Source of the DNA: Amphiura filiformis
Lineage: Eukaryota; Echinodermata; Ophiuroidea; Amphilepidida; Amphiuridae
Assembly: GCF_039555335.1 (NCBI RefSeq)
Contig: NW_027305508.1
Span: 372,001-436,000, forward strand
Direction of reading: 5' to 3'
DNA length: 64,000 nucleotides
In this document: piece after piece, positions 1 through 64,000 of the stretch
Layout of the letters: the number at the start of each line of letters is the position of its first letter
Numbering within the stretch: the stretch's first letter is position 1
Notes under the pieces: model-generated
What the model saw: only the letters and a program-made list of their open reading frames with translations
The model's database searches: none
Told to the model about the DNA's origin: nothing
Program-made: the position numbers and the translations under genes

Positions 1-321
1 TTAAATATACTGTATGGACTTTGCATTTTAGGATGCGCACATGACGATAAGCCAACGGTATACCACACGCAAATCAATGTATACCATCGATAATCCACTA
101 CTGTTAAAGATTTGATCATAGTGATTTCTAATATTCTATGAATATGGTGGTATATCGTTAATTTATGTGTTTATGGTGTACAAATCGACACAATATTTTC
201 ACAACAATATGGATTACCGATATGATCATTTCAGAAATTAATTTTTTTAGCGCAATTTGTCAATTTAAATAACATGATTAATATGACACTTCTCAATGAA
301 TAAAACCAAACCAAAACCACT

Positions 322-392
322 GGCCTTCAATAGCTCAATCGGTTAGAGCGCTCTTGATATGCAGTTAACGAGGCGGGTTCGAATCAATCCAA
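322..392 (+). pseudogene. tRNA-like Pol III cassette, satellite unit 1
   Basis: An A-box-like TAGCTCAATCGG (331-342) is followed by a B-box-like GGTTCGAATCA (376-386) and then a run of seven Ts from about 395, which would serve as a Pol III terminator. The D arm is intact: GCTC (333-336) pairs with GAGC (346-349) around a 9-nt loop. The T loop TTCGAAT is canonical, but its stem (GCGGG against CAATC) pairs at only the outer positions, the acceptor arms do not match, and the anticodon stem needs a 12-nt loop. It is therefore a degenerate tRNA or tRNA-derived head rather than a working tRNA. It may still be transcribed as an RNA of about 75-80 nt, which is inference. Confidence 0.7.
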
Positions 393-782
393 GTATTTTT
401 TTCCTATTTATTAATTGTTATAAATATTTCAGGAAAATTTTCTTTCAAATAACTTTGCAGAGCAACTGTTGTCAAACTCTTTTTATTTTTTCAACTAAAA
501 TGCAAAATGTCACTATTATGCGCAGTTTATTGTGTCTTCTTAGTATATCAGGCAGATTCTCCTATACTCCGTTTGTTGTGCTATAAGTTAATATGTTGTT
601 TCATGAAGATGATTCATATTTTCCTGTGATTTATCCCTAAATCGTGGACTATACATTGACCATGTTTACTAGTATTCATCCTTATGATCACCAGGACCTA
701 CAAGGATATGAATTTGAAAACATCTCCTTGCGCATTTAAACATAGATTTTCTTAGAATGTGAATTTGCATGGTTTTTATGGT

Positions 783-1418
783 CCGGTATACATTTTCATT
801 GACCGTTCCCTTAATTTATAATATTTAATACTGCCCATTTTATAAAACTGAGAACATATTGTTGTGATAAAACGTGCCAAATTTGCTTGTAATAGCTGCT
901 TCCGTTTTAAAGATATGAGCCAAAAACCAATTTAGATGATTTTTTTGGACATCGCCAATACAATCCCGGACATAAGTCGTTCGAACACTTGTGTCAAAGT
1001 AGGACTGTTTGAGACCGTATTTCTGATATACTTGACATATTAAAATTTCGCTTTCTTAGAAGTGAAGTCTGAACCATTTCCTACTACTACAACCCTCCCC
1101 CTGCCCCACCAATCAATGTTGGATGTTTCTCGGGGTTCATGACCAACAAACCAACCAACCACCTTGATCAGGGGGATTGGGGGCATATTTGAGGTACCCA
1201 TGTTAAAGTGTTCGAACAATTATGACCGGGATTGTATTTGCGATGTCAAAAATATAACATCTAAATTTGGTTTTTGGCTCATATCTTTAAAACCAAAGTA
1301 GGTATTGCAACCAAATTTGGCACACATTATCACAATGATATGTGTCATGTTTTCTGAATTGGACAGCATGATATTGATTAAATTAAGGGAACGGTCAATG
1401 AAAATGTGTCGCACACCA
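783..1418. repeat. Long imperfect inverted repeat inside each satellite unit (unit 1 shown)
   Basis: The left arm (about 783-1003) and right arm (about 1197-1418) are reverse complements at roughly 75-80% by eye. Landmarks are CATTTTCATTGACCGTTCCC (left) against its complement near 1385-1405, and AAAGATATGAGCCAAAAACC (left) against GGTTTTTGGCTCATATCTTT (right). A shorter C-rich/G-rich inner pair (CCCCTGCCCCACCAATCA against TGATCAGGGGGATTGGGGGC) extends the fold toward the centre. The structure recurs in every unit at the same offset. It looks like a fossil foldback transposon captured in the satellite, which is inference. Confidence 0.8.
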
Positions 1419-2242
1419 TGTAAACCTATGTGAAAACTGTCCTATTTTCAAGAGTGTTTTGCCTGCCAATTTAAAATGATTTAGTAGAATGTAATGATTT
1501 TTTCAGATATTATTCCTGAAAGTAAGAACTTTATATACACAATAATATTTTCTATGGGGAATCTTTATATTTTAGGGATCGGTCAATATAAATATTGAAT
1601 ATTATAGGTTTTTGAATGTAAATTAGGTACTTTTTTTATGAGAAAAGACCACATTTTGATATTAAGTGTTAAAAAGAAATCATTTTCATTGCAAATATAT
1701 TTAAATTGTGTACAATTTAATAAATATTCGATATTAAATGCCAAACTTTGTGCTAAATTGATCACTGATTGAGCCACTGGAAGTGAATTACCGCAGAGGC
1801 AAGATTTATCTTCAGTAGATAGCAGGGTTTATCTTCAGTAGATAGCAAACCACTGCACAACCTGTACGTTTTTGGTTCGTGATCAGTAGAGTACAATCAT
1901 TTCGACCCATATAAACAGAAAGCCAGAGATTCACAGATGGAGGCGACACCCCGAGCAATGTGTTTTGGGAATTTATCCTCAATTCAAATATTAAAGTGAA
2001 AAACAAAACAATCAACGTGCATTTTCTAGAAATTTGATGTAAATTTGATGTAAATGTCAAAATCCAAAATGTTAATACATCTTATTCAGACAAAGTTACT
2101 TAATGACTCATCATTAAAAATGAAAAAAATTGTAAACATATATCCATTTACTTTTGATTATTTTATTCAACAGTGTCAAAGCAATTTAATGTGTAAATGA
2201 GAGGGGACGATAATGACAATGTTTGTCATACAGACCAAAAAT

Positions 2243-2325
2243 CACATCATCATCATCATCATCATCATCATCATTCTCATCATCCTCCTCCTCATCCTCA
2301 TCATCATCATCATCATCATCATCAC
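2243..2325. repeat. (TCA)n microsatellite, unit 1
   Basis: Interrupted TCA repeat with CTC and CCT variants near 2275-2300. Corresponding tracts lie at about 4750-4825, 7247-7325, 9745-9818, 12250-12345, 14780-14872, 17302-17397 and 19824-19917. Lengths and interruptions differ between units, and the right-hand units share one TTA interruption about 30-40 bases in. Confidence 0.95.
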
Positions 2326-2831
2326 ATACATACATACATAATTATCATACGTAGGTCTGGGCATACGTAATTATTATTATTTATCTATCATTCAAACATA
2401 CAACAAATCCGTATGCGAGTTAACGCATCATAAAGAATTCCTTCATAAGCACTATATGTAGCAAGTCCTTCATTCAGTCTCGTTCCAAAACTAAGTCTAA
2501 TCGTGAAATTTAAATATACTGTATGGACTTTGCATTTTAGGATGCGCACATGACGATAAGCCAACGGTATACCACACGCAAATCAATGTATACCATCGAT
2601 AATCCACTACTGTTAAAGATTTGATCATAGTGATTTCTAATATTCTATGAATATGGTGGTATATCGTTAATTTATGTGTTTATGGTGTACAAATCGACAC
2701 AATATTTTCACAACAATATGGATTACCGATATGATCATTTCAGAAATTAATTTTTTTTAGCGCAATTTGTCAATTTAAATAACATGATTAATATGACACT
2801 TCTCAATGAATAAAACCAAACCAAAACCACT

Positions 2832-2902
2832 GGCCTTCAATAGCTCAATCGGTTAGAGCGCTCTTGATATGCAGTTAACGAGGCGGGTTCGAATCAATCC
2901 AA
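2832..2902 (+). pseudogene. tRNA-like cassette, unit 2
   Basis: Identical to the unit 1 cassette by eye, including the following T-run. Confidence 0.7.
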
Positions 2903-4750
2903 GTATTTTTTTCCTATTTATTAATTGTTATAAATATTTCAGGAAAATTTTCTTTCAAATAACTTTGCAGAGCAACTGTTGTCAAACTCTTTTTATTTTT
3001 TCAACTAAAATGCAAAATGTCACTATTATGCGCAGTTTATTGTGTCTTCTTAGTATATCAGGCAGATTCTCCTATACTCCGTTTGTTGTGCTATAAGTTA
3101 ATATGTTGTTTCATGAAGATGATTCATATTTTCCTGTGATTTATCCCTAAATCGTGGACTATACATTGACCATGTTTACTAGTATTCATCCTTATGATCA
3201 CCAGGACCTACAAGGATATGAATTTGAAAACATCTCCTTGCGCATTTACACATAGATTTTCTTAGAATGTGAATTTGCATGGTTTTTATGGTCCGGTATA
3301 CATTTTCATTGACCGTTCCCTTAATTTATAATATTTAATACTGCCCATTTTATAAAACTGAGAACATATTGTTGTGATAAAACGTGCCAAATTTGGTTGT
3401 AATAGCTGCTTCCGTTTTAAAGATATGAGCCAAAAACCAATTCTAGATGATTTTTTGGACATCGCCAATACAATCCCGGACATAAGTCGTTCGAACACTT
3501 GTGTCAAAGTAGGACTGTTTGAGACCGTATTTCTGATATACTTGACATATTAAAATTTCGCTTTCTTAGAAGTGAAGTCTGAACCATTTCCTACTACTAC
3601 AACCCTCCCCTGCCCCACCAATCAATGTTGGATGTTTCTAGGGAAAAAAAAAAAAAAAAACAAGCAACAACATTGATCAGGGGGAATGGGGGCATATTTG
3701 AGGTACCCATGTTAAAGTGTTCGAACAATTATGACTGGGATTGTATTTGCGATGTCAAAAATATAACATCTAAATTTGGTTTTTGGCTCATATCTTTAAA
3801 ACCAAAGTAGGTATTACAACCAAATTTGGCACACATTATCACAATGATATGTGTCATGTTTTCTGAATTGGACAGCATGATATTGATTAAATTAAGGAAC
3901 GGTCAATGAAAATGTGTCGCACACCATGTAAACCTATGTGAAAACTGTCCTATTTTCAAGAGTGTTTTGCCTGCCAATTTAAAATGATTTAGTAGAATGT
4001 AATGATTTTTTTAGATATTATTCCTGAAAGTAAGAACTTTATATACACAATAATATTTTCTATGGGGAATCTTTATATTTTAGGGATCGGTCAATATAAA
4101 TATTGAATATTATAGGTTTTTGAATGTAAATTAGGTACTTTTTTATGAGAAAAGACCACATTTTGATATTAAGTGTTAAAAGAAATCATTTTCATTGCAA
4201 ATATATTTAAATTGTGTACAATTTAATAAATATTCGATATTAAATGCCAAACTTTGTGCTAAATTGATCACTGATTGAGCCCCTGGAAGTGAATTACCGC
4301 AGAGGCAAGATTTATCTTCAGTAGATAGCAGGGTTTATCTTCAGTAGATAGCAAACCACTGCACAACCTGTACGTTTTTGGTTCGTGATCAGTAGAGTAC
4401 AATCATTTCGACCCATATAAACAGAAAGCCAGAGATTCACAGATGGAGGCGACACCCCGAGCAATGTGTTTTGGGAATTTATCCTCAATTCAAATATTAA
4501 AGTGAAAAACAAAACAATCAACGTGCATTTTCTAGAAATTTGATGTAAATTTGATGTAAATGTCAAAATCCAAAATGTTAATACATCTTATTCAGACAAA
4601 GTTACTTAATGACTCATCATTAAAAATGAAAAAAATTGTAAACATATATCCATTTACTTTTGATTATTTTATTCAACAGTGTCAAAGCAATTTAATGTGT
4701 AAATGAGAGGGGACGATAATGACAATGTTTGTCATACAGACCAAAAATCA

Positions 4751-4825
<75 letters not shown>

Positions 4826-5326
4826 ACATACATACATAATTATCATACGTAGGTCTGGGCATACGTAATTATTTATTTATCTATCATTCAAACATACAAC
4901 AAATCCGTATGCGAGTTAACGCATCATAAAGAATTCCTTCATAAGCACTATATGTAGCAAGTCCTTCATTCAGTCTCGTTCCAAAACTAAGTCTAATCGT
5001 GAAATTTAAATATACTGTATGGACTTTGCATTTTAGGATGCGCACATGACGATAAGCCAACGGTATACCACACGCAAATCAATGTATACCATCGATAATC
5101 CACTACTGTTAAAGATTTGATCATAGTGATTTCTAATATTCTATGAATATGGTGGTATATCGTTAATTTATGTGTTTATGGTGTACAAATCGACACAATA
5201 TTTTCACAACAATATGGATTACCGATATGATCATTTCAGAAATTAATTTTTTTAGCGCAATTTGTCAATTTAAATAACATGATTAATATGACACTTCTCA
5301 ATGAATAAAACCAAACCAAAACCACT

Positions 5327-5397
5327 GGCCTTCAATAGCTCAATCGGTTAGAGCGCTCTTGATATGCAGTTAACGAGGCGGGTTCGAATCAATCCAA
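5327..5397 (+). pseudogene. tRNA-like cassette, unit 3
   Basis: Same A box, B box and T-run as unit 1, with no difference seen. Confidence 0.7.
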
Positions 5398-7247
5398 GTA
5401 TTTTTTTCCTATTTATTAATTGTTATAAATATTTCAGGAAAATTTTCTTTCAAATAACTTTGCAGAGCAACTGTTGTCAAACTCTTTTTATTTTTTCAAC
5501 TAAAATGCAAAATGTCACTATTATGCGCAGTTTATTGTGTCTTCTTAGTATATCAGGCAGATTCTCCTATACTCCGTTTGTTGTGCTATAAGTTAATATG
5601 TTGTTTCATGAAGATGATTCATATTTTCCTGTGATTTATCCCTAAATCGTGGACTATACATTGACCATGTTTACTAGTATTCATCCTTATGATCACCAGG
5701 ACCTACAAGGATATGAATTTGAAAACATCTCCTTGCGCATTTACACATAGATTTTCTTAGAATGTGAATTTGCATGGTTTTTATGGTCCGGTATACATTT
5801 TCATTGACCGTTCCCTTCATTTATAATATTTAATACTGCCCATTTTATAAAACTGAGAACATATTGTTGTGATAAAACGTGCCAAATTTGGTTGTAATAG
5901 CTGCTTCCGTTTTAAAGATATGAGCCAAAACCAATTTTAGATGATTTTTTTGGACATCGCCAATACAATCCCGGACATAAGTCGTTCGAACACTTGTGTC
6001 AAAGTAGGACTGTTTGAGACCGTATTTCTGATATACTTGACATATTAAAATTTCGCTTTCTTAGAAGTGAAGTCTGAACCATTTCCTACTACTACAACCC
6101 TCCCCTGCCCACCAATCAATGTTGGATGTTTCTAGGGGTTCATGACCAAAAAAACAAGCAACAACATTGATCAGGGGGAATGGGGGGCATATTTGAGGTA
6201 CCCATGTTAAAGTGTTCGAACAATTATGACCGGGATTGTATTTGCGATGTCAAAAATATAACATCTAAATTTGGTTTTTGGCTCATATCTTTAAAACCAA
6301 AGTAGGTATTGCAACCAAATTTGGCACACATTATCACAATGATATGTGTCATGTTTTCTGAATTGGACAGCATGATATTGATTAAATTAAGGGAACGGTC
6401 AATGAAAATGTGTCGCACACCATGTAAACCTATGTGAAAACTGTCCTATTTTCAAGAGTGTTTTGCCTGCCAATTTAAAATGATTTAGTAGAATGTAATG
6501 ATTTTTTCTGATATTATTCCTTAACGTTAGAATTTTATTTACACTATAATATTTTCTATGGGGAATCTTTATATTTTAGGGATCGGTCAATATAAATATT
6601 GAATATTATAGGTTTTTGAATGTAAATTAGGTACTTTTTTATGAGAAAAGACCACATTTTGATATTAAGTGTTAAAAAGAAATCATTTTCATTGCAAATA
6701 TATTTAAATTGTGTACAATTTAATAAATATTCGATATTAAATGCCAAACTTTGTGCTAAATTGATCACTGATTGAGCCCCTGGAAGTGAATTACCGCAGA
6801 GGCAAGATTTATCTTCAGTAGATAGCAGGGTTTATCTTCAGTAGATAGCAAACCACTGCACAACCTGTACGTTTTTTTTTTCGTTTTCAGTAGAGTACAA
6901 TCATTTCGACCCATATAAACAGAAAGCCAGAGATTCACAGATGGAGGCGACACCCCGAGCAATGTGTTTTGGGAATTTATCCTCAATTCAAATATTAAAG
7001 TGAAAAACAAAACAATCAACGTGCATTTTCTAGAAATTTGATGTAAATTTGATGTAAATGTCAAAATCCAAAATGTTAATACATCTTATTCAGACAAAGT
7101 TACTTAATGACTCATCATTAAAAATGAAAAAAATGTAAACATATATCCATTTACTTTTGATTATTTTATTCAACAGTGTCAAAGCAATTTAATGTGTAAA
7201 TGAGAGGGGACGATAATGACAATGTTTGTCATACAGACCAAAAATCA

Positions 7248-7298
<51 letters not shown>

Positions 7299-7826
7299 TA
7301 TCATCATCATCATCATCATCATCATACATACATACATAATTATCATACGTAGGTCTGGGCATACGTAATTATTTATTTATCTATCATTCAAACATACAAC
7401 AAATCCGTATGCGAGTTAACGCATCATAAAGAATTCCTTCATAAGCACTATATGTAGCAAGTCCTTCATTCAGTCTCGTTCCAAAACTAAGTCTAATCGT
7501 GAAATTTAAATATACTGTATGGACTTTGCATTTTAGGATGCGCACATGACGATAAGCCAACGGTATACCACACGCAAATCAATGTATACCATCGATAATC
7601 CACTACTGTTAAAGATTTGATCATAGTGATTTCTAATATTCTATGAATATGGTGGTATATCGTTAATTTATGTGTTTATGGTGTACAAATCGACACAATA
7701 TTTTCACAACAATATGGATTACCGATATGATCATTTCAGAAATTAATTTTTTTAGCGCAATTTGTCAATTTAAATAACATGATTAATATGACACTTCTCA
7801 ATGAATAAAACCAAACCAAAACCACT

Positions 7827-7897
7827 GGCCTTCAATAGCTCAATCGGTTAGAGCGCTCCTGATATGCAGTTAACGAGGCGGGTTCGAATCAATCCAA
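7827..7897 (+). pseudogene. tRNA-like cassette, unit 4
   Basis: The only copy with a substitution inside the cassette: CTCTTG reads CTCCTG near 7859, at the anticodon-stem position. The following T-run is eight bases. Confidence 0.7.
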
Positions 7898-9775
7898 GTA
7901 TTTTTTTTCCTATTTATTAATTGTTATAAATATTTCAGGAAAATTTTCTTTCAAATAACTTTGCAGAGCAACTGTTGTCAAACTCTTTTTATTTTTTCAA
8001 CTAAAATGCAAAATGTCACTATTATGCGCAGTTTATTGTGTCTTCTTAGTATATCAGGCAGATTCTCCTATACTCCGTTTGTTGTGCTATAAGTTAATAT
8101 GTTGTTTCATGAAGATGATTCATATTTTCCTGTGATTTATCCCTAAATCGTGGACTATACATTGACCATGTTTACTAGTATTCATCCTTATGATCACCAG
8201 GACCTACAAGGATATGAATTTGAAAACATCTCCTTGCGCATTTAAACATAGATTTTCTTAGAATGTGAATTTGCATGGTTTTTATGGTCCGGTATACATT
8301 TTCATTGACCGTTCCCTTAATTTATAATATTTAATACTGCCCATTTTATAAAACTGAGAACATATTGTTGTGATAAAACGTGCCAAATTTGGTTGTAATA
8401 GCTGCTTCCGTTTTAAAGATATGAGCCAAAAACCAATTTTAGATGATTTTTTTGGACATCGCCAATACAATCCCGGACATAAGTCGTTCGAACACTTGTG
8501 TCAAAGTAGGACTGTTTGAGACCGTATTTCTGATATACTTGACATATTAAAATTTCGCTTTCTTAGAAGTGAAGTCTGAACCATTTCCTACTACTACAAC
8601 CTCCCCTGCCCCACCAATCAATGTTGGATGTTTCTAGGGTTCATGACCAAAAAACAAGCAACAACATTGATCAGGGGAATGGGGGCATATTTGAGGTACC
8701 CATGTTAAAGTGTTCGAACAATTATGACCGGGATTGTATTTGCGATGTCAAAATATAACATCTAAATTTGGTTTTTGGCTCATATCTTTAAAACCAAAGT
8801 AGGTATTGCAACCAAATTTGGCACACATTATCACAATGATATGTGTCATGTTTTCTGAATTGGACAGCATGATATTGATTAAATTAAGGGAACGGTCAAT
8901 GAAAATGTGTCGCACACCATGTAAACCTATGTGAAAACTGTCCTATTTTCAAGAGTGTTTTGCCTGCCAATTTAAAATGATTTAGTAGAATGTAATGATT
9001 TTTTCAGATATTATTCCTGAAAGTAAGAACTTTATATACACAATAATATTTTTTATGGGGAATCTTTATATTTTAGGGATCGGTCAATATAAATATTGAA
9101 TATTATAGGTTTTTGAATGTAAATTAGGTACTTTTTTATGAGAAAAGACCACATTTTGATATTAAGTGTTAAAAAGAAATCATTTTCATTGCAAATATAT
9201 TTAAATTGTGTACAATTTAATAAATATTCGATATTAAATGCCAAACTTTGTGCTAAATTGATCACTGATTGAGCCACTGGAAGTGAATTACCGCAGAGGC
9301 AAGATTTATCTTCAGTAGATAGCAGGGTTTATCTTCAGTAGATAGCAAACCACTACACAACCTGTACGTTTTTGGTTCGTGATCAGTAGAGTACAATCAT
9401 TTCGACCCATATAAACAGAAAGCCAGAGATTCACAGATGGAGGCGACACCCCGAGCAATGTGTTTTGGGAATTTATCCTCAATTCAAATATTAAAGTGAA
9501 AACAAAACAATCAACGTGCATTTTCTAGAAATTTGATGTAAATTTGATGTAAATGTCAAAATCCAAAATGTTAATACATCTTATTCAGACAAAGTTACTT
9601 AATGACTCATCATTAAAAATGAAAAAAATTGTAAAAATATATCCATTTACTTTTGATTATTTTATTCAACAGTGTCAAAGCAATTTAATGTGTAAATGAG
9701 AGGGGACGATAATGACAATGTTTGTCATATACAGACCAAAAATCACATCATCATCATCATCATCATCATCATCAT

Positions 9776-9818
<43 letters not shown>

Positions 9819-10323
9819 ATCACATACATACATAATTATCATACGTAGGTCTGGGCATACGTAATTATTTATTTATCTATCATTCAAACATACAACAAAT
9901 CCGTATGCGAGTTAACGCATCATAAAGAATTCCTTCATAAGCACTATATGTAGCAAGTCCTTCATTCAGTCTCGTTCCAAAACTAAGTCTAATCGTGAAA
10001 TTTAAATATACTGTATGGACTTTGCATTTTAGGATGCGCACATGACGATAAGCCAACGGTATACCACACGCAAATCAATGTATACCATCGATAATCCACT
10101 ACTGTTAAAGATTTGATCATAGTGATTTCTAATATTCTATGAATATGGTGGTATATCGTTAATTTATGTGTTTATGGTGTACAAATCGACACAATATTTT
10201 CACAACAATATGGATTACCGATATGATCATTTCAGAAATTAATTTTTTTTAGCGCAATTTGTCAATTTAAATAACATGATTAATATGACACTTCTCAATG
10301 AATAAAACCAAACCAAAACCACT

Positions 10324-10394
10324 GGCCTTCAATAGCTCAATCGGTTAGAGCGCTCTTGATATGCAGTTAACGAGGCGGGTTCGAATCAATCCAA
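10324..10394 (+). pseudogene. tRNA-like cassette, unit 5
   Basis: Matches unit 1, with an eight-T run after it. Confidence 0.7.
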
Positions 10395-12249
10395 GTATTT
10401 TTTTTCCTATTTATTAATTGTTATAAATATTTCAGGAAAATTTTCTTTCAAATAACTTTGCAGAGCAACTGTTGTCAAACTCTTTTTATTTTTTCAACTA
10501 AAATGCAAAATGTCACTATTATGCGCAGTTTATTGTGTCTTCTTAGTATATCAGGCAGATTCTCCTATACTCCGTTTGTTGTGCTATAAGTTAATATGTT
10601 GTTTCATGAAGATGATTCATATTTTCCTGTGATTTATCCCTAAATCGTGGACTATACATTGACCATGTTTACTAGTATTCATCCTTATGATCACCAGGAC
10701 CTACAAGGATATGAATTTGAAAACATCTCCTTGCGCATTTACACATAGATTTTCTTAGAATGTGAATTTGCATGGTTTTTATGGTCCGGTATACATTTTC
10801 ATTGACCGTTCCCTTAATTTATAATATTTAATACTGCCCATTTTATAAAACTGAGAACATATTGTTGTGATAAAACGTGCCAAATTTGGTTGTAATAGCT
10901 GCTTCCGTTTTAAAGATATGAGCCAAAAACCAATTCTAGATGATTTTTTTTTTTTTCGCCAATACAATCCCGGACATAAGTCGTTCGAACACTTGTGTCA
11001 AAGTAGGACTGTTTGAGACCGTATTTCTGATATACTTGACATATTAAAATTTCGCTTTCTTAGAAGTGAAGTCTGAACCATTTCCTACTACTACAACCCT
11101 CCCCTGCCCCACCAATCAATGTTGGATGTTTCTAGGGGTTCAAGACCAAAAAAACAAGCAACAACATTGATCAGGGGGAATGGGGGGGAGATTTGAGGTA
11201 CCCATGTTAAAGTGTTCGAACAATTATGACCGGGATTGTATTTGCGATGTCAAAAATATAACATCTAAATTTGGTTTTTGGCTCATATCTTTAAAACCAA
11301 AGTAGGTATTGCAACCAAATTTGGCACACATTATCACAATGATATGTGTCATGTTTTCTGAATTGGACAGCATGATATTGATTAAATTAAGGAACGGTCA
11401 ATGAAAATGTGTCGCACACCATGTAAACCTATGTGAAAACTGTCCTATTTTCAAGAGTGTTTTGCCTGCCAATTTAAAATGATTTAGTAGAATGTAATGA
11501 TTTTTTCAGATATTATTCCTGAAAGTAAGAACTTTATATACACAATAATATTTTCTATGGGGAATCTTTATATTTTAGGGATCGGTCAATATAAATATTG
11601 AATATTATAGGTTTTTTGAATGTAAATTAGGTACTTTTTTTATGAGAAAAGACCACATTTTGATATTAAGTGTTAAAAAGAAATCATTTTCATTGCAAAT
11701 ATATTTAAATTGTGTACAATTTAATAAATATTCGATATTAAATGCCAAACTTTGTGCTAAATTGATCACTGATTGAGCCCTGGAAGTGAATTACCGCAGA
11801 GGCAAGATTTATCTTCAGTAGATAGCAGGGTTTATCTTCAGTAGATAGCAAACCACTGCACAACCTGTACGTTTTTGGTTCGTGATCAGTAGAGTACAAT
11901 CATTTCGACCCATATAAACAGAAAGCCAGAGATTCACAGATGGAGGCGACACCCCGAGCAATGTGTTTTGGGAATTTATCCTCAATTCAAATATTAAAGT
12001 GAAAAACAAAACAATCAACGTGCATTTTCTAGAAATTTGATGTAAATTTGATGTAAATGTCAAAATCCAAAATGTTAATACATCTTATTCAGACAAAGTT
12101 ACTTAATGACTCATCATTAAAAATGAAAAAAATTGTAAACATATATCCATTTACTTTTGATTATTTTATTCAACAGTGTCAAAGCAATTTAATGTGTAAT
12201 GAGAGGGGACGATAATGACAATGTTTGTTGTCATACAGACCAAAAATCA

Positions 12250-12285
<36 letters not shown>

Positions 12286-12286
12286 T

Positions 12287-12345
<59 letters not shown>

Positions 12346-12847
12346 ACATACATACATAATTATCATACGTAGGTCTGGGCATACGTAATTATTTATTTAT
12401 CTATCATTCAAACATACAACAAATCCGTATGCGAGTTAACGCATCATAAAGAATTCCTTCATAAGCACTATATGTAGCAAGTCCTTCATTCAGTCTCGTT
12501 CCAAAACTAAGTCTAATCGTGAAATTTAAATATACTGTATGGACTTTGCATTTTAGGATGCGCACATGACGATAAGCCAACGGTATACCACACGCAAATC
12601 AATGTATACCATCGATAATCCACTACTGTTAAAGATTTGATCATAGTGATTTCTAATATTCTATGAATATGGTGGTATATCGTTAATTTATGTGTTCATG
12701 GTGTACAAATCGACACAATATTTTCACAACAATATGGATTACCGATATGATCATTTCAGAAATTAATTTTTTTTAGCGCAATTTGTCAATTTAAATAACA
12801 TGATTAATATGACACTTCTCAATGAATAAAACCAAACCAAAACCACT

Positions 12848-12918
12848 GGCCTTCAATAGCTCAATCGGTTAGAGCGCTCTTGATATGCAGTTAACGAGGC
12901 GGGTTCGAATCAATCCAA
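12848..12918 (+). pseudogene. tRNA-like cassette, unit 6
   Basis: Matches unit 1 even though the surrounding unit belongs to the diverged right-hand subfamily. The T-run is eight bases. Confidence 0.7.
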
Positions 12919-14779
12919 GTATTTTTTTTCCTATTTATTAATTGTTATAAATATTTCAGGAAAATTTTCTTTCAAATAACTTTGCAGAGCAACTGTTGTC
13001 AAACTCTTTTTATTTTTTCAACTAAAATGCAAAATGTCACTATTATGCGCAGTTTATTGTGTCTTCTTAGTATATCAGGCAGATTCTCCTATACTCCGTT
13101 TGTTGTGCTATAAGTTAATATGTTGTTTCATGAAGATGATTCATATTTTCCTGTGATTTATCCCTAAATCGTGGACTATACATTGACCATGTTTACTAGT
13201 ATTCATCCTTATGATCACCAGGACCTACAAGGATATGAATTTGAAAACATCTCCTTGCGCATTTAAACATAGATTTTCTTAGAATGTGAATTTGCATGGT
13301 TTTTATGGTCCGGTATACATTTTCATTGACCGTTCCCTTAATTTATAATATTTAATACTGCCCATTTTATAAAACTGAGAACATATTGTTGTGATAAAAC
13401 GTGCCAAATTTGGCTGTAATAGCTGCTTCCGTTTTAAAGATATGAGCCAAAAACCAATTTTAGATGATTTTTTTTGGTTATCGCCAATACAATCCCGGAC
13501 ATAAGTCGTTCGAACACTTGTGTCAAAGTAGGACTGTTTGAGACCGTATTTCTGATATACTTGACATATTAAAATTTCGCTTTCTTTGACGTGAAGTCTG
13601 AACCATTTCCTACTACTACAACCCCCCCCCCTGCCCCACCAATCAATGTTGGATGTTTCTAGGGGTTCATGACCAAAAAACAACCAACAACATTGATCAG
13701 GGGGAATGGGGGCATATTTGAGGTACCCATGTTAAAGTGTTCGAACAATTATGACCGGGATTGTATTTGCGATGTCAAAAATATAACATCTAAATTTGGT
13801 TTTTGGCTCATATCTTTAAAACCAAAGTAGGTATTACAACCAAATTTGGCACACATTATCACAATGATATGTGTCATGTTTTCTAAATTGGATAGCATGA
13901 TATTGATTAAATTAAGGGAACGGTCAATGAAAATGTGTCGCACACCATGTAAACCTATGTGAAAACTGTCCTATTTTCAAGAGTGTTTTGCCTGCCAATT
14001 TAAAATGATTTAGTAGAATTTAATGATTTTTCAGATATTATTCCTGAAAGTAAGAACTTTATATACACAATAATATTTTCTATGGGGAATCTTTATATTT
14101 TAGGGATCGGTCAATATAAATATTGAATATTATAGGATTTTTGAATGTAAATTAGGTACTTTTTTATGAGAAAAGACCACATTTTGATATTAAGTGTTAA
14201 AAAGAAATCATTTTCATTGCAAATATATTTAAATTGTGTACAATTTAATAAATATTCGATATTAAATGCCAAACTTTGTGCTAAATTGATCACTGATTGA
14301 GCCACTGGAAGTGAATTACCGCAGAGGCAAGATTTATCTTCAGTAGATAGCAGGGTTTATCTTCAGTAGATAGCAAACCACTGCACAACCTGTACGTTTT
14401 TGGTTCGTGATCAGTAGAGTACAATCATTTCGACCCATATAAACAGAAAGCCAGAGATTCACAGATGGAGGCGACACCCCGAGTAATGTGTTTTGGGAAT
14501 TTATCCTCAATTCAAATATTAAAGTGAAAAACAAAACAATCAACGTGCATTTTCAAGAAATTTGATGTAAATTTGATGTAAATGTCAAAATCCAAAATGT
14601 TAATACACCTTATTCAGACAAAGTTACTTAATGACTCATCATTAAAAATGAAAAAAATTGTAAAAATATATCCATTTACTTTTGATTATTTTATTCAACA
14701 GTGTCAAAGCAATTTAATGTGTAAATGAGAGGGGACGATAATGACAATGTTTATAAGTTGTCATACAGACCAAAAATCA

Positions 14780-14815
<36 letters not shown>

Positions 14816-14816
14816 T

Positions 14817-14871
<55 letters not shown>

Positions 14872-15375
14872 ATACATACATACATAATTATCATACGTAG
14901 GTCTGGGCATACGTAATTATTTATTTATCTATCATTCAAACATACAACAAATCCGTATGCGAGTTAACGCATCATAAAGAATTCCTTCATAAGCACTATA
15001 TGTAGCAAGTCCTTCATTCAGTCTCGTTCCAAAACTAAGTCTAATCGTGAAATTTAAATATACTGTATGGACTTTGCATTTTAGGATGCGCACATGACGA
15101 TAAGCCAACGGTATACCACACGCAAATCAATGTATACCATCGATAATCCACTACTGTTAAAGATTTGATCATAGTGATTTCTAATATTCTATGAATATGG
15201 TGGTATATCGTTAATTTATGTGTTCATGGTGTACAAATCGACACAATATTTTCACAACAATATGGATTACCGATATGATCATTTCAGAAATTAATTTTTT
15301 TTAGCGCAATTTGTCAATTTAAATAACATGATTAATATGACACTTCTCAATGAATAAAACCAAACCAAAACCACT

Positions 15376-15446
15376 GGCCTTCAATAGCTCAATCGGTTAG
15401 AGCGCTCTTGATATGCAGTTAACGAGGCGGGTTCGAATCAATCCAA
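15376..15446 (+). pseudogene. tRNA-like cassette, unit 7
   Basis: Matches unit 1, with a seven-T run. Confidence 0.7.
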
Positions 15447-17302
15447 GTATTTTTTTCCTATTTATTAATTGTTATAAATATTTCAGGAAAATTTTCTTTC
15501 AAATAACTTTGCAGAGCAACTGTTGTCAAACTCTTTTTATTTTTTCAACTAAAATGCAAAATGTCACTATTATGCGCAGTTTATTGTGTCTTCTTAGTAT
15601 ATCAGGCAGATTCTCCTATACTCCGTTTGTTGTGCTATAAGTTAATATGTTGTTTCATGAAGATGAGTCATATTTTCCTGTGATTTATCCCTAAATCGTG
15701 GACTATACATTGACCATGTTTACTAGTATTCATCCTTATGATCACCAGGACCTACAAGGATATGAATTTGAAAACATCTCCTTGCGCATTTAAACATAGA
15801 TTTTCTTAGAATGTGAATTTGCATGGTTTTTATGGTCCGGTATACATTTTCATTGACCGTTCCCTTAATTTATAATATTTAATACTGCCCATTTTATAAA
15901 ACTGAGAACATATTGTTGTGATAAAACGTGCCAAATTTGGCTGTAATAGCTGCTTCCGTTTTAAAGATATGAGCCAAAAACCAATTTTAGATGATTTTTT
16001 TGGACATCGCCAATACAATCCCGGACATAAGTCGTTCGAACACTTGTGTCAAAGTAGGACTGTTTGAGACCGTATTTCTGATATACTTGACATATTAAAA
16101 TTTCGCTTTCTTTGACGTGAAGTCTGAACCATTTCCTACTACTACAAGCCCACACCCTGCCCCACCAATCAATGTTGGATGTTTCTAGGGTTCATGACCA
16201 AAAAACAACCAACAACATTGATCAGGGGGAATGGGGGCATATTTGAGGTACCCATGTTAAAGTGTTCGAACAATTATGACCGGGATTGTATTTGCGATGT
16301 CAAAAATATAACATCTAAATTTGGTTTTTGGCTCATATCTTTAAAACCAAAGTAGGTATTACAACCAAATTTGGCACACATTATCACAATGATATGTGTC
16401 ATATGTTCTGAATTGTACAGCATGATATTGATTAAATTAAGGAACGGTCAATGAAAATGTGTCGCACACCATGTAAACCTATGTGAAAACTGTCCTATTT
16501 TCAAGAGTGTTTTGCCTGCCAATTTAAAATGATTTAGTAGAATTTAATGATTTTTCAGATATTATTCCTGAAAGTAAGAACTTTATATACACAATAATAT
16601 TTTCTATGGGGAATCTTTATATTTTAGGGATCGGTCAATATAAATATTGAATATTATAGGTTTTTGAATGTAAATTAGGTACTTTTTTTTATGAGAAAAG
16701 ACCACATTTTGATATTAAGTGTTAAAAAGAAATCATTTTCATTGCAAATATATTTAAATTGTGTACAATTTAATAAATATTCGATATTAAATGCCAAACT
16801 TTGTGCTAAATTGATCACTGATTGAGCCACTGGAAGTGAATTACCGCAGAGGCAAGATTTATCTTCAGTAGATAGCAGGGTTTATCTTCAGTAGATAGCA
16901 AACCACTGCACAACCTGTACGTTTTTGGTTCGTGATCAGTAGAGTACAATCATTTCGACCCATATAAACAGAAAGCCAGAGATTCACAGATGGAGGCGAC
17001 ACCCCGAGTAATGTGTTTTGGGAATTTATCCTCAATTCAAATATTAAAGTGAAAAACAAAACAATCAACGTGCATTTTCAAGAAATTTGATGTAAATTTG
17101 ATGTAAATGTCAAAATCCAAAATGTTAATACACCTTATTCAGACAAAGTTACTTAATGACTCATCATTAAAAATGAAAAAATTGTAAAAATATATCCATT
17201 TACTTTTGATTATTTTATTCAACAGTGTCAAAGCAATTTAATGTGTAATGAGAGGGGACGATAATGACAATGTTTATAAGTTGTCATACAGACCAAAAAT
17301 CA

Positions 17303-17338
<36 letters not shown>

Positions 17339-17339
17339 T

Positions 17340-17397
<58 letters not shown>

Positions 17398-17901
17398 ATA
17401 CATACATACATAATTATCATACGTAGGTCTGGGCATACGTAATTATTTATTTATCTATCATTCAAACATACAACAAATCCGTATGCGAGTTAACGCATCA
17501 TAAAGAATTCCTTCATAAGCACTATATGTAGCAAGTCCTTCATTCAGTCTCGTTCCAAAACTAAGTCTAATCGTGAAATTTAAATATACTGTATGGACTT
17601 TGCATTTTAGGATGCGCACATGACGATAAGCCAACGGTATACCACACGCAAATCAATGTATACCATCGATAATCCACTACTGTTAAAGATTTGATCATAG
17701 TGATTTCTAATATTCTATGAATATGGTGGTATATCGTTAATTTATGTGTTCATGGTGTACAAATCGACACAATATTTTCACAACAATATGGATTACCGAT
17801 ATGATCATTTCAGAAATTAATTTTTTTTAGCGCAATTTGTCAATTTAAATAACATGATTAATATGACACTTCTCAATGAATAAAACCAAACCAAAACCAC
17901 T

Positions 17902-17972
17902 GGCCTTCAATAGCTCAATCGGTTAGAGCGCTCTTGATATGCAGTTAACGAGGCGGGTTCGAATCAATCCAA
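17902..17972 (+). pseudogene. tRNA-like cassette, unit 8
   Basis: Matches unit 1, with the shortest T-run in the array (six Ts). Confidence 0.7.
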
Positions 17973-19824
17973 GTATTTTTTCCTATTTATTAATTGTTAT
18001 AAATATTTCAGGAAAATTTTCTTTCAAATAACTTTGCAGAGCAACTGTTGTCAAACTCTTTTTATTTTTTCAACTAAAATGCAAAATGTCACTATTATGC
18101 GCAGTTTATTGTGTCTTCTTAGTATATCAGGCAGATTCTCCTATACTCCGTTTGTTGTGCTATAAGTTAATATGTTGTTTCATGAAGATGAGTCATATTT
18201 TCCTGTGATTTATCCCTAAATCGTGGACTATACATTGACCATGTTTACTAGTATTCATCCTTATGATCACCAGGACCTACAAGGATATGAATTTGAAAAC
18301 ATCTCCTTGCGCATTTAAACATAGATTTTCTTAGAATGTGAATTTGCATGGTTTTTATGGTCCGGTATACATTTTCATTGACCGTTCCCTTAATTTATAA
18401 TATTTAATACTGCCCATTTTATAAAACTGAGAACATATTGTTGTGATAAAACGTGCCAAATTTGGCTGTAATAGCTGCTTCCGTTTTAAAGATATGAGCC
18501 AAAAACCAATTTTAGATGATTTTTTTGACATCGCCAATACAATCCCGGACATAAGTCGTTCGAACACTTGTGTCAAAGTAGGACTGTTTGAGACCGTATT
18601 TCTGATATACTTGACATATTAAAATTTCGCTTTCTTTGACGTGAAGTCTGAACCATTTCCTACTACTACAACCCTCCCCTTGCCCCACCAAACAATGTTT
18701 GATGTTTCTAGGAGTACACTACCAAAAAACAACCAACAACATTGATCAGGGGGAATGGGGGCATATTTGAGGTACCCATGTTAAAGTGTTCGAACAATTA
18801 TGACCGGGATTGTATTTGCGATGTCAAAATATAACATCTAAATTTGGTTTTTGGCTCATATCTTTAAAACCAAAGTAGGTATTACAACCAAATTTGGCAC
18901 ACATTATCACAATGATATGTGTCATGTTTTCTAAATTGGATAGCATGATATTGATTAAATTAAGGAACGGTCAATGAAAATGTGTCGCACACCATGTAAA
19001 CCTATGTGAAAACTGTCCTATTTTCAAGAGTGTTTTGCCTGCCAATTTAAAATGATTTAGTAGAATTTAATGATTTTTCAGATATTATTCCTGAAAGTAA
19101 GAACTTTATATACACAATAATATTTTCTATGGGGAATCTTTATATTTTAGTGATCGGTCAATATAAATATTGAATATTATAGGTTTTTGAATGTAAATTA
19201 GGTACTTTTTTATGAGAAAAGACCACATTTTGATATTAAGTGTTAAAAAGAAATCATTTTCATTGCAAATATATTTAAATTGTGTACAATTTAATAAATA
19301 TTCGATATTAAATGCCAAACTTTGTGCTAAATTGATCACTGATTGAGCCACTGGAAGTGAATTACCGCAGAGGCAAGATTTATCTTCAGTAGATAGCAGG
19401 GTTTATCTTCAGTAGATAGCAAACCACTGCACAACCTGTACGTTTTTGGTTCGTGATCAGTAGAGTACAATCATTTCGACCCATATAAACAGAAAGCCAG
19501 AGATTCACAGATGGAGGCGACACCCCGAGTAATGTGTTTTGGGAATTTATCCTCAATTCAAATATTAAAGTGAAAAACAAAACAATCAACGTGCATTTTC
19601 AAGAAATTTGATGTAAATTTGATGTAAATGTCAAAATCCAAAATGTTAATACACCTTATTCAGACAAAGTTACTTAATGACTCATCATTAAAAATGAAAA
19701 AAATTGTAAAAATATATCCATTTACTTTTGATTATTTTATTCAACAGTGTCAAAGCAATTTAATGTGTAAATGAGAGGGACGATAATGACAATGTTTATA
19801 AGTTGTCATACAGACCAAAAATCA

Positions 19825-19860
<36 letters not shown>

Positions 19861-19861
19861 T

Positions 19862-19916
<55 letters not shown>

Positions 19917-20420
19917 ATACATACATACATAATTATCATACGTAGGTCTGGGCATACGTAATTATTTATTTATCTATCATTCAAACATACAACAAATCCG
20001 TATGCGAGTTAACGCATCATAAAGAATTCCTTCATAAGCACTATATGTAGCAAGTCCTTCATTCAGTCTCGTTCCAAAACTAAGTCTAATCGTGAAATTT
20101 AAATATACTGTATGGACTTTGCATTTTAGGATGCGCACATGACGATAAGCCAACGGTATACCACACGCAAATCAATGTATACCATCGATAATCCACTACT
20201 GTTAAAGATTTGATCATAGTGATTTCTAATATTCTATGAATATGGTGGTATATCGTTAATTTATGTGTTCATGGTGTACAAATCGACACAATATTTTCAC
20301 AACAATATGGATTACCGATATGATCATTTCAGAAATTAATTTTTTTTAGCGCAATTTGTCAATTTAAATAACATGATTAATATGACACTTCTCAATGAAT
20401 AAAACCAAACCAAAACCACT

Positions 20421-20491
20421 GGCCTTCAATAGCTCAATCGGTTAGAGCGCTCTTGATATGCAGTTAACGAGGCGGGTTCGAATCAATCCAA
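20421..20491 (+). pseudogene. tRNA-like cassette, unit 9 (partial unit)
   Basis: Matches unit 1. This unit is truncated further downstream by the LINE junction, but the cassette is complete. Confidence 0.7.
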
Positions 20492-21339
20492 GTATTTTTT
20501 TTCCTATTTATTAATTGTTATAAATATTTCAGGAAAATTTTCTTTCAAATAACTTTGCAGAGCAACTGTTGTCAAACTCTTTTTATTTTTTCAACTAAAA
20601 TGCAAAATGTCACTATTATGCGCAGTTTATTGTGTCTTCTTAGTATATCAGGCAGATTCTCCTATACTCCGTTTGTTGTGCTATAAGTTAATATGTTGTT
20701 TCATGAAGATGAGTCATATTTTCCTGTGATTTATCCCTAAATCGTGGACTATACATTGACCATGTTTACTAGTATTCATCCTTATGATCACCAGGACCTA
20801 CAAGGATATGAATTTGAAAACATCTCCTTGCGCATTTAAACATAGATTTTCTTAGAATGTGAATTTGCATGGTTTTTATGGTCCGGTATACATTTTCATT
20901 GACCGTTCCCTTAATTTATAATATTTAATACTGCCCATTTTATAAAACTGAGAACATATTGTTGTGATAAAACGTGCCAAATTTGGCTGTAATAGCTGCT
21001 TCCGTTTTAAAGATATGAGCCAAAAACCAATTTTAGATGATTTTTTTTGGACATCGCCAATACAATCCCGGACATAAGTCGTTCGAACACTTGTGTCAAA
21101 GTAGGACTGTTTGAGACCGTATTTCTGATATACTTGACATATTAAAATTTCGCTTTCTTTGAATTGAAGTCTGAACCATTTCCTACTACTACAACCCTCC
21201 CCCTGCCCCACCAATCAATGTTGGATGTTTCTAGGGATTCATGACCAAAAAAAACAACCAACAACATTGATCAGGGGGAATGGGGGCATATTTGAGGTAC
21301 CCATGTTAAAGTGTTCGAACAATTATGACCGGGATTGTA

Positions 21340-22283
21340 GTTGTTAGGCAGATTAGCAATGATAGCAGCCCTCTTAACATGCAGGCGGTAGACTAGATGT
21401 CTAGCAATGTGTTCAGTGCAAGCATGCAGATTGGGATAGCAGGTGAAGTGGGTAGGGTCAAGGATGAGGTGGGTAAGAGATGCAGATGACGCTGATATCT
21501 TTTCCCAGCTTCCTGGATATAAGCCCTCACACACAGTCTCCAATTGCTTGAGGAATGGATCTCTCTGTTGGTGAAGTTCAGAACAGCAGACAAGGAAGTG
21601 CTCCCTGGTTTCTGCTGCTTTGCCACACAGTAGGCACATGGGGTCGATGCTGTATTGGTTGAACTTTGCTCGGTTGCCTTGTAGATTGTATGTACTACCA
21701 GTCAGGAGTTTTGCTTTAATGGAAGCTCTATAAACATCTCTCTGGTTTGGCTCAACTGTTTCCCATGCTGGGTGTGTCTTGTCAATTTCACATCCATCAA
21801 TGTTGAGATATTTTAGGGATGATTTCCCTACTGCATCATCCTTTAGCTTACTGTTCCAAAAGGAGAGCACAGGAGAGTTGATGAGGCTTTTCCATGCTGC
21901 TTTTGATGGAGGATTTACAAGCAGGTCATGTGCACTTGGAAGATCATATTTGATGAGTAGTTTGCACACAATCGTGAACCAACTTTTTTTTTTTTGTCCT
22001 TCATCGCTAGTTGTCTTTCTGCGATGTCACTTTCTAGGGAAGGAGAGGATATCGTCATCAAGAACAGAGAAAGTTGGTTTAGCTCAATCCTGGCTCTCAC
22101 TGGTAGGGCTCCCAGAAGTAGATAAACTGCGGCGTCTGCTGTTTTATCAGGTAGATGTTGAATTTGCTTGAGGATCTTCTTCTGGAAGGATGTCAAAATT
22201 TTAACATCACTTTCAGTGAGGTGCAGTATCTCAAGACCATAGAGGTACCTGGGCTCCACATATATGTATGTATCAACTTCCAA
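21340..22283 (-). pseudogene. LINE ORF2 C-terminal part with zinc knuckle
   Basis: Two overlapping frames continue the RT. The first (22283 to about 21990) reads through LYGLEILHLTESDVKILTSF, the post-RT thumb region. A slip in a T-run moves to the second frame (21969 downward), which carries CLLCGKAAETREHFLVCC, the C-x2-C-x7-H-x4-C zf-RVT knuckle typical of LINE ORF2 tails. The open frame runs on past the junction into satellite DNA, so its last 20 or so codons (after NLPNNYN) are not LINE-derived. Confidence 0.8.
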
Positions 22284-23227
22284 GATATTTTTGGGTTAAC
22301 ACCATTCAGTCCATGTAGGCCAGCCCCCATGAGGGCATATGTAGTGCGTCTGCCTGTCAATGTTCTTGCTTGAATGACTGACTTGTTTGACAAGTGAATG
22401 CTTCTTTCAACACCAAGGTGCATACCACTCTCTGCCACATTCACATTGTCATCGTTCAGGGACCATGGCTTGAATTCACTCCAGAAGGAGAAAGGGAGCT
22501 TTGATTTAACAGGAATTACCAGACTCTTCTGTGGATGGAGGATATATCTTTCTTTTTGTGAGTAGATGGCAGCCTCATCAAGCATGTCTTGGAGTTCAAT
22601 CATATTGTTAGATGCCAGGACGACGTCGTCGGCACAAGTTGGTGCTCCAACATAATATTGGCCAATTCTGGCCCCATATCTCTTCCCTTCAAGACGCTTG
22701 AGAAGAGGGTCTACATAGCATTTGTAAAGTTCAGTTGATGTTACTCTCCCTTGATGCACGCCTTGAGCGAGCCCAAAGTAGCCAGAAAGTTCACCTTTCC
22801 ATTTCACTTGGCTTGTAGCTCCCTCATACCAATGCTTGATGATGCTCCAGACCTCTGGTTGAATTTCCTGAAGATGTAGTTTTCTAAGGAGTGATGAGTG
22901 GTTTACGACATCGAAGGCTTTTCTTGCATCCAGTGTCGCAATGAATAGATCTTTCTTGTTGTCTCTAGCTTCATTTGTCAATTCTGATACAAGTAGTGCA
23001 GCAGACAGTGAAGATGTATTTGCTGTGAAGCCTCTCTGAAGCTGGCTGTAGTTTGGTTCTAGGATGGGTCTCATACGGGCAAGAAGCACATTCTCAAAGA
23101 CTTTTCCGATTGTGTTGGTTAGTGTAATACCACGGTAATTCTCTTGGAGGAAGCGGTTCTTATCCTTCTTTGGTATGGGTATGACAACTCCTTCTTTGAA
23201 GTCTTTGGGTACTTGTCTACTGGACAT
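22193..23227 (-). pseudogene. LINE reverse transcriptase fragment
   Basis: An open frame of 344 codons with non-LTR RT blocks in order: IPIPKK and ENYRGITLTNTIGKVFE (about residues 17-45), motif A as TLDARKAFD (98-106), motif B as GVHQG (156-160), and the catalytic box as CADDVV (198-203), where most families have Y/F-ADD. The frame actually opens upstream of this Met: codons for HGIQAEHIKKAGVAVLHPLA precede it, linked by another frameshift to KTPDG, the usual GPDG block. After HTYMW the correct frame shifts by one and continues in the next fragment. No endonuclease domain is present. I cannot assign a clade from this. The element is not functional. Confidence 0.85.
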
Positions 23228-23483
23228 GATGATATTAAATAAGTGAGCCAGTGGGTGTAGTACTGCAACACCAGCTTTCTTGATGTGTTCTGCCTGGATC
23301 CCATGCCGTCTGGGGTCTTACCAATAATGATGATGAAAAATCAATGTTGATGATCATTATATATGCCACTTTGTTAATTAGACCCACATGCACATTTTGT
23401 TGGTGATTTCCTTGCCCTAAATAACGTACATAGGCCTATACGTGTAAATACAGTATAGGCCTAGGCTAGGCATTTTACTTAAG

Positions 23484-24178
23484 CCCAGCAAACACAAAAA
23501 CGTTTTTAAAACGTTTTAAATAAGTTATATTTTGGCTTTTGGTTTAGGTAAAAACGTTTTAATAACATTAAAATGTCGGGTTATATAAAGGTCATGAAAA
23601 CGTTTTAAAACGTTTTATATGAAAACACACTACAACAATATTTCTAAAATGTTTTCAAAAATGTTATGGTAAACTATTTTTGCAAACATTTTTTGCCAAA
23701 TATTTTGTCAGCACTTAAATAACATTATGTTAAAATATTTGCCCCCAGCAAACACAGAAATGTTCTTAAAATGTTTTCTTCAAAACGTTTTAATAACATT
23801 TAAATGTCGGGTTATATAAAGGTCATAAAAACGTATTTAAAGCGTTATTGCAAATATTTTGGGCAAACATTTTTCGCAAAATAGTTTTTCAACCTAAAAA
23901 TAACATTCTGTTTAGAATGTTTTGTATCAGGTTTTCAAAAATGTTTTTGGAATGTTATTAAAACGTTTTTATACCCTTTATATAACCCGACATTTAAACG
24001 TTTTCTGTAAAACATTTTGTGTTTGCTGGGCAGTAGATTATCAAAAAATGTTTTTCAATGTTATGAAAACGTTTTATACCCTTAATATACCCTTTATATA
24101 ACCCGACATTTAAACGTTTTCTGACAACATATTATAACCTTTTGCGAATGATGTCGAAAACGTTTTGTGTTTGCTGGG
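23484..24178. mobile_element. Nested foldback elements with CCCAGCAAAC termini
   Basis: The outer ends are CCCAGCAAACAC at 23484 and GTGTTTGCTGGG ending at 24178. An inner pair with the same ends lies at about 23746 and 24029. The interior is repetitive, with many AACGTTTT and AAAACG palindromes and repeated GGTTATATAAAGG / ACCCGACATTTAAACG motifs. There is no coding frame. The flanks ACTTAAG and AGCTTTAAG may be a decayed target duplication. Related copies occur at 27162-27532 and about 39560-39864. Confidence 0.75.
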
Positions 24179-24224
24179 AGCTTTAAGGCGCATGTAAGGC
24201 CTATAGTCACGTGTAAAATAAAAC

Positions 24225-24500
24225 CTAGTCTTTGTGTACCGTACACGTTGTCTATGGGCCTCTACAGCATCCTGTGTGGCCTCACTCTATCCTAACTCAA
24301 GCCGGAACCCTAACTTGATCTATAACTCTATTTTAAACCCATATCTAATCCTCGGACCTAGCCGTATCTCTATCCCTATCCAAGAGCCTAGCCCAATAAA
24401 AACCATATTCCTAATGCGAACCTGACCCTAATCAACAATTCTAACACTAAACAGCAAGCCTAAATCGGAACACTAACCCTAAATCAATCTTAATCTGATC
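24225..24500. repeat. G-poor tract echoing CCCTAA telomere repeats
   Basis: The plus strand is strongly depleted in G and full of degenerate CCTAAC, CCCTAA and CCTAGC hexamers. This is what a decayed interstitial telomere-like array would look like. No hexamer repeats perfectly for more than one or two copies. Confidence 0.4.
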
Positions 24501-25470
24501 TGATCGTGCTAGGACAGGCTACAGATACGAATCTCCCGATATAGTCCTAGGTTGAAGCAAAAACAGCGAAACAGTCATCATACAGGGTGTCCGAAAATCA
24601 TTGATATTTTACTCGTCATGCTGTTTTCCAGAAATTTTCTTGTTAAAACATGTATTGCAAATGTCAATGTTTACATTCATGGCATTTTACACGAGATTGG
24701 AGCACCTTTGTGCTTATATAGGTTAAAGACCACCAATAGGCCTGGGCGATACATTGAAATACGATGAGGAACTATTTGTTTTCATGGCATTCGAAAAGAC
24801 TGCATTAAAATCGCTGAAATTGATCAAGTTATATAGCCAAAAAGTACTTTTTAGAGTTTGATGCTTCAAAATGGTACATTTTCTCTCATTATATGACATT
24901 TTTGATGCAATAGTACCAAAATTCATACGCACGGCTTCGGTTTTTAGTAAATAGTCGCCCTAGCTATCATATTGTAACTTTCAGCTTTGAGAGCGCACTG
25001 TCATTTTAAGGTGTTTACGGTTCAGTGCGTTAAAACAAGAAAAGTCTCAGGTCAACCTATGTTGAATTTTTGATCATTTGGCATCTAAATCATATAGTTT
25101 CACCTGATATTGGTGACATTGAACTGTGAGAGTTCTGAATATGAGAAAATTCCACTCGAAATTAGGCATTTTCCCATTGAAACACGTGTAATACATAATT
25201 AGTGGTATTTAACCAATAGACCGTATCGAATAAGCTCAAGCGGAACGGTATAACAGTTGAAATGACAGCCATGTTGGGTCTATCACCTATCACATGTTTT
25301 ATTGTATTATCGTGCAAATTGCCCTGTGGTACCTTATGGTGGACAGTATTCGATAAGGTCTATACATTACAATTAAATGTAGGATTTTCCAATTAGTTCA
25401 ATATTTAATGGCCTGTTCCGGTTTCAACATGTAATTCTAAAGACGTAAACACTTGAGTCAGATGATATTG
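24501..25470. other. No recognised gene
   Basis: Short frames only (up to 71 codons), no domain resemblance, no splice-consistent coding stretch. Contains AT-rich unique-looking DNA. Confidence 0.6.
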
Positions 25471-25478
25471 ATTAGTCA

Positions 25479-26038
25479 CAGGCGCGTAGCAAGCGGGGGG
25501 ACAGGGTGGACGAAGTCCATGGCCCCCGAGAGTTCAGGGGCCCCGAGCACAAAAGCAAAAATTAAATAAAGGGCTGATAATGGAGAGCAGGGTCCGATTT
25601 TTATACCATTGGGCCAGATGGGCCCAGGTCCAGGGCAATTTTGGGCCCCCAAATTTTGGGGGCCCCAAAATTGCCTTATGCATCTTTCTTTTAACCCCAA
25701 TAACAGCATGTTTTTTGGTCAAAATAAGGCAAAATTGTACAATTTTCAGCGCTTCGCGCGCATTCAAATGGCAAAATTTATGTTGACCTGGGGCCAAAAT
25801 TGTTTGAAATTGAATTGAACAAAATATGTTAGTCCCCCTTAGTCCCTTTAGTTAAACCAAAACTCGGCCACTGACTTGAGTGCACATGCTTTCCTCGGCA
25901 CATGAGTTCGGGGCCTCCCAAATTTTGGCCTGGCCCAGGGCCCCATAAGCATGATAACTTAGGCTAAATCCCGCCCTGGTTAAAAGGGCCCGTACTGCTG
26001 CTTGTCCATGGGCCCCTGATGCTCTTGCTACGCCCCTG
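25479..26038. mobile_element. hAT-type MITE, 560 bp, with 8-bp target duplication
   Basis: The left end reads CAGGCGCGTAGCAAG, and the right end, reverse-complemented, reads CAGGGGCGTAGCAAGAGC. Both termini are flanked by ATTAGTCA (25471-25478 and 26039-26046), an exact 8-bp direct repeat. CAGGG-type ends with an 8-bp duplication are the hallmark of hAT transposons. The interior is rich in GGGCCCC blocks and has only short frames that are mutual shadows, so the element is non-autonomous. Confidence 0.88.
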
Positions 26039-26046
26039 ATTAGTCA

Positions 26047-27161
26047 ATAATAAAGTGTCAACAAATCTCTTTGATGTTTTATGTTGCTTGTACACTGAGC
26101 GTAACAGGTCATAAATTACCATAAGTTAAAATTCTCTCATCTCTAGAGCTATCTAAAGATTATATAAGATAGAAGCTCCGTAATGACTGCAACCTTGGAT
26201 TATACCCTTTAAAAAAAAATGGGGGGGCATTGGGGAGGCAAAGTGAATTTCAGTTTGGGAGGAAATCAACCAATTTTGCACAAAAAATGAAGTGGAAATT
26301 TGTGTGATTTTTGTCTCAAAGTGGGGGGGGGGGGGAGCACAAGCTCTTTATCTGCAATTTTCCTATGAGATTTTTTTTTTTTTATTTTCAAACCGATTGG
26401 CGGTTACATGTGCCCCAATGACACTGTCGGTGATAACTCTGAACAAACTTAAATAAAAGCAATAAAACTAATATGAACGTTTCTTAGCTACAATACCATA
26501 TTTGTGTATAAACAAATCCAAATGATCCAGAGATTGAGTGAAGTTTGTTGTGATTTGAAAAGTTCAAAATCCAAACAGATCACATGAATGTGAAATTGTA
26601 TAGCCTAACATGTTCCGCTCACCTGATGTCAGTGGTGGTCAGCGTGTACCACTGATGCAGCCAGGCGGTATAGGACACGACACATTCAAAATAGACAGTT
26701 AGCAGTAATAAATTGAAAAACAACATACGTACAGTGGGGTACTTTGTCATACCCCAACGGTTTTAAAGTAAGATAATTTTGCTTTGACACCACATAACAA
26801 ATTTAGAATTGTTTGTGAAGATTTCATGATGTGTTAATCCAATGGACATCAAAAATGGCGATATATCGCATCCGCCACCACCTGGATGCAGCAGTAACTG
26901 ACCATGTTGATTGCGGTCTTTTCAATCTGGAGAACATTCTGCATGGTTGATGCCCATTAAAATATCCTTTTACAAAGTTAATGACACTGCAACTATTTGA
27001 ATCGCAACAAATGTCATTCATTCACTCATTGTTTTCCCGATCATTCTGATTTCATTTTACAGCGGGGAGTTGCAGCTAAAATACCGTTAAGTTAAGACTA
27101 GCCAATCAAATGGAAACTGTTAATTTTAATATGTTTACATGCCTTGTGTCCAGTTGATAGT
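26047..27161. other. GPCR copy 1 downstream flank, no gene
   Basis: No coding sequence seen. About 26510-27160 resembles 36050-36380 (for example CTGCATGGTTGATGCCC against CTGCATGGTTGATACCC, and CAATCAAATGGAAACT in both). It is therefore part of the duplicated GPCR segment. Homopolymer runs lie at 26209-26227 and 26317-26335. Confidence 0.6.
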
Positions 27162-27532
27162 CCCAGCAAACCCAAAATGTTTTTGACATTATTCGCAGGT
27201 TAGAAAATGTTGCCAGAAAGCATTTAAATGTTGTGTTATATAAAGGGTATACGTAACATAACATAGCATTCATAAACTTTTTTAAAAACTTATAGCTTAC
27301 TGCAAAATATTTATAAAATATTGTAATTTTAAGTGCTGACGAAATATTTGGCAAAAAATATTTGCAAAAATATTTTACAATAACATTTTGACAACATTTT
27401 AAAAATGTTGCTGTATAGTGTATTTTCATACAAAACATTTTTATGACCTTTACAAAGCCCGACATCTAATGTTATTAAAAAATTGTTTACCAACCATACC
27501 CCAAAATATAACTCATTAAAAATGTTTGCTGC
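27162..27532. mobile_element. Degenerate CCCAGCAAAC foldback downstream of GPCR copy 1
   Basis: Starts with CCCAGCAAACCC and ends near TGTTTGCTG at about 27532. It is followed by the same GTGTGCCGTTTTAGCATG sequence as the copy at 39864, so the insertion predates the duplication that separated GPCR copies 1 and 3. Confidence 0.65.
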
Positions 27533-27694
27533 GGTGTGCCGTTTTAGCATGTTTTTTGTCTGCAGCCATTTTTTATCAAACATTTTCGCTGCAGTTATCA
27601 GATGAAAGCATTAATTAGGTACCATCTAACAACTAGTCAAATCAACTGCATTTACATTTACTGCAATGTTTATCTTGAAAACCGTTTGTAAAAG

Positions 27695-28707
27695 TCACCG
27701 CCAGTTGCACAGGACACGTTTGTAAAACTTGCGTATCTTGATCATGGTAGCTGCATACAGAAACGGATTAATGCAGGAGTTGAGGTAAATCACATAGGAG
27801 AGTTGGTCACGATGGTATGCAGTATTACACTGGGGACAAAAGGTGGCGATGAGAGCGTACAATACAAATGGCAGTGTGCAGATGTTGACAACCAATACAA
27901 TAGCACCAAGTACTATGGCTGCCTTCTTGTAGCGCTTGTTTGGATCAGCGTCATACCTTGGTATAGATGCTCCATGAGCCATTGGTACTGAAGTGCTACC
28001 ACTTGGTCCTGCAGCAGAACTACTTGAACTTGGATTCGCATTCTGAGATGCCATACTGGTATTGCTCCTAGGATGTACCATTCGTTGTCGCAATTTTTGT
28101 ATCAGCTGAACAAAAAATGCAATACTGAATGATTCAATCGCAAGGAGTGGACCAAATATTTCTACAATGAACTTCATAAGTGCAAAAACCATGTTATGAT
28201 TTGGCGGTGAGCGGCAATCTTGGCTGAAGTCATAGTAATCATGTAAACCAGGAGGTATCAGCATATCAAACAACAGCGTTTCGATGGTTCCCAGTAGAAT
28301 CCCATAGAGCCAAATCCCACCGATGATACACATTATGTGCTTTCTGGATTGGATCCTCAGATACTTGGGATACTCTCTGGACAGTAGCAGAAATCGATCC
28401 ATGCTTATTGCTACAGTTGTTACCAATCCAGCACTGATAAACAGATTAATCAGAAAATTGATCAGCATACATCCGTACTTGCCATATGGCCAAATTTTCA
28501 AGGCAAGTTGAGGGAAATGGAAAATTTGAACCAGGCCTATCCCAAGGTCAGCGCATGAGAGGTTCAAAATCAATAAATTACCCGGTTTCTGTCGCAGAGG
28601 TGTTACTTTGAGGAAAGCAGCTATTGTAGCCATGTTGCCAATGAGAGTCATGATGATTATAATGCTGATACTATATAGAGAATGTGTAGGCTACTACCCA
28701 GTTCCAT
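27695..28707 (-). pseudogene. Rhodopsin-family GPCR, copy 1, broken in TM1
   Basis: Intronless class A GPCR closely related to copy 2. From an internal Met at 28651 it is open for 318 codons. Visible marks are N in TM1 (GNMA), NLSCAD in TM2, Cys at the start of TM3, DRF in place of DRY, GGIW in TM4, a second extracellular-loop Cys (DCRSPP), a Ser-rich third intracellular loop, NICTLPF in TM6 and NPFLY in TM7. The start equivalent to copy 2 is at 28705-28707 (MELGSS is retained). However, 14 nt replace 18 nt just before ATTATAATC, a 4-nt deletion that shifts the frame and gives a stop within about 16 codons. Starting at 28651 would lose the extracellular N-terminus and half of TM1. It is either a recent pseudogene or an assembly error. 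Confidence 0.85.
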
Positions 28708-28739
28708 TTCAACTTTGGTTTGTTCTGAATGGTACTAAA

Positions 28740-29545
28740 TATAGTCTTTGATGAGGTTGATTAAGACAGGCTCAATCTAAAACAATCTGTGTTGCTGTTA
28801 TGACCAATAGAAGAAGTAGCTGTGTGCATGTGCAAGGCTTATATAGGTTTGCTGTGTTTAGGAGCTGAGGACGTACTTGCACATAAATAGGGAGCTATAT
28901 AGCTGTTTCACAAAGATCCAAGAACTCGCATCAATCTCAAAAATTGCAGGCCTCATCAAAGTTAACAGACTGTGATTCACAGAAAATTTGTGTTATTCTC
29001 TTAAAATTGAAGACGCCATCAAAGTTAATGAACCGCAATGTTTCTGCAAGTGTCACTCTCAAAATTCCACATCAAAGTTCACAAACATTTGTCGCTTAAC
29101 TGGAGACTAACAAAATGAGCGAAATCCTTTACCACCCACCACACGAACTGTACCACAAAATAGAAATGCTACATGTAGGCAAGTTGGTCTTGGCAATGCC
29201 ATGCAGATCAACGTAATGAGACGGATAATTTAAGTTTTCACATGTATCCTCCCAAGAATGTTGATTGATTAGCTTTAAAAAAACCTGAACAAATTATACA
29301 TCAAGGCAACTTACTGTCATGAAAAATATACAGCATGCAGATTAGATCATCTGCATCGGCGACTTTCAATATTAGATTTGCTAATATTCTTTAACACTTG
29401 GCCCAAACAAAATGTGACCATAATCTTTAAAAGAATTACAAAACAGCCAATAGGAAGTTACTTTCTTACTGTTACTTTCAATGAAAATATTTGTATGATT
29501 TACGTATTAATGCATCTTGTTCACAATGTATCTTTGTAAATGTAG
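28740..29545. repeat. Upstream flank shared by the GPCR copies
   Basis: Non-coding. The string TGACCAATAGAAGAAGTAG (about 28800) recurs at 38336 and 40669, and CACAATGTATCTTTGTAAATG (about 29522) recurs at 38862 and, with one change, at 44939. The three GPCR copies are thus segmental duplicates that include their promoter regions. I see no specific promoter element. Confidence 0.7.
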
Positions 29546-30012
29546 GGCCCCTTGAAATCAGTGTTTTGACCAAGCCTCAAAATAAGCATATCTGGACCAG
29601 GAGCCACACATTTGAAAAAAACCCAGCTCCTGGTCTTGTGATTATCTAGTGAACCAGGAGCCATTTTTAAAGAGCTAAGAGTCATTTAAATTTCAATTGT
29701 ACACATTAAATACAAAACCTGCTTTAACTACCAGGCTCTATTTGAAAAAAAATGTAGAGCCTGGTTCATATGATTTGTGTGAGTGCCAAAAATCATAATG
29801 AGTTAATTGTTGATTATAAGCAGAATCTGACTTGCAAACCGGTACCTATTTTAATGCAGCAGTTAAGTTCCCATAGTTTCATGTAGATCATTATTATTTA
29901 ATAACTGTCAGATATTGTGGACCAAGTTGCCAAGAAAACATTTTATCAATCTCCCAAAGCTTGAATTTGCCTTTTTGAGCTGGCAGATGCAATAGGATGG
30001 AGCTGTCAGTAT

Positions 30013-30213
30013 TAGGGACCATTCAAAAACACTTACTTAAACACTTGGGCCCCCTTTCAGACCTTAAATTATTTTCAGGGCCCCTTCTTTTGGCCCCCCC
30101 TTTTTGGCCCATAGAAAATAGTGTAAACTCATGTTCTACGAGAAAAATTATGGTGTAAAAATTTCCAGGGCCCCTTTTTGCATCAGGTCCTTACAAGTGT
30201 TTGTGAACAGTCC
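30013..30213. mobile_element. Short TIR element (about 200 bp)
   Basis: AGGGACCATTCAAAAACACTT at the left matches, reverse-complemented, AAGTGTTTGTGAACAGTCCCT at the right. It is flanked by TTA/TA on both sides. The interior has GGGCCCC blocks and no frame. Confidence 0.6.
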
Positions 30214-30455
30214 CTTATGCAGTGGCTGCATGCAGGGCCGGATTTACCTTTTGCTGGGCACAACATGATTGTCCATAAGGCTTGATCAATTCAAGCACCC
30301 TGATTGGTTGAAAGTTTTCCAATACATATTCAATGGCTTTCAAATATTACTGCCCTCAAATTTTGTTATCACAATAGTTATGATGCACAGAGTGTTGACA
30401 TTTGTATCAAAGACATCTCACAAGATGACAGGAAGAGCCTTTGCAACACGTAATG

Positions 30456-32190
30456 CTGGACAATAAGATATTCTATAAATATTTGGTGCTATTCAGCTGA
30501 TTGTTGGACAAGGTGACCTTCAACATCTTTCCAAGAATAAGAGGCTGTCAATTAAGTCCTGGGAATTAAGTCTTCAAAATGCAGTATTGTTGCATGCTAC
30601 TTTATTCATCTATTTATTAAAATCTTAGTAGGGAAAACCACAACTTTAATATATACTGCGCCAATAAAATATCCTTACACTTGGAAAAATAATCATAATT
30701 TCAAAACTGAACAATATTGGGGTAAATTTGTTTTTTTGATAAATGCACTATCTAATACAGCACATTATGACACTATATTGAATCCAATGTGACCTCAAGA
30801 AGTAAAGTTACAAGCAATTGAATACATGAATACAAAAGCCACCTAAGTCCATGCGGTTATTTTGAGAGAAAACCTGTGTATCATTTTTAATTCCTTCAGT
30901 TAGATTTACATGGTCAATATGGTAAGTTTTACGTGCAAATGAGCGGATTAACCTGTATTAGGTATGACGATTAGCATTTCAGGGACTTCGTGGGGTTCAT
31001 TTTAAAGTTTGGACTTAGGTGGTTGTTTGAATCATATACAAAGACAACAATGTTAGAATGAGATTACCACTAGTAAGATAATACAAAATAAAGCACACAG
31101 GTATGTATAATGTTGATAAGCATTCTGCCATGTAATATAAACCACACACTTTCCTTTATTAAACCCATTTTTTGTTCAAAAGTCATTCTCTAGCAATGAA
31201 TGTGTTACAAGTGGACTTTTATACATACTGGATTTCAATCAATGTGTTACAAGACTCAAATCATGGAATTGGGTGATTCTTTCATACATGCTATTTTTCA
31301 CATGCCCAATAGACACAGAGAATGAATTTGAGTTGTTCTTTCATGCATATGACAGGCCTATGTATAACAACAATTTCCCATGCTTAACTCAATTTGGACT
31401 CAGTATGGACTTAGGTGGTTTTTGTATTCATATATTCAATTGACTAGACATGCTAGACAAAGGTACAGTTTTAAAAGTGACAAACTGGCCTATACAAGGC
31501 GCAAAAAGATTCCAACAAGCGAAACAAAGAGACAACACAGCTTCTTCAATGAAGCGTTATTTAAAACAGTTTTTATTTCAGTTTTTGCTTCTCTGTACTT
31601 TTCATAAATTTCATTTTATTTGGCAGTTCTTTTGTTTCAGTTTTCTTTTGGTCCTTTTGTTCTTAATTAAAGCAAAACGCATAAATTAGCCATTCACCAC
31701 TATCAAACCAGATGTCTAGTCTGTGGAATTTTGAATAGGCCAGTTTGTCACTTTTAAAAGCTTTTAAAACTGGACCTTCGTCTAATCAAATGCTTGTAAC
31801 TTTCCTTCTTGAAGTCACATTGGATTCAATGTGGTGTCATAATGTGCAGGATTAGATAGGGCATCTATTAAGAAAACAAAGTTACCCCAATATTGTTCAG
31901 TTTGGAAATTGTGATTATTTTTCGAAGTGTAAGGATACTTTACTGGCGCAGTATATATATAATACAACACACAGAAGTAGCATCAACATTTCGTATTAAC
32001 ACGTAATATGCACTGGACAATAAGATTTTCTAAAAATATTTGGTGCTATTCAGCTGATTGTTGGACAAGGTGACCCTCAACATCTTGATGCCAATTAAGT
32101 TTTCACAAAGTCTTCACAATGCAGTATTGTTGAGCACTACATTATTCATCCATTTATTAATATCTTGGTGAAAACCACCCCTTTAATATA
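30456..32190. repeat. Composite of direct repeats around a foldback
   Basis: Two direct repeats (about 30461-30654 and 32016-32190, sharing GGTGCTATTCAGCTGATTG) flank an inverted-repeat pair. The left arm is about 30654-30850 and the right arm about 31785-31956. The right arm is interrupted at about 31446-31783 by another small inverted-repeat element whose ends share CAGTTTTAAAAGTGACAAAC and its complement. No gene is present; the ORFs near 31380-31690 lie inside these repeats. Confidence 0.65.
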
Positions 32191-32863
32191 ACACACAGAA
32201 GTAGCATCAACAATTTTTGTATTCCATGACATTTGATAAAAAATGAACTACTTCTTCAGTACGACCAGGTCAGCCCTGGTCAGGTTGTTCTTAGAAACCT
32301 GATCTATTATTCACAATTTGAGCGCAAAAAGTTTAATAAAAAAGGCCATCCTATACTGCATTGTCAGTAATAAACGCTCCCCCTCTAATCAACGCCCCTG
32401 TCATATTTCAAAGAAAAAGTGACCATTGTACGAGTAGTCTGTAACTTCCATGTCACTAAGTTTTCACTGAGTTTTCACTGAGTAAATCACATTCTTGTTT
32501 AAAATGCACTTAAATTTTTCTTTTAAATTTGGCCATAAATCAGACTTTTTCATGACTTTTAGCAAAATTGAGCAGTTTTTAACCATTTTGGGTGAAAATT
32601 TCTCCAAGTTGGTCATAAATAGATAAATTAATTCAAAAAAATTTAAAAACTGGTCATAGATATTATTATCTAGTTGGTTTTTTTTTTTTAATTATTTCTG
32701 TTACATTGCTCGAAAAAATGTGGGTAAAAAACCCTTTTTTTATTGGATTTTTTCCAAAACTGAGCATTCATAAATTTATCAAGTCTGCACCATTTTAAAT
32801 ATATTTACATTTATATAGAAACATTACTTTAGACCAAAATTTTAGCATAATTCCAGGGTTAAA

Positions 32864-33607
32864 GCAATAATGTGTGATTTGCATAAAAAATAGATTCTCA
32901 TTTAAAAGGGCATTTCGTGATCCACAGCATCATCCCCCCACTTTTCTCAAGAAAAGTTGAGATTTTTATATCACTGGAAACCTCTGGCTACATAATGTTT
33001 ATGTACAAAAAATTTCTTGCAGATTAATTCGCTTAGCAAAGATATCAGGATTTTTGAATTTCGTTCTGGTGCACCAGAACGAAACACATTGTCTATGGAG
33101 CAGTGTAATACACATAATCATGCATAATTCGCAAACACAAAATCACCTGAAATTTTGGGAATAAGCTTTTTTTCGTGGATATCTACTGAAAAATGTCATA
33201 AAAAGAGGATGTTAGGATCACGAAATACTCCTTGATCACATTATTGAGCCAAACAAATTCATGAGGTATAACGAAGAAAATTGCGATTCATTCCAACGCC
33301 TACAATGCGTGTACTACGCTTGCCGATCGTATTACATTTAACTGCACAGAGCATCGCGCTCGACATGCATGTCTACATACAAGCTGACATCATCGGTACA
33401 TGTTAGCAAGTACTCCATCGCTGAACTCTGAATAAAAACCGGTCGACCGCTTTTAATACAAAAGTTAAATTTTACTTTTATAAAAGCACTTCAGGCTTAG
33501 TCTTTTACGTGGTATTTTAGTATACCACTGGGCATTATAATTATGCAAAAGTAGAAATCCGAGTAAAAATTGAGGGCGCTGCTGTGAAGCAAATCACACA
33601 TTATGGT
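32864..33607. mobile_element. TIR element A (AATGTGTGATTTGC ends)
   Basis: The left end TTAAAGCAATAATGTGTGATT pairs with the right end AATCACACATTATGGTT. The interior includes a perfect 26-bp palindrome at 33059-33084. A related element lies at 34784-35309, partly in inverted orientation: the CAGGCTTAGTCTTTTA and CCAAACAAATTCATGAGG motifs of A reappear there as complements. No coding frame. Confidence 0.6.
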
Positions 33608-33610
33608 TCT

Positions 33611-33896
33611 AACCCTAACCGCCTAGGGGCTTTTTGGCGACGGAAGGAAAGAAGGAAAGAATAAAGAGAGAAAAGAAGGAAAGAAGTTGTTTGCTCTGGG
33701 TGGGATTCGAACCGAGACCCTCGCATGCCAAGCACTCGGTCGGCGACACCTTGCCACGGGTCAGGGCTTCGCTGGCCAGCGAAACCGTGCCTATATATCA
33801 CTTAGGGCGATTGCGTCATCACACCACGTGGGATGCATGCACGAACAGCGCATATATCAAGTAGTATTTTGTAGTATTCAGGGCTGTTAGGGTTAA
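33611..33896 (-). mobile_element. tRNA-derived SINE-like element 1 with TTAGGG-type ends
   Basis: Bounded by AACCCTAACCGCCTAGG on the left and CCCTGTTAGGGTT-type sequence on the right. Read on the minus strand it contains GTGCTTGGCATGCGAGGG and CGGTTCGAATCCC, resembling the anticodon arm and B box of a tRNA-Ala-like gene. The A box is degenerate. A purine-rich GGAAAGAAGG tract forms the far end. ORFs across it are incidental. Confidence 0.6.
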
Positions 33897-33930
33897 GGAA
33901 GCCTATACTGAGTTTCGATAGTGGTAACCT

Positions 33931-34221
33931 AACCCTAACCGCCTAGGGGCTTTTTAATGACGGGAAGGGAAAGAAGGAAAGAATAAAGAGAGAAAAGAAG
34001 GAAAGAAGTTGTTTGCTCTGGGTGGGATTCGAACCCGAGACCCCTCGCATGCCAAGCACTCGGTCGGCGACACCTTGCCACGGGTCTTGGGCTTCGCTGG
34101 CCAGCGAAACCGTGCCTATATATCACTTAGGGCGATTGCGTCATCACACCACGTGGGATACATGCACGAACAGCGCATATATCAAGTAGTATTTTGTAGT
34201 ATTCAGGGCTGTTAGGGTTAA
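33931..34221 (-). mobile_element. tRNA-derived SINE-like element 2, direct duplicate
   Basis: Nearly identical to element 1, same orientation, separated by about 34 bp. Its B box is the fuller GGGTTCGAATCCC (minus strand, near 34025-34037). Differences are mostly one-base indels in G or C runs. Confidence 0.65.
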
Positions 34222-34783
34222 GACCAAAGACAAACCTTAATATGGGGAAATGTAAGTGGTGTTCAGTGAACTTAGATACTAAGTTCAATGTTTATTTGAA
34301 CATATGTGACACGATCAAGGGAAATGAGTCGGATGTCGCTAATATTGATTTTGAAATATTGGCAAAGAAAGTGTTACAATTCTTTTGTTTTATATTGTTT
34401 TCAGCGATTGATAAATTGATGTAATTTCACAAAGAAAAGTCATATCAACTTGCCGGATTTTCAGTTTCTGAAAGCTCTAAATGTCCTCTTTAGAAACATG
34501 TGTAAAACTCATTTTCGACTCATTTTTGTGACTCATTCCCCTTGATCATGTCACATTTATAATCATGCGTTTTTTAAGATACCATGGAACAAAATGAAAG
34601 TCTTTTCAATTCACTAGACCTTTTTTTTGTTCATTAGGAATTCTGTACCCTTTTTTTCTTCAAAACATTCTAGAAACTATAAGGTGTACTCCGCTATAAG
34701 CCCAGTGGTAATTTTGGCCAAGTTCATAAATCAATGCTTTGCTCTCACATGTAAGAACAAATTTTATAAAAAGAAATATTAGT

Positions 34784-35309
34784 TAAAGCCATTATGTGTG
34801 ATTCAGGCATGAGAATTTTCAGTTTAAAAACCTGAATTTAGTTTTTTTTTGTGTCAAAATTTCCCCAACTTTATTTACTTTCAGCCTGTTTTAGTACTTT
34901 TCACCCAATTTCACACGCATTTTCAGGTTTTTTTTAGGAAACTGCAGTAAATTTCTACTTTTTTCATTTTTGTAATGCCCTGTGGTGTACTAAAATACTA
35001 TTAAAGACTAAGCCTAAAGTGCTTTAATTACAGTAAAATTTAAGTTTTTATATTAAATCCAGAGATATCCAGTTTTATTACGAGTTCACCAATTGAGTGA
35101 TGGCTAAACACATCGCTTGCATGTTTATCATTGAATCTAGTGACGTATAAACTGTATGCATATTGCTATTTCGTCTGAGGTCAAGTTAGGCACTGGAACG
35201 AAATAGCAATTTTCTTTGTTTTTCCTCATTTGTTTGGCTTGAAATTAAATTGGTGAAAAGTAACATTTAAATAGGAATCTATTTTTTACGTAATCACACA
35301 TTATGGATT
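34784..35309. mobile_element. TIR element B, relative of element A
   Basis: The left end TTAAAGCCATTATGTGTGATT matches the right end AATCACACATTATGG. Together with element A it brackets the SINE pair. Confidence 0.55.
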
Positions 35310-36050
35310 TAAAAAATGACATTCCATGCTCCATACCAGGTATGAAACAACAAAACATTGACATAGATGATAGAAATTACCAGCACATCAGGCAAACCCA
35401 TTATACAAATTATAGGAAGTATTTCCATCCCTGGAAAAGAAAAGAAAAAGTTTTTCCATCCCTAGTTTTAGAGTGAAATCACCCATCTTGGGGGCATATA
35501 TACCCGAGTAGTTATGGTACATATATCAAAATCAATTCAGTTTGGTAAAGTTTCAAAATAAACTCATTGTATGATCTTTTAAAATGAGTTTGGCAATTTG
35601 GGGTGTTTTTTTTTTTTCAAATCTGATTTTTTGGCAATTTGTAATGTTTACACATGTCCCAACTTACACCTTATTGGATTCATCCAAATTCATTGTGTTT
35701 TGAAGACAACAAAGCAACGTTCCTGACAGCTGTTACTAGTATTTTATATTTGGCAAAGAATAACCAAATTAAAACTGGACCGAAATCGTATATTAACACA
35801 TTCCCTCATTTCACTAGAAGTCACACTACTATTTATAATGAGAAATTTTCAGTGTCCAAATGATACACTTGAAAACATTTTTTTTTTTTGTAATCTAGAC
35901 ATAAATTGCCTATTTAGTTTGTCAAATTCAAAAATCTGAGAGTTTCCTTATAATTGGCCCCTTTCAGCCGTTTATAGCAATTTGGCTCGGCTAACTCCAA
36001 TCAGGCCAGAAAGGCTAGAAAAGGAGTCAATTATAAAAAAACTCTATATA
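35310..36050. other. No recognised gene
   Basis: AT-rich sequence with homopolymers (T-runs at about 35610 and 35878). The 69-codon frame at 35654-35863 shows no family features. Confidence 0.55.
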
Positions 36051-36659
36051 ATACCAAATGATCCAAAGATTAATATGATTGAGTGATGTTTGTTGGGATT
36101 TGAAAAGTTAAAATTACACAGTGTGACTTCAGGGTTTTTTTTAATCTGGAGAGTATTCTGCATGGTTGATACCCGTTAAAACATCCTTCTTATGTCACTT
36201 TTTGAATTGCACCTACATGTTATTCCGGTTTATTTTTAAACAAGTGTGGTATCATATTGCAGAACTTTCAAAATACTCTAAATGTTCTTCTGGATTTTGT
36301 TGCTTTTAATTAACTTTACTCAACTTCCAATCAAATGGAAACTTTTTTATTGATGTATTTACATGCCTTTTGTCCAAAATACATTATAGTGCACCATTTT
36401 AACCTTACTGAATAGACTGTCCCACGGTCTCAGTTCCATCTCTGGGTAAATAAGTAGAGCTAAAACCACCTTCTCCTTCACTCCAAATATTATACCAACA
36501 CACCACTAAGCCCTAACTACCAGCAACAAAGTTATCATGCTCCTGGAGCACTAGTGTCGACGAAAACTCAATTAATCTACATATCAACTTGTTTATTTTT
36601 TTATAATAGTTTTCCTAATCCATGTATCGGGTTTATTAAATGTTATATAATCTACATTA

Positions 36660-36890
36660 CCAGTCGTTCTCCATGGACCCGAGGGAGGGTCTAACTATGA
36701 AAAGCATTGCATGCATGGATACCACGTGATGCGATGATGCAATCAGCGTATACGTCATATACATGGAAACGCTAGCCCGAAACCCCGTGGGTACAGGCTG
36801 GTGATCTAGTGCGAGGGGTCGGTGACTTCTTTGTTCATCTTCTTTCCCTTTTCGTTTACTCTTTCCCTTCCGATAGCAAAAAGACATGGG
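36660..36890 (-). repeat. Possible distant SINE-like fragment
   Basis: Contains CACGTGATGCGATGATGC and a TTCTTTCCCTTTTCG pyrimidine tract, in an order reminiscent of the 33.6-34.2 kb SINE-like elements. The tRNA-like head is not convincing. Confidence 0.3.
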
Positions 36891-37073
36891 TTAACAAGTT
36901 TTTTCTGCTGCAATTTTCTGTTCTCCGCTACCATTTCCTGATCGAAAGTTTTTCCTGAAGTTATCATCAGATAAAAACATTGTGGTAAGCACCATCTAAT
37001 AAGTAGTCAATCAACTGTATTTACAATCACTTTATAGTTTCATTGTTTATCTTGACAACTGTTTGTAAAAAAG

Positions 37074-38084
37074 TCACCGCGAGTTGCACAGGACACGTTT
37101 GTAAAACTTGCGTATCTTGATCATGGTAGCCGCATACAGAAATGGATTAATGCAGGAGTTGAGATACATTACATAAGCCAGTTGGTCACGATGGTAGGCT
37201 TTATTACACTGGGTACAAAAAGGGGTGATGAAGGCATACAGTACAAATGGCAATGTGCAGATGTTGACAACCAATACAATAGCACCAAGTACTATGGCTG
37301 CCTTCTTGTAGCGCTTGTTGGGATCAGCGTCAGGCCTAGGTATAGCTGCTCCATGAGCCATTGGTCCTGTAGAGCTACCACTTGGTCCTGCAGCAGACCT
37401 ACTTGAACTTGGATTTTGAGATGCCATACTGGTGTTGCTCATGGGGTGCACCATTGGTTGTCGCAATTTTCGTATCAGCCGAACAAAAAAAGCAACACTG
37501 AATGATTCAACTGCAAGGAGTGGACCAATCATTTGTGTAAAGAACTTCACCAATGCAAACACCAGGTTGTGATTTGGTGGTGAGCGGCAATTTTTGCTGA
37601 AGTCAAAGTAATCATGAAAACCAGGTGGTGTCAGTTTATCCCAAAAGAGTACATCGACGATTCCCATCAGAATACCATAGAGCCAAATCCCACCGATGAT
37701 ACAAATTATGCGCTTTCTGGATTGGATCCTCAGATACTTCGGATACTCTCTGGACAGAAGCAGAAATCGATCCATGCTTATTGCTACGATTGTTACCAAT
37801 CCAGCAGTGAGAAACAGATTAATCATAAAATTGATCAGCATACATCCAGATTTGCCATATGGCCACATTTTCAAGGCAAGTTGAGGGAAATGGAAAATTT
37901 CAACCAGGCCTATCCCAAGGTCAGCGCATGCGAGGTTCAGAATCAATAAATAACCTGGTTTCTGTTGTAGAAGTGTTACTTTGAGGAAAGCAGCTATTGT
38001 GGCCATGTTGCCAATGAGAGTCGTGATGATTATAATGCCAATAGCAACTAAATACAGAATGTGTTGGCTACTACCCAGTTCCAT
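37074..38084 (-). CDS. Intact orphan-type rhodopsin-family GPCR (copy 2)
   Basis: A 336-residue, intronless class A GPCR, presumably at the plasma membrane. TM1 about 9-33 (N26 in IGNMA), TM2 46-68 (D55 in LACAD), TM3 80-104 starting with C81, DRF 105-107, TM4 126-148 (W134), second-loop Cys 166 (disulfide partner of C81), TM5 176-203, Ser/Pro-rich third loop 204-258, TM6 262-287 (NICTLP 274-279), TM7 301-320 (NPFLY 313-317), then a short basic helix-8 region (IRKFYKR). Counting from C81 as 3.25, position 3.32 is Ile, not Asp, so an amine ligand is unlikely. The usual toggle Trp of CWxP is Thr. The start Met is conserved in copy 1. The ligand is unknown. An acidic ERY/DRY-type G-protein contact is largely kept (D-R), so coupling is plausible. 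Confidence 0.9.
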   Translation of the reverse strand: MELGSSQHILYLVAIGIIIITTLIGNMATIAAFLKVTLLQQKPGYLLILNLACADLGIGLVEIFHFPQLALKMWPYGKSGCMLINFMINLFLTAGLVTIVAISMDRFLLLSREYPKYLRIQSRKRIICIIGGIWLYGILMGIVDVLFWDKLTPPGFHDYFDFSKNCRSPPNHNLVFALVKFFTQMIGPLLAVESFSVAFFVRLIRKLRQPMVHPMSNTSMASQNPSSSRSAAGPSGSSTGPMAHGAAIPRPDADPNKRYKKAAIVLGAIVLVVNICTLPFVLYAFITPFCTQCNKAYHRDQLAYVMYLNSCINPFLYAATMIKIRKFYKRVLCNSR

Positions 38085-38299
38085 TTTAAGATGATACCTG
38101 ACTATTATATTAAAAAGGTATTCTCGAAGTGGGAAATCTGCTAACCCGGGCTGCTAACTATTGGAGCTTTCCACAAACAGGTAGCTCTTTTCAAAATGTT
38201 TTGTTTTGAATGTGCTAACAGTTGCGACTGATGTGCTCCACAAAGTATTTGCTGCTATAAAATACTGGTCTTTGAGGTTGATTACAAGCTTTGCAACCC

Positions 38300-38960
38300 G
38301 CAGAGCCAATCTAAAACAATCTGCGTTACTGTTATGACCAATAGAAGAAGTAGATGTGCAAGCTGTGTCAACCTCTAAATAATTGTAGATCTCGTCAAAG
38401 TTCACAGATGTTGATGCTTCTCTGTGGTGATTACCACCACAAACCTGTCATGCCATGCCTATCAACGTAGTAAGATATATAGATGATTCAGCCGCAACAT
38501 TTGATCAAAAGCTGAAGTGGTCCCCATATGCATGCTTCGTTCCAAGAATTTTGATTGGGTAGATTTAAAAAAATCCTGAGCCAATCAGACAACTTATGCA
38601 TGCTCAATAGCAGAAATCAGCAAATAAGGGAAATTAGTGTTGTGAGAAATATACGGCATGCAGATTAGATCACCTGTATTAATGTTTAATATTAGAAATA
38701 TTTGTTAATATTCTTTACCACTTTGGTTGAAACAAAATGTGACCATGACCAAGAATAAAAAAACAGTCAATTTAGGAATTTCCTTGAAATCTTATTTTTA
38801 CTTTCAATAATAATATTTGTACTTTGATTTATTACTGTATATTTATTTATACTTCTTGTTCACAATGTATCTTTGTAAATGCAGGATCTACTTGGAAACC
38901 AGTGTTTTGACATTGAAGGAGTTTAATACCCTGGGTATAAGAAAGTTGAAATAAATAAAT
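38300..38960. repeat. Upstream flank of GPCR copy 2, duplicated
   Basis: Resembles 28740-29545 and the split copy at 40620-40913 plus 44455-45000. A short (AAAT)n run lies at 38951-38975. No coding sequence. Confidence 0.65.
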
Positions 38961-39559
38961 AAATAAATAAATAATCTAAAACGTCAAAAATATCCCTTTG
39001 TTGCATCGAATTCCTTTGTTATATTTACACAATGTGTTGACAAATAAGAATTGTATATAAAATTAGAAACAAAATTTTGTTGAAAAAGTTGATGAAGAGC
39101 AACATCTCCTCAGCGGTACAGAAAGGTCAGTAATTACATGACTGCAATGTCACTCACCCTTCCACTCACTCAGTTTACTCAGTTTAAGAAGAGACTAAAT
39201 ATGCTGAGGCTTTTTCCACCTAGTAAACTATCCTAACGATGCTTATGTTTTAACTGTGCTAATTCCACTCCAATTGTCTTGACTTGCCTATTGCCACAAT
39301 GACAACCAGCAACTAATTCTGCACTCTGTCGATCGTGACAGAGGTCAACCCTTTTAATGTGTTATGACCATCCCATACGCCACATGTGGATACATAGTAT
39401 TATGAACATATTCTATTTTTGATATTAATATTAATTTATATTAATATCCGGCATATATTATGGACCAAGTTGCCGAGGAGAAACTGATTTACCAGTTGAA
39501 CCAAAGACCATTTTTGGACCATTATGTACATAAGGACCAGTGATTACACTGACAAAATT

Positions 39560-39864
39560 TCATAAAACATAACATAACATAACATTCAAAAACTTTTTTT
39601 TTTAACTTACAGCAAAATATTATAAAATATTGTTATTTTAAATGCTGACGAAATATTTGGCAAAAAATATTTGCAAAAATATTTTACAATAACATTTTGA
39701 CAACATTTTAAAATGTTGTTGTCTTGTGTATTTTCATACAAAACATTTTTATGACCTTTACATGCAAAGCCAGACATCTAATGTTATTAAAATTGTTTAC
39801 CAACCACACCCCAAAATATATATAAACCATTAAAAATGTTTTAAAAGCATTTTGTGTTTGCTGG
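39560..39864. mobile_element. CCCAGCAAAC foldback downstream of GPCR copy 3
   Basis: The right end TTTTGTGTTTGCTGGGG is intact at about 39850-39866. The left end is truncated. The interior closely follows the 27162-27532 copy. Confidence 0.65.
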
Positions 39865-40052
39865 GGTGTGCCGTTTTAGCATGTTTTTTGTCTGCAGCCA
39901 TTTTTTGATCGAACATTTTCCCTGCAGTTATCAGATGAAAGCATTACTTAGGTACCATCTAGTCAAATCTAACAACTAGTCAAATCAACTGTATTTGCAT
40001 TTACTTAGTTTCAATGTTTATCTTGAAAACCATTTGTAAAAGTCACTGCCAG

Positions 40053-40380
40053 TTACACAGGACACGTTTGTAAAACTTGCGTATCTTGATCATGATACAG
40101 AAACGGATTAATGCAGGAGTTGAGGTAAATCACATAGGAGAGTTGGTCACGATGGTATGCAGTATTACACTGGGGGCAAAAGGTGGCAACGAGAGCATAC
40201 AATACAAATGGCAGTGTGCAGATGTTGACAACCAATACGATAGCACCAAGTACTATGGCTGCCTTCTTGTAGCGCTTGTTGGGATCAGCGTCAGCCCTAG
40301 GTATAGCTGCTCCATGAGCCATTGGTACAGCAGAGCTACCACTTGGTCCTGTAGCAGAACTACTTGAAAAATTAATAAAC
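40053..40380 (-). pseudogene. GPCR copy 3, C-terminal remnant
   Basis: Encodes only the end of the third intracellular loop, TM6 (NICTLPFVLYAL) and most of TM7 (YLNSCINPFLY). An 8-nt deletion relative to copy 1 after FLY shifts the frame and removes helix 8. Upstream of about 40380 the homology stops abruptly and is replaced by sequence related to 32650-32865. TM1-TM5 are absent. Confidence 0.9.
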
Positions 40381-40610
40381 AAATTTCTTGGGCCAAACAA
40401 TTTTTTTTGTTACGTTGACGAAAAAATTTGGGCCAAAAAAACCCGTTTTGGGGATTTTCTCCAAAAATGAGCATTTTGGCCCAAATTGGATCTCACAGAT
40501 GAATTCACCAAGTCATTTCCATTCTAAAAATGTATATTTTTATATTCTTTAGACTAATAATTTAGCAGTTATGAGGCCCGAAAGTTTTCATAATTCCAGG
40601 GTTCAGACCA
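40380..40610. mobile_element. TE fragment replacing the GPCR copy 3 5' part
   Basis: Resembles 32650-32865: both contain GAAAAAAT-TGGG, a TCC-AAAA-TGAGCATT block and CATAATTCCAGGGTT in the same order. It marks the breakpoint that removed the first two thirds of GPCR copy 3. Confidence 0.55.
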
Positions 40611-41203
40611 ACCTTTAGACAGGCTTTGAAACCCTTTCAAATCTAAAACAATCTGTGTTGCTATTATGACCAATAGAAGAAGTAGCTGTGCAAGACTCAT
40701 AGGTCTGCTGTGTTCAGGAGCTGAGGACTTGCACAGTAACTACTACAGACCTCGTAAACGTCAAGCAACTTTCACATATATCGCAGTGATGACAGAGGCA
40801 AAAAGTTAACCCTATTTTTCTCAAATCATCTGTGCGTGTAAGTAGGGAGCTAGCTGTTTCACAAAGATCCGAGAACTCAATCTAAAAATTGCATATCTTA
40901 ATATATCAAAGTTGTTTTTTTTTTGTTTTTTTTGTCATTGTGTTTTTATTGAAAAAGCAAACCACAAACACATGATTGGAAAAAATTAGAACAAGTATAC
41001 ATAAATCATTAAACATCAATCAAATCACAAATTGACATCAAACAAACACAAAAGTTCTGTGACCAAACATATCGGATTGAACCATGCGAACATACATTTA
41101 CCTGCCACCACAAAAGTGGGCATACTTAAATTACATGTACATGTACAGGAAGAGCATGTAAAAGGTGATTTATAAACAGCACATTTACAACCAAAAAGTG
41201 AAA

Positions 41204-41698
41204 TCAAAAATCAACACTCCATTTACGGAAGTGTTGAGATAGTTTCCCTTTTTTCAAAGCAATTTGATACTCAATCTTACGTTTGATAATGATAAAGGAT
41301 TTAAGACCACTAAACGAGGGAGAGACATTTTGGAATTTACATTTGTAAATAAAAAATTTGTAGCATAAAAATAAGACTGTCCAAAAGGGTTCATCCGGTA
41401 CACCAAACATTACATCAATCTGGTTGAAATTGTAGTCAGAATGCAGTTTCATATTAATAAAATTTTGAAGAGCCTGCCAAATGGGATTTACTTTTTCACA
41501 ATCACAAAATATATGTAAAATGGTCTCAGGATATTTATCACATAAGGAACATAGAGGTGAATCCTTTCTCCCAATTTTATGAAGGAACTTATTAAGTGCA
41601 ATAGCCCGATGAAAAACTTTGAAATAAAATGCTCTTAATTGTGTCTCAATGGTACAAGAAAAATTACGAGAGTGAATATTTTCCCACTCCCAATCCAT
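41204..41698 (-). pseudogene. LINE C-terminal zinc-knuckle fragment
   Basis: Contains LCSLCDKYPETILHIFCDC, a C-x2-C-x8-H-x3-C zf-RVT knuckle, followed by the WQALQNFI helix that usually follows it. It ends in a stop at 41204. The region 40914-41203 is the presumed 3' untranslated part with an A-rich tail. Confidence 0.8.
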
Positions 41699-42032
41699 AG
41701 CCTCCTCATTACTATTATCATTAAGGTTAGCAACAACTTTAAACTGTTGCGATTTGGTAGTTCACAGCATCTTGCGAATGGTAGTGAGCTTTGGCAAAAA
41801 TTGCATTGCTCAATTCATAGTGAGCTTGTAGAAGAATCTTAATATCACAGATATACTTTTGTAGGTCCTGTGGTTCTTGAGTTATGTTGTAAAAAGGGCT
41901 GAAACAACAACACTTTTGTAAAACGTAGATAACTCATTAGCAGTAATAAATTAATCAAGTTTTGAAAGTATTTGATTTGTAGAATGAACTTTTGCAAAAG
42001 ATCAAAATGTTATTTTTCAATAATATATTGAT

Positions 42033-43260
42033 TTAGATAATGAAAATCGATTTTTCGGTTGCTTCGACCAACAATACCTCGTCTACCCTTAAGCAATTCA
42101 TCCCAATACAGTTGAGCTTTATCAGGAGGTGATTTGTCAACCATAATTTGGTAACAATAACGAGGGACTTTAGGTGCCAACAGAATATTGCTTGAAAATA
42201 TATTTTAAAAATCACAATCTTCAACAGTGGCATCATCAAGCAATTCCCTTTCAACAATACTATTAACCAATGTATTGTATTTCCTCCTGTCTCTATAAGG
42301 GATATCAAATTCAATAATAAGATCATCAAAAGACTTCAGAACTGGAGTGGGAGTGTCAGTATAGAGCAAATCAGTAATATTATAAATTCCTCTTTCATAC
42401 CAGGCTGCATAGTAGAAATACTGTTTTGATTTGGTGCGGACATGTTTATTATACCAAATTCCCCCTGTAATTTCAATTGCTTCAATTCAAAGCCAAGATC
42501 TTGAGCTGCCATATCCCTAAAATAATACCAAGATCGGGCGAATCAGAAATTTGAGTATTCTTGAGCTGTGTAAGAACTTTTTCTGGGGCATAAGCTTTCC
42601 AAAGAAGATTTGTATCTGAATGGAAGCATTTAAGGGCAGATAATTCAATTGATTTCCATGTACAAAAATAATTATCATCCAATAAATGTTTAACCCATGT
42701 CATTTTTTGTGACTGGGCAAAAGTAAACGGGTCAACCATTTTGAGTCCGCCTGATCCATAACCAAGGCATAAGATTGACCTTTTAACCCGATCATTTCCA
42801 TCATTCCAGATAAATTTATAAAAAATAGAATTTAGTTTCTTAAAAAACAGATTAGGAACTTTGATACACAGCACTGAAAAAAAAGATATAAAAATTGAGG
42901 CAAAATGAGGGATTTAATAACAGAAATTTTACCAATAAGGGATAAATTCCTGGCCCTCCAGCAGTTTAAAGTTTTTTCGATAAGGTCTAATTTTGGTTTG
43001 TAATTCAATTCATATAAAGATTTTATATCCAATGAGAATGTAATACCTAAACATTTAAATTTGTCATTTTTCCATTGCAATCCTTTATCTCGGAATGGAA
43101 AAGTAGCAGCACCCTTTTTTGAACCAATCCAAATTGCTTCAGATTTAAGTAAATTAATTTTACAACCTGAACATGTTGCGAAAATGTCTAGAGTTGAAAA
43201 TAAGTTGTCAAATGATTCAAGAGCACCATCAATGAAGCAGGTGGTATCATCAGCTAACAT
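42033..43260 (-). pseudogene. LINE RT palm/thumb fragments
   Basis: Frame 43260-42832 contains MLADDTTCF, the catalytic box as LADD, followed by CSGCKINLLKSEAIWIGS, typical of the block after the catalytic Asp pair. Frames 42874-42482 and 42329-42033 continue the connection region (NSIFYKFIWNDG, YGSGGLKMVDP). At least two frame changes separate them. Confidence 0.8.
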
Positions 43261-43550
43261 AGATAATTTAAGCTCCTCACCATCAATTGAATTCCACCGA
43301 TATTGGGATTACCCCTAATGGCAATCATGAGCACCTCCATAATAAACAAAAAGATGTAAGGGGAGATTGGGCACCCTTGAAATATCCCTCTGCACATATC
43401 AATAGAACTTGTAAGGAACCCATTGTTAGTAACATAAGATTTCCTGCAAAGTGCAAGAATAAAATGTTTTAATCCAATTCAGAAAATTATCGCCAAAGTT
43501 AAAATGCTCAAGGACTGCAGGCAAATCATTTACTTCAGTGTATTCAATTA

Positions 43551-44023
43551 CCGTAATGGTCCGAGTATAGTCCCACCCGTTTTTTATGTGAAAATTTTTC
43601 ACAATTGGGGTGGGATTATACTCAATTTCAAAAAAAAAAAAAAAAAAAATTTGAAATTTTTTTTTAAGTTTATTTTTTTCGGTTTTGAGTGTCCCTGGAC
43701 CTAGACCTAGATGCTAGGATCATTCATGGTTGACCTAAAAAAAAAAAAAAAAAAAAAAAATTTCAAGATATTTTGTATTTTCATATGAAAATTGATACTT
43801 TGTTTTCATGTCATACTCTATTAATGATTTCAAAATGCATTCAAATTTTTTTTTTTTTAGGTCAACCATGAATGATCCTAGCATCTAGGTCTAGGTCCAG
43901 GGACACTCAAAACCGAAAAACACTTTAAAAAAATTTTTTTTTTTTTTTACAATTTCTGAAATTTTTCGAAAAATGGGGGGTGGGATTATACTCGAACATG
44001 GGACTATACTCGGACCAATACGG
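43551..44023. mobile_element. Mariner-like foldback MITE inside the LINE
   Basis: The ends CCGTAATGGTCCGAGTATAG and their complement (CTATACTCGGACCAATACGG) are flanked by TA on both sides (43549-43550, 44024-44025), as in Tc1/mariner-type insertions. A second inner inverted pair (GTCCCTGGACCTAGACCTAG and complement) makes nearly the whole element a hairpin. Poly-A and poly-T runs interrupt it. Confidence 0.8.
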
Positions 44024-44116
44024 TATATCAATTAGAAGCCTGATATTATTGCCAATATTTCTGCCCTTTAAAAAACCGGATTGATCACCATGAATAAGAC
44101 CCCCCCATACATTTCT

Positions 44117-44456
44117 TCAACCGATTTGCCATAGTTTTGGCAATAATTTTGTAATCAACTGTAAGTAATGAAATAGCCCTATAATTTTTAATATTAAGTG
44201 CAGGGTCTTTATCTTTTTTTGGGAAGAAGTGTTACAATCCCGTTCCTCTGAGATAAGGATAAAATCCCTCTTCAAAAGAAAAATTGAATGAATCCAAAAG
44301 CATGTCACCAATGTCAATCCAGAAAACAATGTAAAATTCAATAGGGAAACCATCAAATCCAGGGGCTCGGTTTAAATTCATGGAAGAAATTGTGCGGAAA
44401 ACTTCATTTTTAGTAAGGCAAGTTTTATCAATTTCAGGCAATTTTGGGACATCCAT
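44117..44456 (-). pseudogene. LINE RT N-terminal fragment
   Basis: Encodes NLNRAPGFDGFPIEFY, the RT block with the normal G-x-DG-P motif (here GFDGFP), preceded by an LTKNEV helix region. A frameshift at about 44240 moves to a second frame that reads through the following block (KDKDPALNIKNYRAISLLTV-like). The element is truncated at its 5' side exactly at the target duplication. Confidence 0.8.
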
Positions 44457-45261
44457 ATCAAAGTTTACAGACTGTGATGTTTCAGAAAATGTACTTTATA
44501 TACTCTCAAAATTGAAGACCTCATCATCAGATACTAGACTGCGATGATTCTCTCTCAAAATTTCACATCAAAATTCACAGACATTCTCGCTTAAGAGGGG
44601 AATAAACAAATTGAGGTAGAATACTTTGATTGGATCAAAAGCTGAAGTTTTCACATGCATCTTCCCAAGAATGTTGATTGGTTAGCTTAAAAAAACCCTG
44701 AGCCAATCAGACAACTTATGCTTAATAGCTGCAATCATCAAGGGAACTTACTGTCATGAGAAACATGCAGCATGCAGATTAGATCATCTTCAATATTTGA
44801 AATAATTGCTAATATTCTTTACCACTTGGTTGTAACAAAATGTGACCATGATCTTTAAAAGAATTACAAAACAGTGAACAGGAAGTTACTTTTTACAATA
44901 TTTGTATTTTATATATATATATATTTATGCTTCTTGTTCACAATGTATCCTTGTAAATGCAGCCTTCTTGGAAATCAGTGTTTTATTATTAAAGGAGCTT
45001 TACCCTGGGTAAATACATGAATCATCTAATATGCTACTAATAATTTTAATTCAAATTTGTAAAAATTATCACAGAACAATTTTTTTCATCCATTGAATGC
45101 CTTTATTAAATTTATGCAATGTGTCAACACATGAGAATTGCACATAAATGTAACATTAGAAACAAACTTTCTAAAGTTGATGAAAAACAACATTTTCTCA
45201 ATACAGTAAGGTCAGTAATTGCATGACTGCAATGTCAATCACCCTTTTCCACTCACTCAGT

Positions 45262-46369
45262 TTAAAGCCATATTATTACATTTGCTGAGGAAGACGCCCT
45301 CAATATTTTTCAAAATTCTGTTTTTACATAATTATAATGTACTTTATTTTAAAAACTAACCTAACCTACCCTGCAAAAATCAAGACCGTCTAGGTTAGAG
45401 TGGCAAGTTTTCCGTGATTTATAACACCGAATTCTGTGATTTTTCGTGCGTGGTTTTAAATACTAAATTCCGTGATTTTCTGTGATGTAATTTCAATTCT
45501 GTGTTCACAATCGGGGTAAAAAGAAGTTGTAATACTTGCATTAACTTTTTAGTTGTTTTAAGCCTGATATCTTTAGTTGGATATGACGTCCACAGTATTG
45601 GCGATTGTTTGTTTTGAGTTGAATTGGCAACCTGTTTAGCATCACTTGGCTTGGATTTTGTGTGAGACCATCTTTCACTACTCAATGGACTCTGTCTCTT
45701 TATAACACCGAATTCCGTGATTATCCGTGCATGGTTTTAAATACTAAATTCCGTGATTTTGCGTGATGTAATTTCAATTCTGTGTTCACAATCGGGGTAA
45801 ATAGAAGTTTAATACTTGCATTAACTTTTTAGTTGTTTTAAGCCTGATATCTTTGACGACGGACTTCATTTTCATTATTTTAACCTCACATCTCATTAGT
45901 TTTTCTTCATTTTTTTTTTTCTTAAGGAAAAAACATGTTTTCTGCGAATTTCTGTGTTTTCCGTTTTTTTTCTTAAATTCCGTGAATTTGTCCGTTTTTC
46001 CGTGACACAGAAAACTTGCCACTCTAGTCTAGGTGCTGTAGTTTAGTCACAATCCGAGATTTTGAATAAAACGCAGGAACCGTTGTTTTATTATTACGAT
46101 GTAAATATTAGTCAAACACGTACTCGATGTTCATAACAGTACGTACATGTAGTCATGTACATGGCGACACACATAAAGGATCGTGTCGTAGCTTAACCGA
46201 ATGGGTGACACGCATTGATGTCATCGGCGCTGGTAATAAATTCCAATTTTCTTTGCTCAGTTGTCCAGCTTAAAATTAAAAGGGGACATATCTGACAGTA
46301 AAAGCTAACATTTTATGGAAAAGAAATACTAATTAATTTTTTATGGAAATGTTATAATATGGCTTTAAG
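45262..46369. mobile_element. Outer TIR element carrying a nested MITE
   Basis: TTAAAGCCATATTATTACA at 45262 matches the complement of the sequence ending TATAATATGGCTTTAA at about 46368. The GPCR flank homology stops at the left end. The hAT-like MITE at 45396-46026 lies within it. Confidence 0.55.
45396..46026. mobile_element. hAT-like MITE containing an ERI2 exon fragment
   Basis: The ends TAGAGTGGCAAGTTTTC and their complement are flanked by an exact 8-bp duplication GTCTAGGT (45388-45395 and 46027-46034). Inside are two direct copies of a roughly 155-bp MITE segment (about 45417-45574 and 45700-45856). Between them is a 129-bp insert (45572-45700) matching ERI2 last-exon sequence 49307-49435 with 7 differences. 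A third part ends with repeated TTCCGTG motifs. No transposase is encoded. Confidence 0.85.
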
Positions 46370-46539
46370 AACAGATGCAAAATGCTGATCCTTTTCCCCC
46401 CCGTAAAGTATCCAAACAATACTTAGATTTTAACGTGGCTGTGCACTCTCGACGTTGTTTCTGTCAAGAAATTGAGCTTTTTTGACACGTATGTGCCTTG
46501 TAATGTTTTTTACAAGCAAAGAAAATCCAAATTTGTTAA

Positions 46540-47195
46540 GGGCTGGGGTATGAACGTTTGGACAGTATTTATTTTGGGACATTAGAGCACATCAGACATA
46601 TCAATTGCATTCTGAATACGAAGAATGTCCTTCTGATATCAAATAATTTTGATTTTTGAAATTCGCAATTTAATACACATTTTATGGCAAATCATTAAAA
46701 TTGATATTTTGATATTTAACAGTACTCAAGTAAACTTTACAAATCTGATGATTTATACTTAAAGTGTATGTAGGTGGGATGAAAAGTCGACGATCAATTG
46801 AAAATTTTGACCTTTCGTATTGGAGATATGGATTTTTTCCCCAAAACACCAACAAAAAATAGGTCTTTTTAGGAAAAAAATCCATATCTTCAATATGAAA
46901 GGTCAAAATTTTCAATTGACCGTCGGCCTTTCCTCCCAGCTACATACACTTTAAGAATATATCATTAGATTTATATAATTTACTTCGAGGACTGTTTTTT
47001 ATCAAAAATTTGAAAAATACTAAATTTTTATAATTTGTCATAAAATTTGTATTATATTGTGATTTTCAAAAATGAAAATTATTTGATATCAGAAAGACAT
47101 GCTTCAGATTCAGAATGCAATTCGATAGGTCTGAGGTGCTCTCATGTCCCTCAAAAAATACTGTCGAAACGCAATAAACGCTCATTCTAGATCCC
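46540..47195. mobile_element. Foldback MITE flanked by TTAA, copy 1
   Basis: A 656-bp near-palindromic element flanked by TTAA on both sides (46536-46539, 47196-47199), with ends GGGCTGGGG and the complement of GGGATCTAGAATGAGCG. The arms meet near 46850, around CACCAACAAAAAATAGG. TTAA targets are typical of piggyBac-type elements, though the GGG start differs from the usual CCC. Class assignment is tentative. Confidence 0.7.
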
Positions 47196-47199
47196 TTAA

Positions 47200-48355
47200 A
47201 CCCAACAGCATTTTTTCATGGATTTTATTTCACTCAAGTTTACAATTTAAAAAGGAAGAAAATCTTTGTTGAACCAGCAGGGTACACACATGCTACAATG
47301 CATAGTGTTGCAAAGTTGTGCAATTTGGTAATGCACAGATACGCTACGCCTATTGAAGTGACGCTTATCTGCATGCCAAGCGCAACCTATGGCAGCACTG
47401 ATTTCACAAAAACTTAGTGGTCAAATGGCTCTATTTTAGCTGATAAAATGCAGGCCTTTTTCAAGTTTTTGTGTTCGATTTAAATATCAAGCTATGAATG
47501 GATTTCGGTCAAACTTCTCAAGGGGCTGTGGATTTATCCAATGTTCACGTAATGTGAGGTAGAAATACGAGAGTTGTCACATTCTCCTGCGAGCTTTGAT
47601 CAAAGTGCAACATATGTGTCTACTTATAACTTCAATTACAGCATCTATAGGTAAGCAATATGCTCATCGTAAAAAGCCAACATCAGCTCCGGAAGCAGTT
47701 TTCTCATTTTTTGGTCTATTTCCGATTTTATGCATCATTTTGTATAGATTAGCAGTGTGAATTTTAAGAAGTTAATTTTGTTGCATTGTGTTAAAATCTC
47801 AAAAAATATAAGGCCAATAGCAAACAAATGTAGTCTCAAGATTAAGGAAAAAAAAATTGTTTTGTCAAAACAGAAAAATGTCTCCAATTTTGATGCAAAT
47901 GGTCTCAAAATGTTCGAGTTATTATAACAATTTCAATAAGGAATAATTTGTAACATCCGAGATGCTTTGTTACCTAGTAACATACTGAAATGGGTCAATT
48001 CCCAGTTAAGTCCTATTGGTTGTGACCTATTTTGCTGTGTTTCCTTGGTTACCAGATAGGGCAAACTATTTGCTTGATATTACAAGATGAAAAAGTTGAG
48101 ACAGTTCTGTTTTGACCCATGTGTAGCCCAAATGTTGACCTTCAACCCTTTTGCGCATAACCTTGGAAAGATAAGGCATAGATATGTCAAACTATTAACT
48201 GAATCCTTATGACCTGAGGAATATTTTGAAATTAGTGTCAATAAAATTTGAGCAACTTTGAAATTTCACCCCTATATAAACTTTGACCTTGGAATTCTGG
48301 GATTGGCTAACACAAATGTCCAACATTCTTTGACTTCACAGCAAGCAATTCAACC
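47200..48355. other. No recognised gene; region downstream of ERI2
   Basis: No frame above 60 codons of interest and no repeat recognised. It could include ERI2 3' untranslated sequence near its right edge. Confidence 0.5.
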
Positions 48356-48359
48356 TGTA

Positions 48360-48745
48360 TGCTCTTTAATGAAGTTTATACATTTGTAACATCATGAATT
48401 CAGAGCTGGTGGTTTCAAAACTGTTCTTTGACACATCTTTAATCATCTTCCACCCCCTCCCCAATTAATTCCCCAGTCTCACACTGTTGCTGATATACAA
48501 CAATGGCTGGCAGTTAAACTGTGTTCCATTGTTTAGAACAATAGAAACTGGCTGGTCGAGTTTTGATTTCATCCCTAAGTCTCCCATCCGGACTAGGGTT
48601 AGGCTTTTTATGAAGTTTAAACATTTACACAACATCATAAATTCAGAGTTGGTGGTTTCAAAACTGTCCTTTGGCTCATTCCCAATCGTTTCCCCAAACC
48701 CCCCAATTTACTTCCATTCCCCAGTCTTACACCTTCACTGATATA
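48360..48745. repeat. Tandem duplicate (about 140 bp) just downstream of the ERI2 stop
   Basis: 48361-48500 and 48597-48745 share TGAAGTTTA-ACATTT, ATTCAGAG-TGGTGGTTTC, AAAACTGT-CTTTG and the CCCCAGTCT-ACAC block in order. It lies in the likely 3' UTR. In a different frame the right copy encodes VRLGNGSKLGGLGKRLG, which could alternatively be a C-terminal extension if the annotated stop is displaced by a frameshift. Confidence 0.6.
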
Positions 48746-48831
48746 TGACTGACCAAGTCTCTCTACAGGACTAGGTGTAGATTTATACCCTATCACTGGT
48801 GTCGTTGGTGTAGACTTGTTATAATTCAACT

Positions 48832-50053
48832 TCAACACGGGTGTAGATCTCGGTAATTGGATATTGAAGTTTGTTTGTATTTCAACACAGGTGTGCTGGA
48901 CACAGCAAGTTTTTCTTTAATCACCACGCTTTCCCATTTGAAATATCCGCAACCTTGCTTGCTCCGTCGATTTGTCGAATCATGTAGAGCAAACTCGCTA
49001 CTTCTACCGCCTCTCCTGTTTGGACAACTGTAGAACCCTCTCCCTTGGTTCGGTCCCGGTGACACAACATTGTTTTTCTTTGCCCGACGTCCACACCCAC
49101 ACATGGGTGGGGTAATGTTCCCTTGCAGCATTCCGGATGACAAGGTAGGACTATAGGTTGGTGTTCTTAGTACCTTTGAAGCTACAGTTGTTGAACTAGG
49201 TGGTGTTTTCAGAGTACCATTGGTATTAAAAGGGGATTTTCTTGTCATTGGGGCAGGGCCAATTGGAGTTTTGAATTCTGATCGTTATGCGGTTGGAATT
49301 GTTGATTTTAGTTGGATATGACGTCCACAGTATTGGCGATTGTTTATTTTGAGTTGAATTGGCAACCTGTTTAGCATCACTTGGCTTGGATATTGTGTGC
49401 GACCATTTTTCACTACTCAAAGGACTTGGTCTCTTCACACCTACTCTACCATTGCTTTGTCCATCAGTGTTGCCATCTTTAACACCAGACCTTAAACATG
49501 TTTGGACTGGTACAAGTGATTGGGCACTTACAGTATTGCCAGATTTATCTCCCAAATTAGGACACAGTGCATCTGTTACACCCAATGCAACTTTGGGTGT
49601 CATTACGCTTGCTATACCAGGAACACTCTTAACACTAGACTGTTCTGAATTGGGCTCACTATGTCCCCATTTATCTTCCCAAGCAAGTGCTTGTGTTGCT
49701 GTTACAAAGTCATCGTCATCATCATCTGAGTTACAATATCTTTCTTCCTCGCCATCCTCCTCATGCTGGGTTGATGCAGGAGCGATGTAAATATCCTCAC
49801 TTTGTCTTGCATCTGAAATGGTTGCAGTTGCCGTCCAAACCATCTCCTGCTGGTACGATGCGACATTACATACAGGAGCAGTTATGATGACATTGTCAAA
49901 ATGCCCCTTTGTTGCCTTGGAATCTGTCACTGGTGGATATTGAGCAAAACCTTGCATATGAGTTGCTTGATTTATTGCTTGAGTTTGAAGGACATGAGCG
50001 CTTGCTTGATTTGACTCAATTGCTTTGGTTGGCACAGGACGTTTCTGGACAGT
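48832..50053 (-). CDS. ERI2: ERI2 last exon: linker and GRF zinc finger, with a frameshift
   Basis: Starts after TTTTACAG at 50054 with TVQKRPVPTK and is open to about 49285. The correct downstream frame (RSEFKTPIGPAPMTRKSPF) is one base off, and the switch lies near 49280-49290 at CATAACG. No GT-AG intron fits there. The linker has an acidic run (residues EEDGEEERYCNSDDDDDD, about 49715-49765). The GRF finger occupies about 48925-49110. The stop is at 48832-48834. The stretch 49307-49435 is shared with the MITE at 45396. The human linker is not conserved, so this part gives little homology support beyond the finger. Confidence 0.85.
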
Positions 50054-53000
50054 CTGTAAAACAATCATAAAAACATTTTTTGTAATGAAAGTATTAGATC
50101 CAGATTGTTCTATTCAGATTATTGATTAATATTATTGTTAATTAACTCTTTCACACACAAAAAGCTACAATTGCAATGATTATTTGTCAAAAATATATTA
50201 ATTTTATTATACTGAGAAGCATTTTTTATACTCTATTTACAATACAAAAACATTTGATATAAAAGTAAAGTTGACAAATAATGCACAAAATATTAAAAAC
50301 ACATTGGATTCATTCAAAATTTCAATGACATCCTATGAACAAAACATAAACATCTCAAAAGAAATAAGTCCCCCTCTGAACATGTCGTCATAACATCGTA
50401 AAGTTTCGTTTTGTACCAACAAAACTAACTTTGAAATAATTATATGACTGTTTACTAAGTGCTGTGTGAAAATGAGAGATGTCCATGACTTCAGGGCTGA
50501 ATGAGCCTAAATTGAAGACAAAAAGTGCCCTTTCCAAAAGTCACAAAGTAGGCCTATGCTTGTTAACTGCAATGCGTATTGGGACAAGGAATGGAACTGA
50601 CCATCTTACAACTCACTGTGCTAAACTCTGCACCTAGGGGATTTGCATGGCTGAATGATCAAGAATCGATACACATTACAGTAAATGTTCACTTGGTGAG
50701 GATTTTAAACTGCACTCAAACACATGGGGTTTTCCATTAGTAACAAGCCATGAATCAACTTTTGTGACAAGCATAGGCCTACTTTGTGACTTTTGGAAAG
50801 GGCAGTTTTTGCCTTCAATTTAGGCTCATTCAGCCCTGAAGTCATGGAAATCTCTCATTTTCACACAACACTTAGTAAACAGTCATATAATTATTTCAAA
50901 GTTAGTTTTGTTGGTACAAATGAAACCTTACGATGTTATGACGACATGTTCAGAGGGGGACTTATTTCTTTTGAGGTGTTTATTTCATTAGGAGAGCAGG
51001 TCAAAATGTCTGATAATGTTTGTAAAAAACTTGAGAGTTTTCAACATTTCACACTTTAGTTTCAGGAAGGGACAGCCTCTTAACGAAGGCGTTTTCGTGT
51101 AGGACATCATCAAACTTCTGATCTGTTCCCTAACCATGCAACATAAATGTACAAGATTAATTCCCATCTAGTAAACACCTTTGTTTCTTTTGCATTCAGG
51201 TATAGGTCATTTAATTTGTGAGGATGAGTACCGTTTAGGCAAAATGAATACCTATCAAAACTCTTGTGTAATAATTACAAATAAATGTTTTCGGGGCAGG
51301 GGTTATATATAACTACAAGTATAAAACTGTTTAAAAACTTGCATTATCGATCCCACAACAGCAACTATCTTTAATAGACTTCCAATGCATTTAACAAATT
51401 GTTGAATTAAATTTAATTTGCATATGACGTTTCCTACACGTATATACATACATGTCTCTTGGTATGCTAGCCTTGATGTAACCAAGCTTGTTCTACAAAA
51501 ATAGGTGACCAGCTGCAGTCCCGGGACTTGCAAAAAGCAGCATCAAAATCACAAAAGCCTCTCATTGTATCGGGAACGGGTGTCAAATTCAGACTCTGAC
51601 AGCATATTACAATACTTTCAAAATAAAATCCTGAAAAAATTGTACTTGAATTTGTGATGTTGGGTGTTCATGTTGTTACTATCTACTTAAATCTTCCATC
51701 TTCTAAAAGAAGACTTGAAATTTCATTATAAGTTTTATCCTAGTCATTGTCTCCATACCGGGTATTCTTGCAATCATTCATGGTCTCACATCAGTAGGGT
51801 ATCCATGCAACACTGCAATGTCTCAGATGGGGTATCTTTTTAAACAGAAGTAGTCTCAACAAGGATATTGTTTTACCCATTTTTTGCTCTCATATGGGGT
51901 CACCCTCAGAATCACTTGAACTCACTTGGTTACCCAGACACTTGTAAAAGTGACACCTGTATCATTCAATAGTTCACTAATCATGCCATTCCTCAAACGA
52001 CAATGTCCTCCCTCCATATGTAACAAAGCATTTTTACTGAAAATGTTTATGCTAACAACACATCAATCTCTACATTCATACATAAACATTAAAAATAGAG
52101 CTAACATGTTACATTAAATAAACATATGAAGAGCTTAGTTTCAAAACCCCTTACATCCACTTGCCTAATTTTGAGAACACATCAAAAAATCATCTGATAT
52201 ATGGGGGTTTGCAACAAAAGCAGTTTTTGGTGGGATGCTTGGGTAGGATGAGCATCCCACCAAAAACTGCTTTTGTTGAAAACCCCATATATCAGTGATT
52301 TTTTGATGATTTTTGATGTGTTCTCAAAAATGGGCATGTGGATGTAAGGGGTTTTGAAACTAAGCTCTTCATATACATACATTGTACAAGCACAATTTTT
52401 CAATGTTGATAAAATATATTCTACATCTACAGCAAACACCAGAAAAGGTCCTATAGTCCAGTCACTGTTATTATTGTGCCAACCATTCTATGCTTGACAG
52501 ACATTGGACTATTCCAGTTGAAATCCATACACCCCCTATGGAAGACATCACTTTAATCTTCTAAACAGGGAGTGTAAATTTCAAATGGGGATACCTGAAT
52601 AGGTGACTCCATTTGAAATATACACCCCCTATGTGGGAGATTAAGGTCATGTCTCCCTAGGATGTATGGAGTTCAACTGGAATAGCCCAATGTTCTAATA
52701 GGTACAACATAATAAGAATGAGGTATTTCTCAATCTTCAATTAATCTCGATTATATTAATCCACATAAACAATAAAATGGGCTCTATTTGATTACATGTA
52801 TCTGCCATCTTACTCAACTCAACACAAAACATAACATGCATATTTGTGAATCACATTTCTGTGTCTCAGTAGAGATAAGACTAAGTTTTTTGAAGAAAAA
52901 TAAAACGGACACTAAAAATAAACTTTTCGATGTTTTCAGTAGCAGCCTAGCACACACAAATTGTTACATAATAGACTACATTGTACGCCAAAATTTGTTT

Positions 53001-56000
53001 GATACACTTACATAACTACTGTAACTTGCCACAACACATAATTTCAAGTACGTAGTTATCATAAATACATAACATCTTAAATACACACTTGCTATATTTG
53101 ATTTTTACAATAAACTTGAGACATTATTGCACAATGTTCCTACATTTTATCTGGACCTTTGCCACAGATTTATATTGCACAATTACAAATCATCACTATG
53201 CTTTACAGAAGGTCGCTGAAAACAATGTCGCACAACCTTAAGCCGCTAGCCATATAGTACAATGTGCATTTCTTCTCTTTCAATTTACAATTAATTATGA
53301 TAAAAACATGTCTCCCAGGTACTTGAGACCAGAGGTTCTCAATTAGTGGTCCTGCTGACCAATTGTGCTTGGCCCTTTCCTTTATACAGCTCTGAAATAT
53401 AAGGTTCACAGCACCACGGTGTAACAGTATTTGGCCCTCAGACACAAATCTTTTGATATGATTCTGGCCCTCTGTGGCCCATGATCAAATATAATTGACA
53501 ACTCCTGCTTTAGAACTTGATGTAGCTATATAAGTGGCACTAACATTTGCAATTCAAAAAATTGTCTTCATGCCATGTAGCTAATTAAATATGGTGCAAT
53601 TTGCTATGGATGTGTGCTCCCGAGAATGTTGCCCTTCATGGTGACATGTGTTTAACAACACAGTTGCAACCCTTTTAGACAAAGAATCTTGTGTTCAAGT
53701 CAAGTGAGCAACACAATCAGCGGAAATACATAACACAAATGTCTTATACGGCAGTGATGGCAATCTAAATGAATGAAATTATTATCTCGCTATCTCATAA
53801 CAGCAGCGTAACCTACCCTTTGCATGGTCCGTGTAATCTTCATGACACATCCATCGCATATCATACGCCATGCTAACTTTGCAGTGTTTCTAGAGTCATC
53901 CAGTCCTGTATGAGAAAAAGAATATACTTTATAATAACTTTTAAATTTTCATGAAGGAGTGAGCCTCAGACTTACTTTACTTGGAAAAGTGTGCATGCAG
54001 CATGCATAAAATTGTTATTTTAATGCTAAAATTCTAAGGGGGTGAAAAGTGCATGTGAAAATTTGCTATTTTATTGCTATAATTTCAAGGAGGTTGACTG
54101 TGTTATAATATTCCAATTTCCTTTTTTTTATAACTTTTTTATTCGTATTACTTTTTTCCCTTCTTAAAATCTCCATAAATAGTTAACCATACATGCGATT
54201 AAAATACAATAAATGTGGTAGGAAATAACCCTCTCAAACTTCAAACTTTTATTTGCAACTAAAATAAAGATTATATCACATCAAATACAAAACCAATAGC
54301 ATTCCAAATTAAATTGAGTTTCTCAGTGGTACTCTGTATCATTATGTGGGTTGAAGCAGCATTCCCATATCACATCTAGAAAAGATGTGTTGAACCCTAA
54401 ATAACAGTACTGAAATTAGATCAATCTTTGTCCAAAAGTCCAAATACCATGACTACTTTTTTCAATAACTATATCTAAAATTTACAGCATATAATAAGTC
54501 CAAATACCATGACTATTTTTTTCAATAACTATATCTTCTACAATTTACAGCATATAAACATTGAAGCAAAAATTTGATTGTCAAAATGATTATTTTTCCT
54601 ACTTCCAACTGAATCAGGTTATAAAATATTGATATGGTATCGCATCAATTGTTCCAAGTAAAATCGTACTTTGTGCCTTTTGTCATTTTATGCCATGATC
54701 ATTGATTGCGCTATTCCATTTAAAATCCACACTATTCCTGGGGAAGATTTTGGAAATATCTTCCACAAGGGAGTATGAATTTCAAATGGAATGAACACAT
54801 TAGGCAGCTCCATTTGAATTTCATACACCCTCTGAGAAAGATTCAACCCGAATCTTCCACAAAGGGAGGGCGAGTTTCAAATGGAGCTGCTAATGTGTTC
54901 ATTCCATTTGAAATTCATACTCCCCCTGTGGAATACATTTCCAAAATCTTCCACAGGGGTAGTGTGGATTTTAAATGGAATAGCCCAATTTATGAACAGT
55001 TGATCACTCACCTGAATGCTGCCTACCACTGAACTCAATGCCTACATCTTGCAATGCTCCATGTAATCCTTGAGGTTTGCGCTGGTAATAATTCTACAAT
55101 GGTATAAGAAAAATATATTTCAGTTAAACCCAGCTTTGCTAACACTTTCATGCATAGATATTATAACCCCATGAGAACTACCTGCCGATTGGCCAAAATG
55201 AATACTGTGTCCAATTTTGAACCAATCAAGGGGGGTATTAATAAGATCATCTGCAAATGCAAGTTTGACCATAAATAGTTTAAAGCCTGGTCATAATTGG
55301 CAATTGAGATGAGCATTTCAAGTTATCAACCAATCAGAAATGCTGTTAGATGACCAGCAGTGAGTGTCCAGGGGGTTAAAAGAAAGGTGCACAAAGGTGT
55401 AGGTGGTCAGACAATCAGCCCATATCTGGCCTTCCTTTAAGGACACTTGAGAAAAATAATGGTCCATTTTGGTACACTCACAAACCACATGTATCACGTC
55501 ACTTTTCAGAAATGCCAGCCGGGTTAATCAGAAAGATAAGACTCTTATGGTTAATTTTAACCCGGCTGACACCTTTGTCCAAAAATGTTGCACGAAAACC
55601 TTAACTAGAGCAGATAGACCGATGTGGCCTCTACTTACTATAAGTATAAAAGGCATGTGAGTTTCATTTGAGATACTAAACAGGACCGGTTGAAGTTTTT
55701 CTTCATAATGTAATAACATGTAATAGGTAAATTTAAAAGTAAATGAAATAGTGCAAAGATGACCAGTGTTCAGATGCTGGCATCATTGGCCTACAGAGCC
55801 TACACGAGCATCATGATATCCCACAACTTTGGGCCCTTACCCAAGTTGAGGAAAACGAACGGTTTGTAAAAAAAACAGACCACTGACAAACCTTTGCAAG
55901 TTGGCGTTTCCAACCAAAACCAAAGCAAAGGCTAATTGGGCTTACAAGTACACCTAGTTCGAAAGTGGCTCGAGTGGAGAAACAAGAAAGCAGCCAAAGA

Positions 56001-59000
56001 AGACAAGAGTTTTATCAATGTGCCTCATGACCAAGGATGTGATCAATTATTCACTAAGTCCATTTGTATGCGTCTGCGAGGCCAGAAAGCAAAATGGCAA
56101 GGAGTATCCTGGGGCTACAACATACTAGATGATCACTAGTATTCAGAAGTATTTCAATATCAACCACATAAATTACAAACTGCTAAGAGACCCATCCTTT
56201 AAAGAACTGCAGCTCACACTGGATGCCAAAATGAAGAGAAAGTCTCAAGATGGCGTAAATAAACCACCTAAACAAGCTCAACCAATATCCACCAAGAAAG
56301 AAGATCAATGGGAGAATGGGAAGCTGGGATCAGACAACCCCAAGCAACTGCTCAATACGATGGTATATCTTTGTGGCCTCCAGGATAGTGTAAGAGGGAG
56401 GTCAGAATTACAATCCATGACATATGGCCAAGTCCAACTTGCATGGATAGCAAAGGAAATTGTGTATTAAGGTACCACCAAAGCGTTGCCAGCAAAACCA
56501 ATCAAGGTGGACTCAAGCACAGTCATCTGAAACCAAAGAACATCATGGCATACCCAGTCAAGCCCCTTGACTGTGTAAGCAATGTCCTGATTTATGCTAT
56601 GACTGACAACCAGCCTCTCATCAATCTTGTAAAGCAGCGACCGCAGCGTCAACTTCACTTCCTAAGACACATCCTGAAGTATACCTGGTCTCCATGTACC
56701 CATACCTAGTGTATGGGTACATGGTATAACCATGTATTCAAACAGGTACGGATAGAGCTGTCAAAGAGTGTATATTTCAAAACATGATAACTGCACCAGT
56801 TATAAAAATTCCCACACACATACCACTGTTAAAATGCACTCAAAGTCCTTATTCCATATCTGAAAAATATGATCCCCAATTTGTACTTACTTTATTGATA
56901 AAAGTCTAAATATCCACATGACAAATTCAGCCGTACATGTCCATTGTATATGTTCACAACATGACCCAAAATCATAACCTTTCAGACCTTAGACACATGC
57001 ACAAGGCCTTGATAGCACTGCCATGTGCAGTCAATAGCCCAATTCATGTTGAACAAGAGACTGGTTGAGAGTCCACATGTTCATTCACCTGCACATGTCA
57101 GCACATGCTTCAACTGCTGATGTGTCATATTTAGCAATGTCATGATATCAACCTCATAGTCACAGTCTCTGTTCTGTGGGGTATTGGTAGAATAACACAT
57201 GTCTTTATGAAAGGTCAAAAGTTAGGGATTGTTTTGTCAGACATTTTGAGAGCTAGATTTGATCAACACCATTTGAAGCATGGTGTAGCTTACAAGCAGG
57301 ACACATAATTTCAGGATATTGACTACAAATTTGGACCAATAAATTTCCAGAGAGATAATACAACCAAGGAAGCTTACTTCAAAGATGGTTAGGGCAACAG
57401 TGACATGGTAAGTGAAATAGTTAGGGAAGAATACCTTGGTGTACATTTGAAATGTAATTTCTGGTCTTTGTACATGGACTTCATGTCTCCCTATTCCACA
57501 CATATAATCCTGAAGATGCCTGTGGAGGAGCCCTGTACAAGATATGTTCTACAGCATATGTTCCATCACATAGCAAAAGGAGACCAGGGCACAAAGGACA
57601 ATTTATCCGACTTATAGATGCTGTTGGGGGATACTAACGATTTACAACCAGATGCTATTGCCTCACTAGCTATTTGGATGGTGGTGCTTGGATATGAAAT
57701 GAATGATATGTATACACCTTCCACGTGACTTTTACCTGCCCGAAATAATTCTGGGGGCAATGTAAACATTTTGCAAATCGAAGGTGTTACTACATGTATA
57801 CCTTGTATGTTCCAAGAGCAATGCATATTTTTTGTGGTTACTAATGAACAAATCTATAATCTTGTTGATTCAAATTGCTATTGTATTGTAAGTTTAATGA
57901 GCTTGCTTGCTATATGTTTGTACTGTTTTTTAGTAAATAGTTTGTTTTTTGGTAATATATTTGTCAGGTAGTATTTTTCTAACTTTTGTATGGGGGTCAA
58001 CATTTTGCAGGCTTATTGTCTTTCATTGTACCTCTTCCATCTTATTGGATTTTGTTATTTTTCTATTTGTATGTTTTTTAATGATGGAAATAAAATAACT
58101 AGGAACTAGGAACCATTATCAATGCGGGTGGCTTCACCTGTTGCCTTCTCTTACACTCATAAGGTAAACCTCTTACACTCATAAGGTAAAATATACCATT
58201 TTTCATCCCCAATGTGGCAGTGAAGTCAACACGTTGAAGCAGCAGCTGTTTAGCTTGCACATCTATGTGATGTCTTTAGGCATGTGAGTGTGTACACCAG
58301 CACTTTGAGCGATTGCTATTGATTTGAGGCTGTGCAACAATGAAATGCACACTGACGTCACCACCACATGAGGGTGAAAAATAGTACAGCAAGGTGTTAC
58401 TATATACCTTATATGTTGCTCTTAGGTCTATCCAACTTGTCAACGCAGGCGGCTTCACCAGTTGCTTTCTCCTACACTCATAATGTAAACATATAGCAAG
58501 GTCCCAATCTGTTGTGAAAGTTATAATGAAATACAATTTTATCTTCCTAATTTTATTAAATAAATTGCACAAAAAAGTTTTGTTACACTTTATTACGAAT
58601 TGACCACGCAAAAAGCCAATACACACATACTCACATCCCTCAAAGCGCGTCATGGGTCGATAAGCTCCCAAGCCCCTAAGGGCAGTGCAAGTTGACCTCA
58701 ATGCTGAGTGTGACAGACAACAGGCCCAGGCTGATCCCCTGCTCTTCATGAAAAGGACTGCAACTTTTACATGTCCAGATATTGCTCATCTGGTACATGG
58801 GACCACCATTTTATGTGACTCTCCGTACCACAGCACGCTATGCACCCACTGTGGTGTCTGCACGTTTAGGGCCACAATGAGTGGGACAGAGGAGAAATTA
58901 GAAAGGTCATGATCTTGCAACCTTCCGATCGATAACCATGCGCACCAAACTACACAACCACCCTCTACCTCTAGGCTAATACTGTAGTGGCTCGCCATTG

Positions 59001-62000
59001 CCTTCTACAAGGTGGACATAGGATAAGCAACATTTCCCTTCTCTCAGTTCATCCGCCACAGGACTGCCGTTTACTTTGGAGGTCAACTTGACTGAAGACA
59101 AAAATAAAAGGGTGGGGTGTATCTAGAAAGTGGCTTACCTGACCATGTTACAAATGTACACAGCTTCTTGCTATCATCTTGAGTTGTGTTGTAGGCTATA
59201 CCTTTTTCTACTTCCAGTTTTCTTAACCATCTAGAGAACTGACTTAAGCATACACGTACAGGAGGACCAGATTCAACCTGAGCCTGGGTGAAAATAAAAT
59301 GAGTATAAAATTAGTTAAATCTTATCCATATCTGCACACATACATACACCTCAACATAAGTGCCATCAAATGAGGACTTAACATTTGAACCTATATGGCC
59401 ATGTGTCATAAACCAATCATTCGTGTTACATAGTAAAAAAGTGATGCAGGTCTCATTTGAAGTGGTTCATCCTCCTGAGCTTTTTGACACCTTTTTTTTA
59501 TGAAAATCGGTTAAAAATTGAGAACGGGCAAAAAAAATCACAAACTGGGGGGGGGTGTTTAAACCCCCTCTTTTTTTACATTTACAATCATTCTTAGCAA
59601 GCATTAGTCTTTTAAAATGGCCTTATCTATTTATTTACTTGCTTTAGAGGTCTGAGTTCATTTAGACATTTCTTTACCAGATTCAAATTTTTAATGGGGG
59701 TTTTAGATCAAATTTACGATATGAATCCCTCCCCCTAATCCACAACCACCCTTAGCACATTTCATTTCAAACATCATAAAAAAATAATTAAAAATAATTT
59801 TAACACAGGATATTACATGAGTAATATAGAATAAATTAGCCTCAATTTAAGACCTAAATGAATCTTCTAAGTAAAGGAATACTCAAGAGACAGTGTTTTG
59901 AAATCCATGTTGCACATCAAAATGGGTACCCCAGTATATGACGCCGGACCATATACATGTATAATTGTGGATACCAATTCCCAAAGTCAATCATTATACC
60001 ATGGACATGGACATAGAAGTGGCTATACTATGCTCAAAAACATTGTCAATTTATTGATGAAGCAGACTTTAGACTTACATTGCTCAAATATGACCAGGCA
60101 TTAGGCTATTCCAGTTGAAATCAACTACAAACCATGAAATGACATTAATCTCCCATACAGGGGGTGTAGATTTCAAATGGAGCCACCCATTCAGGTAATC
60201 CCATTTGAAATTCACACTCCCTGTTTGGAAGAATAAGGATATGTCTTCCAGGGGGTGCATGGATTTCAAATGGAATAGCCCTTTCATCCACATAGTCTAC
60301 TTTGCATTTTCACTGAAATTTGCAACTTTCTTACATGGTGTGTCCTGTGTAAACCCCCAAATGAGGGCAGCTCTGAATAGAACACCCACACCCCTACCCA
60401 TACACTGTGATGCCTATTCTCTCAACTTGAAGGAAGGCCATGCAGGTTGCGGCATTTTCAGCAGGATCAGAATCAGTGAACATTGGTACGAGCATATATG
60501 TGACACGATCTGGTCCATGGGGGGCAAATTTTTGGAAATTGAGTTACTCTAATTGAGTTACTCTAATTATTACATTATACATACAATAGGCTATCATTTA
60601 CTGAAAACACCAAAGGTCTAGTATACTTGTTTCTAAAGTTATGAAGTTTTTTCATGTCTATTTTCTTATGTATTTTATTGTTTTTTTACTCCATATTTTT
60701 ACCTTTATCTCAGTTTCAAATTCGCCGCCTTTGGCCCCCATGGACCAGATTGTGTCACATATAGCCCCATGATGGGGCAGTGGCACAGCGGTCAAAACTT
60801 CCGACTCATAATCATGATGTAGCTCAAAGTTGTGGGTTCAAATCCCCACAGCATCAACATGTTATGCACTTAGGCAAGTCTCTTCACTGCTACATCCTCT
60901 CCACATCCAGGTGTACAAATGGGTACTGGCTTTATTCAATGCTGGGAAGGATAACAGACTTGCTGTGGAGGAGGTGTAGTGATCCCCCTGCAGCAACATT
61001 ACATGGTGGAGTCTGGAACAATTGCTTAGAAAGAGAGATGGGCACTCCAACCTATGACCACAGGTTTGTCCCCTTTACCTTTTTTTATAGCATTTAATCT
61101 TTTTTTCTGCTATGCCAAATACGCCCTAACTCAACAAAACTTTAAAAGAAATGGGACTATTACACTTTTACAATGACATATGTCAGGCATTTTACCTGTG
61201 TTATTCCTGTGAATTCTGTGCAGAAGTCACTCAGTATAGGGTTTTCTTCAGGCAAAACATAGGTGTGGAATTCTGACTCTACCTCACCAGTGCTAGTGTT
61301 TAGTAGCACAGCAGGAAACTCAACTGAAAAGGAAAAACGAAAGAATTGTTATGAATAGTTCATAGTAAAAATCAGCATATTTTCAATTTCAAATCCGCCT
61401 CCCCATCAGTTTGTCAACCTTAAGGCCGCAAAAAATTTTTTGTACCCACAGGCTTTAATATGTAACTGTTTGTTATCACAAATATGAGAAACCACAAAAC
61501 TGCTCCATATACATTTCAAATCTTACATTTTCATTTTCAGCATATTCAAAGCTCCACATTAAGTGAAAACCCAATGTCAATACGACATTTGGTTACAAAG
61601 TTACAACAATTAGAACACCGGTACATTGAAAAGAAAGAAACAGAGGAAATCAAGTTTAAAGTTAGAGTACTTTGTGGAACCTAATAGTGTGTGACATACT
61701 TACTTATTTCCTGGCCTACATTCTTCTTGTCTTTCCAGCATGTGGACTCAAAATCTATCACTACCAGATAGGAAAACATTTGACCTTTATTGGAAGAAAG
61801 AAAAAAAAAGTATTAACAAGATTTTAAGGGATCTAAAATGAGCGTTTATTGCGTTTCGACAGTATTTTTTGTGGGACATGAGAGCACCTCAGACCTATCG
61901 AATTGCATTCTGAATACGAAGCATGTCTTTCTGATATCAAATAATTTTCATTTTTTGAAAATCACAATATAATACAAATTTTATGACAAATTATAAAAAT

Positions 62001-63143
62001 TTGATATTTTTCAAATTTTTGATATATAACAGTCCTCGAAGTAAATTATATAAATCTAATGAGATGTTCTTAAAGTGTATGTAGCAGGGACGAAAAGCCG
62101 ATGGTCAATTGAAAATTTTGACCTTTCATATTGAAGATATGGATTTTTTTCCCAAAAAGACCTATTTTTTTTTGGTGTTTTGGGAAAAAAAATCCATATC
62201 TTCAATACGAAAGGTCAAAATTTTCAATTGATCGTCGACTTTTCATCCCACCTACATACACTTTAAGTATAAATCATCAGATTTATAAAGTTTACTTCAA
62301 GTACTGTTAAATATCAAAAATATCAATTTTAATGATTTGCCATAAAATGTGTATTAAATTGCGAATTTCAAAAATGTAAATTATTTGATATCAGAAGGAC
62401 ATTCTTCGTATTCAGAATGCAATTCGATATGTCTGATGTGCTCCAATGTCCCACAATAAATACTGTCCAAACGTTCATACCCCAGCCCTTAAGCCATATT
62501 GTGTTTTATAATTTTACAAGCATCATGCAGGCTCCACACTTTAAAAAGATTTTATTCCACCATGTTCCCTGTGTGTGCAATCTTGCAGTATAGATAAATT
62601 GCATACTGGCCCAGGTCAGTGGATATTAGGGCTTATTGGGTCATTCTGTATCATCCAATGGGTTACACATGATACCACCACCCCCTTCAAATTGGCTCAA
62701 ATTTGAATTTAGCCTGCAAAAGCTAAAAAGATATTACAGCCCATACTAAAGCTGATAGGCATGGAAGATTGAAATTGAAATTTGAAGTCACTGGCCCCAT
62801 TCAAGGAGCATTATGTTGATAAACCATATTTGTGTACATCCATATATCAAAATGATGCACTTGTCGGCTGCTACATGTGTCTCATTTCACATAATAGCTA
62901 AGAATGAATACCAAACCCATCTCCGAAGTGGAGGTCACAGCCGACAAGTGCATCGTTTTGATGGATGTACACATTTGTGCAAAAATGGAGGATTCTCAAG
63001 TCACTGTATTATTTATTTTATCAAGTTATATGAAACCAACAGCTTTGTAATTTAAATCACAGTACTTACATGTTCTGCCAGCTTTTTTCAAATCCCTGCT
63101 TTGTTGTGATGTACAAGATCTCTTTCTCAACAGCCCAAGTTTC
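48832..63143 (-). CDS. ERI2: ERI2 (exoribonuclease family member 2), 8 exons seen, exon 1 missing
   Basis: The gene runs leftward. Exons assigned from splice sites and phase: 63143-63070, 61784-61704, 61323-61196, 59283-59139, 58508-58408, 55093-55012, 53905-53817 and 50053-48832. All seven introns have GT/AG ends and all joins keep frame. Exonuclease motifs: VIDFEST (Exo I, D and E), SDWD (Exo II, D split over an intron), HSGLDD (Exo III, H-x3-D), giving a DEDDh fold. The last exon holds a long acidic, Ser/Thr-rich linker (with an Asp run) and a GRF zinc finger (CGCGRRA ... RGFYSCP ... CGYFKWE). This order, exonuclease then GRF, is specific to ERI2/EXOD1. Family members are 3'-5' RNA exonucleases; ERI2's own substrates are not well defined. 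Exon 1, expected to encode only about 8-10 residues with the start Met, was not found before 64000. There is one apparent frameshift in the last exon. Confidence 0.93.
50344..50985. mobile_element. Large near-perfect inverted repeat in ERI2 intron 8
   Basis: Arms of about 220 bp (50344-50562 and 50768-50985) are highly similar in inverse: GTAGGCCTATGCTTG pairs with CAAGCATAGGCCTAC, and AAGAAATAAGTCCCCCTCTG with its complement. The spacer is about 205 bp. The 88-codon frame across the right arm is incidental. Confidence 0.85.
50990..52120. other. ERI2 intron 8, no feature recognised
   Basis: No coding or repeat structure seen. Confidence 0.5.
52124..52374. mobile_element. Compact palindromic MITE (about 250 bp) in ERI2 intron 8
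   Basis: The ends ATATGAAGAGCTTAGTTTC and their complement enclose two arms of about 112 bp with a loop of only 14 bases near 52240 (stem GATGC/GCATC). Arm identity is about 90% or more by eye. It would form a long hairpin if transcribed with the intron. Confidence 0.85.
52505..52692. mobile_element. CTATTCCA-type palindromic MITE, copy 1
   Basis: The ends CTATTCCAGTTGAAATCCAT and the complementary TTCAACTGGAATAG enclose a short palindrome with the TTTCAAATGG motif near its centre. It lies in ERI2 intron 8. Confidence 0.75.
52700..53816. other. ERI2 intron 8, no further feature recognised
   Basis: AT-rich with short frames only. Nothing resembles a gene or a known repeat by eye. Confidence 0.5.
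53817..53905 (-). CDS. ERI2: ERI2 exon 8 (Exo III)
   Basis: Encodes GLDDSRNTAKLAWRMICDG, then CVMKITRTMQR, with the final catalytic Asp. Donor GTAGGT, and the exon ends on a codon boundary. Confidence 0.93.
54432..54556. repeat. Tandem duplication of about 60 bp in ERI2 intron 7
   Basis: AGTCCAAATACCATGACTA is followed by TTTTTTCAATAACTATATC and TTTACAGCATATAA, twice in a row, with 2-3 small differences. Confidence 0.8.
54712..54988. mobile_element. CTATTCCA-type palindromic MITE, copy 2
   Basis: The ends CTATTCCATTTAAAATCCAC and their complement span 277 bp. The interior has four alternating copies of the TTTCAAATGG motif. It ends about 24 bp from ERI2 exon 7. Confidence 0.8.
55012..55093 (-). 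CDS. ERI2: ERI2 exon 7
   Basis: Encodes NYYQRKPQGLHGALQDVG, then IEFSGRQHS, including the Exo III His. Acceptor CCATTGTAG, donor GTGAGT. Confidence 0.93.
55930..56640 (+). pseudogene. Crypton-type (DUF3504) tyrosine-recombinase-like pseudogene
   Basis: Sense strand is opposite to ERI2, within ERI2 intron 6. Three overlapping frames give WLEWRNKKAAKEDKSFINVP (from 55960), then IQKYFN...LLRDPSFKELQLTLDAKMK, PPKQAQPISTKKEDQWENGK and LGSDNPKQLLNTMVYLCGL (56129-56400), then VASKTNQGGLKHSHLKP (about 56480-56530). These blocks and their order match the DUF3504 domain of Crypton-derived genes such as the ZMYM2/QRICH1 group. Two frame changes and the lack of most of the C-terminal half, including the expected catalytic Arg/His/Tyr region, mark it as dead. 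Confidence 0.75.
56580..57690 (+). mobile_element. LINE 3' tail debris
   Basis: QPLINLVKQRPQRQLHFLRHIL (56613-56675), then after an unrelated interval EEPCTRYVL (57522-57548), PGHKGQFIRLIDAVGGY and LQPDAIASLA (57580-57670, several frames). These are the usual elements of a LINE ORF2 C-terminal tail. The interval at about 56690-57510 does not fit and may be a later insertion. Confidence 0.55.
58117..58169 (-). pseudogene. Partial duplicate of ERI2 exon 6
   Basis: Resembles 58439-58490 of exon 6 with 8 differences in 52 positions. It covers the coding stretch for HYECRRKQLVKPPAL. The last 20 bases are themselves repeated at 58170-58190 (CTCTTACACTCATAAGGTAA). There is no splice-ready exon boundary, so it is a relic. 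Confidence 0.7.
58408..58508 (-). CDS. ERI2: ERI2 exon 6 (Exo II)
   Basis: Encodes the Asp of SDWD, then WDLAICLHYECRRKQLVKPP and SWIDLRATYK. Acceptor TTCACAACAG, donor GTATAT (weak). A partial copy of this exon lies 0.3 kb downstream. Confidence 0.93.
59139..59283 (-). CDS. ERI2: ERI2 exon 5
   Basis: Begins AQVESGPPVRVCLSQFSRWL and ends TFVTWS plus the first base of the Exo II Asp codon. Acceptor TTCACCCAG, donor GTAAGC. Confidence 0.93.
60104..60286. mobile_element. CTATTCCA-type palindromic MITE, copy 3
   Basis: The ends CTATTCCAGTTGAAATC and GATTTCAAATGGAATAG flank the same internal layout as copy 1. It lies in ERI2 intron 4. Confidence 0.75.
60494..60763. mobile_element. TIR element (about 270 bp) in ERI2 intron 4
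   Basis: TATATGTGACACGATCTGG and TCCATGGGGGGC at the left match, as complement, GGCCCCCATGGACCAGA and TTGTGTCACATATA at the right. It directly abuts the SINE that follows. Confidence 0.75.
60770..61045 (+). mobile_element. tRNA-derived SINE in ERI2 intron 4
   Basis: The head has a box A-like TGGCACAGCGGTC and box B GGGTTCAAATCCCCAC with a paired T stem (GTGGG/CCCAC). The first bases GATG can pair with CATC after the T arm. The body contains GGCAAGTCTCTTCACTGC and CAGGTGTACAAATGGGTACTGG, a layout I recognise from SINEs of many marine invertebrates. It is antisense to ERI2. No clear tail or target duplication was seen. Confidence 0.75.
61196..61323 (-). CDS. ERI2: ERI2 exon 4
   Basis: Encodes EFPAVLLNTSTGEVESEFH, then TYVLPEENPILSDFC and TEFTGITQ, all characteristic of the ERI1/ERI2 fold. 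Acceptor CTTTTCAG, donor GTAAAA. Confidence 0.93.
61704..61784 (-). CDS. ERI2: ERI2 exon 3 (Exo I)
   Basis: Acceptor AATAAAG, donor GTAAGT. Encodes QMFSYLVVIDFESTCW with the first two catalytic acids, then KDKKNVGQEI. Length is 81 nt. Confidence 0.93.
61828..62488. mobile_element. Foldback MITE flanked by TTAA, copy 2 (inverted)
   Basis: Same family as 46540-47195 but in the opposite orientation: it begins GGGATCTAAAATGAGCG and ends with the complement of GGGCTGGGG. TTAA lies at 61824-61827 and 62489-62492. It sits in ERI2 intron 2. Confidence 0.75.
62826..62976. repeat. Imperfect hairpin in ERI2 intron 2
   Basis: TGTGTACATCCATATATC and GATGCACTTGTCGGCTG pair with CAGCCGACAAGTGCATC and GATGGATGTACACA. 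This gives a stem of about 38 bp around a loop of about 75 bases. Confidence 0.7.
63070..63143 (-). CDS. ERI2: ERI2 exon 2
   Basis: Acceptor CATGTAG and donor GTAAGT. Encodes KLGLLRKRSCTSQQSRDLKK and AGRT. The first base completes a codon begun in exon 1, and the last base opens a Cys codon finished in exon 3. Confidence 0.9.
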
Positions 63144-64000
63144 CTACATGTATAAATTTTAAAACAACATTTATAAGATCTGAGACATTAAAAAATTCAC
63201 ACATTCATCAGTCAAAATACATGTGCACAGCTTTTTTTTAGAAAAGTGGGAGATGATGCTGTGGATCATTTATGCAGGTTTTATTTCAAACCGGGGTACT
63301 CAAGTTTGGTTTTGGTAGGGACGTGCCGCTGAGAATTTGAAAGTGGACCCATAAATATACCAATTTTTCAAGAAATTTGGACCCATTGATATACCAAAAG
63401 TCAAAATTTCCGGCCGAATTTAACCCAAATTGTCCTAGTTTTTACAAATTTTGGGAAAATTTTGAAAATTTTAGCTAAATTAACGAAAAATTGGGCTATT
63501 TTCCGAAAAAATTGAGAAAATTTTGAAAAAAGGACCCATTCATATATGGCCCATTTCACGGTTAGGCGCCACTTTTGGTGAAAAAAACTTGAAATTTTCA
63601 AAATGGATTAAATTTCATTTAATTGGGGTTTTCTTTTCCACATAAGACCAGATTTTCATAAAAATATCATTTCCCAGCTTAAATCTCTCTACTTCTTGAA
63701 GAAAATTATAATTTATTATCACATGTTATGTAATTTTTTAACAAATTTGATAAATATTGAGTAGTGAATATTTATACTTTTACTGTCCAATACAATATAT
63801 AATAGATATTTAAAATAAACAAGGATGTCATAGGCTCTCTTCTGACCAAATTTGGGCAAATTTTGTTGTGTAATGACAAATTTATGGCCACTTACATGTA
63901 ATTTTTGTGGTAAAAAGGGAAATTGACATGAAAAGGTTTACTCAACAATTTTAATAATCAATGAATGACTCTGATATTTCACAGCTTTGATGGTCATAAT
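63144..64000. other. ERI2: ERI2 intron 1 (partial), no exon 1 found
   Basis: I looked on the minus strand for a short ATG-containing exon ending in phase 2 before a GT donor and found none convincing. A fragment near 63240-63270 matches the complement of GATCCACAGCATCATC in TE element A. The rest is AT-rich. Confidence 0.5.

Follow-up and report, generated by a model that had tools for sequence, protein, structure and literature searches.

The locus described here raises the question of how a 129-bp sequence shared by an ERI2 exon and a nearby hAT-like MITE came to stand in both, which of the two was its source, and how it was copied. The analysis covered one stretch of Amphiura filiformis DNA (hereafter the window; 64 kb), and all positions are given within it. 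The initial annotation had reported a match at 122 of 129 positions between 45572-45700 and 49307-49435, 3.6 kb apart, and this was confirmed using BLASTN within the 64-kb window (122/129 identical, ungapped, same orientation, E = 9e-54). The copy in the MITE is the captured segment (45572-45700, read on the plus strand), and the copy in ERI2 is the putative donor (49307-49435, minus strand), which comprises 43 codons in the frame of the linker exon. The distance between them is 3606 bp. Identity is 94.6% with a length ratio of 100% (BLASTN, not BLAT), and all seven differences (7/129) are substitutions. The next best ungapped site for the 129-bp segment in the window reached 55/129, and three shuffled windows gave 55-56; the parental copy of the insert is unique within the 64-kb window. 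Insert and ERI2 segment agree without a difference over stretches of 39 and 45 nt, so that small RNAs antisense to ERI2 would be possible in principle.

The MITE occupies 45396-46026 (631 bp with its insert). The terminal inverted repeats and exact 8-bp duplication previously assigned to it were both found: the two ends carry the sequence TAGAGTGGCAAGTTTTC at 45396-45412 (plus strand) and 46010-46026 (minus strand), identical at 17/17 positions, and are bordered by the exact 8-bp target-site duplication GTCTAGGT at 45388-45395 and 46027-46034 (8/8). In the sections of PMC3517528 drawn on here, the hAT superfamily is defined by an 8-bp target-site duplication and short terminal inverted repeats of 5-27 bp; the MITE has an 8-bp duplication and 17-bp repeats. 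The element resembles members of the Buster group such as Mar, as those sections describe them, in its short repeats and in a duplication fitting the consensus nnnTAnnn, a fit that comes from one insertion only and so counts for little. Its terminal repeat differs from that given there for Mar, CAG(G/A)GGTAGGC, and no transposase was linked to the MITE. A hAT domain was found neither in the scanned 10 of 19 ORFs of at least 115 aa nor in the two ERI2 ORFs. Beyond the two MITE ends no copy of the terminal 17-mer was found in the window, even allowing three mismatches, and no second copy of the MITE or of the insert was found in the 64 kb, which is a small sample.

Sequence collections not aimed at animal genomes were also searched, so that a lack of matches in them carries little weight. 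In viral_contigs there was no match to the 17-mer of the ends, to a 20-mer from the interior or to a 25-mer from the insert, and three stretches that matched the ERI2 linker protein by pattern were not confirmed; phages and plasmids gave no match to the MITE. In genome_contigs the terminal 17-mer occurred in 12 bacterial or archaeal stretches with one match each, which were taken as chance matches. The window had no Rfam match at gathering thresholds.

The surroundings of the MITE are themselves repetitive. A second element (45262-46368), which has inverted ends of 22 nt and is bordered by TTAA, encloses it and in turn lies inside a repeat; a related copy of that repeat (38499-39254) lacks the second element and presents a paralogous empty site near 39180. 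Remains of reverse-transcriptase elements were seen at 22193-23317 (RVT_1), at 41204-41761 (zf-RVT) and, below cut-off, at 21271-22026 (zf-RVT); an ORF near the zf-RVT remains (42832-43308) had no Pfam match. Minus-strand frames for rhodopsin-family 7TM receptors lie at 27695-28690, 37074-38153 and 40053-40409, the last matching the profile end only. Positions 1-20000 hold eight AAATTTGATGT arrays at a spacing of about 2.5 kb, with an ATC microsatellite of variable length after each one, which suggests a tandem array of a 2.5-kb unit.

The placement of the insert between two direct copies of a MITE segment, as the initial annotation had it, was borne out. The copies, both on the plus strand, are R1 (45418-45574) and R2 (45699-45854); they agree at 149 of 157 positions (7 mismatches and one 1-nt gap). 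The edges of the insert overlap R1 by TTT (3 bases) and R2 by TT (2 bases). This microhomology, also noticed earlier, is real and modest: simulated random joins gave overlaps of at least 3 nt in 7.2% and of at least 2 nt in 20.5% of cases, and 2.5% of simulated pairs had one overlap of at least 3 nt and another of at least 2 nt, so the two edges are only mildly unusual. With insert and duplication subtracted, the MITE measures about 350 bp from the coordinates (348-349 bp depending on how the overlaps are treated). G+C content is 40% in the insert and 31-32% in the remaining MITE parts, a difference of little weight, as the G+C of the donor segment is reached by 24% of non-coding 129-bp windows.

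The donor gene, as far as identified, lies on the minus strand at 48835-61779, with exonuclease exon pieces from 61779 to 53817, a linker exon starting at 50053 and a frame for a GRF zinc finger extending to 48835. The protein joined from the exonuclease pieces matches the ERI2 structure 7n8v (PDB, E = 3.3e-60) and Pfam RNase_T (E = 1.5e-6), and the downstream frame carries the GRF finger (Pfam, E = 1.4e-11); on its predicted protein, the gene is ERI2. Upstream of the linker exon there are six introns, all bounded by GT and AG, which measure about 380 to 3760 nt. Inverted copies of a foldback-like element (46536-47200 and 62492-61823, 95.7% over 670 bp) bracket most of the gene. The copy at 46536 resembles its own reverse complement (81.8%, 46555-47171), and in both orientations it is matched by the other copy.

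The donor segment sits in one reading-frame stretch of the linker exon and spans no confident intron. The linker had no Pfam match above cut-off, and BLASTN of the 1160-bp donor context revealed no other similarity within the window. In the ERI2 frame the segment has a codon score of 0.09, compared with -0.05 to 0.33 for left-out stretches of the linker exon and -0.14 to 0.11 for those of the GRF frame. That score is higher than in 97% of the non-coding windows used for comparison (213, all stop-free, overlapping and hence not independent), and the other five frames of the segment all contain stops and score from -0.05 to -0.33. The segment thus scores as coding in the ERI2 frame, but its earlier description as a coding segment of ERI2 calls for the caution that its frame is not that of the GRF domain. 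The segment frame closes at the stop at 49226-49228. The GRF frame starts behind a TAA (49285-49287) that lies 19 bases past the segment. In this sequence one open frame therefore does not run through both linker and zinc finger, and a frame change between 49287 and 49226, or splicing, is required. Past the GRF domain, at about 48897-48850, the frame seems to change once more, if the frame beyond is coding at all; no splice donor was seen there between the two frames. Sequence error, real lesion and unusual splicing are indistinguishable as causes of these 3' frame changes, and the main conclusion is unaffected by any of them.

One way to join the linker and GRF frames in phase is a possible 163-nt intron, from a GT at 49440 to an AG ending at 49278, which would enclose the segment. 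Splice sites were scored using approximate frequencies. The 49440 donor site scored above the 95th and below the 99th percentile of background GTs, and with the fitting phase this would allow the segment to derive from spliced-out ERI2 intron RNA by RNA-templated insertion. Against such an origin, the 49278 acceptor scored -3.75 (50th-75th percentile of background AGs), below the 0.37 to 7.8 of the six confident ERI2 acceptors; the pair ranked fourth among phase-consistent pairs (the first, 49490/49015, would remove the start of the GRF finger); the candidate is short at 163 nt beside the other six introns; and the segment scores as coding. Despite its phase the intron was set aside for its weak acceptor and on account of the codon statistics, which speak for coding, and an origin from its RNA is considered extremely improbable.

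The direction of copying can be read from the flanks. Around the segment a duplication is present on the MITE side only, none being detected on the ERI2 side (BLASTN), and the insert edges are the edges of this MITE-only duplication to within the 2-3 nt of overlap. Together with the ERI2-like codon usage, the one-sided duplication supports copying from ERI2 into the MITE. Had the segment instead been native to the MITE and been copied into the ERI2 exon, each end of the transferred piece would have had to lie no more than 3 nt from an edge of a duplication internal to the MITE, the flanking duplication would have been left out of ERI2, and the codon usage would have fitted ERI2 all the same. 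The linker's lack of a Pfam match above cut-off and the length of 43 whole codons, the gain of which would leave the frame unshifted, speak for this reverse donation, which we nevertheless regard as very unlikely.

With ERI2 as the probable source, the preferred reading is that the locus is a single-copy Pack-TIR made in place by repair after the MITE had inserted, for which we estimate a probability of roughly 0.78. The anatomy of the locus was observed directly, as were the orientation, the identities and the edges; from these the course of events and the pathway of repair may be reconstructed as follows. A hAT-like MITE of about 350 bp would have inserted about 3 kb downstream of ERI2. Its DNA would later have broken, or a replication fork stalled within it. 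Repair synthesis, having reached the end of the 157-bp stretch, would have taken the ERI2 exon, 3.6 kb off, as its new template at TTT and copied 129 nt there. At TT it would then have returned to the beginning of the 157-bp stretch, upstream of its departure point, and recopied that stretch, leaving the order R-E-R. Error-prone DNA repair is the most likely source of the 129-base copy.

Several observations fit this reconstruction, among them the coding score of the segment and, with its small weight, the higher G+C of the insert. The donor is 3606 bp away in the same orientation, as expected of repair in place after MITE insertion. The coincidence of the insert edges with those of the MITE-only duplication was also counted for capture in place. 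Divergence between insert and donor (7/129) is like that between R1 and R2 (8/157; Fisher p = 1.0), which would be expected if a single event had made both. The same counts bear on an assembly artefact, for which it can be said that sequence errors could underlie both of the apparent frame changes in 3' ERI2 sequence; with 7 substitutions between insert and donor and 8 changes between R1 and R2, neither is a simple assembler duplicate, and an artefact is judged highly improbable.

The distribution of changes was considered as a possible footprint of error-prone synthesis around the return junction. Insert and R2 together show 15 differences, 10 of them within 75 bp around that junction (45657-45731); two of these 10 stand side by side, and a second such pair of neighbouring changes lies 30 bp further on. 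Around the departure junction a span of 81 bp shows no difference (p = 0.08). For windows of 50, 75, 80 and 100 bp the cluster gave unadjusted p values of 0.16, 0.02, 0.03 and 0.035, post hoc; this is a hint of low-fidelity synthesis, but it seems unlikely that the event left such a footprint.

The initial annotation had proposed host-sequence capture of Pack-TYPE behaviour. That a hAT-like MITE captured a segment of ERI2 is supported; capture tied to transposition is unnecessary, given the 3.6-kb distance and shared orientation, and transposition after capture is not needed either. Capture might still have taken place elsewhere or during transposition (strict Pack-TYPE, or switching followed by transposition), the element then landing or hopping locally beside ERI2. 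The intact terminal repeats and target-site duplication mean that it could have moved after capture, and hAT elements are given to local hopping. Unless the hop was local, however, only chance would have placed the element 3.6 kb from the donor and in matching orientation, and one copy only was found in the window, although 64 kb is a small sample. According to the parts of Tan et al. 2021 (PMC8277862) used here, multicopy Pack-TIRs were always distal in frogs and alligators. Movement after capture is accordingly held to be unlikely, and formation in place is preferred.

The same parts of Tan et al. 2021 (PMC8277862) supply the closest comparison. They report 370 Pack-TIRs across 100 animal genomes; hAT elements hold 208 of the 370, and only four were multicopy. 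Pack-TIRs are defined there by 100-5000 bp lying between the ends of one TIR element, with a parent at least 90% identical and a length ratio of 80-120%, a unique best parental copy in the genome, no TEs in the parent's flanking 100 bp, and no retrocopy, in which a gene of several exons would stand without its introns. Here 129 bp lie inside 17/17 terminal repeats with an 8/8 duplication, at 94.6% identity and a ratio of 100%; as the segment spans no confident intron, it cannot reveal intron loss. Of 281 unique Pack-TIRs, 160 lay less than 15 kb from the parent (the majority of those less than 5 kb), and 190 had microhomology (median 2 bp) at one breakpoint at least; single-copy cases were ascribed to transposition-independent gap filling. 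The locus is like those single-copy cases in being an apparent hAT TIR element with a copy of nearby sequence of more than 100 bp and more than 90% identity, short microhomology and internal breakpoints. In typical cases the breakpoints were separated by a median 4.6% of the element, whereas here they overlap by about 157 bp (45% of the roughly 350-bp element), a difference counted against the preferred reading, and a duplication flanks the insert.

Other systems, as far as the cited sections describe them, are partly similar. Plant Pack-TYPE and Pack-MULE elements (PMC8903248, PMC13317346) are likewise non-autonomous TIR elements with host coding sequence, but they shuffle coding DNA genome-wide, and the present MITE is known from one copy in a 64-kb window. 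Turmoil-1 of C. elegans (PMC2572040) is, similarly, an animal DNA transposon with host protein-coding sequence; there the host sequences form part of the inverted terminal repeats, while the ERI2 segment lies inside the element. Microhomology-mediated break-induced replication and template switching (PMC2621351, PMC7954356) share discontinuous copying, a nearby template and short microhomology with this locus, which differs in being an old event inside a transposon whose pathway we infer.

The locus is a clear example of an event type already catalogued in animals. Donor, recipient, two switch points and flanking duplication are all legible within one 4-kb stretch, and, even with no outgroup, the flanking duplication suggests which way the copying went. 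In the position of its return switch, far upstream of the departure point, the locus differs from what is typical in the sections of the animal catalogue cited above (PMC8277862). If the footprint around the return junction were true, and were polarised using relatives, the locus could be read as a fossil of low-fidelity repair by template switching within a transposon.
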